Source of the DNA: Lachnospiraceae bacterium
GTDB taxonomy: Bacteria; Bacillota; Clostridia; Lachnospirales; Lachnospiraceae
Length of the DNA stretch: 64,000 nt
Assembly (NCBI GenBank): GCA_017622875.1
Contig: JAGAQG010000046.1
Location: 1 to 64,000, forward strand
Direction of reading: 5' to 3'
The notes under the pieces were generated by a model that did not search any database, was not told the DNA's origin, and was given only the letters and a program-made list of their open reading frames with translations. Position 1 is the stretch's first letter; each line of letters starts with the position of its first letter. Positions 1-64,000 of the stretch are shown here, piece by piece. Both the position numbers and the translations under genes were made by a program.

Positions 1-182
1 CGAGTAGCCAAGTCGGGAAGGGATGAACGCTGAAGGCATCTAAGCGTGAAGCCCCCCTCAAGATGAGATATCCCATACGAAAGTAGTAAGACCCCTTGAA
101 GACGACGAGGTTGATAGGGCAGAGGTGGAAGCACGGTAACGTGTGGAGCTGACTGTCACTAATAGGTCGAGGGCTTAACCAA
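1..182 (+). rRNA. rrl: 23S ribosomal RNA, 3' end (partial)
   Basis: The first 180 or so bases match the conserved 3' end of bacterial 23S rRNA, including the segment around ACTAATAGGTCGAGGGCTT just before the mature end. The gene enters from the left edge of the window. No 5S rRNA follows: only about 100 bases separate it from a rho-independent terminator, too few for a 5S gene. The 3' boundary is estimated from family knowledge to within a few bases. Confidence 0.95.
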
Positions 183-279
183 GAGGCTGGTTGATAGGTA
201 AAAGAGGAGTTATTCCAAGAGATGTTAAAAGAGATTGTGTAGATTTCAATGTGAAGTTTTGAATGTATAGAATACATGG

Positions 280-308
280 GGATGATACGAAAGTATCATC
301 CTTTTTTT
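280..308 (+). terminator. Rho-independent terminator of the rRNA operon
   Basis: A perfect 9-bp stem (GGATGATAC pairing with GTATCATCC) closes on a GAAA tetraloop and is followed by seven T residues. It lies about 100 bp after the 23S 3' end and ends the rRNA transcript before the sortase gene. Confidence 0.9.
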
Positions 309-366
309 GCATTAGTGGATAAGATGTGATATGATAAAACATAGTTTGAATTTGAGGTGTACATTT

Positions 367-1167
367 ATGAAAAAAGAAAAAAAGAAAAAGTCAATAAAGC
401 AAAATATTATTTTCATTGTTCTGCAAATCATTTTTGTATTCATATTTTTATTTGCAGCATTTCAGTTGTATTCAATTTATCAGGATTATCATAAGGCAAC
501 TGAAGAATACGATACTTTATCAGAACAGGTTGTGACCGTAGAAGAGCCAGAGGCGGAAGAAAGCGAAGAAGAAAGTATACTGGATTTACCATATGATTAC
601 GAAGTGCCGATTTATGAAGTGGATTTAGCTGCTGTAAAGGCACAGAATCCAGATACTGTTGGTTGGATTATTTTGCCAGACAGCAGAATAAATTATCCAA
701 TCGTGAAATCAAAGGATAATACAGAATATTTGACAAGGACCTTTGAAGGCCAGACAGCAAATTCTGGTGCAATCTTTATGGATATGTATTGTGCTGATGA
801 TTACAGTAGTCAAAATACGATCATTTATGGTCACAACATGAAAAACGGTTCCATGTTCAGAGCTCTTAACAATATGACGGATAAGGAATATTTCTGGAGA
901 CACCATATTTTCTGCATTAATACTGGAAATGGATTTGAAAATTATGAAGTGATTTCCTGTTATGAGACCGTAGAAACCGACCTTTCTTCATGGCAGATCA
1001 GTTTTGAATCCCAGGCAGCTTATGAATCTTGGCTGCAGAGTATAGTAAAGCGATGCAAATACGATTGTGTAGATTATGATGTAAATAAGAATACAATTAC
1101 ACTTTCTACCTGTAGAGGACAAAGCGGTGGAACAGGTAGATTTGTCGTACATTTACAGAAAAAATAG
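367..1167 (+). CDS. Class B sortase
   Basis: Membrane-anchored cysteine transpeptidase of about 266 residues that joins LPXTG-like or NPQTN-like substrates to the cell wall or to pilins. After a lysine-rich N-terminus there is one transmembrane helix (about residues 14-36), an acidic linker, and the sortase barrel. The catalytic His is in YGHNM, the Cys in LSTC and the Arg in GRFVV near the C-terminus, in the class B order. The start at 367 is chosen because GAGGTG lies about 8 bases upstream; an in-frame ATG at 331 has no clear ribosome binding site. No sortase substrate is visible nearby. Confidence 0.88.
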   Translation: MKKEKKKKSIKQNIIFIVLQIIFVFIFLFAAFQLYSIYQDYHKATEEYDTLSEQVVTVEEPEAEESEEESILDLPYDYEVPIYEVDLAAVKAQNPDTVGWIILPDSRINYPIVKSKDNTEYLTRTFEGQTANSGAIFMDMYCADDYSSQNTIIYGHNMKNGSMFRALNNMTDKEYFWRHHIFCINTGNGFENYEVISCYETVETDLSSWQISFESQAAYESWLQSIVKRCKYDCVDYDVNKNTITLSTCRGQSGGTGRFVVHLQKK

Positions 1168-1181
1168 ATTGGAGAATAATA

Positions 1182-1670
1182 ATGTTTGAAAAACTTTTAA
1201 CTGACTTAAAGCAGTCAAAATGTGTTTTGGTAGGTTTGGGAGAATCCTTTACGCTGAAGAGTCCGGAGGATGAATTGAAATATATTCAGTTTTATAAGAC
1301 ATTGAAGGAAAAACTGGGCGCAAGAGATTATTACATAGTTACACAGGCAGAGGATGATCTGATTTTTCAATGTGGATTTGATAAAAAGCATGTGGCAGCA
1401 CCGTTTGTTTATCCTGAGGATGAAGAAAATTGGAATAACTATATGAAGTGGCTTAGTTTTACATTAAATCGCCAGTTATTAGTGTTGGAACTGGGGGTAG
1501 GATTTGGAAATCCGATGGTCATTCGTTTCCCATTTGAAAAAACAGTATTTTTAAATCAGAAATCTAAGATGTACCGCGTGCATCCGTCATTGCCGCAGGT
1601 AACTGCAGAAATCGGAGAGAGAGGAACAGCGGTAAAAGCAAATCCGTTAGACTTATTTTTGGAGGCATAA
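1182..1670 (+). CDS. Short SIR2-family-like protein
   Basis: 162 residues resembling the C-terminal part of SIR2-family NAD-dependent deacetylase-like proteins of Lachnospiraceae; the ELGVGFGNP and FPFEKTVFLNQ segments drive this impression. The N-terminus has a VGLGES stretch that may be a remnant of the nucleotide-binding loop, but the classical SIR2 catalytic histidine and zinc cysteines are not seen, so enzymatic activity is doubtful. It starts 14 bp after the sortase stop and ends 3 bp before hisH, so it probably shares a transcript with hisH-hisF-ung. Family assignment is from memory and is moderate. Confidence 0.55.
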   Translation: MFEKLLTDLKQSKCVLVGLGESFTLKSPEDELKYIQFYKTLKEKLGARDYYIVTQAEDDLIFQCGFDKKHVAAPFVYPEDEENWNNYMKWLSFTLNRQLLVLELGVGFGNPMVIRFPFEKTVFLNQKSKMYRVHPSLPQVTAEIGERGTAVKANPLDLFLEA

Positions 1671-1673
1671 TAG

Positions 1674-2279
1674 ATGATTGCAATGATTGATTACGATGCT
1701 GGAAATATCAAAAGCGTCGAAAAAGCATTGAAAACTCTTGGGCAGGAAGTGATCGTGACAAGAGATCCTGATACAATTTTAAACGCAGAAAAGGTTATTT
1801 TGCCAGGTGTGGGGTCTTTTGGGGATGCGATGGAAAAGCTTCATTCCTACGGTTTGGTAGAAGTGATTCATAAAGTTGTAGAAAAAAAGACTCCATTTTT
1901 AGGGATATGTCTTGGATTACAGCTTTTATTCGAGAGCAGCGAGGAAACTCCAGGCGTGGAAGGCTTAGGCATTTTAAAAGGCAGGATTGTAAAGATTCCG
2001 GACAATGGTGAGTTGAAAATCCCACACATGGGATGGAATTCCCTGCATTTTCAGAACAGTGGCCGTTTATTTGAGAATCTTCCACAGGATTCCTACGTAT
2101 ATTTCGTACATTCCTATTATTTACAGGCAGAGGACGAAAACATTGTAAAGGCAACAACAGATTATAGTACCTGTATTCATGCATCGGTTGAGAAGGACAA
2201 TGTGTTTGCATGTCAATTCCATCCTGAGAAGAGCAGTGATGTGGGACTTACAATTTTGAAGAACTTCTGTGCTTTATAG
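1674..2279 (+). CDS. hisH: Imidazole glycerol phosphate synthase, glutaminase subunit HisH
   Basis: Class I glutamine amidotransferase of 201 residues that supplies ammonia to HisF in histidine biosynthesis. Visible hallmarks are the start [11 protein letters not shown], the oxyanion strand region LPGVGSFG, the nucleophile elbow GICLGLQLL containing the catalytic Cys, and FHPEKS with the catalytic His and Glu. A GGAGG site ends about 10 bases before the ATG. It is paired with hisF downstream, but the rest of the histidine pathway is not in this window. Confidence 0.95.
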
Positions 2280-2332
2280 AAGAAATCAGGAGAATTTTTT
2301 CGTTAAAATGCAGCGAAGATTGGAGTTTGAAT

Positions 2333-3094
2333 ATGTTTACGAAAAGAATTATTCCTTGTTTGGATGTACATAATGGACGCGTCGTAAAAGGCGTAAATTT
2401 TGTGAATTTGAGAGATGCCGGTGACCCGGTGGAGATTGCAAAGGCGTATGATAAAGCAGGTGCGGATGAGGTTGTTTTTCTGGATATTACAGCTTCTTCA
2501 GATGCACGAAATACTGTAGTAGATATGGTTCGTAAGGTTGCGGAAAATGTGTTTATTCCGTTTACTGTGGGCGGTGGTATCCGTACAGTGGATGATTTTA
2601 AAATGCTGCTGCGTGAAGGCGCAGATAAGATTTCTGTAAATTCAGCGGCAATTATGAGGCCAGAGCTGCTTAGTGAAGCTGCAGATAAATTTGGCAGTCA
2701 GTGTGTAGTACTTGCGATTGATGCGAAAAAGCGTGCTGATGGAAGTGGTTGGAACGTATATAAGAACGGAGGCCGTGTCGATATGGGCATGGATGCAGTC
2801 GAATGGGCCATGGATGCAGAAAGACGCGGTGCAGGAGAAATACTCCTCACCAGCATGGATTGTGATGGTACTAAGGCAGGATTTGACCTGGAACTCACCA
2901 GAACAATTGCTGAAAATGTAAAGATTCCTGTCATTGCATCAGGCGGTGCAGGAAATCTGGAACATTTCCACGAAGCATTGACGGTAGGAAAGGCAGATGC
3001 CGCATTGGCAGCGTCTCTGTTTCATTATAAGGAGCTGGAAATTAAGCAGGTGAAAGAATACTTAAGAGAAAAAGGCGTTTCAGTACGTCTGTAG
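2333..3094 (+). CDS. hisF: Imidazole glycerol phosphate synthase, cyclase subunit HisF
   Basis: TIM-barrel enzyme of 253 residues that uses ammonia from HisH and PRFAR to make imidazole glycerol phosphate and AICAR. The N-terminal [16 protein letters not shown] has the first catalytic Asp, and [10 protein letters not shown] carries the second; GGGIR and SGGAGN are phosphate-binding loops. The ATG at 2333 gives the canonical [11 protein letters not shown] start with TGGAG about 7 bases upstream, so an in-frame TTG at 2327 was not used. It lies 53 bp after hisH and 8 bp before ung. Confidence 0.96.
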
Positions 3095-3102
3095 GAGGGA
3101 AT

Positions 3103-3777
3103 ATGGGAGCGATTCAGAATGATTGGCTGACACCGTTATCACCAGAGTTTAAGAAGCCATATTATGCGAAATTATATAAGACGATCAGAGAAGAATACAG
3201 TACCCGTCAGATTTTTCCGCCTGCGGATGAAATTTTTACAGCATTTGAGCTGACCCCATTGTCAGAAGTAAAAGTTGTCATTATTGGACAGGATCCGTAC
3301 CATGGGGATGGACAGGCACATGGTCTTTGTTTTTCGGTAAAACCGGATATTGAAACACCACCTTCGTTAGTCAATATTTATAAGGAATTAAGTACAGATT
3401 TAGGCTGTTATATTCCAAATAATGGATATTTGACAAAGTGGGCGAAACAGGGCGTGTTACTTCTGAACACTGTCTTGACTGTGCGCGCACATCAGGCAAA
3501 TTCGCACAGAGGAATCGGTTGGGAAGAGTTTACCGACGCAGCGATTAGAATTTTAAATGAACAGGACAGACCAATTGTTTATTTGCTTTGGGGTAAGCCA
3601 GCGCAGATGAAGAAGAGTATGTTAAATAATCCAAAGCATTTGATTTTGGAAGCACCACATCCAAGTCCATTGTCGGCATACAGAGGATTTTTCGGATGTC
3701 AGCATTTCAGTAAGACAAATGAATTTTTAAAAGAAAATGGATTAGCTCCAATCGACTGGCAGATAGAGAATATATAG
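3103..3777 (+). CDS. ung: Uracil-DNA glycosylase, family 1
   Basis: 224-residue base-excision repair enzyme that removes uracil from DNA. The water-activating loop GQDPYHG and the leucine-intercalation loop HPSPLSAYRGFFGC are intact, and the length is normal for the family. AGGAGGG sits just upstream of the ATG, and the gene follows hisF by 8 bp, which implies co-transcription. A rho-independent terminator follows directly. Confidence 0.97.
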   Translation: MGAIQNDWLTPLSPEFKKPYYAKLYKTIREEYSTRQIFPPADEIFTAFELTPLSEVKVVIIGQDPYHGDGQAHGLCFSVKPDIETPPSLVNIYKELSTDLGCYIPNNGYLTKWAKQGVLLLNTVLTVRAHQANSHRGIGWEEFTDAAIRILNEQDRPIVYLLWGKPAQMKKSMLNNPKHLILEAPHPSPLSAYRGFFGCQHFSKTNEFLKENGLAPIDWQIENI

Positions 3778-3781
3778 GAAG

Positions 3782-3825
3782 AAAACATGGTGTTGTTGCA
3801 TAATGTGACAGTACCATGTTTTTTT
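3782..3825 (+). terminator. Terminator after ung
   Basis: Ten-base arms AAAACATGGT and ACCATGTTTT separated by 21 bases, running into a T tract. It closes the sir2-like/hisH/hisF/ung transcript. Confidence 0.75.
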
Positions 3826-3839
3826 ATTGAGATAATCTA

Positions 3840-3913
3840 TTCAACAAGTTGTTGAAAATGCCGAAAAAGATTGCAATGTATTAGTTAATGTGATAAGATT
3901 TACAAAAGTAAAT
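3840..3913 (+). promoter_or_regulatory. Two palindromes upstream of the BlaI-like gene (probable operators)
   Basis: Two dyads lie upstream of the repressor gene. One is TTCAACAA-G-TTGTTGAA at 3840-3856. The other is ATTTAC-AAAA-GTAAAT at 3898-3913. The second resembles the TACA-N2-TGTA class of operators bound by BlaI/MecI/CopY repressors, and a related dyad recurs at 5760-5773. Autoregulation by the downstream repressor is inferred; the dyads themselves are directly visible. Confidence 0.5.
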
Positions 3914-3947
3914 GAATAACAAACATAAACCAAAGGAGATGGACAAA

Positions 3948-4325
3948 ATGGGCGATCATACATTATCAGATAGTGAACTTTTTATAATGAAGGTAATCTG
4001 GCGGAGTGAAGAAAGTTTGTCTTTGCAGGACATCGCAGCGCGTGTGAACAAAATCTATAGAAGGAATTGGAAATCGCAGACGGTATCCGTATTCCTTGGC
4101 AGAATTGTGAAGAAAAATATTTTGACCAGCAAACGTCAGGGAAGACAGTTCTATTATTACCCAACGATTACAGAAGAGGAATATTGTCAAAAAGAAGCAG
4201 TCAAGTGTGTAGACGCTTTAGGGGATGGCAAAGCAGACGTGTTCTTTGCCGCATTAGCGCAGGCAAGAAATCTGACAGAAGAGGAAAAAGAAAAGATCAG
4301 AGGAATTTTAAATGAGCTGGATTGA
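3948..4325 (+). CDS. BlaI/MecI/CopY-family transcriptional repressor
   Basis: Winged-helix repressor of about 125 residues, the normal family length. The sequence from LSDSELFIMKVIW through a recognition region to the wing segment RQGRQFYYYP is typical of the family, whose members dimerise on TACA-N2-TGTA operators and are inactivated by proteolysis triggered by a BlaR1/MecR1 partner. The start at 3948 has AAGGAG about 9 bases upstream; in-frame ATGs at 3912 and 3939 fit worse. Its end overlaps the metallopeptidase gene by 14 bp, so the two are translationally coupled. Confidence 0.85.
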   Translation: MGDHTLSDSELFIMKVIWRSEESLSLQDIAARVNKIYRRNWKSQTVSVFLGRIVKKNILTSKRQGRQFYYYPTITEEEYCQKEAVKCVDALGDGKADVFFAALAQARNLTEEEKEKIRGILNELD

Positions 4326-5712
4326 TCTGGGCATCAGGGGACAAAGATTATTTTTTTATGGGCTGACGGCGGCGGCAGCAGGCAGCGTATTTGTGGTCCT
4401 ATTATTGCTGATCGAGCTTGTTTCAAAATGGAAGTATAGTCGTTTGAAAATTTGGTGGATAAAGGCAGCAATGCTTTTCTACTTAATTCCGATTGCTTCG
4501 GTGTTTGTAATCGGCACCAGAACCATTATTTTACCTCATGGAGGTATTGCATGGGTCAGCGATTTTTGGATGTGCTCTACCTTGCCAATGAAAAAAGTAT
4601 ATTTTGTGGCAGGAAGCATTTGGTTGTTTGGAATGATTCTCGGAATTGGCTTTCGTATCGTACAGTATTGGAAACTAAAAAATATTTTAAAAGGAAATAT
4701 ACCGCTGGAGGATGACTTGTGCGAGAGGCTGATTAAAGAATATAAAGAAAAAAATCAGCGTGAATCTATAGAATTTTATCAGAATGATTCTATCTGTTTT
4801 CCAATGACGGTAGGAAGTGTCCGTTCTAAAATTATATTGCCTGTGAAAAGGTATACGGAAAAAGAGTTACATATGGTGCTGGAACATGAGTTGAATCATG
4901 TAAAGCGTCATGATCTGCTATGGAAGAAAGCCGGCCTGCTGATCACATTTCTTCATTGGTGGAATCCGCTTTCCTATATTCTTTTGGAAAAGCTGATCTT
5001 GCAGGAAGAAATTGAGTGTGATATCAGAACCTGTGAAAACAATGAGCATTTTACAATGAAAGAATATGGTCTATATCTGGCAGGGATGCCGGACGATAAC
5101 AATGATATGATTTTTGCATCTGCGTTATGCAAATCTAAAAAGGATTTATTCAGGAGGTTAGAAAGTATGGTAAGAGGAAAGAAGCACAAAAAAAGAACTG
5201 TGGCAGCAAGTTGTCTGATTTTATCAATGTTGGCGGTAATTCCGTCTTATGCAGCATCAGAGGGTGTAGCGAGAATGAATGAAAAATGGATTGCAGAGAC
5301 AGAGGTGGCTACGGAGGTAGAAGCAGTTGATTATCATGCATTGGAAAAAACAGCGAAAGCGTCAGAGGATGAAAGCGTTGAAGAAATTGATCTGACATTG
5401 GAAGGTGAAGTGATACCAGTTAGTACAGAGGTAACGCTGGATTATACGATAAAGGCGAATACACGTGTGCTGTATAGTTGGTGGGAGTTAAAAGAAGGCG
5501 CCAGAGTGTATGTAGATACAAAATCGAGCGATAGTAGTATCACTTATCGGATTGGCATTAAGGATGGTTCAGGAAATATGACTTATAAAGAGGGAAATGG
5601 AAATATGAACCATATCTTTACGATTCCATCAGCTGGGAAATATGCTGTTTATGTGGAAAACAGAAGTAATACTTCTATGCAGGTGACTGGTTGGGCACGA
5701 TATTCAGACTAA
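4312..5712 (+). CDS. BlaR1-like M56 membrane metallopeptidase with a non-PBP sensor domain
   Basis: 466-residue antirepressor-type protease. Hydrophobic segments lie near residues 10-35, 48-67 and 95-117, and the zinc motif HELNH is at about 192-196 in a cytoplasmic loop. A fourth hydrophobic segment, near 298-322, ends in a signal-peptide-like SYAAS. The exterior C-terminal domain is only about 145 residues and shows no penicillin-binding SXXK/SXN/KTG motifs, so the ligand is probably not a beta-lactam. The last 90 residues look like a beta-sandwich resembling pre-peptidase C-terminal domains. It is expected to cleave or trigger loss of the repressor encoded just upstream. Confidence 0.8.
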   Translation: MSWIDLGIRGQRLFFYGLTAAAAGSVFVVLLLLIELVSKWKYSRLKIWWIKAAMLFYLIPIASVFVIGTRTIILPHGGIAWVSDFWMCSTLPMKKVYFVAGSIWLFGMILGIGFRIVQYWKLKNILKGNIPLEDDLCERLIKEYKEKNQRESIEFYQNDSICFPMTVGSVRSKIILPVKRYTEKELHMVLEHELNHVKRHDLLWKKAGLLITFLHWWNPLSYILLEKLILQEEIECDIRTCENNEHFTMKEYGLYLAGMPDDNNDMIFASALCKSKKDLFRRLESMVRGKKHKKRTVAASCLILSMLAVIPSYAASEGVARMNEKWIAETEVATEVEAVDYHALEKTAKASEDESVEEIDLTLEGEVIPVSTEVTLDYTIKANTRVLYSWWELKEGARVYVDTKSSDSSITYRIGIKDGSGNMTYKEGNGNMNHIFTIPSAGKYAVYVENRSNTSMQVTGWARYSD

Positions 5713-5720
5713 TAAAAAAG

Positions 5721-5748
5721 GGAAAATGGTGGAAAACCATTTTTCTTT
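5721..5748 (+). terminator. Terminator after the BlaR1-like gene
   Basis: AAAATGGT pairs with ACCATTTT around a GGAAA loop and runs into TTTTCTTT. It separates the regulator operon from the secreted-protein gene downstream. Confidence 0.7.
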
Positions 5749-5759
5749 AATGCAAATAA

Positions 5760-5773
5760 TTTACATATGTAAA
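5760..5773 (+). promoter_or_regulatory. Palindromic operator of BlaI type
   Basis: TTTACATATGTAAA is a perfect 14-base dyad containing TACA-N2-TGTA, the core recognised by BlaI/MecI/CopY repressors. It lies about 100 bp upstream of the secreted-protein gene at 5871, which suggests that gene is a target of the neighbouring repressor. The target link is inference. Confidence 0.55.
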
Positions 5774-5870
5774 ATTAAAAAAGAGGTGATTCCAGTGGGA
5801 AGGGATATTTGAGTTTTAGAAATCTTAGTTATAGTGTTTTTGGAATAAGCCCAGAAAGGATGATAATTAT

Positions 5871-6818
5871 ATGAAGAGAATAATGACTTTTATGTTGACA
5901 TTTAGTTTACTGTTTGCAAATTTCACAACAGTTAACGCAGCACAGTCAACCACTACAACTGTTTTTGAACGCAGACAACAAGCACAGCAAGAACTTAATT
6001 CTTTAGTTCCAGAAGAAGTAATGGAAAAGGTAAAATCCAGTAATTCAACTTTATCAAGTTATGATTATAAAATCAATGAATATGACTTGGCTAAAGAATT
6101 ATCTGCACTGTCGGAAGTCGATTTATCTGCTGCAGGGTATGACGAATACACAATTGAAGTTATTAAAAATTATGATGAAGCATTTGAAAATCAAATGGCT
6201 GTTTTTTCTACATTAGATTCGAATATTCTCAGGCAGTTTAATTACTCAGAAGAGCAAATTAATATAATAAAAAATTATCAAGGTACAGAATCTGAAAGGT
6301 CTCTTACAGCTGCTACTTGTAATGTTACAGTCGAGATTTCAAAATGTGAATACGATTCATCAACAGATAGAACATATAGTCAGGTTACCACATCATTCGT
6401 ATGGACAGGAGTTCCTGTGATCAAACTTAAAGATGCATTAATGAGTGGTTGGGACAGTTGGGTTTTATCAGGAAAAGTAGCAAGTATCAAGTATACTCAT
6501 ATTAATAATGGTACATACCAGTGGAAAACGCCTACTTTTATTACTGCAAGTAACGGTGGAACTTCCCTTGGTTGCGGCTATACATTTAACTCAGCGATTG
6601 AGGATAATAATTATTATGCTTCTGAAGGATATGAAACTTTCACAATGGATGCATCAGGGAAAAAAGATATGCATGCAACTGGTCTATATGCTGATAGATC
6701 TGTATCGGTTACTCCAACTATATCGTTTTCTTTATCAGGTACCTCTGTTTCAATTTCAGTTTCTAACACATCAACAGAATATGTGGATGCAGCTGATGCA
6801 AGAGTAACTATAAAATAA
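5871..6818 (+). CDS. Secreted protein of unknown function
   Basis: 315 residues with a clear signal peptide (lysine/arginine start, hydrophobic core, cleavage near VNAAQS). The mature part begins with a helical region containing charged and glutamine-rich stretches (about residues 25-135), followed by a beta-rich domain with repeated Ser/Thr strands to the end. No catalytic motif or known family was recognised. The AAAGGA site is about 10 bases upstream of the ATG. The BlaI-type dyad upstream and the adjacent sensor protease suggest it is an output of that signalling pair. Confidence 0.65.
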   Translation: MKRIMTFMLTFSLLFANFTTVNAAQSTTTTVFERRQQAQQELNSLVPEEVMEKVKSSNSTLSSYDYKINEYDLAKELSALSEVDLSAAGYDEYTIEVIKNYDEAFENQMAVFSTLDSNILRQFNYSEEQINIIKNYQGTESERSLTAATCNVTVEISKCEYDSSTDRTYSQVTTSFVWTGVPVIKLKDALMSGWDSWVLSGKVASIKYTHINNGTYQWKTPTFITASNGGTSLGCGYTFNSAIEDNNYYASEGYETFTMDASGKKDMHATGLYADRSVSVTPTISFSLSGTSVSISVSNTSTEYVDAADARVTIK

Positions 6819-6888
6819 CATTTAAGGTGCCTGCTTTACTAATTAGTAGTTTTCTTGGTTGTCTGCGAAGGAGCATATTAAATTAATT

Positions 6889-7548
6889 ATGAAATCTAAG
6901 AAATTGATTTTTGTATATATTATTCTTTATACAGCCTTTATAATATTTTGGGTTAAGTTCAATCATGTCAGAGATTCCATATGCACTGATCCATTAAAAC
7001 CAAATTATGAATTTGATACCATGTATAGGACTCCTTCCCAAGTTCCAGCAGAGCATTTGGATTTTTATGATAATGCCCGATATATGGCGTTTAGATCACC
7101 TGTTATAGACGGGGACCGTTATGAACTTGATTTTACAGATATACCATTCAACAGCCTTAAAGGATATCCCGAAGAATACAGGTACTATATTGATCAAGGA
7201 AATGTCTATGAAAAATGTTCTGCTAATAAAAATTATGGGAAATATACAGCACTTTTAGTCCTTGTGGAAAAAACAAAACTTTTCAATCAAGAAATACAAA
7301 TTCAGTTTGATTGTTCTGAGGGGCAACTTTACGGAGCCTATGCAAAATTGGTATATTTATCTTTAGATGGTAATAAAACAATCAAATTTGTTCCACTTGA
7401 GCCAAGTGAAAATCAGATTGCCCTAAATATCAATAGCAACTTAAATTCGGGATTTTTAAAAGCAATCTATATTTTCTATGTTACAAAAGAAGAGTCAAAC
7501 ATACATGCTGTGCTTAAGGATCACACTTGCAGTATACAGATGCATTAA
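6889..7548 (+). CDS. Membrane-anchored protein of unknown function
   Basis: About 219 residues with one N-terminal transmembrane helix (KLIFVYIILYTAFIIFW) and an extracytoplasmic domain of about 190 residues rich in Tyr and Asp. No family was recognised. The start is uncertain: AAGGAG at about 6867-6872 is 15 or more bases from the ATG at 6889, and an in-frame TTG at 6859 lacks a site. The gene follows the secreted protein by 70 bp without a terminator, so the two may be co-transcribed. Confidence 0.55.
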   Translation: MKSKKLIFVYIILYTAFIIFWVKFNHVRDSICTDPLKPNYEFDTMYRTPSQVPAEHLDFYDNARYMAFRSPVIDGDRYELDFTDIPFNSLKGYPEEYRYYIDQGNVYEKCSANKNYGKYTALLVLVEKTKLFNQEIQIQFDCSEGQLYGAYAKLVYLSLDGNKTIKFVPLEPSENQIALNINSNLNSGFLKAIYIFYVTKEESNIHAVLKDHTCSIQMH

Positions 7549-7624
7549 TGCATTGTTAGATGATTTTGTAATTGAGCAGTTAGAAGAGATTGTTAAGCCA
7601 TAATATCTGTGCGAGGATAAGAGA

Positions 7625-9091
7625 ATGAAAATGATAAGAAAAATGAAACCATATTATCTGCTGGTCATGGCTATAATGCTTGTACTTGCTGTTTGTTTTT
7701 TTACAGGCAGAGAAGGAAATCAATATTCAGGAGAAACAGAGTATACCAATGGTTCAAAATCCATCAAAATACTGGACATTCCTGAGTCAGAAGCGGAAGA
7801 AACGGTTCTATTCAGCTTTATCTATGAAATCCAAGCAGATTTTGAAAAGCTATCAGATGTATATGCATCTACAGAAGAATATAAAATTTTACTCAATAAT
7901 TTGAAAGAAAATGAACAACAGGAATATTATATTCAAAAGTATGAAATTATGAATCTGGAATCTGCCAAGATACAAAGCAGTGAAGATACTTACATACAGG
8001 CAGAGATTGAAAAAAAGGAATATGATAAATATAGTCTGGTAACGGTTGAATATTCTATGAAATGGTCTCAAGCTGCTTTAGAAAAATCTCCACAGTACGA
8101 CAGTGGTACTTATCAACGTGATTTCTTATGTGGATTTAAAGATGGCGAGTGGAGAATCTGCGAAATAGGAGATATGTTGCATTCCGAAGTGCAAAAGGTG
8201 ACGATCGCTCATCAGGAAAACATTGCCCAGATTCAGTTAAATACCATAAGAATCAGCGCACAGGATTATCCCTCTGCGAAGTTGGATTCTCTTTTGAAAT
8301 GTATCCAGGATGCGGACCCGATAGAACAGGGAAAAAGCTTGCAGAGAAATGAAGATTTTATGTCTGTTTTGTTTATTTACGAGGACGGAAGCAAGGAAGA
8401 CTTTTATTTCTTCGAGGATGACGGAGCATGGTACATGGAAGCAGATGATGGAAAATTCTATGAGAATGCCGGATTCATTGAGGACTATGTGAACCATGAA
8501 AAAGCAGAGGTAACAGCAGCTGTCACGATATCTAAGGATATGCTGGGTATTTATCTGGAGCTTTTGAAGGACGAAAAGGCTTCTGATCTGGAAACAGAGA
8601 TTTCTTATCATGTGGCTGCATATCAAAAGTCGGGAGATTCACTGGAAGAAGCATTAGAAAAAACTGAACAGATGCTGATAAAACGCTGGAAACTTTTTAA
8701 TTATGCAGAAGAAGAGGGATTTTTCTTATCTGAGGAGGAACAGGCAGAGTTAATGGAAAATTATCTTTCTGCAATAAAGTCGGCAGATGATCATGAGGAA
8801 TATGAAACTCTTTGCAGTCAGGCAGGTACTTCTTTGGAAAATGTTATTTCCAAAATGAAATATTCCATTTTGGAAAATGAAGTAAGTAATCGGTTTTATG
8901 CTGCGAGAAGATTGGAGTTTATGGAAGGAAATGACACTGTGGAAGGTCAGGTATATAACAATCTGAAGGAATACCACAATGCTTTTCTGCAGCAATATGT
9001 TTATGAGAAAGAGCAGGAGAGTGAAAAATATAAAAGCTTTATCAAGGAACTTGAAGAAGCTGAAAGTATGATTGCATTATCCTATGAATGA
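7625..9091 (+). CDS. Membrane-anchored or secreted protein of unknown function
   Basis: 488 residues with an N-terminal hydrophobic helix (about residues 8-27, YYLLVMAIMLVLAVCFF). A Cys at the end of that helix could make it a lipoprotein, but the lipobox is poor. The middle is mixed alpha/beta. The C-terminal 180 residues are very acidic and helical, with spacing like SurA/PrsA N-terminal chaperone helices, but no PPIase domain is present. The function is unknown. It is third in a run of exported proteins downstream of the sensor protease. Confidence 0.6.
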   Translation: MKMIRKMKPYYLLVMAIMLVLAVCFFTGREGNQYSGETEYTNGSKSIKILDIPESEAEETVLFSFIYEIQADFEKLSDVYASTEEYKILLNNLKENEQQEYYIQKYEIMNLESAKIQSSEDTYIQAEIEKKEYDKYSLVTVEYSMKWSQAALEKSPQYDSGTYQRDFLCGFKDGEWRICEIGDMLHSEVQKVTIAHQENIAQIQLNTIRISAQDYPSAKLDSLLKCIQDADPIEQGKSLQRNEDFMSVLFIYEDGSKEDFYFFEDDGAWYMEADDGKFYENAGFIEDYVNHEKAEVTAAVTISKDMLGIYLELLKDEKASDLETEISYHVAAYQKSGDSLEEALEKTEQMLIKRWKLFNYAEEEGFFLSEEEQAELMENYLSAIKSADDHEEYETLCSQAGTSLENVISKMKYSILENEVSNRFYAARRLEFMEGNDTVEGQVYNNLKEYHNAFLQQYVYEKEQESEKYKSFIKELEEAESMIALSYE

Positions 9092-9093
9092 TA

Positions 9094-9127
9094 ATCAGGG
9101 GCTGGCGCGTATGCGTCGGCCCCTGAT
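9094..9127 (+). terminator. Hairpin between convergent genes (probable bidirectional terminator)
   Basis: ATCAGGGGC and GCCCCTGAT form a perfect 9-bp GC-rich stem in the 58-bp gap between two convergent genes. A T tract on the minus side (AAAAAA on the plus strand at about 9143) fits termination of the minus-strand gene less directly, because it lies before the hairpin in that direction. Confidence 0.55.
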
Positions 9128-9149
9128 TGATTTATAGCGGTAAAAAAAC

Positions 9150-12100
9150 TTATTCTTTTTCCAGATTTTTAAATGCTGTAGAAAGCATTAATTTAATTCG
9201 GTTCAGCTGATTTACTTCACTTGCGCCCGGATCATAGTCGATGGCAACGATATTTGCCTGTGGATACTTGGAGCGAAGTGACTTAATAACACCTTTACCA
9301 ACAATATGGTTTGGAAGACAAGCAAACGGCTGAGTACAAATAATATTTGGTGTACCGTTTTCGATAAGTTCTAACATTTCACCAGTCAAGAACCATCCCT
9401 CACCAGTCTGGTTACCCTGAGAAACGAATTCGTCAGCCATATGTGCCATATGATCGATATCTCCCTGAGGAATGAAATGCTTACTCTTTTCCAGTGCCTT
9501 ACGGGCTGGTTTTCGAAGGGTTTCAATGAACCAGATACCGATACGTCCTACTGTCTTTGTGGATTTCTTCTTACCAAACTTGGAAACTTTATATTCGCCA
9601 TTTTTGAAGCAGTAGAGCAGGAAGTCTAAAAGGTCAGGCATGACAGCTTCAGCGCCCTCTGCTTCCAGTAAATCTACCAGATCATTGTTTGCAACCGGAG
9701 AGAATTTTACGAGAATTTCTCCAACGATACCAACCTTTGGTTTCTTCACATTTTTTCTTGGCAGTTCGTCAAATTCGCGAATGATATCTTCACACATTCT
9801 CTTGAATTTGAATGGGTTCGGGAAACCTTTGGAACAAAATTCAATACAGCGGCGTTTCCATTTTTCGTGCAGCGCATTTGCGGAGCCTGGAACAGCTTCG
9901 TAAGGTCTTGTTGCATAAAGAACACGCATGAAAATATCACCAAATACTGCACCAAACACACCGCGGACAGCCAGTGGAAGGTTAATTTTAAATCCAGGAT
10001 TTGCTTCCAGACCACTTAAGTTGACGGAAATTACCGGAACTTCAGGATGTCCTGCCTTTTCCAATGCACGTCTGATAAATGCAATGTAGTTTGTTGCACG
10101 ACAGCCGCCTCCTGTCTGGGAAATTAAAAGGGCAGTTCTGGAAACATCATATTTACCTGACATTAATGCATTCATCAACTGACCAACAACGATCAGGGAA
10201 GGGTAGCACGCATCATTGTTTACATATTTTAATCCCATGTCGAGAGATTCTTTTTTCTTATCCGGAAGAACTACCAAATCATAGCCGGCGGCTCTGAATG
10301 CCGGTTCCAGAATTTCGAAATGAATCGGGCTCATATTTGGACAAAGGATTGTATAATTCTTTCTCATTTCCTCTGTGAAAACAACACGTTCATAAGCAGA
10401 GGTTTTGATGGTTCTGCAGATATTCTGTTTTTCACGTACCTTGATGGCAGCGATAAGAGAACGGATACGGATTCTTGCAGCTCCCAGATTATTTACCTCG
10501 TCAATCTTCAAACAAGTATAAATTTTACCGGAGTCTCCTAAAATATCGTTTACCTGATCAGTCGTAACTGCATCCAGACCGCAGCCGAAAGAGTTTAACT
10601 GAATAAGATCAAGGTCATCTCTGGTTTTTACGAAGTTTGCAGCAGCGTAAAGTCTGGAATGATACATCCACTGATCCATAACAAGAAGAGGTCTTTCCAC
10701 TTTGTGCAAGTGAGAAACAGAATCTTCTGTCAGAACCGCAATATTATAGGAGTTGATCAGCTCCGGAATACCATGATTGATTTCTTCATCCAGATGATAT
10801 GGACGGCCGGCAAGAACAATACCGCGGATATGGTTTTCTTCCATATATTTTAATGTTTCTTCCCCTTTTCTGCGGATGTCTGCACGTTCTCTGGCCATTT
10901 CTTTCCAGGCTTCTTCTGCAGCTAAGGCTACCTGATCAGCAGAAAGATTAAATTCCGGAGTGGTAAATTCTTCAACCAGTCGGTTCGTGATGATTTCCAT
11001 GCTTTCAAAAGAAAGGAATTGATTCATGAACTTAATATCCGGATTATTTAAGCCTTCTACGTTGTTTTTAATATTTTCAGCGTAAGAAGTAACGATTGGA
11101 CAGTTGTAGTGGTTGCCTGCATCTGGGAATTCCTTACGTTCAAATGCGACACATGGATAGAAAATGAATTTCACCCCTTCACGAAGAAGCCATTCAATGT
11201 GTCCATGAGCTAATTTTGCCGGGTAGCATTCAGATTCACTAGGAATGGATTCGATACCCATTTCATAAATCTTATGAGTAGAAGCAGGAGAGAGCACCAC
11301 GCGGAATCCAAGTTTTGTAAAGAAGGTGTGCCAGAACGGATAGTTCTCGTACATATTCAGTACACGTGGAATACCAACTGTACCTTTTGTCGCTTCCTCT
11401 TCAGATAATGATTCATAACCAAAAAGACGTTCACGTTTATATTCGAAAAGGTTTGGTACATTGTTTGCGTTCTTTTCTTTTCCAAGACCACGTTCACAAC
11501 GGTTACCGGAAACATAGGAACGTCCGCCAGTAAATTTGTTGATGGTCAATCGGCAGTTGTTTGTACAGCCTCGACATTTGGTCATTTTTGTAGTGAACTG
11601 CAGATTTAAGATCTCATCCATTGGCAGCATGGAAGTTTTTCTGCCTTCATGACGTTCCCTTGCAATCAGAGCAGCACCGAAGGCACCCATGATGCCTGCA
11701 ATGTCAGGACGGATCGCTTCACAGTTGGCAATCTTTTCAAAGCTTCGAAGCACCGCATCATTGTAGAAGGTACCACCCTGAACGACGATATTTTCTCCAA
11801 GTTCTGTGGCATCAGAAACTTTGATTACTTTAAACAATGCATTTTTAATAACTGAATAAGCAAGACCAGCGGAAATATCAGCAACACTTGCGCCTTCCTT
11901 CTGGGCCTGTTTTACTTTTGAATTCATAAATACTGTACAGCGTGTACCTAAATCGATTGGATGCTCTGCAAAAAGAGCTGCTTTTGCGAAATCTTGTACA
12001 GAGTAGTTCAATGATTTTGCAAATGTCTCGATAAAGGAACCGCAGCCAGAAGAGCAGGCTTCATTTAACTGTACATTGTCAATGGTACGGTCTTTGATAC

Positions 12101-13394
12101 GAATACATTTCATATCCTGACCACCAATATCCAAGATGCAGTCTACCTGAGGATTAAAGAAGGCTGCTGCATAATAATGAGATACTGTTTCAACCTCTCC
12201 TTCATCCAGCTGCAGCGCAGATTTAATCAAAGCTTCACCGTAACCAGTAGAGCAGGAGTAAGCAATTTTTGCGTTCTTTGGAAGTAACTGATGAATTTCC
12301 TTCATAGCACGGATGGTTGTATAAAGCGGGCTTCCGTTATTATTTGAATAGAAGGAATAAAGTAAGGAACCATCCTCCGCAACCAGAGCGACTTTTGTGG
12401 TAGTGGAACCTGCATCAATACCGAGGTAGCAGTTTCCTTCATAAGATGCAAGTTCACGTGTATGTACTTTGTGCTGTGCATGACGCGCAGTAAAATCTTC
12501 ATATGCCTTTTCTGTAGCAAAGAGAGGTTCCATACGGTCTACTTCGAAATCCAGATGAATATGAGCTTCCAGACGTTTTCTCATATGAGATACGGAAACG
12601 GAAGTTTCACATTTACTGTTCATAGCAGAGCCTGCCGCTGCAAAAAGATGAGAATGTGTCGGTGTAATGGCATGCTCATCATCAAGTTTTAAAGTTCTGA
12701 TAAAAGCCTGTTTTAATTCAGATAAGAAATGTAATGGACCGCCAAGAAAGGCTACATGTCCACGGATTGGTTTACCGCAGGCAAGACCGGAAATGGTCTG
12801 GTTTACCACTGCCTGGAAAATAGAGGCAGCAAGGTCTTCTCTGGTAGCACCTTCATTAATCAATGGCTGAATGTCGGACTTTGCAAATACGCCACAGCGA
12901 GCTGCGATTGTGTAAAGTGAGCGATAATCTTTTGCCAGTGTATTTAGACCCGAAGCATCTGTCTGAAGAAGAGAAGCCATCTGGTCAATAAAGGAACCTG
13001 TACCACCGGCACAGATACCATTCATACGCTGTTCTACATTTCCGCCTTCAAAATAGATGATCTTAGCGTCTTCACCGCCAAGTTCAATAGCAACATCCGT
13101 TTTCGGTTCGTAGGTGTTTAAAGCTGTGGCAACAGCAATAACCTCCTGTACGAATGGAACTTCCAGATGATTTGCCAGTGTCAGACCGCCAGAGCCTGTA
13201 ATAACAGGATAAACACGAAGAGTCCCAAGGGCGTTTTCCGCTTTTTCTAAAAGCTCTGCCAATGTTTCCTGAATGTTTGCGAAATGTCTCTGGTAATCTG
13301 AGAATATAATTTCATTATTGTCGTTTAATACCGCGATTTTTACAGTCGTTGAACCAATGTCAATACCCAAGCGATATATCATTTGTTCGTTCAT
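9150..13394 (-). CDS. Fused acyl-CoA dehydratase activase (HgdC/BadF-type) with DUF2229 and HgdB-like regions
   Basis: 1414 residues. Two ASKHA-type ATPase domains occur in tandem: the first begins at [10 protein letters not shown] (about residue 10) and the second at [10 protein letters not shown] (about 325). Each has an Fe-S-type CGSF or [10 protein letters not shown] segment. These are 2-hydroxyacyl-CoA dehydratase activators, which use ATP to drive electron transfer. A DUF2229-type region (about 650-880) and a long C-terminal region with many conserved Cys follow. Such giant fusions are widespread in Clostridia; the substrate is not known. AAGGAG precedes the ATG by 6 bases. No dehydratase subunits lie next to it. 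Confidence 0.88.
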
Positions 13395-13532
13395 AATATT
13401 CTCCTTTGAAATAAGACGTAGTTTTTAAAACTATGTACAATTATCCAATGATATTTTAGACCCATTATCTCGAAAAATCAAACTATTTTTTGTAAAAGAA
13501 TTATAAAAAAAGTATGAAGCTTTTGGAATAAC

Positions 13533-13561
13533 TGGACAAAGAGCGAGGGAAAACATATAAT
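13533..13561 (+). promoter_or_regulatory. Sigma-A type promoter for the rhomboid-like gene
   Basis: TGGACA and TATAAT are separated by 17 bases, with the -10 box 36 bases before the ATG at 13598. This is within the 203-bp intergenic region between divergent genes. Confidence 0.65.
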
Positions 13562-13597
13562 TAGACACAGATTGAAGTCTATGGAAAGGAAAAATTT

Positions 13598-14482
13598 ATG
13601 AAATTACTGAATAAACTTGAAAAAAAGTTTGGAAAATATGCGATTAAGAACTTAATGTATTACATTATTTTTCTGTATGCATTGGGATTTGTTATTTTGT
13701 TAGTGAATCCGGATATTTATTATAACTGGTTATCATTAAATGCGCCAGCCATTCTTAGCGGACAAATCTGGAGAATATTTACCTATATCATTTATCCGCC
13801 GAACGGCAATTTGATTACGATTTTGATTTCCCTGTATTTTTATTATACGGTGGGAACATTGTTAGAAAGACAGTGGGGAACTTTTAGATTTAATCTGTAT
13901 TTCTTTACTGGAGTTTTATTACATGCCATTGCAGCAATTTTCATTTACCTTGTGTGGGGCATGGTGCTTGAAATGGGAACTTATTATCTGAATCTGTCTA
14001 TGTTCTTTGCATTTGCAGCCATGTTCCCTAATATGCAGGTACTTTTCATGTGGATTATTCCGATTAAGATGAAATGGCTTGCAATCATTGATGGTATCTA
14101 TTTTGGAGTAACGATTGTGGCAGGATTATTCTCCGAACATCTTTCTTTAGGTATGATGCAGAGATTGTATAGCTTTGGAATCATTGCAAATAAGGCTTAT
14201 GCCGTGATGGCGCTGGTATCGCTTTTGAACTTCTTAATTTATGCATCTACATTTAGAAGCGTACAGAGGATGACACCAAAAGAAGTTTACAGACGTAAAT
14301 CTTATGAGCATAAGGTTGCGCAGGCGCAGGCAGCGAAAAATGCACCGAGACATAAATGTGCGATCTGTGGAAGAACAGAAAAGGAATTTCCAGATTTGGA
14401 ATTCAGATATTGTTCAAAATGTGAGGGCAATTATGAATATTGTCAGGATCACTTATTTACCCATGAACATGTAAAAAAATAA
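13598..14482 (+). CDS. Rhomboid-like membrane protein with C-terminal zinc-binding motif
   Basis: 294 residues with about six transmembrane helices in a rhomboid/derlin-like arrangement (SGQIWRIFTYIIYP and LERQWGTFRFNLYF resemble the L1 region). The catalytic GxSG serine motif of rhomboid proteases is not present in the expected helix (YLNLSMFFAFA), so it is probably a pseudoprotease. The soluble tail from about residue 245 has CAICG and YCSKC and then CQDH with further His residues, consistent with zinc binding. GGAAAGG lies upstream of the ATG. The gene stands alone between a promoter and a terminator. Confidence 0.7.
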   Translation: MKLLNKLEKKFGKYAIKNLMYYIIFLYALGFVILLVNPDIYYNWLSLNAPAILSGQIWRIFTYIIYPPNGNLITILISLYFYYTVGTLLERQWGTFRFNLYFFTGVLLHAIAAIFIYLVWGMVLEMGTYYLNLSMFFAFAAMFPNMQVLFMWIIPIKMKWLAIIDGIYFGVTIVAGLFSEHLSLGMMQRLYSFGIIANKAYAVMALVSLLNFLIYASTFRSVQRMTPKEVYRRKSYEHKVAQAQAAKNAPRHKCAICGRTEKEFPDLEFRYCSKCEGNYEYCQDHLFTHEHVKK

Positions 14483-14501
14483 TCGAAATGTAATTAAAAG
14501 G

Positions 14502-14531
14502 AGGGATGCTGAAGGAAAGTTCAGCATCCCT
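14502..14531 (+). terminator. Hairpin terminator between rhomboid-like gene and cotJC
   Basis: AGGGATGCTGAA pairs perfectly with TTCAGCATCCCT over a GGAAAG loop. It lies between convergent genes and could end transcription from both sides, although a T tract is weak on either strand. Confidence 0.65.
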
Positions 14532-14553
14532 AATTCAATGGCTGTTCAGACCG

Positions 14554-14981
14554 TTAGCAGGTTGTTGTAGTGTCAAATTCAGGGTTCATAATATAGAAGT
14601 TATTGCTGTCCAGGTTATCTTGAACAATGCGCAGAGCTTCACCGAAGCGCTGGAAATGAACAATTTCGCGGGCTCTTAAGAAGCGGATTGGGTCACAGAT
14701 TTCAGGGTCATGAATGGCACGAAGGATATTGTCATAAGTGGTTCTGGCTTTCTGTTCTGCTGCAAGGTCCTCCGTCAGGTCAGTGATTGGATCACCCTTT
14801 GATTGGAAGAAAGTGGCTGTGAACGGTGTGCCGCCTGCCGCTTGAGGCCAAAGTGCAAGTGTATGGTCAACATAGTATTTGTCAAAGCCGGATGCTTTGA
14901 TTTCTTCCATACTAAGATCTTTGGTGAGCTGGTAGATAATAGCACAGATCATTTCCATGTGAGCGAGTTCATCTGAACCGA
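14554..14981 (-). pseudogene. cotJC: cotJC, C-terminal part, separated by the prophage
   Basis: The reading frame up to about 14981 encodes the C-terminal two thirds of a CotJC-type spore coat protein of the manganese catalase family: ELAHMEMI, then PFTATFFQSKGDPITDL and AEQKARTTYDNI, ending at TAA (14554). Upstream of GSDELAH the frame leaves the family at the attL core. The missing N-terminus is found 39 kb away at 54095-54289 on the same strand. Joining the two at the shared core restores the sequence DIG(T/S)(E/D)ELAHMEM in frame. In the present configuration neither half can make the protein. Confidence 0.92.
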
Positions 14982-14993
14982 CACGCTATACAT
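14968..14993. other. attL: prophage left junction
   Basis: The core TTCATCTGAACCGA (14968-14981) matches the core at the other end of the prophage at 12 of 14 positions. The phage-side arm ACACGCTATACAT (14981-14993) is the reverse complement of the phage-side arm at 54073-54085. This geometry is typical of serine integrase sites. Confidence 0.85.
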
Positions 14994-14998
14994 AAAGG

Positions 14999-15021
14999 AA
15001 AAGCCCCAGAAATGGGGCTTA
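14999..15021 (-). terminator. Terminator of the recombinase gene
   Basis: AAGCCCC and GGGGCTT pair over an AGAAAT loop at 15001-15020, and the recombinase stop codon overlaps the stem. The hairpin lies between the recombinase frame and attL. Confidence 0.7.
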
Positions 15022-16596
15022 TTTTAGTTTAGGATATATCCGGATTGTGAAATTGTCAATGTGTCCTCGATTTTCAGGGGTCTTTTCGTATTCTATATGA
15101 TCAATAACTTCTTTGAGCAGGTCATTTCTGCCTGCGGCAGATTCGATAGAATAGTAGCAGTCCACGATGCTCTGCATTTTCGGCACCAGAGAGAGCTTTT
15201 TTTCTGATGAATCAATCAATTCCTGCAGCTTAACATTTAAAGTGTTTAACTGCAGTCTGACGGACTCCATTTCTTGTTTTACTGTGGAATTTCTTTTCAG
15301 AAACATTTCTTCAGAATAAATTCCACGTTCCAAAAGATTATAGGTATTTTCATACTGCTTTTCCAATTCGCTTAATTCTTTTTGCAGGACCTCGATATTC
15401 GCTTCATAGTGCGATTTTTCCTCGATTTCCGAGGAAATCTCTTCTGGAGAGATTTGGTAGTCTGAAATCCAAATTTTGAGGGCATCCAGTACACGTTTTT
15501 CAAGAATATACTGGTATGATGCGACAGTTTTGCATCCTCGTGTTGGACAAAGAATGGACGGAGGCATTTTTACATCTGGTTTACGTCGCATTTGCTTGCC
15601 GCAGCAAGAACAATACACTAGGCCGGAGAGAGGATTTTGCAGATCTTTATTTCTGTTTAAGGAAGAATTGGAACGTCCACGGGTATATTTCTGTACACGG
15701 TCAAACTGTTCTTCAGAAACAAGCGGTTCATGAAGACCTTTGTACTTTTTACAATCTGCATCACGTGGCCTGGTTATAGTTTCATGTCCATTTATTACCT
15801 GCTTTACACATTTGCGTTTACCGTCAACGATATATCCTTTATAAACTTCGTTGACCATAATTGTTGTAACCATTTCCGGAGTCCAGAGCTTCCCGTTTTT
15901 ACGATATCCATGTTCGTTCAAATAGTCGGCAATTTTTGTGCGCCCCAATCTTTGGCCATTTTCGTCACCGGTATCTGCAAGTTTGAAGATAAGCTGCACA
16001 ACTTTGCCTTCTTCCGGAATGATTTCCAATGAAAATCCCTTTTGTTTTTTTAATTTTATTTTTTTGTATCCATATGGAGCAATAGATCCAACAAACTTAC
16101 CTTCGGAACGTGATGCGTGAGAACCACGTATTAAACGACGTTTGATGGTAGCATATTCGCGACGACTCATAAATAAACCGAATTCGAAATATTCTTCATC
16201 ATATTCGTTCTCCGGATCATAAATTTTATTTGGAGTAACAATTTTTGTGCCAGAATATTTAAAAGTTTTTGCGACCAATCCCTGATCAGAAGTATCACCA
16301 CGTGAGAGACGTTCAACCTCAACAACGAGAACACCATCGTATTCACCGGTTTCTACCAACTGAAGAAGACGTTGCATCTTTGGTCGTGCTGCGATTGTGT
16401 CTCCGGAAACAATTTCCTCAAGTATGATTGTGACATTGATCCTCAAGTGTTTTGCAAGGGCCTGTAGGAGTTTGAAATGCCTGGTAAGCGTATCACCTTC
16501 TCCGCGCTGTTCGGCTTCCAGGTCTTTGCGGCTCTTACGTAGGTACATAATATAGTTACCAATACCATAGAGCAACTGCATGCCTTCATATAACAT
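15019..16596 (-). CDS. Large serine recombinase (phage integrase)
   Basis: About 525 residues. The N-terminal resolvase/invertase catalytic domain starts at MYLRKSRKD with the catalytic Ser of the YLRKSR motif; the partner Arg is in VEVERLSRGD. A recombinase domain (YGYKKIKL onward, about 170-270) and a zinc ribbon with CSCCGKQ and CPTRGC follow, then a coiled coil (about 390-470), as in phiC31-type integrases. The start at 16596 is preceded by AAAGGA with 8-base spacing. It sits 26 bp from attL and is the enzyme expected to insert and excise the prophage at cotJC. Its leader can form a terminator (see 16638-16766). Confidence 0.93.
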   Translation of the reverse strand: MLYEGMQLLYGIGNYIMYLRKSRKDLEAEQRGEGDTLTRHFKLLQALAKHLRINVTIILEEIVSGDTIAARPKMQRLLQLVETGEYDGVLVVEVERLSRGDTSDQGLVAKTFKYSGTKIVTPNKIYDPENEYDEEYFEFGLFMSRREYATIKRRLIRGSHASRSEGKFVGSIAPYGYKKIKLKKQKGFSLEIIPEEGKVVQLIFKLADTGDENGQRLGRTKIADYLNEHGYRKNGKLWTPEMVTTIMVNEVYKGYIVDGKRKCVKQVINGHETITRPRDADCKKYKGLHEPLVSEEQFDRVQKYTRGRSNSSLNRNKDLQNPLSGLVYCSCCGKQMRRKPDVKMPPSILCPTRGCKTVASYQYILEKRVLDALKIWISDYQISPEEISSEIEEKSHYEANIEVLQKELSELEKQYENTYNLLERGIYSEEMFLKRNSTVKQEMESVRLQLNTLNVKLQELIDSSEKKLSLVPKMQSIVDCYYSIESAAGRNDLLKEVIDHIEYEKTPENRGHIDNFTIRIYPKLK

Positions 16597-16637
16597 CTGC
16601 ATCATCCTTTCTTTGTAACTTATGAAATTTTGGGTAC

Positions 16638-16766
16638 AAAAAAGACACCTGCTTGCAAAAACAGGTGTCGGATGATACAATATATTTGCGTTGGTATTGT
16701 ATCTGGGCACCTGCCCAAGCAGTATCTATAAGAATCGTCTCTGTTGGTAGCAGGGGCGATTTTTAT
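16638..16766 (-). ncRNA. Structured leader of the recombinase gene with mutually exclusive terminator and antiterminator
   Basis: Read on the minus strand, GACACCTG and CAGGTGTC (plus coordinates 16669-16662 and 16651-16644) form an 8-bp stem followed by six T residues, a good terminator about 40 bases before the recombinase start. The same bases can instead pair with earlier ones in a nested three-part helix: 16716-16722 with 16649-16655, 16708-16713 with 16662-16667, and 16696-16703 with 16674-16681. The two folds exclude each other. A further hairpin at 16732-16762 lies upstream. The pairings are visible; a regulatory role is inference, and no known RNA family was recognised. Confidence 0.6.
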
Positions 16767-16769
16767 TAT

Positions 16770-17714
16770 TTATTGTTTTTTGTTAAAAACAAATTTGAAA
16801 TTGGATCCAAGCCAAGCATTGTCTTTATAATATAATTCGATTGTCTTCCAATCGGAAGGAACTTCAAGCCCAAGATATCCATTCAGCTTTTTGCCAGGAG
16901 CTATGGAACCGTCAAGTTGTTGAGCGTTAACATCAATTAGAGCCATAAAAGCATTTGAACTATAGTTAAGTTTATAGTCATCGCAGTAAGCTTCGAAACT
17001 TGCCATGCTGCTAATAGTGATTTCTTCGTCGGAATTATTAACAATTTCAAGATTGAGAAAAACAAAGGTTTTTCCAGCTTCAGGAGTTGACCATTCGGTT
17101 CCGGAAGATTGTTTACACTCCGTAACTGATACTTGAACATTGTTATATTCTGCGATTTCTCCAAGGGAAAATGATTTAATGCTATCTGTGACGGTAGCTG
17201 TTTCTTGGATTTCCGAGACATCTGAGGAATCTGCTGTCTCGGAAGAAACTGGAGTAACATTTTTCACTTCTTCATCGCTTCCACAAGATCCAACAATTAC
17301 GACAAAGACAAACAAAGCCCCAACTACTGCTAGTAATGTTTTTAAAATACCATGTTTTTTCTTAGGTCTACTATCACCCTTGAATTTGGCACGAGGTGCG
17401 GTTTTATAATAATCCGTAACTATCTTTTTTGCTTCTGCTTTTGAAATCTTTTTTATAGAAGCATATTCTTCCGCTGCATAGGTTGGAAATTCGGGATACT
17501 TTTTATAAAGCTTAGATAGTAATAACAAGTCAATATTATTGTTATTACTATAGGAGCTTTCAAAACTATTGTGTTCAGTACTTTTGCTATTCGATTCAGA
17601 ATTTGTTCCATTGGTACTTTTTAAGATTTCTTCAATGGGGCATCCGCAATTGGGGCAGCAGGAAGCCTTGTCGGAAACTTCTTTGCCGCATTCGGTACAT
17701 TTAATTAGTGCCAT
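16770..17714 (-). CDS. Zinc-ribbon membrane protein with DUF4352 domain
   Basis: 314 residues. The N-terminus is a zinc ribbon (CTECGKEVSDKASCCPNCGCPI), then a Ser/Asn-rich linker and a short helical domain (about 55-100). A single transmembrane helix follows (about 123-145, TLLAVVGALFVFVVIVGSCG), and then an exposed DUF4352/telokin-like beta sandwich (about 180-310). The protein sits between the integrase and the regulators, where phages often carry lysogenic-conversion genes, so it may act at the cell surface of the lysogen. The start has AAGGAG upstream. The function is unknown. Confidence 0.75.
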   Translation of the reverse strand: MALIKCTECGKEVSDKASCCPNCGCPIEEILKSTNGTNSESNSKSTEHNSFESSYSNNNNIDLLLLSKLYKKYPEFPTYAAEEYASIKKISKAEAKKIVTDYYKTAPRAKFKGDSRPKKKHGILKTLLAVVGALFVFVVIVGSCGSDEEVKNVTPVSSETADSSDVSEIQETATVTDSIKSFSLGEIAEYNNVQVSVTECKQSSGTEWSTPEAGKTFVFLNLEIVNNSDEEITISSMASFEAYCDDYKLNYSSNAFMALIDVNAQQLDGSIAPGKKLNGYLGLEVPSDWKTIELYYKDNAWLGSNFKFVFNKKQ

Positions 17715-17789
17715 AATAAATTCTCCTTTGTTTTAATTAGTGATTTTGTATTTTAAGACTCACTTCCAATATCCTTAAAATCAAATATT

Positions 17790-17805
17790 GTTGCACAGGT
17801 GCAAC
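17790..17805. promoter_or_regulatory. Palindromic operator between divergent phage genes
   Basis: GTTGCAC-AG-GTGCAAC is a perfect dyad with 7-base arms in the 143-bp gap between the DUF4352 gene (minus) and the small XRE gene (plus). It is a probable binding site for one of the phage regulators; which one is unknown. Confidence 0.5.
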
Positions 17806-17857
17806 TTTGTAAAACTTTCCAGTAGAATTCAATAATTAAATATTATAAAATACCAAT

Positions 17858-18055
17858 ATGAAGATTCTACTGGGCGATATCATGTATGAGAGAAATCTAA
17901 CAGCCCGGCAAGTCGAAATCATGACTGGTGTTTCAAAATCCACTGTGAGCCGGATTGCGAATAATCAGATTATTCCACGACTTGACACTCTGGAAGAACT
18001 TGCCAAAGGGCTAAATATTAAAATTTCTGACCTATATGAATCTGATTTTCAATAA
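17858..18055 (+). CDS. Small XRE/Cro-type helix-turn-helix regulator
   Basis: 65 residues, almost entirely one HTH domain: LTARQVEIMTGVSKSTVSRIANNQ is the helix-turn-helix with the typical TGVSKSTVSRI turn and recognition helix. It resembles the Cro/C1-type regulators of Firmicute elements (YozG-like). The ribosome binding site is weak (an AATATG context), and the gene may be leaderless or poorly translated. It diverges from the DUF4352 gene across the dyad at 17790-17805, so it is likely to control that region. Confidence 0.75.
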   Translation: MKILLGDIMYERNLTARQVEIMTGVSKSTVSRIANNQIIPRLDTLEELAKGLNIKISDLYESDFQ

Positions 18056-18056
18056 G

Positions 18057-18074
18057 TGTCCCAGTTCTGGGACA
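18057..18074. repeat. Palindrome after the small XRE gene
   Basis: TGTCCCAG-TT-CTGGGACA has perfect 8-base arms and begins just after the stop codon. Without a T tract it is not a clear terminator; it may be an operator or an RNA stability element. Confidence 0.4.
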
Positions 18075-18201
18075 AATTCCAAATTCCTGTAAGTTCATTA
18101 ATTTCCACTCGTATTCTTTATATAAGACAAATGCGAATAATTGTCAGATTTATTCTTGAAATTACCAAATTCTTATAGTATATTAAATACAAGAAAGAAA
18201 T

Positions 18202-18215
18202 CGAACAAATGTTCG
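18202..18215 (+). promoter_or_regulatory. LexA (SOS) box
   Basis: CGAACAAATGTTCG matches the Gram-positive LexA/DinR consensus CGAAC-N4-GTTCG at every fixed position. It lies 22 bases before the ATG of the 31-residue gene at 18238, so that gene is predicted to be switched on by DNA damage. Confidence 0.75.
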
Positions 18216-18237
18216 CCAAAGAACGGAGGCGGAAACA

Positions 18238-18332
18238 TGAATTACTTAAAGGAAATAAAGGCAATGTTAAAGCAGCTTAACGAGGAAAAATTGAAGTATG
18301 TTTACTACTTTATCAAAGCCATGCTGGACTAG
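18238..18332 (+). CDS. SOS-controlled 31-residue protein
   Basis: Encodes MNYLKEIKAMLKQLNEEKLKYVYYFIKAMLD, shown here in outline only: an amphipathic charged helix followed by an aromatic helix with YVYYFI. Small proteins of this pattern occur in many clostridial phages and elements. GGAGG precedes the ATG by about 8 bases, and a perfect LexA box lies 22 bases upstream. The stop codon is inside the terminator stem shared with the convergent repressor gene. Its place beside the CI-like repressor and its SOS box suggest a part in prophage induction, which is inference. Confidence 0.65.
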
Positions 18333-18353
18333 ACGTGAGTCTAGTCTTTTTTT
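18327..18353. terminator. Bidirectional terminator between the SOS gene and the repressor
   Basis: GACTAGAC pairs with GTCTAGTC around a GTGA loop and is followed by seven T residues on the plus strand. Both convergent genes end within or next to the stem. Confidence 0.85.
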
Positions 18354-18712
18354 GTAAAACTGATGGCAAGTTTCTCTAACATTTCCCACTGCTCTACATC
18401 CAAATCGGCGAGAGCTTCTACAAACCGCACCCGGTAAGACTCATCTTCTTCTTTCATAAGTTCACCAAGAAAAGAAGCAATTTTTTCGCGCCTGGTTAAA
18501 GAAACAAACATTTCACCAGTGCCATTTTTTAACCATTCTTCGGAAACGCTATATTCACGACATATGGAACGTAACATCTGATCGGTAAGATTTCGATTAC
18601 CAACTTCTATATTAGAGATTGCAGTTTTGCCAACTCCTAATTTTTCTCCAAATTTTTCTAATGTAAGATTAAGCGATTTTCTAATTTCTCTAACTCGTTC
18701 GCCTTGAGTCAC
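18341..18712 (-). CDS. XRE-family (CI-like) prophage repressor
   Basis: 123 residues. The N-terminal HTH_3 domain (about 1-65) has KFGEKLGVGKTAISNIEVGNR as the helix-turn-helix. The C-terminal 55 residues are acidic and helical and contain no LexA-type peptidase, so the repressor is not self-cleaving and some other factor must relieve it during induction. The gene is divergent from the early operon and faces the promoter at 18800-18828. The start is preceded by AGGAGG (complement of CACCTCCT). It is the most likely lysogeny repressor. Confidence 0.85.
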   Translation of the reverse strand: MTQGERVREIRKSLNLTLEKFGEKLGVGKTAISNIEVGNRNLTDQMLRSICREYSVSEEWLKNGTGEMFVSLTRREKIASFLGELMKEEDESYRVRFVEALADLDVEQWEMLEKLAISFTKKD

Positions 18713-18799
18713 ACTTAGTCACCTCCTAACTTTTTTATAAGCATATCACGTGGAATAATTAAAAGCAAGAAAAAAGTCCACAAAGAATACAAAAAGTTA

Positions 18800-18828
18800 T
18801 TGACAAGGTTCACGAAGTGTAATATGAT
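18800..18828 (+). promoter_or_regulatory. Strong early promoter with overlapping operator
   Basis: TTGACA and TATGAT are 17 bases apart. Between them lies the near-palindrome TTCACGAAGTGTAA (18809-18822), well placed for a repressor to block RNA polymerase. It reads away from the CI-like gene into the early genes starting at 18870. Confidence 0.8.
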
Positions 18829-18869
18829 ATCCACATAGAAAACAAAAGCATTTACAGAAAGGAGAAGAA

Positions 18870-19022
18870 ATGGAAGAAAGAGAAAAGGAGATTCTAAGAA
18901 CAATTTCTGATGCTTATCCCAAAATGACGGACTTCCAAAAAGGATATTTGCTGGGAGTGGCAGAAAGTAAAGCAGCAGAAAAGATAGAAATGAAAAAGAA
19001 GCAAGATCCTGTAGCAGTCTAA
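18870..19022 (+). CDS. Small early phage protein in the Cro position
   Basis: 50 residues, starting MEERE and ending DPVAV. AAAGGAG lies 6 bases before the ATG. It contains the segment KMTDFQKGYLLGVAESKA, a pattern common in small proteins that directly follow phage early promoters in Clostridia. It has no HTH that I can see. The function is unknown. Confidence 0.65.
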   Translation: MEEREKEILRTISDAYPKMTDFQKGYLLGVAESKAAEKIEMKKKQDPVAV

Positions 19023-19081
19023 GAAAGGGGGATGATTCCATTGAATATAGAATTTTTCCAAGGTTGGAGGTGTAGTGGTAG

Positions 19082-19267
19082 ATGGAATACGAAAGTATCC
19101 AAATGGAAAACGGTAAAATCTTTAGCGGAAAACGTATCGGAGAACTTGTTGAAAATATCATAAACAAATTCTCCGAAGAAAATCTAACCTGTAATGAAGG
19201 AAAGATTGTGTTAGCTAAGGCCATAGAAGTAATTGGCGGATACAGTAAAATTCAAAAAATAGATTAA
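19082..19267 (+). CDS. Small early phage protein
   Basis: 61 residues, with a helical segment RIGELVENIINKF and ending in GGYSKIQKID. GGAGG at about 19065 is somewhat far from the ATG. A 43-codon frame beginning at about 19032 behind AAGGGGG overlaps it in another phase, so the translated frame here is not certain. No function is known. Confidence 0.5.
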   Translation: MEYESIQMENGKIFSGKRIGELVENIINKFSEENLTCNEGKIVLAKAIEVIGGYSKIQKID

Positions 19268-19283
19268 AGGTTTTTACACCATT

Positions 19284-19469
19284 TTAACCAAAGTCTTCAG
19301 GGGTTAACTTGCTACTGACTTCTTGGATGCACTTTTTGCATATATCAGAGTTGTCTATATCTTCGCATCCTTTGCAGCAATAACCACCAAACAGAAGTTG
19401 ATGACAAAGAACTTTACGTTCTACTGAAGAACGTGGGCAGTATACAGATACAGAAATTTGTAATTTCAT
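19284..19469 (-). CDS. Small cysteine-rich protein on the opposite strand
   Basis: 61 residues with eight Cys, including YCCKGC and DICKKC, consistent with a small zinc-binding fold. GAGGAG lies 8 bases before the ATG. It is the only minus-strand gene within the plus-strand early region. It could be spurious, but the site and the composition support it. Confidence 0.45.
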   Translation of the reverse strand: MKLQISVSVYCPRSSVERKVLCHQLLFGGYCCKGCEDIDNSDICKKCIQEVSSKLTPEDFG

Positions 19470-19577
19470 AAATAAATCTCCTCATATTTAACATCAGATC
19501 ATAGCAGTGACCTGTAAAAGAAATTATATGGAGAAAGAAAGGGAAATTCAAGTGAAATGAAGGAGGGAAGTGCACTG

Positions 19578-19742
19578 ATGTACAAGGTTATACAATACAT
19601 CCTTACGTGGATACAGGTAATTTTAGAGGTATTTTCTATTTACATGTATTGCGAAAGAAAGTGGAAGCCAGAAACCACAACCATAGTGTTAAAAGAGATA
19701 CATATAATCCTATTACTCTGTTGGATTTTATTGACAATTTGA
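19578..19742 (+). CDS. Small membrane protein
   Basis: 54 residues with two hydrophobic segments (VIQYILTWIQVILEVFSIYM and IHIILLLCWILL) separated by a charged turn. AAGGAGG lies 11 bases before the chosen ATG; a start at 19557 would place the site inside the gene. The function is unknown. Confidence 0.5.
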   Translation: MYKVIQYILTWIQVILEVFSIYMYCERKWKPETTTIVLKEIHIILLLCWILLTI

Positions 19743-19771
19743 TTCAAAGAGATTTGGAGGTACAGCGATAG

Positions 19772-19930
19772 ATGACAACATATTACAAAAGTTACGGAAT
19801 GTCAGCAAGTATCACAGAACATAGAAATGGCAGCGTTACGTTGAAAACTTGTTGTGGTAAAAGTAAGACAAAAAAGAAGTACGCCACCAAAAAGTTGGCA
19901 GAAAGAGCATGGAATAGGATGTGCTCATGA
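19772..19930 (+). CDS. Small basic phage protein
   Basis: 52 residues, strongly basic in the second half (GKSKTKKKYATKKLAERAW), suggesting nucleic-acid binding. GGAGG lies about 13 bases before the ATG. Its stop overlaps the next start by ATGA. The function is unknown. Confidence 0.5.
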   Translation: MTTYYKSYGMSASITEHRNGSVTLKTCCGKSKTKKKYATKKLAERAWNRMCS

Positions 19931-20010
19931 AAATATGTAAGTGCCCAGATACAACACCAACGCAAACTGTACTGGCATTCCTACATAAATTAAAAGAAAA
20001 AAAGGAGTGA
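19927..20010 (+). CDS. Very small frame coupled to its neighbours
   Basis: 27 residues, beginning MKICKCPDTTP. It starts in an ATGA overlap with the previous gene and ends inside the ribosome binding region of the next. Its reality rests on this tight packing only. Confidence 0.35.
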   Translation: MKICKCPDTTPTQTVLAFLHKLKEKKE

Positions 20011-20015
20011 TTTGT

Positions 20016-20195
20016 ATGGCTATAGCAGCAGAATATAAAATCGGTCAGACTTCGGTAGTCATACATGATGACTACTGTAAGGATCAGACACAGGAAGAAG
20101 TTGAGACTATTTTGAACAATATATCTCGTATTGCTTCAAGACATCTGAGAGAAGAGATGTACCGAAAAGAATTAGAGAAACAAAAGGCTATTTAA
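20016..20195 (+). CDS. Small early phage protein
   Basis: 59 residues: a short beta-like start (IGQTSVVIHDDYC) followed by a charged helix with EEVETILNNISRIASRHL. AAGGAG is 8 bases from the ATG at 20016, which is preferred over an in-frame GTG at 20007. A terminator-like hairpin overlaps its 3' end. The function is unknown. Confidence 0.6.
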   Translation: MAIAAEYKIGQTSVVIHDDYCKDQTQEEVETILNNISRIASRHLREEMYRKELEKQKAI

Positions 20196-20206
20196 GAGCC
20201 TTTTGC
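20182..20206 (+). terminator. Hairpin terminator before the tRNA-like region
   Basis: AAAAGGCT pairs with AGCCTTTT over a 7-base loop, and the downstream arm itself ends in four T residues. The stop codon of the preceding gene is in the loop region. Confidence 0.6.
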
Positions 20207-20211
20207 AATAT

Positions 20212-20350
20212 GGCACGAGAAACGGACTCGCGGGAGTCCAAAACTAACCTTTTGTTTGCTGGCATGAGCAAAAGAACTTCCTCTTAATGTTAATGTGAAA
20301 AATAATACCTGTTCAAAATCATAAATCCGGTTCGAATCCGGCTCGTGTCA
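20212..20350 (+). other. tRNA-like structure with an oversized or disrupted middle
   Basis: GGCACGAG (20212-20219) pairs with CTCGTGTC (20342-20349), followed by A, like an acceptor stem. Just before the 3' arm, CCGG-TTCGAAT-CCGG (20327-20341) is a T arm with the universal TTCGAAT loop. The 107 bases between are too long for a tRNA body. They contain the hairpins GGACTC-GCGG-GAGTCC and CTTTTG...CAAAAG but no clear anticodon arm. It is either a degenerate or interrupted phage tRNA or a tRNA mimic. The gene-free stretch continues to 20565, with a hairpin around 20352-20375 and a G/C-rich region before the next gene. Confidence 0.45.
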
Positions 20351-20565
20351 TTTTGGCTGTACGCATGCAGCCAAAGCCATAATAAAAGCAATCCTTTTAT
20401 TTTGTACAACACATGCGAATATTTGTGTCCGCCTGCATCTGGCACAAGGAAGTGGCTATCCAGATGGCCACGGACTGTTTCACGAAAGAATAGATGTAGG
20501 GAGCGGGATAAAAGGGGTTTTAAGTGAGAGTCCTCCCCTCCCGCCCATAGAAAAGGAGAAAGACT

Positions 20566-20757
20566 ATGAATGAATATAAGGAAAAACTGAAAATTTTTTT
20601 AGAATTTCACGCCAATAAATACGAAGAAGAATCCGTGAAAGAAATGAAAAGTTATGAAAGACACCTGATGATAGGTGCATTGCTTTTTGCAATGAATGCA
20701 AAGATTATCACCCCAATAGAAGAGGAGAAATTCAGCCGAATCTATATTAAAAGATAA
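20566..20757 (+). CDS. Small phage protein, first of a gene-plus-tRNA pair
   Basis: 63 residues: a charged N-terminal half and the segment YERHLMIGALLFAMNAKIITPIEEEKFS. AAGGAG precedes the ATG. It resembles the product at 20879 in layout (a helix, a small hydrophobic patch, then IT-x-EE-x-FS or LS), and both genes are followed at once by a tRNA, so the two units look like an old duplication. The function is unknown. Confidence 0.6.
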   Translation: MNEYKEKLKIFLEFHANKYEEESVKEMKSYERHLMIGALLFAMNAKIITPIEEEKFSRIYIKR

Positions 20758-20831
20758 TGCGCATTCGCCGAGCGGCAAGGCAGCAACACTTTTAATGTTG
20801 TTATACGTTGGCTCGAATCCAACATGCGCAG
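20758..20831 (+). tRNA. tRNA-Lys (TTT)
   Basis: Acceptor TGCGCAT pairs with ATGCGCA. The anticodon arm is CAACA-CTTTTAA-TGTTG with anticodon TTT, and the T arm is GTTGG-CTCGAAT-CCAAC. It begins on the base after the stop codon of the preceding gene. No CCA is encoded. It is closely related in sequence to the tRNA-Gln at 21064. Confidence 0.85.
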
Positions 20832-20878
20832 CTGATCGTAAGCCACAGGCGGTTAATATTGAAGAAAGGAGAATGACT

Positions 20879-21055
20879 ATGAAAGATTATAAAAAAGAGC
20901 TTATGAATTATTGCGACAAGGCTATGGAAAACGAATTTAGAGGAGAAGAAGCGAAGAAAGATGAGAGTTTTGGGGCTATTGAATTTGCGTTTTGGGCAGG
21001 TTTGATTACTAAGGAAGAAAGAGAAGAACTGTCTGAAAAATATCGGTTGGTATAA
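20879..21055 (+). CDS. Small phage protein, second of a gene-plus-tRNA pair
   Basis: 58 residues, acidic, with FGAIEFAFWAGLITKEEREELS near the C-terminus. AAAGGAG is 7 bases from the chosen ATG. It lies between two phage tRNAs and shares its layout with the gene at 20566. The function is unknown. Confidence 0.6.
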   Translation: MKDYKKELMNYCDKAMENEFRGEEAKKDESFGAIEFAFWAGLITKEEREELSEKYRLV

Positions 21056-21063
21056 CAAAACAT

Positions 21064-21135
21064 TGCGCATTCGCCAAGCGGTAAGGCACAGCACTTTGAT
21101 TGCTGGATTCCGGGGTTCGAATCCCCGATGCGTAG
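21064..21135 (+). tRNA. tRNA-Gln (TTG)
   Basis: Acceptor TGCGCAT pairs with ATGCGTA. The anticodon arm is CAGCA-CTTTGAT-TGCTG with anticodon TTG, and the T arm is CGGGG-TTCGAAT-CCCCG. The D arm is nearly the same as that of the phage tRNA-Lys, which points to a common origin. Confidence 0.85.
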
Positions 21136-21187
21136 TTTGTTGTGGCAATACAACAAAAAGCAATTACAGGAAAGTGAGGGAGTTTTG

Positions 21188-21370
21188 ATGATTATTACTT
21201 CATGCGGAATAATTGTTTTTCAACTCATCGAATGGATTGCGCCAGACACGAAATCCTTAACAAAGGTCTCTGAGGTAGGTTCTGGAGATAGATCAGCGTT
21301 TTCTATACCGGCAATACCGACGAGGCATGAAGTCACGTGTTTGTCGGCAGATAGAGAAGAACATACATGA
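21188..21370 (+). CDS. Possible small protein
   Basis: 60 codons starting MIITSCGIIVFQLIEW behind GGGAG at 6-base spacing. The first 16 residues are hydrophobic; the rest looks unlike a typical protein, with scattered Pro, Cys and Ser. The stretch could instead be non-coding RNA between tRNAs. No family was recognised. Confidence 0.3.
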   Translation: MIITSCGIIVFQLIEWIAPDTKSLTKVSEVGSGDRSAFSIPAIPTRHEVTCLSADREEHT

Positions 21371-21467
21371 TTGAAACAGATTAAACGCACAAAACTGTCG
21401 AGCATCGGTCTGCTGACGTTTACCACCCAAAATCCTCAAAATGTAAAAATATATCAGTTATCGATTA

Positions 21468-21507
21468 CATCGGGCTCATGGTTAGCACATATCCCATGCG
21501 CCTGATG
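21468..21507 (+). repeat. Long hairpin just before tRNA-Met
   Basis: CATCGGGC pairs with GCCTGATG and, inside that, CATGG pairs with CCATG, leaving a 12-base loop and one internal mismatch. It ends 5 bases before the tRNA. It may help tRNA processing or be a remnant of another tRNA; it has no T tract. Confidence 0.5.
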
Positions 21508-21511
21508 TTCC

Positions 21512-21585
21512 GGACCTTTAGCTCAGTTGGTTAGAGCACCGAGCTCATAACTCGGCGGTCCTGGGTTCGAGTCCCAGAAGGTCCA
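21512..21585 (+). tRNA. tRNA-Met (CAT anticodon)
   Basis: A standard 74-base tRNA: acceptor GGACCTT with AAGGTCC, D arm GCTC-AGTTGGTTA-GAGC, anticodon arm CCGAG-CTCATAA-CTCGG with CAT, and T arm CTGGG-TTCGAGT-CCCAG. An elongator tRNA-Met is most likely; a CAT anticodon could also be tRNA-Ile2 after lysidine modification. Confidence 0.92.
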
Positions 21586-21625
21586 TTTCATGCATGAAAA
21601 TTTAATAAAGAGGGAGCAAAGGAAG

Positions 21626-21772
21626 ATGAAACGAATCAAGAAATTCCTGAGAGACAACCAGTGGGCAATACTGGGAGCACTTGGGATACTGACATGGATT
21701 GCACTTGCATTGGAAGTCGCTGCAAGTGTTGCGGAAACAGTTGGATTTTACATTTTTATGGCAAATTTATAG
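21626..21772 (+). CDS. Small membrane protein
   Basis: 48 residues: a basic start (MKRIKKFLRDNQ) and one long hydrophobic segment, WAILGALGILTWIALALEVAASVAETV shown in part, then FYIFMANL. AAAGGAAG precedes the ATG. The function is unknown; similar one-helix proteins are frequent in early regions of clostridial phages. Confidence 0.55.
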   Translation: MKRIKKFLRDNQWAILGALGILTWIALALEVAASVAETVGFYIFMANL

Positions 21773-21822
21773 CGGACTGATAAACAGTCTGCTTTATTTG
21801 CACAAAAATCCGGAGGAAGACC

Positions 21823-22077
21823 ATGGATGAACTGGAAAAAGCATGGAAAGAAGCGAATTCAATGATTCCGGGAGACGAACCGGGAGGTCTGATATTCCTC
21901 GGAATCAAACCCACAGAGAATGACGACTACTACCTTTACCGTGAAGAGAACACAGAAAATTATTGGTACCAGTCAAAAGGAACGGAAACATTCCATAAGG
22001 AAATAAAAGAAAGAGAAAAGGAGAAGAAAGCATGTTCAAAAAGATTAGAGAACACTTTGAGAAAAGCCAGCGCGTAA
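21823..22077 (+). CDS. Phage protein of unknown function
   Basis: 84 residues, acidic in the first half (EANSMIPGDEPGG) and lysine/glutamate-rich at the end. CGGAGGA lies before the ATG. Its last 46 bases overlap the next gene in another frame, a larger overlap than usual, but both starts have good ribosome binding sites. Confidence 0.55.
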   Translation: MDELEKAWKEANSMIPGDEPGGLIFLGIKPTENDDYYLYREENTENYWYQSKGTETFHKEIKEREKEKKACSKRLENTLRKASA

Positions 22078-22298
22078 AGGGCCTTTCAAAAGCTATGTCA
22101 ATTGTAGATGAATATATGATGCCGGGACTGACTCCAGAAGCATTGGACCGCAACTATGGACAAGCCTATGCAGATATCAGAATGGTGTATATCAATGGCG
22201 ATATCACTGAGAACGAGATGTGGGCAGCAATCACAACTCTTGATAATCAGTATGATAAGCTTCGGCCAAGAGCTGTAGACGCACAATTATTTGCATAA
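22032..22298 (+). CDS. Phage protein of unknown function
   Basis: 88 residues, mostly helical, with FKKIREHFEKSQRVKGLSKA and a second half containing YGQAYADIRMVYINGDIT. AAAAGGAG is 9 bases before the ATG. It is the last gene before the hairpins and the replication gene. No family was recognised. Confidence 0.6.
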   Translation: MFKKIREHFEKSQRVKGLSKAMSIVDEYMMPGLTPEALDRNYGQAYADIRMVYINGDITENEMWAAITTLDNQYDKLRPRAVDAQLFA

Positions 22299-22303
22299 AA
22301 AAA

Positions 22304-22380
22304 GACTGGCATTCCTGCCAGTCCGGACCTCAAAAGTGAGATACTAAATCGCTAATAAAAGTATAACATGGCAGGTCCGA
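22304..22380. promoter_or_regulatory. Hairpin cluster before the replication gene; candidate origin
   Basis: GACTGGCA-TTCC-TGCCAGTC (22304-22323) is a perfect hairpin. Directly after it CGGACCT (22324-22330) is matched by AGGTCCG (22374-22380), and GGACCT recurs at about 22443. HUH replication proteins nick at hairpins, often near their own gene, so this is a candidate double-strand origin. The first hairpin could also simply end the upstream transcript. Confidence 0.4.
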
Positions 22381-22455
22381 AAACACAAGGAAAACAGCGG
22401 ATTTAAGGCCGCTATTAAAACTTGATAAAGATATTAAAGTTAGGACCTGAAGGAC

Positions 22456-23256
22456 GTGATAAAACGAAAAACATACACATTATGCAATGGTGATGTGATA
22501 GATGTACATGAATTCTATGATGGCAAGTATGGAGCTCCAGGAAAGAAAAGACAGAAGAAAAAGAAACCAACCAAGGAACAGATGCAGAAGGTCAATAAGG
22601 CAAATAAAGAAAGAATATGCCGACAGAAAATGTTGGAGTATTTCGATGCAGGAGATTGGCTATTTACACTCACCTATCAGACGAGATACAGACCGTTGAG
22701 CATGAAAGGTGCACTGGATCACTTCCAAAGGTTTGTGAGAAAGATTCGCAGAGGATATAGGAAAAGAGAGTACGAACTATTCTGGATAAGAAATATAGAA
22801 CTGGGAACAAGGGGAGCGTGGCATATTCATTTGGTTCTTAATGCAATTGAAGATACGCTAAAGCTTGTGAGTGAGGCATGGAAATATGGGTATGTTGATC
22901 ACATTGAGATTGGGAGAGACACGAGATATGATGAAGATTTCACTCAACTGGCTGCTTATCTGACAAAAGATGAAAATACCAGAGAAATCAAGAAGGATGG
23001 AACACTGGCTAAGCCAAAGATAAAGGAATCTAGTTATAACACATCCCGCAATATGCCTTTGCCGGAACCAGATGTGGACAAACTGTACCGCTGGAAGAAA
23101 GAGGTAAAACCAAAGAAGGGTTATTATATCGCCAAAAGCCATGAGGGAAATAATCCATACAATGATTGCAAATATAGGCGATACACTATGGTTCGGCTTG
23201 GAAGTAAAAAATACAAAGAATTAGAAGAAATGGGGTTGTTATGGAATTCAGCGTGA
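22456..23256 (+). CDS. HUH-type replication initiator (rolling-circle Rep-like)
   Basis: 266 residues. The lysine-rich N-terminus YGAPGKKRQKKKKPTKEQM is typical of a family of Rep-like proteins in clostridial phages. Motif II is WHIHLVL with the two metal-binding His; motif III with the likely nicking Tyr is in LAAYLTKD. These enzymes nick a DNA origin and stay covalently bound through Tyr. The GTG start lies immediately after AAGGA, so the site is close. It overlaps the next gene by 16 bp. No helicase or polymerase gene was found in the prophage. Confidence 0.75.
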   Translation: MIKRKTYTLCNGDVIDVHEFYDGKYGAPGKKRQKKKKPTKEQMQKVNKANKERICRQKMLEYFDAGDWLFTLTYQTRYRPLSMKGALDHFQRFVRKIRRGYRKREYELFWIRNIELGTRGAWHIHLVLNAIEDTLKLVSEAWKYGYVDHIEIGRDTRYDEDFTQLAAYLTKDENTREIKKDGTLAKPKIKESSYNTSRNMPLPEPDVDKLYRWKKEVKPKKGYYIAKSHEGNNPYNDCKYRRYTMVRLGSKKYKELEEMGLLWNSA

Positions 23257-23675
23257 ATATCTACATAGAGACCAGCCGAAGGGGACCGAGTAAAGGTCCG
23301 GGAAAGTATATGTATGTTCTGGAATACATTCTGAAGGACGGAACACCGTATACGGTGGACGGGACAGAAAGCTTCGAAGAAACTCGTGAAAACGAGCTTG
23401 CTTTAAAGGCGATTATAGCCGCAGGAAAGAGACTGACAAAACCATGTTCCATTCGGATATTTACTGGTTGTGATCACATTTTGAGTACGACACATAATGG
23501 ATGGTATATCGAATGGCAAAAAAACGGCTGGAAGAAGAAAAACGGGAAAGAAGTAAGGAACGCTGCATTGTGGGAAGAACTGGTAAATGTCATGGATTTG
23601 CATGCAGTGACTTATACAAAGGACGAGCATTCCTACAAACGATGGATGCGGGAAGAGTTAAGCAAAGGAGGATAG
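23241..23675 (+). CDS. RNase H-like fold phage protein
   Basis: 144 residues. The beta strands MEFSVNIYIETS and KYMYVLEYIL are followed by a helix ELALKAIIAAGKRL and a strand CSIRIFTGCDHIL, and the C-terminal half has EVRNAALWEELVNVMDLH. The arrangement and acidic residues match the small RNase H-like proteins common in Firmicute phages next to Rep genes. Cleavage activity is not proven by the motif alone. It is translationally coupled to the Rep gene. Confidence 0.6.
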   Translation: MEFSVNIYIETSRRGPSKGPGKYMYVLEYILKDGTPYTVDGTESFEETRENELALKAIIAAGKRLTKPCSIRIFTGCDHILSTTHNGWYIEWQKNGWKKKNGKEVRNAALWEELVNVMDLHAVTYTKDEHSYKRWMREELSKGG

Positions 23676-23724
23676 TTCTTAAACAATTTTTTTAGCAGTT
23701 AATCATATTTAGGAGGAATCACAG

Positions 23725-24333
23725 ATGAAAACATTATTAGAAAAGTTAGAGAATTTGATTGCAGAGTATAAAGAAAAACTGCAGGAGTCAGAAAATACAA
23801 AAGTGCAGCTGTCGGAACTGAAACCAGGAGATGTGTTCGAAACATCCTTTGGAGATTTGATCGTGCTGGAACATATCGGAGATAAAACAAAAGTGATCAC
23901 CAAAGGATTTACAAAAGAAAACCAGAGGTTTGACGAAGATTCTCCGAATTTTGCAACCTCAGAGATTTCAGAGTATTTATCAAAAGAAGTTCTTGAAATG
24001 TTTGAAAAAGAATTTGGATCAGAAAATGTTGTAGAGCATATTGAGGATGTGTTTTCAGTGGACATGCAGAAATATGATTCCTACATGGGAAAAATAAGAT
24101 TACTGACTTTTGAGGAAGCAAGAAAATACAATGATCTGATCGTAAATAAAGAATTACCAAGATGGTGGTGGACAATGACACCATGGAGCACAAAGGAACG
24201 TGGTTGGGAATATTCAATCACCGTTGTTTCCCCTTCGGGCATCATCAACGGCATTGAATGTGACAATTACTGCGGTGTTCGCCCAGTTTGTATCTTAAAA
24301 TCTAATATCTTTGTATCTAAGAAAAATGACTAA
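23725..24333 (+). CDS. DUF6273-like protein with a putative diversified C-type-lectin-like end (copy 1)
   Basis: 202 residues. A coiled-coil start (about 1-30) is followed by a domain with FETSFGDLIVLEHIG and a C-terminal segment RWWWTMTP...SITVVSPSG...GVRPVCIL. WWW followed by GVRPV at the end is a hallmark of DUF6273 and related C-type-lectin-like variable proteins. Bases 24221-24296 match the neighbouring gene's 24742-24817 almost exactly except in an 11-codon core. In that core all differences fall in codon positions 1 and 2. This is the pattern left by diversity-generating retroelements. No reverse transcriptase is in the window. Confidence 0.65.
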   Translation: MKTLLEKLENLIAEYKEKLQESENTKVQLSELKPGDVFETSFGDLIVLEHIGDKTKVITKGFTKENQRFDEDSPNFATSEISEYLSKEVLEMFEKEFGSENVVEHIEDVFSVDMQKYDSYMGKIRLLTFEEARKYNDLIVNKELPRWWWTMTPWSTKERGWEYSITVVSPSGIINGIECDNYCGVRPVCILKSNIFVSKKND

Positions 24334-24347
24334 GGAGGAAAAGGAAA

Positions 24348-24848
24348 ATGAAGAATGGAACAATTGTAGAAATCAATGGACGTAAATGGACAGTACTGGA
24401 TCAGACAGAAAAAGGTGTGTTCTGCATCTGTGAAGATATCGAAGATATGCGTTTCGATAAAGAATCAAATAATTATGCCAATAGTGCTATCAGAAAATAT
24501 CTGAATACAGAGTTTTTAACAGATATGGAAAGAGCCGTAGGAGCAGAGAACATTATTGCATTTGAAAGAGATCTGTTTTCTTTAGACGGACAGAAAGAAT
24601 ATGGAAAATGTGAAGATAAAGTGTCTCTGATCAGCGTAGATGAATACAGAAAATACAGAGAATATCTTCCAAATACCAAAAGATGGTGGTGGACGCTGAC
24701 ACCAGATAGTACAAAATGCAATGGTGATGAAATATGGGTAGCCGTTGTTTCCCCTTCGGGCTACATCTGCAGCTATGGATGTTACAATAGCATCGGTGTT
24801 CGCCCGGTTTGTATCTTTTCTCCTTCTATCTTTGAATCTGGGGTTTAA
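24348..24848 (+). CDS. DUF6273-like protein with a putative diversified C-type-lectin-like end (copy 2)
   Basis: 166 residues, lacking the coiled coil of copy 1. It starts TIVEINGRKWTVLDQTEKG, has DMRFDKESNNYANSAIRKYL, and ends with RWWWTLTP...AVVSPSG...GVRPVCIF. AGGAGG precedes the ATG and the gene is 14 bp after copy 1. The N-terminal parts of the two are clearly diverged, whereas the DNA around the variable core is nearly identical even at silent positions. That points to recent copying of a shared cassette. The ligand is unknown. Confidence 0.65.
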   Translation: MKNGTIVEINGRKWTVLDQTEKGVFCICEDIEDMRFDKESNNYANSAIRKYLNTEFLTDMERAVGAENIIAFERDLFSLDGQKEYGKCEDKVSLISVDEYRKYREYLPNTKRWWWTLTPDSTKCNGDEIWVAVVSPSGYICSYGCYNSIGVRPVCIFSPSIFESGV

Positions 24849-24861
24849 AAGAAATTGAGTA

Positions 24862-24939
24862 ATGAGAAGCGACGAAGTACATGAGCAGATTCTGGAACAG
24901 ATGGAAATGATAGATTTGACGGAGGCGATAGAAGAGTAG
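24862..24939 (+). CDS. Possible very small protein
   Basis: 25 codons starting MRSDEVHEQILEQMEM. It lacks a clear ribosome binding site and overlaps the region where the next gene should start. It may only carry the GGAGG site used by the downstream frame. Confidence 0.25.
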   Translation: MRSDEVHEQILEQMEMIDLTEAIEE

Positions 24940-24941
24940 CA

Positions 24942-25836
24942 GTGGATTTAGAACAGAAAGCAATTGAAAGAATAAAAACAGCTTCGGAGATGAGCTTGTT
25001 CTACTACAAAAAACCTCTTGTTTGTACATATTCGGGGGGGGAAGGATAGTGATGTAATGTTAGAGCTGTTCAAACGTTCTGGTGTTCCGTTTGAAGTGCA
25101 TAACAGCCACACAACAGCAGATGCACCGCAGACAGTATATCACATAAGAAAAGTATTCCGGGAGCTGGAACTACAAGGAATCAAATGTGATATTGACTAC
25201 CATTCGTTGGGAAATGGCAAACGACTTACGATGTGGAACCTGATTCCAGGAAAATTGATGCCACCAACAAGAATAGCTCGCTATTGTTGCTCTGTTTTAA
25301 AAGAGACTGGTGGGGCAAATAGAATGATTTCGACGGGGGTGCGCTGGGACGAAAGTAACAGTCGCGCAAATAGACAAGCTTATGAAGTTTTGGGAAGAAC
25401 CAAAAAGGACGCGATTGGAATTACAGATGAAAAAATGCTTCTTACAGACAATGGCGATATCAGAAAACTATTCGAACAATGCCAGTTAAAAGCAAAGACG
25501 GTTGTGAATCCGATTATCGATTGGAGATATTCTGATATCTGGGAGTTTTTAAAGGCAGAGAAGATAAAAACCAATGTTCTGTATGAATGTGGTTATCGTC
25601 GGGTTGGCTGCATTGGTTGCCCAATGGCATATAAAGCGCGTTGGAAAGAATTTGCGGACTTTCCGAAGTATAAAGAAGCATATATAAGATCGTTTGACAG
25701 AATGCTTGAAGTGAGAAGGGCAAAAGGTAAAGGTAATCAATGGAAGAATGGCCATGATGTATTCCTGTGGTGGATGGAAGATGACAACGTGGAAGGCCAA
25801 ATGAGCTTTGAAGATTTTCCGGAATTAGTAATGTGA
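24942..25836 (+). pseudogene. PAPS reductase-family protein, frameshifted at a G8 tract
   Basis: From the GTG at 24942 the frame reads through FYYKKPLVCTYSGG and then stops, because eight G residues (25034-25041) break the PP-loop motif SGGKDSD. With seven G residues the motif and the remaining 265 residues read in one frame. The downstream part has HSHTTADAP, GVRWDESNSR and the Cys-rich CGYRRVGCIGCPMA segment of phage phosphoadenosine-phosphosulfate reductase-like proteins. It could be a sequencing error, a decayed gene, or a switch by slippage in the G tract. The exact upstream start is uncertain. Confidence 0.75.
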
Positions 25837-25869
25837 AAATACGAAAAGGACATCCGAAGATGCCCTTTA

Positions 25870-25943
25870 TACGGATGATGGGACTCGAACCCACGACCAT
25901 GTCTTTATTAGAGACGCGCTCTATCCACTGAGCTACACCAATA
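25870..25943 (-). tRNA. Phage tRNA with apparent anticodon AAT (Ile), partly degenerate
   Basis: On the minus strand: D arm GCTC-AGTGGATA-GAGC, anticodon arm GTCT-CTAATAA-AGAC, and T arm GTGGG-TTCGAGT-CCCAT. The anticodon by position is AAT, which is rare in bacteria. The acceptor stem has one mismatch and two wobbles, and the closing pair of the anticodon stem is C-A. It may be a decaying phage tRNA. It faces the PAPS reductase-like gene. Confidence 0.6.
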
Positions 25944-26029
25944 GATATTTTAGTTGGAAATATTGAAAATGTCAAGAAAGGAGAGCGGAGCCGCTGCAGC
26001 TTAAAGGATATCCTGAGCTCCTTTCAAAG

Positions 26030-27196
26030 ATGGGAATAGGAAAAAACTGGACTAAAGAGGAAGAAGAATATCTGGCAGAAAAATGGGGAACGGTTTCTGT
26101 TGGAGCTATCGCAAAAAAACTTGGACGCTCGGAAAATGCGATTATAGTGCGCAAAGAACGCCTTGGTCTTGGCGCGTTTTTAGAAAGCGGAGAATATATC
26201 ACCTGGAATAAATTAAGCCTGGCACTTGGCAAAGGTACTGTTAGCGCTTATTGCATGACTTCGTGGGTCAAGAATAGAGATTTTCCGGTACATACAAAAA
26301 GAGTAAAGCAAAATACATATAAAGTTGTGTATCTGGATGAGTGGTGGGCATGGGCTGAAAAGAACCGGGATATACTGGATTTTTCAACATTTGAAGAAAA
26401 TGTTCTGGGAAAGGAACCGGAATGGGTAAAAGAAAAGCGTAAACATGATATTGAAAAGAAACAGAAATATATCACAACACCATGGACAGAAGCGGAAGAT
26501 AGGAAATTAGCACGTCTGGTTGCAAAACAGCAATATACCTATGATGACTTATCAAAGATGCTCCGGAGAACAAATGGAGCCATACAACGAAGATTGTGTG
26601 ATCTGCAGATAAAAGATAGACCGGTAAAAGCAGATAACCATACCAGATGGACAGAAGAAGATTTTGAACATCTCGGAGAACTGATAAAAGCCGGATACGG
26701 ATATGATCTGATGGCTGAAAGAATTGGCAAAAGCTCCAAGGCCTGCAGAGGAAGGGTTTACCAGATGTATCTGACCGAGAATCTCGATAAGGTCCGAGAG
26801 ATTATAGGTACCGGTAAATTTGGAGACAACAGGCCAGAACGAAAAATCAAGCAGTGGAACGTAATGAATACAGAAGAACGCATTGAGGCAAAGGATGAGT
26901 TGACCAAGCTGGTAGCAGTCCTGCAATGGAGATTCAAGCAGCAGATCAATGAAACAGAATGGGGAGAATTCTTCCAGAAAGATATGTGTGAGAATTTTGG
27001 TAGCAGTTGCCTGCAGACAGAGAGATGTGACTATTGTACAAATTTCAAGAGAATCCAACCGCAGAACTGCAAGATGTGCGGAAAGACATTCTGGGAGAAG
27101 AAAGAAAACCTATACTGTTCCACCTGCAGGGATATGAGAAAGAAGCAATGGCTGCGTAAGCGGTTTGTAATGGGAGGTAAAAATGGCAGAAATTAG
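26030..27196 (+). CDS. Phage DNA-binding protein with repeated Myb/SANT-like helices
   Basis: 388 residues. Three related helix-turn-helix segments are visible: WTKEEEEYLAEKWGTVSVGAIAKKLGRS (start), WTEAEDRKLARLVAKQQYTYDDLSKMLRRT (middle) and WTEEDFEHLGELIKAGYGYDLMAERIGKS. Each has the W-T-E/K-E-E/D start of Myb/SANT-like domains. The C-terminus is a zinc ribbon (CKMCGKTFW and YCSTCRDM). Such proteins are frequent in clostridial phages and may control replication or transcription; the exact role is unknown. The ribosome binding site is weak. Confidence 0.7.
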   Translation: MGIGKNWTKEEEEYLAEKWGTVSVGAIAKKLGRSENAIIVRKERLGLGAFLESGEYITWNKLSLALGKGTVSAYCMTSWVKNRDFPVHTKRVKQNTYKVVYLDEWWAWAEKNRDILDFSTFEENVLGKEPEWVKEKRKHDIEKKQKYITTPWTEAEDRKLARLVAKQQYTYDDLSKMLRRTNGAIQRRLCDLQIKDRPVKADNHTRWTEEDFEHLGELIKAGYGYDLMAERIGKSSKACRGRVYQMYLTENLDKVREIIGTGKFGDNRPERKIKQWNVMNTEERIEAKDELTKLVAVLQWRFKQQINETEWGEFFQKDMCENFGSSCLQTERCDYCTNFKRIQPQNCKMCGKTFWEKKENLYCSTCRDMRKKQWLRKRFVMGGKNGRN

Positions 27197-27410
27197 ATGT
27201 GAAGAATGCAATTACAAAGCATTCAGAGAAGATAAAGCAGGAGTAAACAGATGGTATTGCAAAAATCCGGCAGCAGAGTTTGCACGGAGTGAATGTGAAC
27301 CTACTCCGATGATCTGCAGAACAAAGAGGCATTCAAAGGAACTTACAATTAAAACGAGTCCTAAATGGTGTCCATTCAGAAGAAAACATATAAGTAACAA
27401 AGAGGAATAA
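27183..27410 (+). CDS. Small cysteine-rich phage protein
   Basis: 75 residues with six Cys (RCEECN, WYCKN, SECEP, MICRT, WCPFR) in a zinc-ribbon-like arrangement. It starts within the end of the SANT-like gene behind GGGAGG, so the two are coupled. The function is unknown. Confidence 0.6.
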   Translation: MAEIRCEECNYKAFREDKAGVNRWYCKNPAAEFARSECEPTPMICRTKRHSKELTIKTSPKWCPFRRKHISNKEE

Positions 27411-27412
27411 AC

Positions 27413-27676
27413 ATGGCATACACAGTAGAAGTAAAAAGCATCAGAGAAGTAGATTTAAGTATACTGCAGTTTCCGCAGGTAGCAGTCTATAACAGACCAG
27501 AAGATTATCCGGATAAAGCAGTTGCAAGAGTATTTGACAATGGACAGCCTACAAATATCATCATGGTAGCAGATAATCCAGATGATCTCAGATGGGATAT
27601 ACGTAAGTATACAAATCTTGTGTGGTGCCCAAGAGGAAAAGAGGATGTTCTTTCACTGGTAGGAGTTTATCTGTGA
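27413..27676 (+). CDS. Phage protein of unknown function
   Basis: 87 residues with a mixed fold, containing VDLSILQFPQVAVYNRPEDYPDKAVARVFD. GAGGAAT precedes the ATG. It overlaps the HNH gene at its stop (GTGA). No family was recognised. Confidence 0.6.
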   Translation: MAYTVEVKSIREVDLSILQFPQVAVYNRPEDYPDKAVARVFDNGQPTNIIMVADNPDDLRWDIRKYTNLVWCPRGKEDVLSLVGVYL

Positions 27677-28065
27677 AAAGCATCTTACATAACAAGAATG
27701 ACCGGACATGCTTTCTGTGCATGCTGCTGTATGACGACGATAGTTATAAGCAGGTCCTGGAAGAACATCATGTATTCTTCGGGAGGGCATTGAGAAAACT
27801 TTCGGAGAAATTTGGATTAAAAGTATATCTCTGTATTCCTCATCACCGGTTGAGCAAAGAAGCGGTACACCAAAACGCTCAGGTGAGCGGAATGGTCCAA
27901 GCCTATGCACAGAGAACTTTTGAAAAAAAGTTTCCGGAAAAGAACTTCCGAGAGATATTCGGAAAAAATTACATAATGGACGAAATAGAAGAAAATCAAG
28001 AAGAATCCGAACCGGTAGCAGGATTTACACCTATATCGGATGGAGTAGAAGGGATGGATTGGTAA
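27673..28065 (+). CDS. HNH-like phage nuclease
   Basis: 130 residues. NDRTCFLCMLL supplies the CxxC, EEHHVFFG has the HH of the beta-beta-alpha metal finger, and VYLCIPHHRLSKEAVHQN has the distal His pair. This small HNH family is common in Firmicute phages and may nick DNA during recombination or packaging. The GTG start at 27673 overlaps the previous stop and has AGGAG 8 bases upstream; longer frames from 27622 would lack this. Confidence 0.7.
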   Translation: MKSILHNKNDRTCFLCMLLYDDDSYKQVLEEHHVFFGRALRKLSEKFGLKVYLCIPHHRLSKEAVHQNAQVSGMVQAYAQRTFEKKFPEKNFREIFGKNYIMDEIEENQEESEPVAGFTPISDGVEGMDW

Positions 28066-28066
28066 T

Positions 28067-28204
28067 ATGCCAAAGAAGCTAAATGAAATGCAGAAAAGAA
28101 GTGACGATAAATTCTGCAGAAATAGAAAATATGCAGCATATTCGTTTAAAGCATCGGATGAGGTACGGGAAAGATTTAAACGTCCTGCATACGAAAAGAA
28201 ATAG
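28067..28204 (+). CDS. Small basic phage protein
   Basis: 45 residues, lysine/arginine-rich (MPKKLNEMQKRSDDKFCRNRKYA). It begins 2 bases after the HNH gene. No ribosome binding site is outstanding beyond GGATGG. The function is unknown; nucleic-acid binding is possible from charge alone. Confidence 0.45.
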   Translation: MPKKLNEMQKRSDDKFCRNRKYAAYSFKASDEVRERFKRPAYEKK

Positions 28205-28292
28205 AATTCATGCAAGTTAATTAATATATCACAACTGTTAGACTATCGCATGATTGTTAGTGGGGTGGGTGGCAGGCAGAAGGAGGTAGCAG

Positions 28293-28505
28293 ATGAAAAT
28301 TGGAGAAGCATGGTTAGTGTTTAATGATATCAACAATGATAAATATACAGACGAAGAAAAAGGCGAAGCAATAAAGATGATTGCTGATATGCCAACACAT
28401 AACAGTATTACGAAAGCTAAGATGCTGGATGTAATTAAGTACCTTTGGAATTTGTGTTTTGAAGAAGTGAAGGAGGAATCAGATGCAAGCGCAAGAAGCG
28501 ATTAA
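28293..28505 (+). CDS. Small phage protein of unknown function
   Basis: 70 residues beginning MKIGEAWLVFNDINND, with KGEAIKMIADM and LDVIKYLWNLCFEEV helices. AAGGAGG precedes the ATG. Similar proteins accompany zinc-ribbon genes in many gut phages. It overlaps the next gene by 23 bp. Confidence 0.6.
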   Translation: MKIGEAWLVFNDINNDKYTDEEKGEAIKMIADMPTHNSITKAKMLDVIKYLWNLCFEEVKEESDASARSD

Positions 28506-28737
28506 AGAGTTAAGTTATGACAACACAGCATATGGCGGTAAATGTACAAAAGAAGTAAGAGAAACTGCGATTAATGCACTGGAAAAGCAGAACCAAAAGA
28601 AACCAGTATATATAGGCGGAGACGGTATCAGATACACGGATTTGTACAGATGCCCAAATTGTGGGCAAGGTTTTACTGGAACCGGAATCGCAGATTATTG
28701 CTACCATTGTGGCCAGAAATTAGATTGGAGCGAGTGA
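28483..28737 (+). CDS. Zinc-ribbon phage protein
   Basis: 84 residues: a helical start (EAIKELSYDNTAYGGKCTKEVRETAI) and a C-terminal zinc ribbon with YRCPNCGQGF and YCYHCGQKL. GGAGG precedes the ATG. The function is unknown, perhaps nucleic-acid or protein binding. Confidence 0.65.
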   Translation: MQAQEAIKELSYDNTAYGGKCTKEVRETAINALEKQNQKKPVYIGGDGIRYTDLYRCPNCGQGFTGTGIADYCYHCGQKLDWSE

Positions 28738-28738
28738 T

Positions 28739-29158
28739 ATGGAAAGATTAACGATTGAAAAGATTAAGAGCCTTAAAGAAGCCATGAGAAGCAATATGAA
28801 TGTTTATTTTTATGATGATGTCATGAAAGTGTTTGATGAACTTTTGGAAAAAAGAAATGCCGAAGAACAGGGCTTGCTTCTGAGATTGCCTTGCAGATTA
28901 GGTGACATCATCGACAGAATTATATCTCATAACGAGATTGTTACATTGATGTTTGAAACCGAGGTATGTAGTTTTAGAGGTTTACAACGTTTTTGGCATG
29001 GAATGGCATGGAATATCCCGAAAGAATATTTGGAACTGCCATTTGTAAAAATTCATGGAGTTGTTCCAGATAAAATCACTGAAGCAGATACTATTTGGAT
29101 TGAAGTGAGAAAAGAAGCAGAACAGGCACTTGCAAGAATGGAGAAAGAGAATGGCTAG
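28739..29158 (+). CDS. Phage protein of unknown function
   Basis: 139 residues. A helical first part (EKIKSLKEAMRSN) and a beta-rich middle with LPCRLGDIIDRII and RFWHGMAWNIPKEYLELP. Its C-terminal 8 bases overlap the YopX-like gene. GGAGCGAG precedes the ATG. It was not assigned to a family. Confidence 0.6.
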   Translation: MERLTIEKIKSLKEAMRSNMNVYFYDDVMKVFDELLEKRNAEEQGLLLRLPCRLGDIIDRIISHNEIVTLMFETEVCSFRGLQRFWHGMAWNIPKEYLELPFVKIHGVVPDKITEADTIWIEVRKEAEQALARMEKENG

Positions 29159-29528
29159 AGAAATTTTATTCAAAGCAAAACGCAAGGATAATGGCGAATG
29201 GGTAGAAGGACTACCAGCGATATTTTGGGAAGAATATTATATGTTCAATCCAAATGATAAAAATATGGCATACGGGATAGATATCGATACTCTCTGCCAG
29301 TACACCGGACTTACCGACAAGAACGGTAATAAAATTTGGGAGCATGACATTATTAAATGCGGAATAAAAATGTATGTTTTCTGGGATGAACATTTTGCAA
29401 GTTGGTGTTTGACTAGAAAAGGATGGCTGTATAAGCATTTCTTTGGAGAGTCTCAGGAACCGGAAGATTGCGAAGTAATCGGAAACATCTTTGATAATCC
29501 GGAATTATTGGAGGACGAACATGGGTGA
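29151..29528 (+). CDS. YopX-family phage protein
   Basis: 125 residues with the family signature REILFKAKRKDNGEWVEGLP at the start and TLCQYTGLTDKNGNKIWEHDII in the middle, ending VIGNIFDNPELL. YopX proteins are widespread in Firmicute phages; their role is not established. The start at 29151 overlaps the previous stop codon and gives the canonical MAREILF N-terminus. Confidence 0.85.
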   Translation: MAREILFKAKRKDNGEWVEGLPAIFWEEYYMFNPNDKNMAYGIDIDTLCQYTGLTDKNGNKIWEHDIIKCGIKMYVFWDEHFASWCLTRKGWLYKHFFGESQEPEDCEVIGNIFDNPELLEDEHG

Positions 29529-29706
29529 ATATAAATGCACAGCTTCCATTGATGGAGTTTGTAGAAACGTGATTGGGAATGGTACGAAATGTAATGGGTT
29601 TAGTCAGGTGTGTAGATTGAGACCAACTTATGAAAAGTTGCAACAAATTGAAGAATCTTTGGAAAGTAAAATAAAAAACTGTTTCGGAATAAAAGGGGAT
29701 GTGTAA
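29521..29706 (+). CDS. Small cysteine-containing phage protein
   Basis: 61 residues with four Cys in the first half (YKCTASIDGVCRNV, KCNGF, QVCRL), suggesting a small metal-bound fold, then a helix. GGAGG is 6 bases from the ATG and overlaps the end of the YopX gene. The function is unknown. Confidence 0.55.
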   Translation: MGEYKCTASIDGVCRNVIGNGTKCNGFSQVCRLRPTYEKLQQIEESLESKIKNCFGIKGDV

Positions 29707-29707
29707 T

Positions 29708-29995
29708 ATGAGCAGATTAATTGATGCAGATAAAATTGACTTTAACGAAATATTTAAAGGACAATCGGACTTTGCGAAAGATACAAGAGAAGCAGCACAA
29801 AGTCTTATCGATGCACAACCAACAGTCGAAGCTGTTCCAGTGGTGCAGCTTGAATCTGTCTTAAAAGAAGCATATTTAGAAATCGCAAATGGATATTCAG
29901 TATCGGATTTACAGTCTGATAGTGACAAGGTTGCATGTGTGGCAAGTAAATTTCGCCAGACGGTATTAGATAAATTGCGAACTTCTGCGAAGTAA
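29708..29995 (+). CDS. Phage protein of unknown function
   Basis: 95 residues. SRLIDADKIDFNEIF and AAQSLIDAQPTVEAVPVV are the widespread start of small phage proteins that begin M-S-R-L-I-D-A-D. The C-terminal half is helical. AAGGGG lies 9 bases before the ATG at 29708. The role is not known. Confidence 0.6.
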   Translation: MSRLIDADKIDFNEIFKGQSDFAKDTREAAQSLIDAQPTVEAVPVVQLESVLKEAYLEIANGYSVSDLQSDSDKVACVASKFRQTVLDKLRTSAK

Positions 29996-30047
29996 ATGCG
30001 GAGTAGAACGGAGTAATGACGGAGTAGAAAGAATGTAGGTGAACAAA

Positions 30048-30380
30048 ATGAGCGAAATAAAACTTCTTAGATGCCCTTTCTGCGGTGGTGAAGCGGAATT
30101 ATTAAAAGGCCAGTGTGAAATTGATAACTATGTAATGTGCTTAGAGTGCAGAAGCAAGACAAAGCTTTACAACACAAAAGCCAGTGCAATAAAAGCATGG
30201 AACACCCGAATCCCAATGCAGAACATTGTGGAACGGTTGGAAGAAAAATCTGACTTTCATGTAAAATTAGCAAACTATGAAATGAATGTCGGAACTATCG
30301 TGGAAATGGAAAAACATAAAATGGCTATTGATGTATATTCTAAAGCAATCAAAATCGTAAAAGAAGAAGGTGGAGTATGA
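30048..30380 (+). CDS. Lar-like zinc-ribbon phage protein
   Basis: 110 residues. The N-terminal LLRCPFCGGEAEL, then MCLECRSKTKLYNTKASAIKAWNTR, is the Lar-family (restriction-alleviation-like) zinc-ribbon signature. A C-terminal helical extension (about 60-110) follows. Whether it acts against restriction enzymes is not known for the clostridial versions. It overlaps the next start by 4 bases. Confidence 0.7.
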   Translation: MSEIKLLRCPFCGGEAELLKGQCEIDNYVMCLECRSKTKLYNTKASAIKAWNTRIPMQNIVERLEEKSDFHVKLANYEMNVGTIVEMEKHKMAIDVYSKAIKIVKEEGGV

Positions 30381-30937
30381 CAGTAAAAGAATGGTTGGTA
30401 CATACATTTAAAGAAGTACCTTACGGATTATTAGTTAGAGAACATGCAGTTTGCGAAGACGGATTTGCAATTAGCATTCAGGCGAGTACGGCACATTATT
30501 GCGTGCCAAGAAAGACATTGACGAATGGTCAGTATACGTATGTAGAACTCGGATATCCTAATCAGAAAGAAGAACTATTGGAACGGTATAGAGAGGGAAT
30601 AATATATCCGTACGTACCGATCGATATTGTTGAAAAAGTTGTATCTAATCACGGAGGTATAAGAGGACAACAGATGGCAAGTATGGATAAATCAATATTA
30701 ATTATTAATACACCAAAGAATTGTGAAGAATGCAGATGCAGTGCAATGGTTCATGGAAAGCTATATTGTCCTGCAAGAGATACTGTAGTAAGAAAAGGCG
30801 AACGTGATTGTAGTTGCCCGCTGGTAGCAGTTCCGGAAAGAATGGATCCAGAAAAAGCCAGAGGAGCATATGATGCTACAAGGATAGAAGCCTGGAATAA
30901 ATGTATTGATAAAATACTTGGAGGTTCAAATGAATAA
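30377..30937 (+). CDS. Phage protein of unknown function
   Basis: 186 residues in two parts. The first (about 1-105) has VREHAVCEDGFAISIQAS and VELGYPNQKEELLERY. The second has Cys pairs NCEECRCSAM, LYCPAR and DCSCPL and looks metal-binding. GGTGGAG precedes the ATG. No known family was recognised. Confidence 0.6.
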   Translation: MTVKEWLVHTFKEVPYGLLVREHAVCEDGFAISIQASTAHYCVPRKTLTNGQYTYVELGYPNQKEELLERYREGIIYPYVPIDIVEKVVSNHGGIRGQQMASMDKSILIINTPKNCEECRCSAMVHGKLYCPARDTVVRKGERDCSCPLVAVPERMDPEKARGAYDATRIEAWNKCIDKILGGSNE

Positions 30938-31181
30938 TACAGAACTGGGAAGACGGAACCGTAAGAAAATACTGCAGGCAATCATCAGTTACATAGAAAT
31001 TCATGGTTATCCACCAACAGTCAGAGAGATTGGTGAAATGGTCGGACTAAAAAGCACATCCAGTGTCTATGCACACCTGCAAAGACTCTTACGGGAAGGA
31101 AAAATAGAAACAGATGCCGGACTCGGAGTGCCACGTGCAATCCGGATACCAGGATATAAATTTCAAAAGGAAGCAGAATAA
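30930..31181 (+). CDS. LexA-type DNA-binding domain protein without peptidase
   Basis: 83 residues corresponding to the LexA winged-helix domain only: YIEIHGYPPTVREIGEMVGLKSTSSVYAHLQRLLREGKIE is nearly the consensus, quoted here as its positions 20-60. There is no S24 peptidase, so the protein cannot self-cleave. It may compete with or mimic host LexA at SOS boxes such as the one at 18202-18215; this is inference. GGAGG lies 6 bases before the ATG. Confidence 0.75.
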   Translation: MNNTELGRRNRKKILQAIISYIEIHGYPPTVREIGEMVGLKSTSSVYAHLQRLLREGKIETDAGLGVPRAIRIPGYKFQKEAE

Positions 31182-31214
31182 TTTATCAGTCACAGTAGAA
31201 AGGAATGATTTGAA

Positions 31215-31673
31215 TTGGGAATAGAAAAGAACGTGCTGGAGCAGTATTCCAGCATCGTAGAAGAAATTGCAGATCTGGAAAGAAGAAACAGAAATGACAG
31301 GAATGAAATCAAAAAACTCGAAAAGCAGATCATGTCTGATACTGTGACTGGTAGCAGGGATGACCTGACGATAGGGCCAATCATGGTCAAAGGTGTAGCA
31401 GAAGGACTTGCAGACAAGAAGAGAGATCAGATTGAAGCCCGCATAATGAAACAAAATCGTTTCAGAAAACGACTTTTAAACATGAAACAGGAAATAGAAG
31501 ATTATATCCAAAAGATAGAAGACAGCGAGATCAGAAGGATTGCAAGATTTCGGTACATAGACGATTTGGAGTGGCGGCAGGTAGCAGTACGAATGGGAAG
31601 AGGATATACAGATACGGCCTGCAGAAAGAAGATGGAAAGATTTTTACAAAAAAATAAAAGTGTCCGCTCGTGA
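31215..31673 (+). CDS. RinA/ArpU-like late transcription regulator
   Basis: 152 residues: a coiled coil (about 15-40), a central helical part, and a C-terminal sigma-region-4-like HTH with RRIARFRYIDDLEWRQVAVRM and TDTACRKKMERFL. Proteins of this type stand directly before the terminase genes in Firmicute phages and activate late transcription. The TTG start is supported by AAAGGA upstream but is somewhat distant. Confidence 0.7.
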   Translation: MGIEKNVLEQYSSIVEEIADLERRNRNDRNEIKKLEKQIMSDTVTGSRDDLTIGPIMVKGVAEGLADKKRDQIEARIMKQNRFRKRLLNMKQEIEDYIQKIEDSEIRRIARFRYIDDLEWRQVAVRMGRGYTDTACRKKMERFLQKNKSVRS

Positions 31674-31743
31674 CCGCCCTAATTATGTTATAAGTATGAT
31701 ATGAAAAAAGAAAACCGGAGCAAACCTCTGGTTTTCAAAACAT

Positions 31744-32275
31744 CGCGGAGTAGAGCAGCGGAAGCTCGTCGGGCTCATTTAAACGAAAGGAGAAAATAAT
31801 GAATAGCAATACTATTGGTAATATGACAGAGTGTGTTATTCTAGCGGAGTTTCAGAAACTTGAAATTCCAGTTAGCATCCCTTTTGGAAGAAATGAGCCA
31901 TATGATTTTATTATCGAAACGAAAGATGGATTTAAGTCCGTACAAGTAAAACATGGTACATATAAGAATGGCTGCGTTGTTTCGGAGATTTGTCACAAGA
32001 GAACTTATAAAAAGACTCGCAAGGATTCGTACAAAGGCGTGGTTGATTATATTGCCATCTGGTGCAGTAAATTGGATAAAGCGTATCTTTTAAAGATTGA
32101 CGAATTCAAGGCAAATAAAGAAGCGTATTTGAGAATTGATCCACCAAAGAACAATTCATGCATCAGTACTATTGTTTGGGCTGATAAGTATGAATTCAGA
32201 AAAGTTGCAAGTACATTGTGCAAAGCAAATTAAGTCATATCCCGAAGGTCGTTGGTTCGAATCCTTCCTCCGCAA
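31744..32275 (+). pseudogene. Initiator-type tRNA-Met gene split in the anticodon loop
   Basis: The 5' half (31744-31778) has acceptor CGCGGAG, D arm GAGC-AGCGGAA-GCTC, anticodon strand TCGGG and loop CTCAT. The 3' half (32239-32275) continues AT, CCCGA, the variable loop, a T arm with TTCGAAT, and acceptor CTCCGCA plus A. Joined, they give a 72-base tRNA with two bacterial initiator features: an unpaired C1-A72 end and three G-C pairs below the anticodon. Between them lie 460 bases holding a nuclease gene, flanked by the repeat TCAT. The T stem has two T-T mismatches, so function is doubtful. Confidence 0.75.
31799..32233 (+). CDS. PD-(D/E)XK nuclease, homing-endonuclease-like, inside the split tRNA
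   Basis: 144 residues. An early Glu in NMTECVILAEF, the metal-binding Asp in YDFII and the QVK of KSVQVKHGTY give the PD-(D/E)XK core as found in group I intron-associated nucleases such as I-Ssp6803I, which also lives in an initiator tRNA. AAAGGAG precedes the ATG by 6 bases. Only about 20 bases lie before and 5 after the frame within the tRNA, far too few for a group I intron. It may be a homing gene that has lost its intron. Confidence 0.65.
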   Translation: MNSNTIGNMTECVILAEFQKLEIPVSIPFGRNEPYDFIIETKDGFKSVQVKHGTYKNGCVVSEICHKRTYKKTRKDSYKGVVDYIAIWCSKLDKAYLLKIDEFKANKEAYLRIDPPKNNSCISTIVWADKYEFRKVASTLCKAN

Positions 32276-32316
32276 TTGAAGTGTAATTTCTCTTAATAAT
32301 ATTTCCTTTCGAGATG

Positions 32317-32340
32317 CCCGGCAGAAATGCCGGGTGTTTT
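32317..32340 (+). terminator. Terminator before the terminase genes
   Basis: CCCGGCA-GAAA-TGCCGGG followed by TGTTTT. It separates the nuclease/tRNA relic from the late operon or attenuates transcription entering terS. Confidence 0.75.
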
Positions 32341-32367
32341 GCTATGCAAAGAAAGAAGGTGAGCCTT

Positions 32368-32940
32368 GTGGCAAAAGGAAAATACGAATATTGGTTGACG
32401 CTAGAAGGCTTACTGAAACTGGAAGGATGGGCCAGAGATGGATTGACCGACGAACAAATAGCAAAAAACATGGGAATTTCGAGGTCAACCTTGAATGAAT
32501 GGCTTAAAAAGTATCCGGACATTTCGGACACCCTAAAAAGGGGAAAAGAAATTGTAGACATTCAAGTAGAAAATGCGCTTCTCAAAAGAGCCCTGGGATA
32601 TCGTTACAACGAAGATAAATATATCAGCGTACCAATGGATGATGTGGAATACTCCCAAAAACTACATGAATACATGAATAAATACAAATTCGAACATCCG
32701 GAAGCAACTGCGGATGAGCTGATGCTTGTTCAAATGAATTTTCCAAAAACGAAACAACAACTTGTCGAGAGGAAAGTGAAAGAAGTTGTTCCGGACACCA
32801 CCGCACAGATCTTCTGGTTGAAAAACAGAATGCCGGAAAAATGGAGAGATAAACAGGACGTTCAGGTGAAAGGAGATATCAACAACCCGTTCGAAAGTTT
32901 AACCACTGAACAACTGCTGAAATTGGCTGGTGATGGTTAA
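32368..32940 (+). CDS. terS: Terminase small subunit
   Basis: 190 residues. The N-terminal HTH DGLTDEQIAKNMGISRSTLNEWLKKYPDI binds the packaging site; the middle is helical (KEIVDIQVENALLKRALGY), and the C-terminus with FWLKNRMPEKWRDKQ is typical of the family. The GTG start at 32368 follows GAAGGTGAG and gives the usual short N-terminus. The stop overlaps the terL start by TAATG. Confidence 0.88.
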   Translation: MAKGKYEYWLTLEGLLKLEGWARDGLTDEQIAKNMGISRSTLNEWLKKYPDISDTLKRGKEIVDIQVENALLKRALGYRYNEDKYISVPMDDVEYSQKLHEYMNKYKFEHPEATADELMLVQMNFPKTKQQLVERKVKEVVPDTTAQIFWLKNRMPEKWRDKQDVQVKGDINNPFESLTTEQLLKLAGDG

Positions 32941-34343
32941 TGCTGTCATTAAAGCAGAAAGCCAAGTTCGGAGCAAAGTGTGAGCTGGCCAGAAGATCTT
33001 TCTGGTATTACTGCAAGACAAAGGCACCGAACTTTTACAAAGAAGACCGAACCTACCTTGTAACGCTTTGCAATGAATTCCAAAGTTTTTACGAATCAGA
33101 CGATGAGGTAATGATCATAAACCTGCCGCCGAGACATGGAAAGTCAAGAACGGCGGGTCTGTTTGTTGAGTGGGTCTTGGGAGATGATCAGAATCAGAAA
33201 GTAATGACTGGTTCTTACAATGAGACGTTATCCACGACCTTTTCAAAGAATGTCCGGAATGATATTCAGGAAGCAAAAGCGGATGAGAATAAAATCGTGT
33301 TCTCTGATATCTTCCCCGGTATCAGTATCAAAAAGGGCGACGGCGCCATGAACTTATGGAGCCTGAAAGATGGATATAACAATTACCTGGCGACCTCCCC
33401 AACGGGTACGGCGACTGGATTTGGTGCCTCACTGATGCTCATCGATGATCTGATCAAGAACGCAGAGGAGGCCAATAACGAAACCGTAAAAGAAAAACAC
33501 TGGGACTGGTTCGCAAATACGATGCTTTCCAGATTAGAGGAAGGCGGTAAGATCATTATCATCATGACCCGATGGGCGAGCGATGATCTGGCCGGTAAAG
33601 CCTTGGAGCATTTCAGGAATGAGGGAGCCAAAGTCCGACATGTTTCCATGAAGGCGCTGTTGGATCCGGATACGCATGAAATGCTGTGCCCGGCAGTGTT
33701 ATCTTATAAGTCTTACATGCGTAAGGTAAAGGCGATGGGAGCGGACATCGCATCTGCGAACTATCAGCAGGAACCTATTGACCTGAAAGGACGCTTGTAC
33801 AGCAACTTCAAGACATATACGAAGTTACCGATGGATGAGAAAGGCAACAGCCTGCTGGAAGGTATTTACAGCTATACAGATACAGCCGACGAGGGCAACG
33901 ATTACCTGTGCACAATTATCTGGGGTGCATACAGAAAAGAAGCCTATGTCCTGGATGTGTACTACACTCAGGCGGGTATGGAAGAAACTGAGCCAGAGGT
34001 CGCAAGAAGGTTCTTTGAGCACCAGGTTGCGCTGGCTAGAATTGAGAGTAATAACGGTGGCTCTGGATTTGCCAGAAATGTTATTAGGTTATTGATGGAG
34101 AATCACCAGAGCAATTATACAGATGTTAGATGGTTCCACCAGAATAAGAACAAGCTGGCGAGAATCCTATCCAATGCCACATGGATTATGAACCATGTGC
34201 ACTTTCCGGTGAACTGGCGAGACCTGTGGCCGGAATATTATGATTCTATGATTAAGTTCCAGCGCAGCGGCGAGAACAAGCACGATGATGCGCAGGATGC
34301 TACCACAGGAGTAGCAGAGACAATGACGATATTAGGAGCGTGA
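32940..34343 (+). CDS. terL: Terminase large subunit
   Basis: 467 residues; the packaging motor and headful or cos nuclease. Walker A is LPPRHGKSRT (about residues 61-70), Walker B is LMLIDDLI (about 165), and the coupling segment is IIIMTRW. The RNase H-like nuclease domain begins near YTDTADEGNDY with the first metal-binding Asp and ends with the HDDAQDA segment. It is full length and directly coupled to terS. Confidence 0.95.
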   Translation: MLSLKQKAKFGAKCELARRSFWYYCKTKAPNFYKEDRTYLVTLCNEFQSFYESDDEVMIINLPPRHGKSRTAGLFVEWVLGDDQNQKVMTGSYNETLSTTFSKNVRNDIQEAKADENKIVFSDIFPGISIKKGDGAMNLWSLKDGYNNYLATSPTGTATGFGASLMLIDDLIKNAEEANNETVKEKHWDWFANTMLSRLEEGGKIIIIMTRWASDDLAGKALEHFRNEGAKVRHVSMKALLDPDTHEMLCPAVLSYKSYMRKVKAMGADIASANYQQEPIDLKGRLYSNFKTYTKLPMDEKGNSLLEGIYSYTDTADEGNDYLCTIIWGAYRKEAYVLDVYYTQAGMEETEPEVARRFFEHQVALARIESNNGGSGFARNVIRLLMENHQSNYTDVRWFHQNKNKLARILSNATWIMNHVHFPVNWRDLWPEYYDSMIKFQRSGENKHDDAQDATTGVAETMTILGA

Positions 34344-34347
34344 GAAA

Positions 34348-35841
34348 GTGGGCGTGATACAGAAAATGAGTGAATCAATAAAAAGAGGAATCCGTAGCTG
34401 GCTGAATGTGACACCGGCGCAGCCTTATGCGATTCAGATCCAGGAGGTCATGGACTTTGAACTGACCGCCATCCGGAACCGGATCTGGTACCGCGGAGAT
34501 AGCAATGAGCTGGAGCAGATGTACATGCAGAATCCGGAATGGGCAGATAAATACAAATTCTGGGCCAGCAGATGCACGCCTGGTCTTGAAATGCGAAAGA
34601 TTCATACCGGTCTTCCAGGACTTATTGTTCGTGTACTCGCTTCGGTTGTACTAAGCGATATGAACGATTTCGAGTTCAACGACAAGGAGGCTCATAAGAA
34701 ACTTTGGGAAGAGATTGCGAAAGATAATAAGTTCCACAAAAAGATAGAGAAGGCCGTAAAAGAAGCACTGTATATCGGTGATGGAGCTTTTAAGATAAGC
34801 ATTGACACGGAGGTCAGCGCGTATCCGATTCTGGAATGGTGCCCAGGAGAGCGTATCGAGATTGTGAAGAAGCATGAACGGCTGCATGAAGTTATTTTCA
34901 AAACGGCATACAAGGCAAACGGAAAACAGTATGTACTTAACGAGAGATATGGCTATGGCTATATCACGAATGAGTTATATCTGGAAGGGGAGAAGGTGGA
35001 TTTAAAATCCATCGAAGCCACTATGGAACTCGAGGATTGTACATTTGATAAGTCAGTGATACTGGCGGTTCCTTTTCAAATCTACGAGTCAGCCAAGTAC
35101 GAAGGGAGAGGAGGTTCCGTTTTTGATGGGAAACTAGATGCCTTCGACGCGTTTGATGAGAGCTGGTCTCAATGGATGGATGCCATCCGGAAGGGAAGAG
35201 CAAAAGAGTACATACCAGAGAATCTGATTCCCAAGGATCCTAAGAACGGAGATCTGCTGAAGCCAAATCCATTTGACAATGCGTTTATCAAAGCGAAGAG
35301 TACATTTTCGGAGAACGGAGAGTCCAGCATTGACGTTAAGCAGCCGGCAATTCCGCACGATAGTTACATGGCGACTTATTGCACGGCGCTGGACCTTTGC
35401 CTGCAGGGAATCATCAGCCCCTCCACTCTGGGAATTGATGTGAAGAAGTTGGATAACGCAGAAGCCCAGCGTGAAAAAGAAAAGACTACGCTGTATACCA
35501 GAAATGCCATTATCGAAGCTCTACAGGAAAGCCTGCCGGAGCTGGTACAGGCTTCTATCAATGCCTACAATCTGACGAACAAGAGTGCACTGGAAGAAGT
35601 CAATGTAACAATTCCGTTCGGAGAGTACGCGAACCCTTCTTTCGAGAGCCAGGTCGAGACTGTGGCAAAGGGTAAGCAGGGAGGCATTATGAGTATCGAG
35701 GCATCTGTGGAAGAACTGTATGGAGATTCCAAAGACGATGAGTGGAAGAAAGAAGAAATTGCCCGTTTGAAGGCAGAACAGGGCATTGCGGAGGTAGCAG
35801 AACCGGGAGTTAATATGACTGCCGGCTCTTTTAATGTCTAG
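34348..35841 (+). CDS. Portal protein
   Basis: 497 residues, SPP1 gp6-like portal that forms the dodecameric entry for DNA. The order terL-portal-MuF supports it. Segments such as EIAKDNKFHKKIEKAVKEALYIGDGAFKI and GIIQSPSTLGID-like ISPSTLGIDVKKLDNAEAQREK are typical of this family. It is 4 bp downstream of terL. Confidence 0.9.
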   Translation: MGVIQKMSESIKRGIRSWLNVTPAQPYAIQIQEVMDFELTAIRNRIWYRGDSNELEQMYMQNPEWADKYKFWASRCTPGLEMRKIHTGLPGLIVRVLASVVLSDMNDFEFNDKEAHKKLWEEIAKDNKFHKKIEKAVKEALYIGDGAFKISIDTEVSAYPILEWCPGERIEIVKKHERLHEVIFKTAYKANGKQYVLNERYGYGYITNELYLEGEKVDLKSIEATMELEDCTFDKSVILAVPFQIYESAKYEGRGGSVFDGKLDAFDAFDESWSQWMDAIRKGRAKEYIPENLIPKDPKNGDLLKPNPFDNAFIKAKSTFSENGESSIDVKQPAIPHDSYMATYCTALDLCLQGIISPSTLGIDVKKLDNAEAQREKEKTTLYTRNAIIEALQESLPELVQASINAYNLTNKSALEEVNVTIPFGEYANPSFESQVETVAKGKQGGIMSIEASVEELYGDSKDDEWKKEEIARLKAEQGIAEVAEPGVNMTAGSFNV

Positions 35842-35860
35842 ATGAAAGGTGGAAATCCTA

Positions 35861-36085
35861 ATGCGAGTGGTAATAATGAATCATGAATATGGAATGAGTC
35901 GCGATGAAGTGAAGAAGTTTCTAAAGGTCGCAAGCGAACAGGTACCATTTGGCATCTATGCTGTTGAAAAAGGCAATTACATAGAAATGCGCTGCGATCA
36001 TTGCAAAAGCATTACCCAGCTGAAGGAGCTGACCAGACAGTTTAAAGCGAAAGGGTTTAAGGTCCATTCGAACGGAGGCAAATGA
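35861..36085 (+). CDS. Small phage protein between portal and MuF
   Basis: 74 residues with a CDHC motif in YIEMRCDHCKSITQLKEL. AGGTGG is 6-7 bases from the ATG at 35861. Its end overlaps the MuF start. The function is unknown. Confidence 0.55.
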   Translation: MRVVIMNHEYGMSRDEVKKFLKVASEQVPFGIYAVEKGNYIEMRCDHCKSITQLKELTRQFKAKGFKVHSNGGK

Positions 36086-37725
36086 TGCCAAAGATAAATA
36101 CTGAGTATGATATCGGAAAAGCTTTTGAAGCTATTGAAAATGAACTGATTGCTTCTATGATCCGTAATATGAAAAGTCATAAGCTGGAAGAAATCGATGA
36201 AGACAAACAGTGGACCATGTGGCAGGCGGAGCAGCTGAAAGCCCTGGAGAAGTACAAAAAGGAAAATCTGGAGAAATATAAAGATGTATTTAAAGACATC
36301 AATTCCCAAATAAAAGCACTGATTTCTATTGCCAAATCTGAAGGCGAGATGTCGCAGGAAATCGCGATATTAAATGCTATTAAAAACGGATTTAAGGCAG
36401 AACGGATAGACAGGGGAACATACGGAGAATTCTTTAAGTTAAACGAACGAAAACTGGAAGCACTGATTAAAGCCACTACAGACGATATGGAGAAAGCGGA
36501 AACGGCGGTTCTTCGTATGGCGAATGATCAATATCGGAAAGTGATCTATAATGCACAGGTTTATGCGAACACCGGCGCTGGTACATACGAAAAGGCAGTT
36601 GACATGGCTACAAAGGATATGCTGTCGGCTGGACTGAATTGTATTGTATATGCAAATGGAGCACGACATACACTTTCTGACTATGCGGATATGGCTATTC
36701 GAACAGCTTCGAAACGTGCTTACCTGCAGGGTGAAGGCTTAAAACGTCAGGAATGGAAGATATCAACAGTCATTGTGAATAAACGTGGGAATCCTTGTCC
36801 GAAATGCTTACCGTTCTGTGGAAAAGTCCTGATTGATGATGTGTGGTCAGGAGGAAAAGCTTCAGATGGTCCATATCCATTGATGAGCAAAGCAATAGAA
36901 TATGGTCTTTATCATCCACGATGCAAGGACAGTCACACTACATATTTCCCAGGGATATCTTCGGCTGACGATACTTGGACAGAGAAAGAATTGGAAGCTG
37001 TTGGGCTAAAGGCAAAGCAAGAGGCTAAGCAACAGTATGCAAAGCGACAAGAAGATAAGTTTAAAAGATTGGCCAAATATTCTCTGGATCCAGAAAACAG
37101 GAAAGAATACGCAAAGAAAGCGAGAGAGTGGAATATAGCGGCCGCTAAACGATTTGATAATTATGATGAACTAGAAAAATACATAAAACAGATATATAAT
37201 GGCACTGTAGATGAAGATGTGAGAAATTTGGATATCAGACAGGTCAATATATCTTTTGCAGAATTTGAAAAAGTAATTTCCGATTTTCCGGAAATAGAAA
37301 AGTATTTTTCTGGATTAAATACAACACCATTGGGAAAAGCAGCATTTGTGCCTAATGGTGAATTGGCTTTTAATCCAGCTCATTACGATAAAATATCTTC
37401 AAAGCTATTTGGGACAGGTTTCCATGAAGCGGGACATTTGATCGAACTTTCGTTGATTAAAAAATATAATCCCAATTTGGATGACGAAACGGTTTATCAA
37501 TTATATGCAGAAGGGATTTTTGCAAAGAATTTGGTAAATGCAGCATATTCGAGAATAGGAAGCTCCAGAACTTTAACAGAATTAAGAAGAGAAATATCGA
37601 ACTATGCTTTAAAAGATGAGTCAGAAACTCTTGCAGAGGCTGTAAAAGATTATTATTGCAATGGATATTCATCTTCAATTTTATCGAGACAGATTATTAA
37701 GATAATAGCGGAGGAATTGAAATGA
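36082..37725 (+). CDS. MuF-type minor capsid protein fused to a zinc metalloprotease toxin domain
   Basis: 547 residues. The N-terminal 300 or so are a minor capsid protein of the Phage_min_cap2/MuF group: a coiled-coil start, YADMAIRTASKRAYLQGEG, and the Cys-rich NPCPKCLPFCGKV and YHPRCKDSHTTY. A linker rich in Lys and Glu leads to a C-terminal domain (about 380-547) with HEAGH at about 448-452 and ESETLAEAV at about 513-521, as in zincin proteases with a downstream Glu ligand. MuF-toxin fusions are thought to be injected or released with the phage. The next gene may encode the immunity protein. Codon use and composition drop in GC here. Confidence 0.8.
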   Translation: MMPKINTEYDIGKAFEAIENELIASMIRNMKSHKLEEIDEDKQWTMWQAEQLKALEKYKKENLEKYKDVFKDINSQIKALISIAKSEGEMSQEIAILNAIKNGFKAERIDRGTYGEFFKLNERKLEALIKATTDDMEKAETAVLRMANDQYRKVIYNAQVYANTGAGTYEKAVDMATKDMLSAGLNCIVYANGARHTLSDYADMAIRTASKRAYLQGEGLKRQEWKISTVIVNKRGNPCPKCLPFCGKVLIDDVWSGGKASDGPYPLMSKAIEYGLYHPRCKDSHTTYFPGISSADDTWTEKELEAVGLKAKQEAKQQYAKRQEDKFKRLAKYSLDPENRKEYAKKAREWNIAAAKRFDNYDELEKYIKQIYNGTVDEDVRNLDIRQVNISFAEFEKVISDFPEIEKYFSGLNTTPLGKAAFVPNGELAFNPAHYDKISSKLFGTGFHEAGHLIELSLIKKYNPNLDDETVYQLYAEGIFAKNLVNAAYSRIGSSRTLTELRREISNYALKDESETLAEAVKDYYCNGYSSSILSRQIIKIIAEELK

Positions 37726-37883
37726 CGGCATTTGAAGATGCGGAGTTCTGGGAGTATGTTACAGTAGATGAGAACGGAAACATGATAGGCGTGCAAGAAG
37801 ATATGCCAGAAAGTGCATGGCCGGATTACGAAGCATTTCTGGAAGAACAAAAATATGCAAAAGAACATAATGTGAAAATCTAA
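37722..37883 (+). CDS. Small acidic protein, probable immunity partner of the MuF toxin
   Basis: 53 residues with 14 acidic side chains (MTAFEDAEFWEYVTVDENG, then ESAWPDYEAFLEEQ). It starts in an ATGA overlap with the MuF gene and is followed directly by a terminator, so the two form a closed unit in the middle of the structural operon. Size, charge and position match immunity proteins of polymorphic toxins; no homology was established. Confidence 0.55.
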   Translation: MTAFEDAEFWEYVTVDENGNMIGVQEDMPESAWPDYEAFLEEQKYAKEHNVKI

Positions 37884-37885
37884 TC

Positions 37886-37925
37886 AATAACCATTTGGCG
37901 TGATGCTGAGTGGTTATTTTTATTT
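37886..37925 (+). terminator. Hairpin terminator after the toxin/immunity pair
   Basis: AATAACCA pairs with TGGTTATT across a 17-base loop and is followed by TTTATTTATTTT. It is unusual to see a terminator here inside the late operon. Confidence 0.6.
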
Positions 37926-37953
37926 ATTTTTTAGAAAGGAGGATGAAAAAACA

Positions 37954-38127
37954 ATGATAAAAGTAAAAGCTCTTAGAGAGTTCTATGATCGTGAAAACAA
38001 TTTAAAACTCAGAAAAAAAGATGAAGAATTTGAAGTTTCTGAAAAAAGAGCTGAGAAACTGACGGGTCTTGGTTATGTGAAAATGGCTGAGAAAGCAACT
38101 GAAAAAGCACAGGAGAAGAAAGGATAA
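37954..38127 (+). CDS. Small head-region phage protein
   Basis: 57 residues, MIKVKALREFYDRENNLKLRKK at the start and lysine/glutamate-rich at the end. The central segment FEVSEKRAEKLTGLGYV is shared by many small proteins found just before the scaffold genes of Firmicute phages. AAGGAGG lies before the ATG. It may be a head decoration or assembly factor; this is not proven. Confidence 0.65.
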   Translation: MIKVKALREFYDRENNLKLRKKDEEFEVSEKRAEKLTGLGYVKMAEKATEKAQEKKG

Positions 38128-38149
38128 GGTGATCCAGCTATCTCCCTTT

Positions 38150-38178
38150 GAGGCGCAGGGTTATGCGTCTTATTTTTA
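38150..38178 (+). terminator. Hairpin before the scaffold gene
   Basis: GAGGCGCA pairs with TGCGTCTT (two G-U pairs) over a GGGTTA loop, with a following ATTTTTAT. The 162-bp gap up to the scaffold gene otherwise holds a leader with the repeated unit AAACTGTAA (about 38247 and 38269). Confidence 0.5.
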
Positions 38179-38289
38179 TGCCCGAAGGCTTAAAACTACG
38201 ATGAGACACATTGTAATCAACTGTTAGTGCAGACAGCACAGAAAAAACTGTAAGAGAGACACTCATAAAACTGTAAAGGAGAACAAAAA

Positions 38290-38910
38290 ATGGGAAACAA
38301 TAGATTTTTACCAATGAACCTGCAGATATTTGCTGAACCGGCTCCAGGAGCAGGAGAACCGGCACCACAGCCGACAGATCCGACTCCAACGAATCAACAG
38401 GCAACCCCATCGATTGATTACGAAAAAATCGCAAATATGGTAGCAGGAAAGCAGGCGGCAACGGAAGACAGTGTCCTGCGAGGTTATTTTAAACAGCAGG
38501 GCTTATCTAAAGAGGAAGCTGACCAAGCTATTGCAACATTCAAGCAGCAGAAGGCGGCAAATCAGCCGGATGTAAATGCGATGCAGACACAGCTTACACA
38601 GGCACAGGCGGCAGCCCAGAAGGCTCAGATTGAGGGTAAGGCTGTGATGATCTCTGTTGAGCTGGGAATTGACGCAAAGACCATTCCGTATGTCCTAAAA
38701 ATGGCGGATTTAAGCCAGGTCGTTGGACAGGACGGAACAATTAACGAAGAAACATTAAAGAATGCCTTAAATAAGGTGCTAGAGGATGTGCCGGCATTAA
38801 AACCGCAGGCCGCAGGCACCACCGGCTTTATCAAAGTGGGAACGGCTGGAGGAAACGGCCAGCAGACCCAGATGGCAGATGAAGCACTGAAAAAGGCATT
38901 TGGACTTTAA
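38290..38910 (+). CDS. Phage capsid scaffolding protein
   Basis: 206 residues with the common layout: an alanine/proline/glutamine-rich N-terminus (PAPGAGEPAPQPTDPTPT), a coiled coil with QLTQAQAAAQKAQIEG, and a C-terminus IKVGTAGG...EALKKAFGL that binds capsid protein. MPMNLQIFA-like FLPMNLQIFAE is a signature of clostridial scaffold proteins. It lies directly before the capsid gene. Confidence 0.88.
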   Translation: MGNNRFLPMNLQIFAEPAPGAGEPAPQPTDPTPTNQQATPSIDYEKIANMVAGKQAATEDSVLRGYFKQQGLSKEEADQAIATFKQQKAANQPDVNAMQTQLTQAQAAAQKAQIEGKAVMISVELGIDAKTIPYVLKMADLSQVVGQDGTINEETLKNALNKVLEDVPALKPQAAGTTGFIKVGTAGGNGQQTQMADEALKKAFGL

Positions 38911-38930
38911 AGAAAGAGAGGTAATACGAT

Positions 38931-39815
38931 ATGGCAGTTTATGATTACGCCGAAACTTTTACACAGCTTTTACAGCAGAAGTACGCAAAAGAACTTTGTT
39001 CTGATGCACTGGCACAGAGCAACCCTCAGGTAAAATTCCTGAATACACAGACTATCAAGCTTCCGAGAATGACCGTGTCTGGTTATAAGGACCACACCAG
39101 AACCATTGGTTTCAATACCGGTACTCTTGGAAACGACTGGGAGGCAAAGAAGCTTGCCCATGACCGTGATATTGAGTTCTGGATTGACCCGATGGATATC
39201 GACGAAACCAATCTGACTCTTTCTGTTGCGAATATCCAGAACACATTCGAGACAGAGCAGGCAATTCCGGAGAAGGATTCTTATCGTTTCTCCAAGCTTC
39301 ATGCAGAGATGACTGCATTCTCCGGCCGCATTAATACCACCGTCATTGATGCTGCGAACTTTCTGGAAGCATTCGACACAGAGATGGCTTACATGGACGA
39401 GGCGGGTGTTCCAGAGGAAGGAAGAATCCTCTATGTAACACCTACCATGAGAAAAATCTTAAAGGAGGCAGAAGGCATCCAGCGCACCATGACTGTGATG
39501 AGCCCGTCCTCTATCAACAGAAAGGTCCACAGCCTGGATGATGTGACCATCAAGATGGTTCCGGCAGCCAGAATGAAGACGAAGTACGACTTCACAGAAG
39601 GCTGTGTAGCAGCTGAGGATGCGAAGCAGATCAACTGGATCCTGATTCATACATCCTGCGTAGTATGCCGTGATAAGTACAGCTACATTAAGCTGTTCAC
39701 ACCGGGCACAGACAGCCGTACAGCAGATGGTTACCTGTACCAGAATCGTAACTATGGCGACTTGTTCCTTCTGGAAAAGAAAATCGAAGGATGCGCTATG
39801 AATGTAAGCGCATAA
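38931..39815 (+). CDS. Major capsid protein
   Basis: 294 residues, HK97-like fold expected. Features include the N-terminal YDYAETFTQLLQQKYAKELCSDAL, IKLPRMTVSGYKDHTRTIGFN, and IEFWIDPMDIDETN, as in Firmicute siphovirus capsids. The gene has a stronger codon bias than its neighbours, as expected for the most abundant product. AGAGAGG precedes the ATG. Confidence 0.92.
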   Translation: MAVYDYAETFTQLLQQKYAKELCSDALAQSNPQVKFLNTQTIKLPRMTVSGYKDHTRTIGFNTGTLGNDWEAKKLAHDRDIEFWIDPMDIDETNLTLSVANIQNTFETEQAIPEKDSYRFSKLHAEMTAFSGRINTTVIDAANFLEAFDTEMAYMDEAGVPEEGRILYVTPTMRKILKEAEGIQRTMTVMSPSSINRKVHSLDDVTIKMVPAARMKTKYDFTEGCVAAEDAKQINWILIHTSCVVCRDKYSYIKLFTPGTDSRTADGYLYQNRNYGDLFLLEKKIEGCAMNVSA

Positions 39816-39827
39816 GGAGGGCTTTAG

Positions 39828-40076
39828 ATGAAAGCGGTAAAAGGAAATAAAGAGTATACCATTGATGAGAGCCAGAAGAAGTTCTATCAGGACGGAGGCT
39901 TTGACATCAAGGATAACGCCGGAAATGTGATTGCTTACGGACGTGGAAAGACCGTTCCGTATGGCGATTACATGAATGTAATGGCGGAGCTGGCTGCAAC
40001 TAAGGCAGAGCTTGAAGCTGTGAAGGATAAAGCGGCGGAAGAGAAGAAGTCTAAAGGCGCAAAGGGCGGTGAGTAG
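39828..40076 (+). CDS. Small head protein with lysine/alanine-rich end
   Basis: 82 residues: a small beta domain (TIDESQKKFYQDGGFDIKDNAGNVIAYG) and a helix with alternating Ala, Glu and Lys. GGAGGG precedes the ATG. It is often found between capsid and connector genes; a capsid-associated role is likely. Confidence 0.65.
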   Translation: MKAVKGNKEYTIDESQKKFYQDGGFDIKDNAGNVIAYGRGKTVPYGDYMNVMAELAATKAELEAVKDKAAEEKKSKGAKGGE

Positions 40077-40077
40077 T

Positions 40078-40464
40078 ATGTCCTACGAACCATATGTAGA
40101 CGAAACATACTATAAAAACACCTTCGGCGGAGAAATGATTCCAGATGCTGAACTGGACAGACGTCTCAGAATGGCTTCCAGACATATCGATTCCCTGACC
40201 TACAATCGAATTGTAGGCCGGGGCTTTTCTTCTTTAACGGACTTTCAACAGGAAGTAATTAAAGAAGTAGTGTGTCTGCAGGCAGAATTCGAATACGAAA
40301 ATGCGGATGAAATCGAAACGATTCTTTCGAGTTACAGTATCAATGGTGTATCTGCTCAGTTTGGAAATTCCTGGAATGTGTTTACGGATAAGGGGATTGC
40401 AATGAAGCGTGATGTATACACCATGCTCTGCCAGACTGGACTGTGCTGCAGATTAGCGAGGTAA
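40078..40464 (+). CDS. Head-tail connector (gp6-like adaptor)
   Basis: 128 residues, mostly helical, with YVDETYYKNTFGGEMIPDAELDRRLRMASRHIDSLTYNRI and the typical EFEYENADE segment. This is the first connector protein after the portal. The start at 40078 overlaps the previous stop. Confidence 0.8.
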   Translation: MSYEPYVDETYYKNTFGGEMIPDAELDRRLRMASRHIDSLTYNRIVGRGFSSLTDFQQEVIKEVVCLQAEFEYENADEIETILSSYSINGVSAQFGNSWNVFTDKGIAMKRDVYTMLCQTGLCCRLAR

Positions 40465-40468
40465 GCCT

Positions 40469-40807
40469 ATGAAATATCCATGTTTGGTTCCGAAACGTCT
40501 CTGTAAGACGGAAATCAGCCTCTCGCTTGAACGGGAAGGGCTGGATAAATATGGAGATCCACTTCCAACAATCGAGTATTCTGGAAAATGTAATTACCAG
40601 GATAAAGCCAAAACTGTGCTGACGTTTGAAAAGAAACTTGTACAGATCACTGGGAGTGCGCTGTTCCCGGGGGACATTTGTCCGGAACTTCCGCTGATAT
40701 CCGGAGGAACTGCGGTAATATTCGGTGTTCAGCGTCGAATTTTGCAAGGAACAAAAGCCCGTAATCCGGATGAGAGTGTAAATTATACAGAGGTGCTGCT
40801 GATATGA
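40469..40807 (+). CDS. Head closure protein, minor capsid
   Basis: 112 residues rich in beta strands, with LPLISGGTAVIFGVQRRILQGTKARNPDESVNYTEVLL. This matches the stopper or minor capsid position (gp16-like in SPP1). It overlaps the next gene by 4 bases. Confidence 0.75.
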   Translation: MKYPCLVPKRLCKTEISLSLEREGLDKYGDPLPTIEYSGKCNYQDKAKTVLTFEKKLVQITGSALFPGDICPELPLISGGTAVIFGVQRRILQGTKARNPDESVNYTEVLLI

Positions 40808-41187
40808 TCAAGGTAAACTCAAGTGTAAAGTTGAATATGCCGGCAATCAGAAGATTAACTGAGGCAGCAACAACTGCATTAGAAATGACTGCAGAACATC
40901 TCCATACAGAAATAGTACAGGCGCAGGTGGTGCCAAGAGATACTGGAAATTTACAGGGTGAATCTTTTTTTGTAGATGATTCCAAGAGCAAGAATGGAAA
41001 AGTGTCTTTGGTACATTCAACGCCTTACGCAAGAAGATTGTATTTTCATCCGGAATACAAATTTTCGAAGATAGAGAACCCTCATGCAAAGGGAAAGTGG
41101 TTCGAAGACTGGACAGAAGGCGGAAAGAGGGAAAAAGACGCTATTAAAGCATATGCAGAGTTTTACAGGAGGTTGACCGGAGTATGA
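40804..41187 (+). CDS. Minor capsid protein, HK97 gp10-like
   Basis: 127 residues. ALEMTAEHLHTEIVQAQVVPRDTGNLQGES and YARRLYFHPEYKF...AKGKWFEDW are the family's signature. It is needed for head-tail joining. It overlaps both neighbours by ATGA-type junctions. Confidence 0.82.
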   Translation: MIKVNSSVKLNMPAIRRLTEAATTALEMTAEHLHTEIVQAQVVPRDTGNLQGESFFVDDSKSKNGKVSLVHSTPYARRLYFHPEYKFSKIENPHAKGKWFEDWTEGGKREKDAIKAYAEFYRRLTGV

Positions 41188-41582
41188 TGTTATCTGATGT
41201 AAGAGATTATATAGAATCCCTAGGAATTGCAGAGCATGTATATTCCGGAAAACTGGACGCTAAAAAGGAAAAATCCATTGGAGTGTACAATTCAAAACAC
41301 GAGCACGTGTATAAGACTGCTATAGGCGGTCCTGAATTGGAATCCTATGGAACAAAACACATTACATTACTTGTGCATTGGAATAAGTCTCAAAGAGAGA
41401 CGGAAAAAGCCGCCACAGATTTATTCAAAAAGATTACATTGGTAAGAGAAGAAAAAATAAATGATGTAACTATGAAATTTATTTTGCCAATTTATGACCT
41501 GCAGGATGTGGGTACCGTTGAAAACGGTATTTACGAGATGGTCATTGAAGCGGCAGTGATCTATGAAAAGGAGGGCAAATAG
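41184..41582 (+). CDS. Tail terminator (minor capsid) protein
   Basis: 132 residues, alpha/beta, with YIESLGIAEHVYSGKLDAKKEKSIGVYN and the repeated strand pair IMK/ITLLVHWNKSQ. Position just before the tail tube gene and size fit the tail terminator. No stronger motif is available. Confidence 0.75.
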   Translation: MMLSDVRDYIESLGIAEHVYSGKLDAKKEKSIGVYNSKHEHVYKTAIGGPELESYGTKHITLLVHWNKSQRETEKAATDLFKKITLVREEKINDVTMKFILPIYDLQDVGTVENGIYEMVIEAAVIYEKEGK

Positions 41583-42023
41583 ATGAAAACAGGAGTATAT
41601 CCATGCTATGACAATCAGTTCAAGATTAACACAGCGGCATCCGGTGCAGATGCTGTTATGGAAAGTATTGCTGATTGCGATACTTTTGCAGTGTCATTTG
41701 ATAATGGCGTTGAAGAATGGCATCCGTTTGACACAGAAGGCTGGGTAAGAAGATTAATGACTGCAAAGGGCATTACAATTTCTGTAACAGCCAAAAGAAA
41801 TGTGGGAGATGCCGGAAATGATGCAGTAGCAGCACTTGCATGGGCCAATGGCCGTGATGCAGAAAAAGACTTCCAGTGGACATTCCCAGATGGAAGCACA
41901 GCGTTGTTTAAAGATGCAGTTATCAATGTCAAGAATGTTGGCTCAGGCGATTCCACAGCGGTAGCTCCATTGGAGTTCGACATTATGAGTAATGGAAAAC
42001 CAACATTCACACCAGCAGTATAA
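41583..42023 (+). CDS. Major tail tube protein
   Basis: 146 residues. FAVSFDNGVEEWHPFDTEGWVRRLMTAKGITISVTAKRNVGDAGNDAV is characteristic of Firmicute siphovirus tail tubes, seen here in the middle. It is 1 bp after the terminator gene and 10 bp before the tail chaperone gene. Confidence 0.85.
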   Translation: MKTGVYPCYDNQFKINTAASGADAVMESIADCDTFAVSFDNGVEEWHPFDTEGWVRRLMTAKGITISVTAKRNVGDAGNDAVAALAWANGRDAEKDFQWTFPDGSTALFKDAVINVKNVGSGDSTAVAPLEFDIMSNGKPTFTPAV

Positions 42024-42033
42024 GGAGCAAGTC

Positions 42034-42321
42034 ATGGCAAAAGTAGTAGATATTACGGAAAAACTTAGTTTTGATGAGAATCCAAAGATTAAAATTAGAG
42101 ATGTTGAAATTGAAGTAAACACTGATGCAGAGGCAATGCTGAAGTTGATGGGGACTTTAACGACAAAAACAGAAGGAGAAGCAACGTTAGAAGCATATGA
42201 GCTGCTGTTTAACGAAGAGGATCGAGAAAAAATCTCTAAAATGAAGCTTCCGTTCAAGGATTTCAAAGTATTGATCGAAGAATCGATTAATCTTGTAACA
42301 GGAGAAGAAAAGGGAGAGTAG
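42034..42321 (+). CDS. Tail assembly chaperone, upstream frame
   Basis: 95 residues, acidic, with IEVNTDAEAMLKLMGTL and LPFKDFKVLIEESINLV. AAGGAG is 9 bases before the ATG at 42034. Together with the next frame it forms the G/GT-type pair that acts on the tape measure during tail assembly. The A-rich run GAAAAGGGAGAG just before its stop may be a frameshift site. Confidence 0.75.
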   Translation: MAKVVDITEKLSFDENPKIKIRDVEIEVNTDAEAMLKLMGTLTTKTEGEATLEAYELLFNEEDREKISKMKLPFKDFKVLIEESINLVTGEEKGE

Positions 42322-42661
42322 CGACCCGTACTATGATCTGATAGATGATTTTGACTTGGTCATTGCATCTTTTCAGTCACAGTACGGGATTCGTTTGTCC
42401 CGAGAATTAAAAGGAATGAAATGGAGCGAATTTTCAGCATTACTTATTGGGCTTGGTCCGGATACACCACTTGGCAGAATCGTATCCATCAGAGCGGAGG
42501 ATGATGAGGAAATGCTGAAACACTTCACGAAAGACCAGCATAGAATCAGAAATGAATGGAGATCCAAAAGGGCAAAAATGGTTTCCAAAGAAGAAATGGA
42601 TGCTGTTTTAGAAGGATTTAAGAGAGCGTTCATTTCTATGGCAGGAGGGAATAACAATTGA
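42322..42661 (+). CDS. Tail assembly chaperone, downstream frame (Gp15-like), probably made by frameshift
   Basis: The open frame around 42323-42661 gives DPYYDLIDDFDLVIASFQSQYGIRLSR, the usual sequence around the start of Gp15-family proteins. No start codon with a ribosome binding site precedes DPYYD in this frame; the first candidate is TTG at 42356, which would cut off this conserved part. The frame is continuous with that of the upstream chaperone after a shift of +1 (or -2) just before 42319. A programmed frameshift as in other tailed phages is therefore likely. Confidence 0.65.
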
Positions 42662-42806
42662 TAAAGTAAAATTGAGATGTCCCTACTGTGGACATAAACA
42701 AAAAATACAGTACACCCTGGATGCGAAATGCCGGGGTGTTTTTATTCGATGTCAGGCAAGACATTGTAGAAAAGAATTTGAAATAAAGATTAATCAGGAC
42801 AAGTAG
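42657..42806 (+). CDS. Com-like small zinc-finger protein with ATT start
   Basis: 49 residues with LRCPYCGHKQ and IRCQARHCRKEFEIKI, four Cys as in Mu Com-type proteins. No ATG or GTG is available in frame; the likely start is ATT at 42657, with AGGAGGG 8 bases upstream, or TTG at 42672. It overlaps the previous stop. Com-like proteins are found between the chaperones and the tape measure in several clostridial phages; their role here is unknown. Confidence 0.6.
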   Translation: MDKVKLRCPYCGHKQKIQYTLDAKCRGVFIRCQARHCRKEFEIKINQDK

Positions 42807-42848
42807 TGCCATGTGTCGATGTCCTCAGAAAAGAGGCAGGTGATATAT

Positions 42849-45494
42849 ATGGCATTAAGTGTTGGCCAGATCGGTCTTGATCTCGTAGTAAATCAAAAAA
42901 GTTTTAACAAGCAGATGACAGGTATCACAAGCCTGGCAAAGAAGACGGGAGCGGCACTTGCGACCGCTTTTTCTATAAAAAAACTTGTTGAATTTGGAAG
43001 GTCCTGTATTGATTTGGGCTCTGATCTTCAGGAAGTGCAGAATGTAGTTGATGTTACGTTTCCTTCCATGACGGCTCAGGTGGATAAATTTGCACAGAGT
43101 GCTGCGACGAATTATGGACTGTCCGAAACAATGGCTAAGCAGTTTAGCGGCACCTTTGGTTCTATGGCCAAAGCTTTTGGTTTTACTGAAAAGCAGGCTT
43201 ACGATATGGGAACGACGCTGACTGGATTAGCTGGTGATGTAGCGTCGTTCTACAACATTACCCAGGATGAAGCTTATACGAAGTTAAAATCCGTATTTAC
43301 AGGTGAGACAGAGAGTCTGAAAGATTTAGGCGTTGTAATGACGCAGACTGCACTGGACTCTTATGCACTTGCAAACGGTTTTGGAAAAACAACCAGCGCC
43401 ATGAGCGAAGCTGAAAAGGTTGCCCTAAGGTACCAATTTGTACAGGATCAGCTGGCGGCTGCACAAGGAGACTTTGCAAGGACTTCTGATGGATGGGCGA
43501 ATCAGATCCGTATTTTGAATCTGCAGATAGATTCGTTAAAGGCAAACATTGGCCAGGGACTCATTAATTTATTCACGCCAATTCTAAAAATGATTAATAC
43601 TCTGCTGGGCAAACTATCTACCTTGGCCAGCGCGTTTAAATCATTTACAGAGTTGATTACAGGAAATAAAGCTTCCGACGGGAATATTTCTTCGCTAACT
43701 TCTGAAGCCAATTCTGCAGCAAGTGGTTTAAGTTCAGCATCAGATGCTGCAGATAATTTAGCAAGTACAACAACAGCTGTAGGAAACGCTGCTAAAAAAG
43801 CGGCCAAAGAAATGAAATCCCTGATGGGATTTGATGAAATAAACAAGCTTTCGAAAAAGGATGAAGATGAGAGTTCTGGAACATCTACAGACGCATCTGG
43901 ATTAAATATTTCGTCTGCGACAGTTGATTATGGAACGCTTGCAGAAGACACAGGGAATTCATTTCTGGAAAAGCTTCAGGAGAAACTAGGAAATATTGAC
44001 CTTTCAAGACTTACAAACAGTTTGAAAGCGTTCAAAGAGCAATTATCTGAATTTGGAAGCCATTTAGGAGAAGGACTTAAGTGGATTTACGAGAATGTTC
44101 TTGTTCCGCTGGCTAAATGGGTAATCAGCGAGGTTATTCCGAGATTTTTCGAAACACTGGCAAATGTTCTGGGAATATTAAATCCAGTATTGGAAGCACT
44201 ACAACCGTTATGGCAATGGTTTTGGGAGAATGTCCTAAAGCCTATTACAAGTTGGGCGGCTGGAGCTTTTCTGGATGCATGGGATACGATTAATGAACTT
44301 TTAAAGAGATTCGGAGAATGGTGCGAAGAACATCCGGGAACGATCAGAACGATTACAACTGTAATTGCGTCGTTTTTTGCGGCTTGGAAATTTGTAGAGT
44401 TTGCAAGCAAGATCGGTGAATTTATTACATCAATTTACAATGTTATAACTTGCGCAAAAAATTTGGAAGATGCAATATCGCTTGTTAAATTTGGGTTTGA
44501 AGCGTTGTTTGGCGCTCATTATCCGGTAGTACTTGCTTTGGGAGCTATAGTTGCGGCAGGCGTTCTTTTGTGGCAAAACTGGGACACCATCAAAGAAAAG
44601 GCGAAAGAAGTATGGGATTTTGTAAAGGCAAAATTTCAGGAATTTGATGATTTTCTTACCAATATATTTGCGAAGGATTGGAGCGAAGATTTCGGCTTTT
44701 TAGGTGAGTGTCTTAATGTGTTCTTAGATTGGGTAGAAGGACGATGGGACGCCATAAAGAATATATTCTCCGGTGTCATAGAGTTTGTATCCGGAGTGTT
44801 CACCGGGGACTGGGAAAAGGCTTGGAATGGCGCAAGAAAAATATTTGATGAGTTCGGCATTGATATAGACGGGCTCGTATCAGGGATAGAACAGATTTTT
44901 GACGGGCTCACAGATTTTGTGAATGGCGTATTTAGTGGCGACTGGAAAAGAGCATGGGCTGGTGTAAAAACCACCCTTAAAGGTGTTTGGGACTCAATGG
45001 TTTCCGTTGTAAAAAATCCTGTAAATTCCATCATTGGAGCCATAAATGGAATGATCAAAGGCGTTGTAAAAGGCATCAATACTGTGATCAATGCTTTGAA
45101 TAGATTGAAAATCGATATTCCAAGCTGGGTACCGGTATATGGAGGAAAGAAATTTGGTTTTAACATTAAAACGCTGTCAACACCTCAAATACCATATTTA
45201 GCTGAAGGCGGTTTTGTAAAACCAAATACACCACAGCTTGCCATGATCGGCGATAACAGACATCAGGGAGAAGTTGTTGCACCTGAAAATAAAATGCAGA
45301 ATATGGCTGACGAAGCAGCTCTTAAAACAATTGCGGCATTGGAAAATTATATTGCGGCAATGATGGCAGGATTTGAAGCGGTCGTGGAAGCAATTAAAGA
45401 AAAAGATACTGATATAGTCATTGGAGATGAACATATCGGAAAAGCCAATGAACGCTATGAAGAAAAACGAGCGGTAATGACAGGAGGTACATGA
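42849..45494 (+). CDS. Tail tape measure protein
   Basis: 881 residues. MALSVGQIGLDLVVNQKSFNK and the TP901-like core DLGSDLQEVQNVVDVTFPSMTAQVDKFA with tail TMP motifs YGLSETMAKQFSGTFGSMAKAFGF are clear. Several hydrophobic helices lie in the second half (about 500-560). Its length sets tail length, suggesting a tail of roughly 130 nm by the usual 0.15 nm per residue. A repeated segment FSGDWKRAW and FTGDWEKAW occurs near residues 650-700. The start at 42849 follows GAGG. Confidence 0.93.
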   Translation: MALSVGQIGLDLVVNQKSFNKQMTGITSLAKKTGAALATAFSIKKLVEFGRSCIDLGSDLQEVQNVVDVTFPSMTAQVDKFAQSAATNYGLSETMAKQFSGTFGSMAKAFGFTEKQAYDMGTTLTGLAGDVASFYNITQDEAYTKLKSVFTGETESLKDLGVVMTQTALDSYALANGFGKTTSAMSEAEKVALRYQFVQDQLAAAQGDFARTSDGWANQIRILNLQIDSLKANIGQGLINLFTPILKMINTLLGKLSTLASAFKSFTELITGNKASDGNISSLTSEANSAASGLSSASDAADNLASTTTAVGNAAKKAAKEMKSLMGFDEINKLSKKDEDESSGTSTDASGLNISSATVDYGTLAEDTGNSFLEKLQEKLGNIDLSRLTNSLKAFKEQLSEFGSHLGEGLKWIYENVLVPLAKWVISEVIPRFFETLANVLGILNPVLEALQPLWQWFWENVLKPITSWAAGAFLDAWDTINELLKRFGEWCEEHPGTIRTITTVIASFFAAWKFVEFASKIGEFITSIYNVITCAKNLEDAISLVKFGFEALFGAHYPVVLALGAIVAAGVLLWQNWDTIKEKAKEVWDFVKAKFQEFDDFLTNIFAKDWSEDFGFLGECLNVFLDWVEGRWDAIKNIFSGVIEFVSGVFTGDWEKAWNGARKIFDEFGIDIDGLVSGIEQIFDGLTDFVNGVFSGDWKRAWAGVKTTLKGVWDSMVSVVKNPVNSIIGAINGMIKGVVKGINTVINALNRLKIDIPSWVPVYGGKKFGFNIKTLSTPQIPYLAEGGFVKPNTPQLAMIGDNRHQGEVVAPENKMQNMADEAALKTIAALENYIAAMMAGFEAVVEAIKEKDTDIVIGDEHIGKANERYEEKRAVMTGGT

Positions 45495-45865
45495 TGCGAA
45501 CATTGACAAATTTGTTCACGATAAATGGAAAACCAATGTTTGCACCAGATGCAGATGTGGAAGTTCAGTACAATGATGTGGATGCGGCGGATTCCGGGCG
45601 AGATGAAAGCGGATTCATGCATCGTATTGTAGTGCGTTACAAACTGGGAACATGGAGCTTTGTATATAGCCATTTGACTGAAGAAGAAAAGAACTATATG
45701 GAAAGCTTATTTCCTGATGCTCCGGACTTCGAGTTTGGACATCCGAGCAGAGCAGATGCTTCCGTACGGGAAACTACGACCTGTTATCGCAGTAATTACG
45801 GGATTGCATGGCGGACAGCTGGCGGTGACTGGAAAAACTATAAATTCAACATTATTGAATGTTAG
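45494..45865 (+). CDS. Tail protein after tape measure (distal tail-like)
   Basis: 123 residues with a beta-rich fold: LFTINGKPMFAPDADVEVQYNDVDAADSGRDESGFMHRIVVRYKLGTW. This is the DUF6711-like small tail protein that takes the distal-tail position in clostridial phages. It overlaps the tape measure stop by ATGA. Confidence 0.7.
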   Translation: MRTLTNLFTINGKPMFAPDADVEVQYNDVDAADSGRDESGFMHRIVVRYKLGTWSFVYSHLTEEEKNYMESLFPDAPDFEFGHPSRADASVRETTTCYRSNYGIAWRTAGGDWKNYKFNIIEC

Positions 45866-45874
45866 GAGGTACAT

Positions 45875-47698
45875 ATGCAAAAAAGTATATTAGTGCTTCC
45901 AGATGGAACAGAATTATCATCAGGGAGAGGAACTACAAATGCCCTGATGAATGTGCAGTATACAGAATTAGTAAACAGCGATACGGAGCTCACATTGGGC
46001 TCCGTTTGCTCGTCTTGCATTGAAGCAACGTTAATTGCTCCAGGTGGAAAATTGAGTATTGCTGCAGGCACGGAAGTAACTGTGTTTGAGGAAGCTGATG
46101 ATGGGAGCAGAGTACAAACAGGTATTTTTAAACTGGAGAAACCCACCAGAGCGAGTGCAAATGCATACAAGCTAATGGCATATGACAGGATTGTTAATTT
46201 CGATATTGATTTGACATCATGGTTGCAGGGATTAAAAGAATCCTTCCCAATGACGTTGCAGACGTTTGTAGAAACTGTTTGTGAAAAATGTGGTGTGACA
46301 TTAGCAAATACTTATATATCTAATGGGGAGTTGAAAATTGAATATTTTCCAGCAGGTGAAGTTACTGGTCGAAAGCTCATAAAGTGGGCTGCAGAGATAG
46401 CAGGAAGCTTTGTAAGAGCCGATACAGAGGGAAAGATTGAGTTTGCATGGTATGGCCAGAACAACGCGGTTACTATAGGACCGTATCAGACTAATGAAGA
46501 AAATACAAAACAGATTTCGTACTTCCAAGGATCGTTAAGTTATGAAGATTATGCAGTCAAGGCGATCGAAAAAGTTCAGATCAAGAATACCGATGATGAT
46601 ATTGGTACAGTATGGCCGACAGATCTTGAAGAAGGAAATACATACGTTATTTCTTCTAATATGCTACTTGCAAACAGTTCAGCGGATGATCTGGAATACG
46701 TTGCACAATATATTTATCAGAGATTGATGAATACAAGATATGTACCTTGTAAAGTGGATGTAGGACGCAGTTCGGGCATTAGAGCTGGAGATATTGTAAC
46801 TGTAACCGATGTGAATGGAGTGACATTTACAACATATGTAATGCAGCGCACGATAACAGGCGGAAAAGAAACACTGGAGTGTACTGGAAGCCAAAATAGA
46901 GGCAGTACAACGGTTGTAAACAATCGTGATTATAAAGACTTGGAAGGCAGAATCCTTCGGATACAGGCTTCTGTAGAAGGAATTAAAACAGAAGTTAAAG
47001 ATGCCGAAGAGAACATTACGGAGTTACAGCAGACAGCAGGTCAGGTAAGCGTAAAAGCTTCCAGCGAACAGGGTACACTTGAAACGATAATTAAAAATGA
47101 TGGTACCTGGAAGTCGGTTTATACAGATGCCAACGGGAATGAATTATCTGGTATAACATTTGATTTCTTACTGCAATCATTTGTTTTCAAAGGTTCTGGA
47201 GAATTTACAGGTAAATTAAACATTGGTAATGGAAATTTTGTTGTTGATGAATTCGGAAATCTAGTATCTAAAGGTGCAGCGGAGATTGTTGGCGGCAAAT
47301 TCTATGCTCTGAATGATGATGGAACGATTGGAGATTGTTTCGAGATTACATCAGACGGATTAACGATGTTTAGAAAAGGATATGATTATCCTGTTTTTTC
47401 AATATGTAAAAATGAAGGTGCTGATGGAAATGTATATCCGTATATAAAATTAAATTCAGAAAGCAGTGAAGATGCGCTTTCGAACTTCCCATGCAAAATC
47501 CAACGATTTGCAGATGGCCTTTGGATAGGCAATCAATGGATAGGTATGGATGATGCGTGTAATTTACAAACATTTGATATAGATCCGATAAGAAGTAATG
47601 GCATCTTTATTTCTCTGGTGGATAAAACAACATATGTAGTAGATGGAAATAATAGAAAAAGTATTTACACAGGCGATACTATTGCGAGATTTGGATAA
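45875..47698 (+). CDS. Baseplate / tail hub protein
   Basis: 607 residues. The first 370 resemble gp44-like hub proteins (IEATLIAPGGKLSIAAGTEVTVFEE, KIEFAWYGQNNAV, DVGRSSGIRAGDIVTVTDVNG). A coiled-coil stretch (about 365-395, LEGRILRIQASVEGIKTEVKDAEENITELQQ) leads to a receptor-side beta domain with KFYALNDDGTIG. This is the central tail-tip protein or Tal equivalent; no peptidase motif was seen. Confidence 0.75.
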   Translation: MQKSILVLPDGTELSSGRGTTNALMNVQYTELVNSDTELTLGSVCSSCIEATLIAPGGKLSIAAGTEVTVFEEADDGSRVQTGIFKLEKPTRASANAYKLMAYDRIVNFDIDLTSWLQGLKESFPMTLQTFVETVCEKCGVTLANTYISNGELKIEYFPAGEVTGRKLIKWAAEIAGSFVRADTEGKIEFAWYGQNNAVTIGPYQTNEENTKQISYFQGSLSYEDYAVKAIEKVQIKNTDDDIGTVWPTDLEEGNTYVISSNMLLANSSADDLEYVAQYIYQRLMNTRYVPCKVDVGRSSGIRAGDIVTVTDVNGVTFTTYVMQRTITGGKETLECTGSQNRGSTTVVNNRDYKDLEGRILRIQASVEGIKTEVKDAEENITELQQTAGQVSVKASSEQGTLETIIKNDGTWKSVYTDANGNELSGITFDFLLQSFVFKGSGEFTGKLNIGNGNFVVDEFGNLVSKGAAEIVGGKFYALNDDGTIGDCFEITSDGLTMFRKGYDYPVFSICKNEGADGNVYPYIKLNSESSEDALSNFPCKIQRFADGLWIGNQWIGMDDACNLQTFDIDPIRSNGIFISLVDKTTYVVDGNNRKSIYTGDTIARFG

Positions 47699-47712
47699 GA
47701 GGAGAGTGACAG

Positions 47713-49671
47713 ATGAATATCGAAACATTACCACTGCTATCTTCGGAATTTCCCACATGGACATGGTGGGGCAGCAATGGAGAAGCAAGTGAATCCGCAG
47801 TAAATCTTTCATACCTTGCGCTGGAAAATAAAGATTTGTGTTCGAAATTCATCAGGGAAGTGTGGAATGATTTGGTAAAGCTTCTAAATAATGCGCTGAC
47901 TACAGCTGGATTCCAATGGAATTCTACATATGGAGACTTAGACAGCACACTATTTGATACTTCATTGAGAATCAACAGAGAATTTAAGGCATCCATGTTT
48001 AATGCAGTAGTATTGAATATAAATCAACTTGGGATTTTTCATTGGAATTGGGAAAGAACCAATAATATGCCAGGATTCCTTGGAAGAACCTATATGAGAG
48101 GCTATTCAGAGTATGGGAACAGTTCGGATTTTATCTATGGGTGGTATATTTTAGAAATTGCAGAGAAACTCAATGTACTGCTTAACGTATTGAAAAATGA
48201 AGGTCCTTTTGGGGAATACGAAGGTTTGATATCAGTAGCTTCATATGCTCCGGCAGAAGTATATTCAACACAAAGCGGTATTTTAGTGTACCAGGATAAA
48301 AGCGAAATTATCATAGATTCTTCATTGGCATCAGCTTATGCTGTGGGAACCAAAAGTCAGGAAAAAGCATCGAGCTATGTGGCAGGGAATCTTATTAACG
48401 GGCTTCCGAAAAAGATAAACACATCAATAGGGGCTTATACAGATGTAGATGCGAAAGTAACTTTAGCAAAAAGACAGGATATATCAGGACACGGTTTAGG
48501 AGAAACATTTTCTGGATCAGAACTTACTGGAATGATATTTGTTCAGAGACTGTTGTATTCATCTGAGATGCAGGCGAAATATACTACAGGATTTGCGGTG
48601 CCATATAGTCCGAAGCTTAAATTTGCAGAGGGTATAAGTAGTCACGAATCGGCGAAGATAGTATGCGTTCCGCGTATCTCATGGCTGGAAACAGAAGAAA
48701 ACAGAAAATCATATTCTGTGGCTGATTTAATGCTGTCAGAAAGCGTTATTATGTCGGCTATACCTGAATCAAACAGCTTTTCAATCAGTGAAATGATTTT
48801 GAGAGACAAGCTTCTCATGGACAGCATACGACGCTCGAAATCCTATGTAGAGAGTAGCATGGATTACAAACGTGCGCAGTACATGCGAAGACTGATAGAA
48901 TCTTTCAGTTATCAAAATAGTGGTATTGATACGAAGATTTCTGTGCCAATGAAGAAGAGCGAAGCTGTATGGAGTTATTACGAAGCAACAGCTGTAGCAC
49001 GAGCTGTTGAAACGTTGGAAAAGATATTAGAAAGTACTACAGAATATATTGGAAAAGTAAGTCCCGTTTTGAGTAATCCACTAAATGTTCCTGGGAAACA
49101 GGAAAAAACGTATGCAAACGGATTTGTGAAATCCATACAGGGAGAATTTGTTGCTACTCAGATAAAATCAGACAGTTATACAGACAGCAGGATTATGGAC
49201 GGGATTCCAAAATTGATGGAAGGAAATGTGCATGTGCAAGAGTATGACATTTCTGAATTACAAACAAGTCCTTGTGAAGTTGTTGAGTTTAAAGGTGATT
49301 CCCATACGTTATATGAGGCAAAATTTGCCAAAGGATTACCTGAAAAATTAAAAGGTAAATATAAATCGAGCACAGCTGTTGTTTGTGCGTTGGAATTTGA
49401 ATCTACAAAAGAAACATGGTACGACCCAGTGCAAAACGGAACAGACTTGTATATCAGAAATGTATATGTGCAGCATGAAGAGGACGAAAATGTTCATATC
49501 GGACATAAATTCTTCGATGCAGAACAGAGTGGAAGCAATCTATATATCAGAAGCACCTATGCGCAGAATCAGAATCAATCAGATGTCAATGTTGGGCTTG
49601 TGTATCATGAGCCTGAACAGACAGAAACAAATGTCTATATAAGAAGTGCAGAAAGTTTGAAAGGAGTGTGA
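47713..49671 (+). CDS. Large tail-tip protein of unknown function
   Basis: 652 residues, unusually rich in Ser, Tyr and Glu. The C-terminus has three related repeats: WYDPVQNGTDLYIRNVYVQ, FDAEQSGSNLYIRSTYAQ and HEPEQTETNVYIRSAES. These are separated by short acidic linkers and look like one strand pair each. No known family was recognised. Position after the hub suggests a baseplate or fibre-base protein. Confidence 0.6.
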   Translation: MNIETLPLLSSEFPTWTWWGSNGEASESAVNLSYLALENKDLCSKFIREVWNDLVKLLNNALTTAGFQWNSTYGDLDSTLFDTSLRINREFKASMFNAVVLNINQLGIFHWNWERTNNMPGFLGRTYMRGYSEYGNSSDFIYGWYILEIAEKLNVLLNVLKNEGPFGEYEGLISVASYAPAEVYSTQSGILVYQDKSEIIIDSSLASAYAVGTKSQEKASSYVAGNLINGLPKKINTSIGAYTDVDAKVTLAKRQDISGHGLGETFSGSELTGMIFVQRLLYSSEMQAKYTTGFAVPYSPKLKFAEGISSHESAKIVCVPRISWLETEENRKSYSVADLMLSESVIMSAIPESNSFSISEMILRDKLLMDSIRRSKSYVESSMDYKRAQYMRRLIESFSYQNSGIDTKISVPMKKSEAVWSYYEATAVARAVETLEKILESTTEYIGKVSPVLSNPLNVPGKQEKTYANGFVKSIQGEFVATQIKSDSYTDSRIMDGIPKLMEGNVHVQEYDISELQTSPCEVVEFKGDSHTLYEAKFAKGLPEKLKGKYKSSTAVVCALEFESTKETWYDPVQNGTDLYIRNVYVQHEEDENVHIGHKFFDAEQSGSNLYIRSTYAQNQNQSDVNVGLVYHEPEQTETNVYIRSAESLKGV

Positions 49672-51776
49672 TGAATATGGCGGAAGTGATTTTAGCGGAG
49701 CGGACGCTAAGCGGATTTACTGCTTCTGGGAGCGGTTATATGTGCGCAATGAGCGGGCAACTCGCACCGTTTGTAGAAAACGAAGAATATACAATCGTAT
49801 GGGATGGAACTGAATACGTTTGTGTTGCAAGTGTGATTGATAGTATTACGGTTGTCGGAAATCAATATTTTGAAAGCACAGACAACGCAGACACAGGCGA
49901 ACCGTTCTTGTTTGCTTATGTTCCAGAAGAAATATGTGGTACAGAGGGTGGTCAATCGGCAATATTTACATCCGACACTGGCGAATCCCACACTGTAGCA
50001 ATCTATCAAGGCGAATTAGAGGAAGAATCCCCCGGCATCAGTATCGTTTTGTATGACCGCACAGGCGAACCAGTAACATATGAAGGTGTTGAAACAATTA
50101 CAACTGACACACCGGATGCGGAAAAAGGCGCAACATTTACTTATGGTGTAGCAGTTGAAAATGCGGAGTATAAACCTAATTTTGCAGAGGGCAATCAGAA
50201 AGTAACACTTGAAAAAGGACAACTTCTGAAAGAATTTACATTGGTTAAACCGGAAACGCTTTTGCCGGAATACATTAAAAAGAATGTGGAGGTTGCAGGT
50301 GTCTTGGGTGAATTTGCCGGAGATGAGACGGAGAAAACGGTTGACCTTGCTATGACAAACGGAGACCAAGTTATTGAAGCGGATAAAGATACCGTTATGA
50401 CAAAAGTGACTGTGAAAAAGCCTGCGACGATGTTGGCGGAGAATATAAAGAAAGATGTTGAAATCGGCGGTGTGATAGGGGTATTTGTAGGTGATGGCAT
50501 TGAAAAAATAGTTTCATTATCAATGACAAACGGAGACCAAGTGGTTGAAGCTGATAAAAACACAGTTTTAAATAAAATCACAATTCTAAAACCCGCCACA
50601 TTAGTTCCTGCAAACATTGTGAAAGATGTAGAAATTGGTGGTGTTGTCGGCGTATTTGAAGGAAGCGGCAGTTCTAGCGGTGATTACAAGGTAACAGTAA
50701 TTGACTATGACGGAACTGTAATTGCAGAACAATATTGCAATGAAGGTGATGTGTTCACACTTCCAGATGCACCAACACATGAAAGACTTGTGTTTGATGG
50801 TTGGTCTTCTCCCATTGGCATTATTGATAATACTGTTACGGTTAAAGATTATGACATTGCCATTGGTGCAACGTACTACACTGCAAGCGGTGCTACGGAA
50901 ATTGACGTTAAACTCACCACATATCATGGTTTAACTATAACTTTCAATGATGTATTGACTGGCTGCACATCTATTGATTGGGGAGATGGTACCACGGATA
51001 ATTCATTAACACATACGTATGCCAATTACGGTGAATACACTATTAAAATTTATGGTATAACTGATATTTCTAGTAGCTCGTATAAAACGGGTTTGTTGTC
51101 AACCGGTGATAAAAGTAATTTGCAGGTATTGCGAGTATTTTTGTCTAATAGCATGAAAACTATTGGAAAGTATGCATTTTATCAATTTAAAAGCATGCTA
51201 TACATTGTATTCCCGTCTAGTATAAAAAGTATTGGTTCAAGTGCTATGTCATACTGTGAGTCATTGAAATTTTTAATATTTCCGTTAAACCTAACTAGCA
51301 TCAGTTCTGAAATCACATATATGTGTTATTCTACGAAAATTATCGTATTACCGTATACGGTAACTGAAATTTCAGAATCAGCATTTAAAAATAATTATGG
51401 TTTAACACACATTGTGATTCCAGATGGTGTAACAACAATTGATAACCGAACATTTTATGGTGATTATAATTTAGAAAAAATCACATTACCTTCAACACTA
51501 ACTGCATTAGGTTCAGAAGTGTTTTCTACTAATTACAGACTATCTGATATTGCATATCCGGCTAGTTTAAAAAGTATCGGTTCTAGTGTGTTTTCGAATT
51601 GCGCTAATATTAAAGTGCATGATTTTTCGAAACTTACATCTGTACCCACACTCGGTTCAGTAATTAACTCGAGTAAATATACTAGCATGAAAATCAAAGT
51701 GCCAACGGCACTATATGATGAATGGGTTACAACGGCAAACTGGTCGACAGATGCCGATTGTATCGTAGCAGTTTAA
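49671..51776 (+). CDS. Tail fibre / receptor-binding protein with BspA-type leucine-rich repeats
   Basis: 702 residues. The N-terminal 180 residues form a tail-attachment part. About 185-330 hold three copies of a 40-residue repeat (TNGDQVIEADKDTV and KKDVEIGGVIGVF). Next is an InlB-B-like segment with VFDGWSSPIGII (about 345-400), a PKD-like segment CTSIDWGDGTTDNSLTHTYANYGEYTIKIYG cut here to its middle, and LRR_5/BspA repeats (IGKYAFYQF, IGSSAMSYC, ISESAFKNN, IDNRTFYGD, LGSEVFSTN) to the end. It likely binds the host surface. AAGGAG is 4-5 bases before the chosen ATG. Confidence 0.85.
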   Translation: MNMAEVILAERTLSGFTASGSGYMCAMSGQLAPFVENEEYTIVWDGTEYVCVASVIDSITVVGNQYFESTDNADTGEPFLFAYVPEEICGTEGGQSAIFTSDTGESHTVAIYQGELEEESPGISIVLYDRTGEPVTYEGVETITTDTPDAEKGATFTYGVAVENAEYKPNFAEGNQKVTLEKGQLLKEFTLVKPETLLPEYIKKNVEVAGVLGEFAGDETEKTVDLAMTNGDQVIEADKDTVMTKVTVKKPATMLAENIKKDVEIGGVIGVFVGDGIEKIVSLSMTNGDQVVEADKNTVLNKITILKPATLVPANIVKDVEIGGVVGVFEGSGSSSGDYKVTVIDYDGTVIAEQYCNEGDVFTLPDAPTHERLVFDGWSSPIGIIDNTVTVKDYDIAIGATYYTASGATEIDVKLTTYHGLTITFNDVLTGCTSIDWGDGTTDNSLTHTYANYGEYTIKIYGITDISSSSYKTGLLSTGDKSNLQVLRVFLSNSMKTIGKYAFYQFKSMLYIVFPSSIKSIGSSAMSYCESLKFLIFPLNLTSISSEITYMCYSTKIIVLPYTVTEISESAFKNNYGLTHIVIPDGVTTIDNRTFYGDYNLEKITLPSTLTALGSEVFSTNYRLSDIAYPASLKSIGSSVFSNCANIKVHDFSKLTSVPTLGSVINSSKYTSMKIKVPTALYDEWVTTANWSTDADCIVAV

Positions 51777-51953
51777 ATGAAAGAGGGGGTTCAAATATGC
51801 CTTATAATGATTCGTAAACAAACACAATTTTCGCCCCAACATTACGAAAAAACAAAAATTATCATGGGAATTAAAAACAGAATGTTTGGTGAGGGACTGT
51901 TGATGGAAACACAGACTTTCGACCAGTGGATAAAGCATATTAAAAACATGTAA
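51777..51953 (+). CDS. Small protein after the fibre gene
   Basis: 58 residues if started at 51777, or 49 from the ATG at 51807. The C-terminal half is basic with QTFDQWIKHIKNM. It may be a fibre chaperone by position; no motif supports it. A terminator follows it. Confidence 0.45.
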   Translation: MKEGVQICLIMIRKQTQFSPQHYEKTKIIMGIKNRMFGEGLLMETQTFDQWIKHIKNM

Positions 51954-51973
51954 AACCAAATAATTCAGAACAC

Positions 51974-52010
51974 TAGAATCGGTTATGAGAAATCATAGGC
52001 GGTTCTTTTT
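51974..52010 (+). terminator. Terminator after the fibre region
   Basis: AGAATCGGTTATGA pairs with TCATAGGCGGTTCT (internal mismatches) across a GAAA loop, with TTTTTATTT following. It marks the end of the fibre transcript. Confidence 0.65.
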
Positions 52011-52037
52011 ATTTCAATTTTTAAGGAGGTAAAACCT

Positions 52038-52493
52038 ATGATTGTAAGAAGTAAAGCGAACGAGCTTTTGCAGCAGCTGTTCTGGAGCACAGCAAACAAT
52101 GGAACGAAGAACTACTACTATATTGGATTATCGACCACAACACCAAATGAAACAGGAGGAAATTTTACAGAGCCGACGATTCCGGAAGGAGCTGTAGACG
52201 ATGAAGGAGTTGCAATTACAACTAATGAATATCAGAGAGTGCATCTTGATGGCGTAATGGGTAGCGTATCCAATGGAATCATTAAAAACAATGAGATTAT
52301 CTTTTTTAATGAGGCAGAACATTACGGTTGGGGAACCATCACACACTTTGGCATTTTTACATCAAAAACAGGCGGAACACCGATATTCTGGGGCGAGGTT
52401 CCGGAAACAACAATCAACAAGAACTATATACCGATTTTCCGTAAGGAAAAACTGCAGGTGGGATTAGATAATGATCCGGCAAATCCGACATAA
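52038..52493 (+). CDS. Phage tail protein, putative fibre-associated
   Basis: 151 residues. NELLQQLFWSTANNGTKNYYYIGLSTTTPNETGGNFTEP and YQRVHLDGVMGSVSNGII...GTITHFGIFTS are a signature of a family of small tail or fibre-tip proteins in clostridial phages. GGAGG precedes the ATG. The exact role is unknown. Confidence 0.65.
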   Translation: MIVRSKANELLQQLFWSTANNGTKNYYYIGLSTTTPNETGGNFTEPTIPEGAVDDEGVAITTNEYQRVHLDGVMGSVSNGIIKNNEIIFFNEAEHYGWGTITHFGIFTSKTGGTPIFWGEVPETTINKNYIPIFRKEKLQVGLDNDPANPT

Positions 52494-52503
52494 GGAGGAA
52501 ACT

Positions 52504-52623
52504 ATGGCAAAGTATATTGAAATGGAAGCAAACGTAAAAGCTTCTTTTGAAACGGAAATTGCTGAAGGGAAAAGAGAAACGAAGAAAGAAACTGCTAATC
52601 AGGAAAATGAGGAGCAGGAGTAA
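52504..52623 (+). CDS. Small acidic protein before the lysis genes
   Basis: 39 residues, mostly Glu and Lys, predicted helical. GGAGG precedes the ATG and its stop overlaps the next ATG (TAATG). The function is unknown. Confidence 0.5.
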   Translation: MAKYIEMEANVKASFETEIAEGKRETKKETANQENEEQE

Positions 52624-52931
52624 TGGAAGAATTTTTAACACGTGTAGAACACAAAGAATTTGCTCAGAGAATGGAAGACGAACATAAACGTCAGAATCAT
52701 AGAATTGATAAACTGGAAAAAGAAACGGAGCAGAACAATAAGTTGCTGGTATCTGTAGAACGATTAGCTCTCAGTATGGAAAATATGCAGAAAGAACAAA
52801 AAGACCAAGGCGAACGCTTAGAGGTCTTGGAATCGAGAGACGGAGAAATGTGGCGTAAAGTACTTGGATATATAATCTCGGCTGTAATTGGCGGAGTGAT
52901 TGTATTCATGTTTAAACAGATCGGAATGTAG
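52623..52931 (+). CDS. XhlA-like holin accessory protein
   Basis: 102 residues: coiled coil (about 10-70, KRQNHRIDKLEKETEQNNKLL) and a C-terminal transmembrane helix (VLGYIISAVIGGVIVFMF). The layout matches XhlA/hemolysin-type holin partners in Firmicute phages. It is followed by the holin gene 12 bp later. Confidence 0.75.
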   Translation: MEEFLTRVEHKEFAQRMEDEHKRQNHRIDKLEKETEQNNKLLVSVERLALSMENMQKEQKDQGERLEVLESRDGEMWRKVLGYIISAVIGGVIVFMFKQIGM

Positions 52932-52943
52932 GAGGAAAAAAGT

Positions 52944-53291
52944 ATGGAATTAATGAACTATTTAATGCAGATCCCGTTACCATTTTTATTGGTATTAGTA
53001 GCAATTTTGGCAGTGATTACAGTTGTGATTACATATCAGTGGTTAAAGCAGAGAGGACTTGATGGCATCCGTGCAGAAGTGTACCAGCTTATCCTGAAGG
53101 CAGAACATATGTATAAAGAATCAGCCACTGGAAAACAGAAAATGAAATGGGTAGTATCACAGGCAAGAAAGCTTTTGCCGAACTGGCTGCAGACTATATT
53201 AAATGAAGAAGCATTAGAGAGAATTATTGAAGTATGGTTTAGAGGAGTTAAAGACCTTCTTGATGATGGCAAGGTCAACGACTCTCAGTAA
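52944..53291 (+). CDS. Holin, LLH family
   Basis: 115 residues with one N-terminal transmembrane helix (PFLLVLVAILAVITVVITYQW) followed by a soluble helical part with EVYQLILKAEHMYKESATGKQKMKWVV, the family signature. It should form the membrane lesion that lets the lysozyme reach the wall. AGGAGG precedes the ATG. Confidence 0.82.
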   Translation: MELMNYLMQIPLPFLLVLVAILAVITVVITYQWLKQRGLDGIRAEVYQLILKAEHMYKESATGKQKMKWVVSQARKLLPNWLQTILNEEALERIIEVWFRGVKDLLDDGKVNDSQ

Positions 53292-53301
53292 TCAAAAGTA
53301 T

Positions 53302-53328
53302 GAGGGCGGTTCATCCGTCCTCTTTTTA
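53302..53328 (+). terminator. Hairpin between holin and lysozyme
   Basis: GAGGGCGG pairs with CCGTCCTC over TTCAT, followed by TTTTTATTT. It may reduce lysozyme transcription relative to the holin. Confidence 0.7.
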
Positions 53329-53344
53329 TTTGTGGAGGATTTAA

Positions 53345-54046
53345 ATGAAAACAAGCAATAAAGGAATCGATTTAATCAAATCATTTGAAGGATGTAGATT
53401 AACTGCATATAAATGTCCTGCAGGAGTATGGACCATCGGTTATGGACATACAACGGATGTAAAAGAAGGACAGACAATCACACAGGAGCAGGCAGACCTT
53501 TACTTGGCGCTGGATCTTGAAAAGTACGAAGGATACGTAGAAGCGACAAATCTACAGCTAAATCAAAATCAGTTCGATGCATTAGTATCATTTGCATACA
53601 ACTGCGGATATGGAAATCTGAAGAGCCTGGTTAAGAATAGAACGCTTACCCAGATTGCAGAAGCAATGTTACTTTATAACAAAGCAAATGGAACTGTTCT
53701 TTCTGGCTTAGTAAGACGCAGACAAGCGGAACATGATTTATTCGTATCTGAAATGAATTCTGATCAGGAAGAGACGAAAGAAACTTATGTAGGGGACAAC
53801 CCATATCCAGTACCAACCTATACTCTCTATCGCAGACGTATGGGAATGAGAGAGGACTATGTTAAGTGGTTGCAGTGGGAAGCAAAAGACTTAGGATTCC
53901 CTATGGATAATCATGGCGGAATTGATGGCCAGTTCGGAGATTACACAGAAAAAGTAGTAGGAGCTATTCAGGTGCTGCTAGATCTGGAAGATGATAAGAA
54001 ATGCGGTCCTAAAACGATTGCAGCACTTGTTGCAAGACATCAGTAA
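53345..54046 (+). CDS. Endolysin: GH24 lysozyme with peptidoglycan-binding domain
   Basis: 233 residues. The T4-type muramidase domain (1-140) has the catalytic Glu in IKSFEGCRL, and the Cys/Thr pair in YKCPAGVWTIGYGHT in place of the usual Asp-Thr. The conserved FDALVSFAYNCGYG is present. A peptidoglycan-binding-type domain follows (about 165-232, DYVKWLQWEAKDLGF...DGQFGDYTEKVVGAIQVLLDL). No signal peptide is seen, so the holin must export it. The gene ends 27 bp before attR. Confidence 0.9.
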   Translation: MKTSNKGIDLIKSFEGCRLTAYKCPAGVWTIGYGHTTDVKEGQTITQEQADLYLALDLEKYEGYVEATNLQLNQNQFDALVSFAYNCGYGNLKSLVKNRTLTQIAEAMLLYNKANGTVLSGLVRRRQAEHDLFVSEMNSDQEETKETYVGDNPYPVPTYTLYRRRMGMREDYVKWLQWEAKDLGFPMDNHGGIDGQFGDYTEKVVGAIQVLLDLEDDKKCGPKTIAALVARHQ

Positions 54047-54072
54047 ATGTAGAGAAAAACTTCTATATAATA

Positions 54073-54108
54073 ATGTATAGCGTGTGTGTACGGATTCTTC
54101 TGTACCGA
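54073..54108. other. attR: prophage right junction
   Basis: The phage arm ATGTATAGCGTGT (54073-54085) is an inverted copy of the arm at 14981-14993, and the core TTCTTCTGTACCGA (54095-54108) matches the attL core at 12 of 14 bases. In the circular phage the two arms would flank the core as a near-palindromic attP. Confidence 0.85.
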
Positions 54109-54289
54109 TGTCGGTCAAAAGACCAGTGACTTCGCCATAAGGCATGGTGTAGCGCTGTGACAAATATCTCATGGAAGCAGCCAATTCACCGTCGGGTCCA
54201 CCGAACTGGCTTATGATAATTTGTGCAGCTTTAGGATTGGTCTGCGTGATTTTTATAGGGTACTGTAGTCTTTTTTCATAATTCCACAT
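54095..54289 (-). pseudogene. cotJC: cotJC, N-terminal part, separated by the prophage
   Basis: Begins MWNYEKRLQYPIKITQTNPK and reaches GGPDGELAASMRYLSQRY and LLTDIGTEE, then enters phage sequence at the att core and reads on only to a meaningless stop at 53978. AAGGAG precedes the start within the end of cotJB. The C-terminal part is at 14554-14981. The first metal-ligand Glu residues are here, and the following His (ELAH) is in the other part. Confidence 0.92.
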
Positions 54290-54292
54290 ATC

Positions 54293-54601
54293 TTAACATT
54301 CAACTCCTTCCCAAGGCCAAGGTTCGTTTACCCAACTCCACGGTATTTTATCACTCACAGCATAATCAATGAGGAGCGGTGCATAATATTTTGCATATTC
54401 CTGGATTGCTTCCATACGAAGTACGCGATATTTCTGGAAGTAAGCCATTGCATCTGCATCATATGGATGGGTATCCAGAAAGAGTGTTGCCTCATTTACA
54501 GCAAAGCTGTATTGATTGATTTTATCCATTAATTCATTTCGTGATGGTTTTTGGGCAGAAGATGCAGCCATGTTTCGATTCATATTTGTTCTATAATCCA
54601 T
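54293..54601 (-). CDS. cotJB: Spore coat protein CotJB
   Basis: 102 residues with LMDKINQYSFAVNEATLFLDTHPYDADAMAYFQKY and the C-terminal WSWVNEPWPWEGVEC, characteristic of CotJB. It is cotranslated with cotJA (1-base overlap) and cotJC. CotJ proteins are assembled in the inner spore coat. Its presence shows that the host forms spores. Confidence 0.92.
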   Translation of the reverse strand: MDYRTNMNRNMAASSAQKPSRNELMDKINQYSFAVNEATLFLDTHPYDADAMAYFQKYRVLRMEAIQEYAKYYAPLLIDYAVSDKIPWSWVNEPWPWEGVEC

Positions 54602-54798
54602 TAGTTACGTGCACCTCTCTTTCCACAGAATGGTTTATCAAGTTCTGGGAAAATCGTACCTACACAAAGCGCTTTTGAAAGGTCGTAAGTCTGACCAAAA
54701 CGCTGCCATGGAACGTATGCCATTGCTAAAGGAAATTGTCCAATGCTATCCATGGAATTATTGATACGGCCATAATTTGGACGTCTGCATTCATTCAT
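54601..54798 (-). CDS. cotJA: Spore coat associated protein CotJA
   Basis: 65 residues. LAMAYVPWQRFGQTYDLSKALCVGTIFPELDKPF is the CotJA consensus. AAGGAG lies 8 bases before the ATG. It is the first gene of the cotJ operon. Confidence 0.92.
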   Translation of the reverse strand: MNECRRPNYGRINNSMDSIGQFPLAMAYVPWQRFGQTYDLSKALCVGTIFPELDKPFCGKRGARN

Positions 54799-54830
54799 AA
54801 CGTATATTCTCCTTATCTATTCTTTTTATT

Positions 54831-54853
54831 ATTGTATGAAAAGGAACGCAAAT
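54831..54853 (-). promoter_or_regulatory. Possible sigma-E type promoter of cotJ
   Basis: On the minus strand CATACAAT (54838-54831) matches the sigma-E -10 consensus CATAnnnT. A GTCAATT element about 12 bases upstream is a weak -35 with shorter spacing than usual. cotJ is a sigma-E target in Bacillus; here the call rests mainly on the -10 box. Confidence 0.4.
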
Positions 54854-54930
54854 TGACACAGGCAAATATTGCAACGATAGATAGGATGAGGTAAAATAGT
54901 ACCATTGAAAATGAAATGGAAAGAATTTAC

Positions 54931-55806
54931 ATGAAAAAACACGCATATCTGATTATGGCTCATACACAGCCGGATCTTTTGAAAAAACTATTGGAGCTCA
55001 TCGATGATGAACGAAATGATATTTATCTTCATATGGACAGTAAAGCCAAAGATTATCCATTGGAAGAGGTGATCTCTGTACTTCGAAAATCAAAATGCAC
55101 TTTTACAGAGCGTACAGATGTGAAATGGGGAAGTTATTCCCAAATTAACTGTGAAATGGTGCTTTTAAAAGAAGCAGTGAAAACGGAGCATTCTTACTAT
55201 CATCTGTTGTCAGGGATGGATCTGCCGATTAAATCTCAGGATGAAATTCATGCATTCTTCGAGAAATATGAAGGCTTGGAATTTGTAGACGAAGATTTGC
55301 CGGAAATCAGCGAATCAGCGCTTTCGAGGGTAAAATATTCCCATAAATTTTATGGAAAAGCTGGCAGCATCAAAGATATTTTGGGAGCGTTTGAAACAAA
55401 AGGACAGAAGCTTTTCGGTGTGAACAAAACAAAAGCATATGATGATATCATTTTTCAAAAAGGAAGGAACTGGTTTAGCATTACTCATGGTCTTGCAAAA
55501 TTAACAGTGGACAAGGAATCCTGGATTCAGAAAGTTTTTAGAACATCTGTATGCGGAGATGAGCTGTTTTTACAGACAGTTGCAAGAAACAGTGAATTTG
55601 CGAATCAAATCTGCAATGTAAATACGATGCCTGAGATTCCAGATACCAGATATATTGACTGGGAAAGAGGCAGCAATAATAACCCATACGTTTTCAAAGA
55701 AGAAGATTATGAGCTATTAAAGGCTGCGAGGGCGCTCTTTGCAAGAAAATTTGATCTGAAAGTTGATAAAAAAATCGTGGAAAAAATCTGTACAGCATTA
55801 AAGTAA
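54931..55806 (+). CDS. GT14-family glycosyltransferase (core-2/I-branching type)
   Basis: 291 residues. The N-terminus YLIMAHTQPDLLKKLL and IYLHMDSKA, then HSYYHLLSGMDLPIKSQDEIHAFFEKY, form the GT14 signature also found in bacterial beta-1,6-N-acetylglucosaminyltransferase-like proteins. SVCGDELFLQTVARNS is the conserved C-terminal motif. It probably decorates a cell-surface or spore polysaccharide. The start at 54931 gives MKKHAYLIM; a longer start at 54916 lacks support. Confidence 0.82.
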   Translation: MKKHAYLIMAHTQPDLLKKLLELIDDERNDIYLHMDSKAKDYPLEEVISVLRKSKCTFTERTDVKWGSYSQINCEMVLLKEAVKTEHSYYHLLSGMDLPIKSQDEIHAFFEKYEGLEFVDEDLPEISESALSRVKYSHKFYGKAGSIKDILGAFETKGQKLFGVNKTKAYDDIIFQKGRNWFSITHGLAKLTVDKESWIQKVFRTSVCGDELFLQTVARNSEFANQICNVNTMPEIPDTRYIDWERGSNNNPYVFKEEDYELLKAARALFARKFDLKVDKKIVEKICTALK

Positions 55807-55834
55807 GCTGTGCGATTGAATTGATAGGATATTT

Positions 55835-56596
55835 ATGAATTATAAAATGTTAATGGATATGGCTGTGAAGGTAGGGGAAACCATGTTAAGTCATGGTGCA
55901 GAAGCCCATCGTGTGGAAGATACAGTCTACCGAATTTTAAAGACTGCAAATTTGCAGACAACAGAAGTGTTTGTGATTATGACAGGATTGTTTGCTACAC
56001 TGGCAGATCCCGCTATTGATACCATCACAGTAACAAAGCGTGTACGAAGCAAAGGAAATAATTTAAAGCAAATCTGCTATGCAAATGAGATTTCCAGACA
56101 ATATTGTGATGGTGCATTAAGCCTTGAGGAAGCTTATGAACTGATCTCGGAAGGCTGCAGTTGGGAATATACAAGAAAAATGCAGGGAATCGGAAATGTA
56201 ATGATCGTAACAACCTTTCCGCTGTTGGTCGGAGGTACTTTACTTGACTGTGCAGTGGCATTTTTGGCCAGCTTCGTGGTAGCCACAGGATTTTATTGGT
56301 CGGAAAAGGTACATCTGCATCCTTTTTTAAAAGACTTGGCGGTGGCATTTTTTTCTGGTGCCGTGTATCTTTTGTTAAATAAGATTTTGCCGATCCCGGT
56401 TCATCAGGATGCGATTATCATTGCGTGCATTATGCCTCTGGTTCCTGGGGTAGCGATTACCAACGCGGTTCGTGACACGTTAAACGGAGATTATGTTTCC
56501 GGAGCGGCAAGAGCGCTGGAAGCATTCATCAAAGCATTGGCGATTGCGCTGGGGGTAGGTATCAGTCTGATGCTGTTAGGAGGTGTTCTGACATGA
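55835..56596 (+). CDS. Threonine/serine exporter, N-terminal component (ThrE-like)
   Basis: 253 residues. ETMLSHGAEAHRVEDTVYRILKTANL is the DUF1212 signature, followed by five transmembrane helices from about residue 115 with VPGVAITNAVRDTLNGDYVSG. It forms one half of the exporter; the second half is encoded by the overlapping next gene. It exports Thr/Ser or related amino acids. Confidence 0.85.
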   Translation: MNYKMLMDMAVKVGETMLSHGAEAHRVEDTVYRILKTANLQTTEVFVIMTGLFATLADPAIDTITVTKRVRSKGNNLKQICYANEISRQYCDGALSLEEAYELISEGCSWEYTRKMQGIGNVMIVTTFPLLVGGTLLDCAVAFLASFVVATGFYWSEKVHLHPFLKDLAVAFFSGAVYLLLNKILPIPVHQDAIIIACIMPLVPGVAITNAVRDTLNGDYVSGAARALEAFIKALAIALGVGISLMLLGGVLT

Positions 56597-57006
56597 TCCT
56601 GCAGTTGATTTCAGTATTTATTGGCGTAGTAGGTTTTGCGATTATTTTAGAGGTTCAGAAGAAATATCTGCCTTATTGTGGGATATCAGGGATGGTAGGA
56701 TGGGCAGTTTACCTGCTCTGCCAGAGATTGTTTCCAGTTGGAAGTATCTTTTTTAGTTCTTTTTGTATTGCGCTGCTTTCTCAGATTTTTGCCAGAAAGC
56801 TAAAATGTCCGATTACGGTATTTTTGATTCCGGGGATTTACCCGTTTGTGCCTGGAGCAGGTATTTACAGGACAGTTTATTACCTGATCATGGGAGAAAA
56901 TTCGTTGGCGGGAAATTATTTATTAGACACGCTTACTACCGCAGGAATGATCGCGCTTGGAATTTATATTGTAGATATTTTGTGGAAACTTCGAAAAGCA
57001 AATTGA
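56593..57006 (+). CDS. Threonine/serine exporter, C-terminal component (ThrE_2-like)
   Basis: 137 residues with four transmembrane helices. PITVFLIPGIYPFVPGAGIYRTVYYLI is the family signature. It overlaps the previous gene by 4 bases, as in many Firmicutes in which ThrE is split into two proteins. Confidence 0.85.
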   Translation: MILQLISVFIGVVGFAIILEVQKKYLPYCGISGMVGWAVYLLCQRLFPVGSIFFSSFCIALLSQIFARKLKCPITVFLIPGIYPFVPGAGIYRTVYYLIMGENSLAGNYLLDTLTTAGMIALGIYIVDILWKLRKAN

Positions 57007-57068
57007 CAACAATTTAGCACTTTAATATAATAGAGAAATCTATAGGGATATTTGAAGGAGAATGAAAA

Positions 57069-58337
57069 ATGAAAAAGACTTTTGTGACAAAAGAACAGGT
57101 AGAACAGATTGCGGCAAAATATCCGACACCGTTCCATTTATATGATGAGAAGGGAATCCGTGAAAATGTCAAAGCTTTAAAAGAGGCATTTGCATGGAAC
57201 AAAGGATATAGAGAATATTTCGCAGTCAAAGCAACTCCAAATCCATATTTAATTAAGATCTTACAGGAATATGACTGTGGATGTGATTGTTCTTCCATGA
57301 CAGAGTTAATGCTCTCAAAAGCAATCGGTGCAACAGGAGATCATATTATGTTTTCTTCCAATGATACACCGGTAGAAGAGTTTGCTTACGCAAATAAATT
57401 AGGCGGAATCATCAACCTGGATGATATTACACATATTGAGGCACTGGAACAGACCTTAGGATATATTCCGGAAACCATTAGCTGCCGTTTTAATCCAGGC
57501 GGAGTGTTCAAAATCAGCAATGATATCATGGACAATCCTGGGGATGCAAAATACGGTATGACTACTGAACAGATCTTTGAAGCATTTAAAATCTTAAAAA
57601 GTAAAGGTGCAAAGAGATTTGGTATTCATGCATTCCTTGCAAGTAATACAGTTACAAATGAATATTATCCAATGCTTGCGAAGATTCTTTTTGAACTGGC
57701 TGTACAGTTAAAAGAAGAAACGGGAGCAGACATCAAATTTATCAATTTATCAGGTGGTATTGGTATTCCTTACAGACCAGATCAGGAACCAAATGATATC
57801 AAAGTCATTGGTGAAGGTGTACGTAAAGCTTACGAAGAAGTTTTAACACCTGCAGGAATGGATGATGTTGCAATTTATACAGAACTTGGCCGTTACATGA
57901 TGGGTCCTTATGGATGCCTTGTTACAAAAGCAATTCATGAAAAACATACTCATAAAGAATATATCGGCGTTGATGCATGTGCAGTAAACTTAATGCGTCC
58001 TGCAATGTATGGTGCATATCATCATATTACAGTTCTTGGCAAGGAAAATGAACCATGTGACCACAAATATGATGTGACAGGTTCTCTTTGTGAAAACAAT
58101 GATAAGTTTGCAATCGACAGAATGTTACCGCAGATTGACAAAGGAGATTACCTTGTAATTCATGATACAGGTGCTCACGGATTTGCCATGGGTTATAATT
58201 ACAATGGTAAATTAAAATCTGCAGAAATTCTTTTGAAGGAAGATGGAAGCGTACAGCTGATCAGACGTGCAGAAACACCAAAGGATTACTTTGCAACATT
58301 CGATTGTTTCGAAGAATTTGATTCATTAACAAAATAA
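57069..58337 (+). CDS. lysA: Diaminopimelate decarboxylase
   Basis: 422 residues; PLP enzyme for the last step of lysine biosynthesis. FAVKATPNPYL holds the PLP Lys, GIHAFLAS and LSGGIGIPY bind the cofactor phosphate region, and DACAVNLMRPAMYGAYH is the C-terminal active-site segment (with the catalytic Cys-like loop SLCENNDKF). GAAGGAG precedes the ATG. It has its own terminator. Confidence 0.9.
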   Translation: MKKTFVTKEQVEQIAAKYPTPFHLYDEKGIRENVKALKEAFAWNKGYREYFAVKATPNPYLIKILQEYDCGCDCSSMTELMLSKAIGATGDHIMFSSNDTPVEEFAYANKLGGIINLDDITHIEALEQTLGYIPETISCRFNPGGVFKISNDIMDNPGDAKYGMTTEQIFEAFKILKSKGAKRFGIHAFLASNTVTNEYYPMLAKILFELAVQLKEETGADIKFINLSGGIGIPYRPDQEPNDIKVIGEGVRKAYEEVLTPAGMDDVAIYTELGRYMMGPYGCLVTKAIHEKHTHKEYIGVDACAVNLMRPAMYGAYHHITVLGKENEPCDHKYDVTGSLCENNDKFAIDRMLPQIDKGDYLVIHDTGAHGFAMGYNYNGKLKSAEILLKEDGSVQLIRRAETPKDYFATFDCFEEFDSLTK

Positions 58338-58346
58338 GTGTAAGGA

Positions 58347-58398
58347 GGCTGTTACAAAATAGTTTTGGGTAATTATTTTGTAACAGTCTTTTTTTTGA
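58347..58398 (+). terminator. Terminator after lysA
   Basis: AGGCTGTTACAAAATA pairs with TATTTTGTAACAGTCT (one G-T pair), followed by eight T residues. Confidence 0.9.
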
Positions 58399-58415
58399 TA
58401 CAGGGGGAGAGGGTA

Positions 58416-61400
58416 ATGAAACACATTTTTATTTCCAGTACATTCAGAGATATGCAGGCAGAACGAGATCTGGTACAGGAGCGTGTGCTGCCGGAATTAA
58501 AAGAGAAGGCGAGAAAGTATGGAGAAAATGTAGGAGTTATTGATCTGCGTTGGGGTGTTGACACTTCAGAATTGGAAACAGAAGAAGGGTCCAGAAAGGT
58601 TCTCTCAGTATGCCTTGATGAAATTGAAAGAAGTCATCCGTATATGCTGATCTTTGTGGGAGAGCGTTATGGGTGGATTCCGGATGCTAAAATGATTCAG
58701 AATGCCGTGGAAGAAAAAGCGGATAAAATTATTTTGGATGATTTTGAAAAGAGTATCACTGCTCTGGAAATTGAATTCGGGGCATTGTCGGAATATTATG
58801 GAGAGTTAGATAAATGTGTAGTATGCTTTCGTTCGCCGCTGGCTCATTTGATATCTGATGAAGAAGAGAAAAAGATTTATCTGGAAACAAATCCGAATGC
58901 TGTAAAGAAACTTCAAACTTTACAGGAACGTATGAAAAAGCTTCTCGGAGGCAGAGTTATTGAATACACAGCAGACTGGAATGAGAAAGAAAAACTGTTT
59001 GAAAATTTCAGAACCGTAAATGGGGAGGCACTGGAAGATGCAATTTCCAATGCCTATTTGACAATGTTTCAAAAGAACTGGGAAGATTGCGCAAACCTTA
59101 CATGGCAGCAGAAGGAGCAGTTAGAGGTTCAGGCTCTTATGGAGAGCAAATTAAAAAGCTTTCGAGGAAGAAAAGCTTTGATAGAACAGTATATTCAGCA
59201 AATTGAGAAAACCAATGTTTTGATTCTTCAGGGAAACGTAGGCAGTGGAAAGACAAGTATTCTGTGTAAAATCATGCAGAAACTGGAAAATGATGATAAA
59301 AAAGTATTTCGCTTTATATCAGGAAATTCCGCAAGAAGCAGCAGTGCATTTGACCTGTTGAAGCAGATGGTATGGTTTTTAGAAGAACTGCTTGAAGTTC
59401 GTGAACATTTTAAAGCAGATGATTCAGAATATCACTTCGAAAACAAAAAACAGGAAAAGAGCAGTAAGTACAAAGAATGGATGAAGAGAATGGAATTGCT
59501 TTGTGAGCAGATTCCATCAGAGCTTTCTGTTTATTTCTGCATTGATGCTTTAGATCAGTTAGAACAGGACGAGCATGTGAAAAAAATGGATTTTATACCA
59601 TTTGAACGTGAAAATATCCATATCATTGCCACGTGTACTCCGGAATTTCAGCTCCCGGTTGCTTTTGAGACCCCTAAAAGATTTGTTGAAAAGGTTCCGC
59701 TGCTCTCTGTAGATGATGCAATGGAAGTAATTGCAGGTTTAAGTGCCGGAAGTTATAAAACAGTTTATGAAATCATTAAATCTGTAATGCTTGAGAAAGC
59801 GGATGCAGGAAATCCATTATATTTAAGCTTTTTGATGCAGCGATTAAATATGATGAATCAGGAGGAACTTCGAAATGCTGTCAATGAGCAGGAAATTATT
59901 GAGATGGGAGTTCAAATCGTTAAAAATATTCCTGAAGATCTGGAATCTGCGGCAGTCCATGTCCTTGACGGGGCGATCAGAAGACTGACAGATACGCCAA
60001 AAGCATTGAAAGAGATACAGAACCTTCTGGCAGTTTCCAGAAACGGTCTTCGCGTAGAAGATTTAAAAAATATGGTGGAAGCGGATGGAAACATTTATCA
60101 GACGCTGGACATGACACGATTGATGAAATATCTGGAAGATTTCTATGTTTTATATAGTGATGGAAGAATAGATTTTGGGCATAAGATCATCAGAAAAGGA
60201 TTACGCGAAAAGCTTAGAGATGAAAAAATTTATCAGCAGAAGATCTTAAATTATCTGAAAAAGCTTCCGGAAGAAGATTCTCTGAGAAACAGAGAGGGAA
60301 TGTATTTTGCCCGTGAGCTGGATGATTTGGAATTTGGAGAAGAACTGCTGATTGAGGCCCGAAAGGAAGGAAAAAAAGAACTTTTAAGAGCAATTGCAGA
60401 CGAAGCAGTGAAAGATCAGGGAGATTTTTATTGCAGAATTATTCGAAACGTTACAGCGGCTCATGATGAAAACAGAACTGCATATATGAGAGCATTCTTT
60501 TTGGAGAATTTTGATGAACTTTTAGACAGTTCTGAGGCAGAACAACAGACTATTGGAAAAATTCTTCATGAAGTAGAATGTTTGTGTAGGGAAAGCTATG
60601 AAAAGAGTCAGGCTTTATGGAATCTGCGGCCGCTGGCAATTTGTTGGGGAAAATTGGGATCCTATTATAAGTCTCAGGGAGATTATAAAAATGCTGAGGT
60701 TTATTACAAAAAATATGTGTGGGGAATCGAACAGAGTAATCAAGAGACAGGAACTACAATGAGCTTTGAATCTCTTTCCAATGCAAATATGAAATTAGGA
60801 GACCTTTATGAAACAAAAGGACTTTATAAGGAAGCAAAGGAATCTTTTGAAAAGGCATTGTCTTATAGTGAACATGGATATGAAAAATCCCGTTGGTTAT
60901 CAAGCTACTCGTTGATAGCAAAAGCGAATGGAAAACTGGCAAATATTTATATGATGTTGGGAGATTATGAAGAATCAGAAAAATATTGGCTTAGTTTTCA
61001 TGAAAACAGTAAAAGGCTTTATGAAGAGGCAGGAGATTCAGCTTTGTGGTATTTGATGGCCAGTAATGATGGACTGGGAATCATTTGTGAAGAGAAGAAA
61101 CAATATGCAAAAGCTGAAGCAAATTATCGGGAAGCATTGGAATATGGCAAAAGAAGATATGAGAAGTTTAAGGATTTAGGAAGCTTGAGTGATTTGGCCT
61201 CATTAAGACGAAAAGTTGGAGTAATCTGCGAAAAGCAAAGACGTTTCAAGGAGGCAGAAGTTTTGTATTTTGAAGCTTTGCAGAACAGTAAGCAGCTTCA
61301 CGAAAAACAGAACAATGTACATAGTCTTCATGAGCTTGGACTCAGCACGGAGTATTTGGGACTTTTATATGATGCACAGGAGCAGTATGAAAAGGCTGAA

Positions 61401-62309
61401 GAATATTATGTGACATATTTACAATATAACGAAGAACTTTATACTCAATTAAAGTATTTAAAGAGTTTGAAAAGATTAGCAATCGCGAAAGAGCATATGG
61501 GATATGTCTGCGAGATGCAGGAACGCTATAACGAAGCAGAAAAGTACTATGGAGAAAGTCTGGAACATTATGAATACATTTACCAGAAGACGAAGAATAT
61601 TTCTTCACTTAGGGATCTGGCTGTTGGAAATGAAAGAATGGGGTGTGTTTACGAAACTGAAGAGAACTATATAGAAGCAGAAAAATACTTTGCAAATGAA
61701 TTAAAATACAGCCGTGAGTTATATCAAAAAACAAATTCCTTGAAAGATATTCATATGATGGCAATCGCATGTTCTAATCTGGCTGGAATAAGCAGAACTT
61801 ATCAAAAATACGAAAGTGCTGAGCAGTATTATAAAGAAGGAATGGGGTATTATGAGCAGATTCATATGAAGGAGAACAGCATAAACAGTCTGGAATCTTT
61901 ATCAATCTGTTTGGAAAATATGGGTTCACTTTACCGTATGCAGAAGCTTTATGAAGAAGCAGTACAATGTTTTAGAAAAAGCATCGGATACAGTGAAGAA
62001 ATTGCTGCGAGAATCAGAGATGAATACAGTTTAAAAGATCTGGCACTGGGATATGAAAAGCTTGGAAACACATTTGCAGAGATTAAAAATTTATCGGATG
62101 CGAAGGAAAGCTATGAGAAGGCTTTGACTTTATCCAATGAAATTTATGAATTGCATGGTACAGATACAAATAAAAGGCGGATTGAAAGAATCTCTGAAAA
62201 ACTGGATGAATTAAATACAGCGGAAATAAGGAAAGAGTCAGAAGAGATAGAAACAAAACCTGAAACATTATTTTCAAAATTATTCAGGAGAATAAAGAAA
62301 AACCCTTGA
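58416..62309 (+). CDS. DUF4062-NACHT/STAND NTPase with TPR repeats, possible defence protein
   Basis: 1297 residues. The N-terminal DUF4062 domain has MKHIFISSTFRDMQAERDLV and VGERYGWIP. An NTPase follows with Walker A GNVGSGKTS at about 272 and Walker B YFCIDALDQL at about 371. After a helical STAND part, at least ten TPR-like repeats (about 745-1280) carry motifs such as YNEAEKYYGESLEHYEYIY and YEEAVQCFRKSIGYSEEIA. DUF4062-STAND-TPR proteins are sensor switches, and some related STAND proteins recognise phage proteins. The start at 58416 follows GGGAGAGGG. It is a lone gene, and its target is not known. Confidence 0.75.
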   Translation: MKHIFISSTFRDMQAERDLVQERVLPELKEKARKYGENVGVIDLRWGVDTSELETEEGSRKVLSVCLDEIERSHPYMLIFVGERYGWIPDAKMIQNAVEEKADKIILDDFEKSITALEIEFGALSEYYGELDKCVVCFRSPLAHLISDEEEKKIYLETNPNAVKKLQTLQERMKKLLGGRVIEYTADWNEKEKLFENFRTVNGEALEDAISNAYLTMFQKNWEDCANLTWQQKEQLEVQALMESKLKSFRGRKALIEQYIQQIEKTNVLILQGNVGSGKTSILCKIMQKLENDDKKVFRFISGNSARSSSAFDLLKQMVWFLEELLEVREHFKADDSEYHFENKKQEKSSKYKEWMKRMELLCEQIPSELSVYFCIDALDQLEQDEHVKKMDFIPFERENIHIIATCTPEFQLPVAFETPKRFVEKVPLLSVDDAMEVIAGLSAGSYKTVYEIIKSVMLEKADAGNPLYLSFLMQRLNMMNQEELRNAVNEQEIIEMGVQIVKNIPEDLESAAVHVLDGAIRRLTDTPKALKEIQNLLAVSRNGLRVEDLKNMVEADGNIYQTLDMTRLMKYLEDFYVLYSDGRIDFGHKIIRKGLREKLRDEKIYQQKILNYLKKLPEEDSLRNREGMYFARELDDLEFGEELLIEARKEGKKELLRAIADEAVKDQGDFYCRIIRNVTAAHDENRTAYMRAFFLENFDELLDSSEAEQQTIGKILHEVECLCRESYEKSQALWNLRPLAICWGKLGSYYKSQGDYKNAEVYYKKYVWGIEQSNQETGTTMSFESLSNANMKLGDLYETKGLYKEAKESFEKALSYSEHGYEKSRWLSSYSLIAKANGKLANIYMMLGDYEESEKYWLSFHENSKRLYEEAGDSALWYLMASNDGLGIICEEKKQYAKAEANYREALEYGKRRYEKFKDLGSLSDLASLRRKVGVICEKQRRFKEAEVLYFEALQNSKQLHEKQNNVHSLHELGLSTEYLGLLYDAQEQYEKAEEYYVTYLQYNEELYTQLKYLKSLKRLAIAKEHMGYVCEMQERYNEAEKYYGESLEHYEYIYQKTKNISSLRDLAVGNERMGCVYETEENYIEAEKYFANELKYSRELYQKTNSLKDIHMMAIACSNLAGISRTYQKYESAEQYYKEGMGYYEQIHMKENSINSLESLSICLENMGSLYRMQKLYEEAVQCFRKSIGYSEEIAARIRDEYSLKDLALGYEKLGNTFAEIKNLSDAKESYEKALTLSNEIYELHGTDTNKRRIERISEKLDELNTAEIRKESEEIETKPETLFSKLFRRIKKNP

Positions 62310-62326
62310 TTTTTCAAGGGTTTTTT
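62300..62326 (+). terminator. Terminator after the STAND gene
   Basis: AAACCCTTGA pairs with TCAAGGGTTT around a short T-rich loop, followed by TTTT. The stop codon TGA lies in the stem. Confidence 0.85.
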
Positions 62327-62327
62327 A

Positions 62328-62410
62328 TGCAGGAGATGGGACTTGAACCCACACGCTGTTGCCAGCGTCAGATTTTGAGTCTGATGCGTCTGCCATTCCG
62401 CCACTCCTGC
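62328..62410 (-). tRNA. tRNA-Leu (CAA)
   Basis: On the minus strand: acceptor GCAGGAG with CTCCTGC, a long variable arm (GCTGGCAACAGC) as in leucine tRNAs, anticodon arm CAGA-CTCAAAA-TCTG with CAA, and T arm GTGGG-TTCAAGT-CCCAT. The 3' A is present and CCA is not encoded. Confidence 0.93.
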
Positions 62411-62548
62411 GCACTATTTTGCTGACTGAGCTATAGTAACACATTCCAAATAGTTTTGCAAGTGCTTTTTCAAAAAAGAGAGGTTGTGTAAATATGTGGT
62501 GGAGTGGTATCATAGGGCTAAGATAACGCCTCAGGGAGGATGAAAGAG

Positions 62549-64000
62549 ATGATTTGGAATATTGGAATTTATTTATCAGGTGCAGTTTTTCTTGTAACAA
62601 TCGTTATCATTTTATTGACTGCAAGGAAAAACAACAGTATAAAAATAGAAAATAAATTGACTTTTTTAATGGGCGGTATCGCAGTTTCTGCAATATTTTT
62701 CTTTTTTCCAATTTGCTACACAATCTATCAGGGTGGTGCAAGTGGACTATTTATCAGTATTTTTGAAACAGTCCACAACGTTCTATTATTGTTTGTAGTT
62801 TGTGGTGATCTTGGCTTGATCAGCGAATCAGTGGTGGACTTAGAGCCTGGCTTACGCACTGCATATGAAGTTTTTGGAGCATTTTTCGTAACATTTTCTC
62901 CGCTCCTGACTTTTGGAGCAGTGCTGTCTCTGTTTAAGAATGCATTAATGTATCAGAAATTTCTGATGCATTATTTTTCAGATGCTTACATATTTTCAGA
63001 ATTAAATGAAAAATCACTGGCTCTCGCAGAAAGTTTAAAAGATGCGGATAAAAAATGTCTCCTGATTTTTACGGATGTCTTTGAAAACGAAGAGGAACGC
63101 AGCTATGAGCTTGGAAACAATGCCAATGCATTGGGGGCTCTTTGTTTTAAATCGGATATTGCCTCTATAGATTTTAAATTCCACAGTAAAAAAAGTCAGC
63201 TTCATTTTATGGTCATGGGTGAGGATGAATCTGAAAATATTTCACAGACACTGACACTTACTCAAAAATATCAGGAATGTGAAAATGTAAGAATTGATGT
63301 TTTTGCAAAATCCATAGAAGCCGAACTGCTTCTTAAAACAGTGGAAAAAGGAAAAATAAAAATGATTCGCCGCTTAAACGATGTTCAGTCTTTGATATCA
63401 AGAATCCTCTATGAGACTGGTGGAGAGATTTTTGAGCATAGTATTGAAGAAAGTGGTGAAAAACGAATCTCGGCCCTGATTCTTGGTATGGGGCAGTATG
63501 GTCTTGAAATGGCAAAAGCACTGACCTGGTTTTGTCAGATGACAGGATATCGTTTTGAAATGAACGTGATTGACAGGAATCCGGATGCAGAAGAAAATTT
63601 TGAAATGCTTTGTCCGGAGCTGTTGTCACCGAAATATAATGGCACCTGTATTGATGGGGAACCACAGTATAAAATCAATATTTACTCTGGTATGGATGTA
63701 AATACAAGCAGTTTTAGAAAATTGTTGGGACAGATACCTTCTCCGACCTATGTATTTGTATGTCTTGGAAGCGATGCACAGAATGTGAAATCAGCGATAG
63801 ACATCAGATCTTACTATGCAGAGAATGAGTTTCAGCCAAGAATTCAGGCTGTTCTATATAACAGCAGTGAGAAGGATGCTTTATATAAAGCAAAGTATAA
63901 TGACAGAAATGATACCGCGGAGTACAAAATTGATTTTGTAGGAGATATTAAAACTTCCTATTCTCAGGAAGTAATTTTAAATTCTGAGGTAGAAAAGAAA
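62549..64000 (+). CDS. Membrane protein with TrkA-N-like Rossmann domain (partial)
   Basis: At least 484 residues, open at the right edge of the window. Three hydrophobic segments lie near residues 5-24, 35-55 and 65-85, with a fourth near 105-125. A soluble part with KCLLIFTDVFENEEERSYE and a second Rossmann-like segment ALILGMGQYGLEMAKALTW (about 310) follow, resembling the TrkA-N nucleotide-binding fold. AGGGAGG precedes the ATG at 62549 by 9 bases. No known family was recognised; it may be a nucleotide-gated membrane protein. Confidence 0.6.
   Translation, partial: MIWNIGIYLSGAVFLVTIVIILLTARKNNSIKIENKLTFLMGGIAVSAIFFFFPICYTIYQGGASGLFISIFETVHNVLLLFVVCGDLGLISESVVDLEPGLRTAYEVFGAFFVTFSPLLTFGAVLSLFKNALMYQKFLMHYFSDAYIFSELNEKSLALAESLKDADKKCLLIFTDVFENEEERSYELGNNANALGALCFKSDIASIDFKFHSKKSQLHFMVMGEDESENISQTLTLTQKYQECENVRIDVFAKSIEAELLLKTVEKGKIKMIRRLNDVQSLISRILYETGGEIFEHSIEESGEKRISALILGMGQYGLEMAKALTWFCQMTGYRFEMNVIDRNPDAEENFEMLCPELLSPKYNGTCIDGEPQYKINIYSGMDVNTSSFRKLLGQIPSPTYVFVCLGSDAQNVKSAIDIRSYYAENEFQPRIQAVLYNSSEKDALYKAKYNDRNDTAEYKIDFVGDIKTSYSQEVILNSEVEKK

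What the first reader, a model, noticed from the sequence alone, without database searches (positions are those of the whole stretch)
24221..24817. Two adjacent genes carry the signature of diversity-generating retroelement variable regions, without a reverse transcriptase nearby
Bases 24221-24240 and 24742-24761 are identical, and 24274-24296 and 24795-24817 differ at one base. Between them lie 11 codons (24241-24273 and 24762-24794) in which 8 codons differ. All 13 changed bases are in codon positions 1 or 2, and all third positions agree. In 11 of the 13, one copy has A. This is what mutation of adenines in an AAC/AAT-rich template produces. The proteins end in WWWT...GVRPV, a C-type-lectin-like pattern seen in DGR targets. 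The rest of the genes is far more diverged. No reverse transcriptase or template copy is in the window.
Basis: partly seen in the sequence, partly recalled or inferred. Interest (0 to 1): 0.87.

Follow-up and report, generated by a model that had tools for sequence, protein, structure and literature searches.

The report
Orphaned hypermutation targets in a prophage
Two neighbouring genes in a bacterial virus genome bear the marks of a known gene-scrambling system, but the scrambling machinery itself is gone, and related viruses show that this loss has happened more than once.

Summary
The two genes (23725-24333, 24348-24848; both Pfam DUF6273) are variable-region (VR) targets of a diversity-generating retroelement (DGR), shown by homology. 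Related Clostridia phages carry the same tandem pair followed by avd, a template repeat (TR) and a reverse transcriptase (RT). The 13 VR differences all fall on template adenines in 9 of 14 such TRs, 12 of them in 3, 11 in 2. The prophage has no avd, TR or RT, and none was found in the 2.74-Mb assembly (87.7% complete). RT-less pairs sit at about three separate places among RT-bearing pairs. L139 lacks about 1.5 kb, almost exactly avd-TR-RT, against its near sister L141. Best reading: a two-target phage DGR whose machinery was lost, leaving its last variants fixed. Leftover DGR targets are known from Treponema denticola and cyanobacteria, DUF6273 targets from Faecalibacterium phages. What I did not find described is recurrent loss within one phage family. 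Rewriting in trans is not excluded.

The parts
15019..54046 (.). Prophage that carries the pair (approximate; attachment sites not mapped): serine integrase at 15019-16710 to endolysin at 53345-54046
   Evidence: Pfam Recombinase/Resolvase; PHROGs integrase, replication initiation, terminase, portal, tape measure, endolysin
22456..23256 (+). Rolling-circle-type replication initiator upstream of the pair (context)
   Evidence: PF23343 E 8e-13, phrog_3584 E 2e-50
23241..23675 (+). RNase H-like gene upstream of the pair (context)
   Evidence: PF00075 E 4e-10
23725..24333 (+). g1: target gene 1, 202 aa, DUF6273, VR near the C-terminus
   Evidence: PF19789 E 1.4e-8, over the cut-off; phrog_9958; aligns with target 1 of RT-bearing relatives
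24221..24284 (+). VR1 tract (variable core 24241-24273); the homology ends near where relatives' TR and VR also part, after GCCC
24348..24848 (+). g2: target gene 2, 166 aa, DUF6273, VR near the C-terminus
   Evidence: PF19789 E 5.2e-10, over the cut-off; phrog_9958 E 9e-50; aligns with target 2 of RT-bearing relatives
24742..24805 (+). VR2 tract (variable core 24762-24794)
24849..24941 (+). Place where avd-TR-RT (about 1.6 kb) lies in relatives; here 93 nt with a 25-codon ORF (24862-24939) and no visible relic of avd
24942..25836 (+). PAPS-reductase-family gene directly downstream; frame interrupted at a run of 8 G (25034-25041)
   Evidence: PF01507 on 25018-25836; upstream in-frame piece and G run

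Best explanation
The pair is the leftover target module of a two-target phage DGR. In the ancestral cassette (g1 - g2 - avd - TR - RT) an error-prone RT copied one adenine-rich template and wrote mutated copies near the 3' ends of both DUF6273 genes, so the two VRs differ only where the template had A (shown by homology with relatives' templates). In the lineage of this prophage avd, TR and RT were then lost while both target genes stayed intact (absence shown for the prophage; loss inferred from relatives). The VRs are most likely the last variants written, now fixed and kept by selection as ligand-binding proteins (inferred). The loss looks recent against the age of the lineage: no position of the tract outside the inferred template adenines differs between the two copies.
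For: (1) The same gene pair followed by avd and RT in 22 of the 28 pairs kept for the tree, with a TR read for each of the 22. (2) The window's 13 differences lie on template adenines 13/13 in 9, 12/13 in 3 and 11/13 in 2 of 14 TRs (p 2e-9 to 3e-6). Of 7 further TRs: 13/13 in 1, 12/13 in 5, 4/13 in 1 (L143, an adenine-poor TR). (3) The window's VR1/VR2 profile (14 differences in 63 nt, 1 in a third position) lies in the range of 16 RT-bearing pairs (6-14 differences, 0-1 in third positions). (4) RT-less pairs (window, L065, L139, L140, L145) fall in about three places in the tree among RT-bearing pairs. (5) L139 against L141: about 90% identical on both sides, with L139:10531-10532 joined where L141 has 10529 and 12048, so avd-TR-RT is missing except the first codons of avd and the last of RT. 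(6) Outside the VR, g1/g2 of RT-less L139, L140 and L145 have pairwise dN/dS 0.17-0.50. (7) Zero differences at about 44 non-adenine sites (number taken from relatives' templates) give a 95% upper bound near 6.6% divergence between the copies, against a terminal branch of 0.58 aa/site.
Against: The assembly is 87.7% complete, so an RT and TR elsewhere in the genome cannot be excluded. The window shows no scar of avd, unlike L065, L139, L140 and L145, and no close RT-bearing relative with the same flanks was found, so deletion is inferred here; transfer of g1-g2 alone is possible. The window sits beside RT-bearing L146 at the midpoint root with no support value. No reads were available, so 'fixed' is untested. 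Low dN/dS may partly date from before the losses. Function as ligand-binding virion proteins rests on DUF6273 precedent and weak PHROG matches; the pair sits among replication genes, not tail genes.
Confidence: 0.8

Rival explanations
1. The targets are still rewritten in trans by an RT and template elsewhere: in the unassembled part of this genome, another prophage, or a co-infecting phage.
For: The VR tracts show no decay. Genome 87.7% complete. One TR serves two targets in the relatives, and contig IMGVR_UViG_3300029305_000529 has a further target-2-like gene about 3 kb before a target-1 gene. L140 and L145 share sequence at the deletion scar and are about 94-96% alike around it, yet their VR cores differ at 13/33 bases (3 in third positions, with a 3-nt length difference) and 10/33 bases (none in third positions).
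Against: No RT, avd or further flank match found in the assembly. In L140's 201-kb contig the one other RT belongs to a cassette in whose surroundings no match to the pair's VRs was found. L140/L145 may instead be two separate deletions or a recombined module.
Confidence: 0.13
2. Gene conversion between two paralogues, followed by positive selection at the ligand-binding loop; no DGR involved.
For: Explains identical flanks between diverged paralogues; no RT found in the genome.
Against: Does not predict that differences fall on the adenines of templates in relatives, nor zero third-position changes, nor that orthologous pairs sit in DGR cassettes.
Confidence: 0.02
3. The pair was acquired as target genes alone by recombination with an RT-bearing phage and never had its own machinery in this prophage.
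For: No avd scar beside the window's g2; the pair has different neighbours in different phages.
Against: Four other RT-less pairs keep the start of avd, pointing to deletion as the usual route; a transfer would also have to end between g2 and avd, which lie 0-8 nt apart or overlap in most relatives shown.
Confidence: 0.2

Closest known systems
DGRs with DUF6273 targets in Faecalibacterium prophages (two targets: Lelie, CP11; also Roos, Pioen) and gut phages nd4/nd12 (PMC11792537: outline, section 30 and passages seen; PMC10743442: passages seen)
   Same: DUF6273 target proteins; two targets per DGR in Lelie, CP11, nd4 and nd12; in the Faecalibacterium phages the VR maps to the C-terminus of the domain
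   Different: Those have RT and TR; in the window neither was found. The window's pair is a tandem of two small proteins in a replication region
Target genes left in Treponema denticola isolates that lack core DGRs (PMC4891356, passages seen)
   Same: VRs differing from relatives' TRs mostly at adenines, with no RT or TR identified in those isolates; read by the authors as remnants
   Different: Bacterial genes, most (62%) with lipoprotein signals; here a phage tandem pair, with a sister case in which the loss can be seen
Nostoc PCC 7120 all3226 (PMC7517822, passages seen)
   Same: Remnant TR-VR homology without a nearby RT; the authors suggest removal of the machinery once a good variant is selected
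   Different: A dispersed paralogue in a cyanobacterial genome with other DGR variable proteins; single gene
BPP-1 phage DGR (mtd-avd-TR-brt; recalled, not fetched)
   Same: Order target-avd-TR-RT seen in the relatives
   Different: One target, a tail protein; machinery present

Membership tests
DGR target (variable protein) | VR differing from a homologous template mainly at template adenines | tested here: met
   13/13 in 9, 12/13 in 3, 11/13 in 2 of 14 homologous TRs; the templates belong to relatives, not to this genome
DGR target (variable protein) | C-type-lectin-like (or Ig-like) scaffold carrying the VR | tested here: inconclusive
   DUF6273 by Pfam; CLec resemblance of DUF6273 is taken from PMC10743442 passages; no own fold could be made; no useful solved relative by sequence
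Complete DGR | Reverse transcriptase in the same genome | tested here: not met
   RVT_1 and family RT model: none found in G000; assembly 87.7% complete
Complete DGR | Template repeat | tested here: not met
   Both VR flanks occur only at the two VRs in G000, up to 3 mismatches
Complete DGR | Accessory gene (avd or similar) | tested here: not met
   Family avd model: none found in G000 (no positive control); none in window by tblastn
Complete DGR | Ongoing variation in VR | not testable with these tools
   No reads, no second strain; genus search held only this genome
PF19789 DUF6273 | Score over Pfam's cut-off | tested here: met
   35.2 and 39.9 bits against 23.5

The most novel reading that the evidence does not exclude
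RT-less target pairs are a stable 'satellite' state: phages that have deleted the machinery keep targets with intact homing tracts, which are rewritten when a related RT-bearing phage shares the cell, so that L140 and L145 differ in their VRs although the machinery was lost before they split.
Probability: 0.12. Interest if true: 0.8.

Novelty: new variant of a known kind. Interest (0 to 1): 0.5.

Why it matters
Surveys that start from the RT miss orphan targets; the passages seen of one large metagenome survey (PMC8144416) say it would not detect targets away from the RT. This family offers near sisters with and without the cassette, which makes an open question testable: do phages use a DGR for a time and then discard it once a good variant is found, or do orphan targets go on being rewritten in trans? 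It also raises what DUF6273 hypervariable proteins do when encoded among replication genes.

Tried and rejected
Rejected: gene conversion alone (see rivals); chance; 'A in 11 of 13' as proof (not distinctive). A trans DGR in L140's contig was tested: an RT lies about 21 kb from the pair with its own target and avd (and, by eye, a template), but no match to the pair's VRs was found in the 18 kb around it. A donor template holding 17 nt of the window's 5' flank plus template-type codons was found in two viral contigs only, those of L141 and L144. Their third positions disagree with the window's core at many codons (by eye), so they are not its source. The exact 20-base flank is in 5 viral contigs, those of L139, L140, L141, L144 and L145. 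A profile search of solved structures gave nothing useful (12 sequences at E up to 1, best 0.0085, an IgA protease). Single proteins as queries found few or no relatives. L007 is probably a spurious relative: the match lies on the strand opposite its large ORF.

Rows dropped: the tree used 28 pairs. Near-duplicates and more distant or fragmentary pairs among the loci were left out, and L008 was kept as 'unknown'. The VR1/VR2 profile leaves out L017 and L138 (tract not found in one gene) and L019, L026, L064, L139, L145 (unequal lengths). L031's TR was not scored against the window.

Full report
WHAT IS THERE. The finding's arithmetic is right in every detail. The two genes lie in one prophage: a serine integrase at 15019-16710, a rolling-circle-type initiator at 22456-23256, an RNase H-like gene, the pair, a PAPS-reductase-family gene, then terminase, portal, tape measure and endolysin. 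Both products are DUF6273 proteins over Pfam's cut-off and match phrog_9958, of unknown function; phrog_10993, Hoc-like head decoration, matches weakly (E 7e-5 and 5e-5). They are the only DUF6273 matches in the 2.74-Mb assembly.

IS IT MORE THAN CHANCE. Outside the tract, 205 of 429 aligned codon bases of g1 and g2 differ, including 83 of 143 third positions. In the variable core, 13 of 33 bases differ and none of 11 third positions. At the outside rate, 0 of 21 third positions has a probability near 1e-8.

WHAT IT IS. A phage fragment from human faeces, MT839962, has the same tandem pair followed by the start of an avd-like gene. Scans with an alignment gave 45 loci in viral contigs and 14 in genomes, 6 of the 14 titled Lachnospiraceae and the rest other Clostridia, and more loci with better alignments. 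Of the 44 viral records behind the first scan, 28 hold an RVT_1 match, 27 over the cut-off; many records are fragments. In relatives the order is target 1, target 2, avd (123 aa), TR, RT (about 345 aa). L017's avd product reaches bAvd and 23S_rRNA_IVP only below their cut-offs (E 3e-4 and 4e-5); the two RTs scanned are RVT_1 over the cut-off. One search compared VRs with the downstream sequence in 24 loci. In 20 of the 21 RT-bearing ones a template was found, and in the ungapped alignments 5 of 7 to all of the mismatches lie at template A. In the 21st, L031, the template is a copy of VR1. The window, L065 and L008 (which ends in avd) gave no template.

THE DECISIVE TEST. I placed the window's 64-nt tract on 14 templates: all 13 differing positions are template adenines in 9, 12 in 3 and 11 in 2, with hypergeometric p from 2e-9 to 3e-6. 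L021 and L024 share a template and are not independent. Seven further templates gave 13 in one, 12 in five, and 4 in one, L143, whose template is itself poor in A. In 16 RT-bearing pairs with tracts of equal length, VR1 and VR2 differ at 6-14 of 63 bases with 0-1 third-position differences; the window (14 and 1), L065 (12 and 0) and L140 (14 and 1) look the same, while L008 (18 and 9) has drifted.

NO MACHINERY. RVT_1, a family RT model and a family avd model find nothing in the assembly. The first is backed by positive controls; the last two are not, as the tool points out. Both flanks occur only at the two VRs. The assembly is 87.7% complete, so this is strong for the prophage, whose contig is 80.6 kb, and weaker for the genome. 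The only genome held of the genus is this one. Of 397 genomes from the family, 3 including this one have a relative at E up to 1e-8.

LOSS HAS RECURRED. In a tree of 28 pairs without the VR (22 RT-bearing, 5 RT-less, 1 unknown), the RT-less pairs are the window (beside RT-bearing L146 at the midpoint root, without support value), L065 (with RT-bearing L034 and L066, support 100), and L139/L140/L145 (with RT-bearing L141, L143, L144, support 100; order within unresolved, values 46-47). L139 and RT-bearing L141 are about 90% identical up to L139:10532 / L141:10529 and again from L139:10531 / L141:12048: about 1.5 kb is missing, which is avd-TR-RT except the first eight or so codons of avd and the last codons of RT, with the downstream gene kept. 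L140, L145 and L065 also keep only the start of avd. The window does not, so its own route is less certain. L065's genome has no RVT_1 match, and the records of L139 and L145 have none. L140's record has one, from another cassette in whose 18 kb no match to the pair's VRs was found.

HOW IT MOST LIKELY WORKS. Shown: DGR-type VRs, two targets served by one template in relatives, no machinery in this prophage. Inferred: the machinery was deleted in this lineage after the last rewriting, and the proteins are retained as they stand. Pairwise dN/dS outside the VR is 0.17-0.50 among the RT-less L139, L140 and L145, so the proteins are constrained, though part of that may predate the losses. With no difference at about 44 non-adenine sites, the two tracts of the window diverged by at most about 6.6% since the last common template. 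That is little beside its 0.58 aa/site branch.

AN OPEN CLUE FOR TRANS ACTION. L140 and L145 share sequence just right of the scar, and are 94-96% alike around it, yet their VR cores differ at 13/33 and 10/33 bases. If the machinery was lost once, before they split, the VRs were rewritten without it in cis. Two separate deletions or module exchange explain it too.

WHAT THE PROTEINS DO. DUF6273 targets of other phages are taken as C-type-lectin-like proteins, receptor-binding or capsid-decorating (PMC11792537 section 30 and passages; PMC10743442 passages). Here the pair lies among replication genes. Of ten proteins picked near the pair in relatives, seven fall in the PHROGs category DNA, RNA and nucleotide metabolism and three are unknown. 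So a role inside the cell is as open as a role on the virion.

KNOWN AND NEW. Leftover targets without core DGR are described in T. denticola (PMC4891356, passages). Discarding the machinery after selection is suggested for Nostoc all3226 (PMC7517822, passages). I did not find recurrent loss in a phage DGR family described; the searches were made, in an open-access library only, of which I saw listings and passages. I therefore file it as a new variant of a known kind.

Noticed in passing
window 24942-25836: The PAPS-reductase-family gene has its reading frame interrupted at a run of 8 G (25034-25041); an assembly error, a decayed gene or a length-variable tract are all possible.
   Followed up: partly
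window 20758-25943: The prophage carries four tRNA genes (Lys, Gln, Met, Ile); the Ile anticodon is read as AAT, unusual for bacteria (recalled).
   Followed up: no
L031 10907-10979; L143 10900-10973: Templates of two RT-bearing cassettes have 15% A against 27-38% in 24 other RT-bearing ones. L031's template is identical to its own VR1 through the core but keeps the template-type 3' end, as if overwritten by a mutated copy: a second way for a DGR to fall silent.
   Followed up: partly
L139, L140, L145, L065 about 24-35 nt after the g2 stop: In all four other RT-less pairs the break lies (by eye) just after the first eight to twelve or so codons of avd; perhaps three separate events ending so close together are unexplained.
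   Followed up: partly
L067 11028-11512; L055 11060-11529: avd and an A-rich template are kept without an RT in the locus; no RVT_1 in the genome behind L067 or the record behind L055.
   Followed up: partly
L033 9965-10483 (contig IMGVR_UViG_3300029305_000529): A further target-2-like gene about 3 kb before a target-1 gene that is cut by the contig end; the cassette lies at the other end of the same contig, so it may be a third target if the contig is circular.
   Followed up: no
window 58365-62309: A 1314-aa protein outside the prophage begins like a DUF4062/NTPase-type protein (by eye, recalled); not searched.
   Followed up: no
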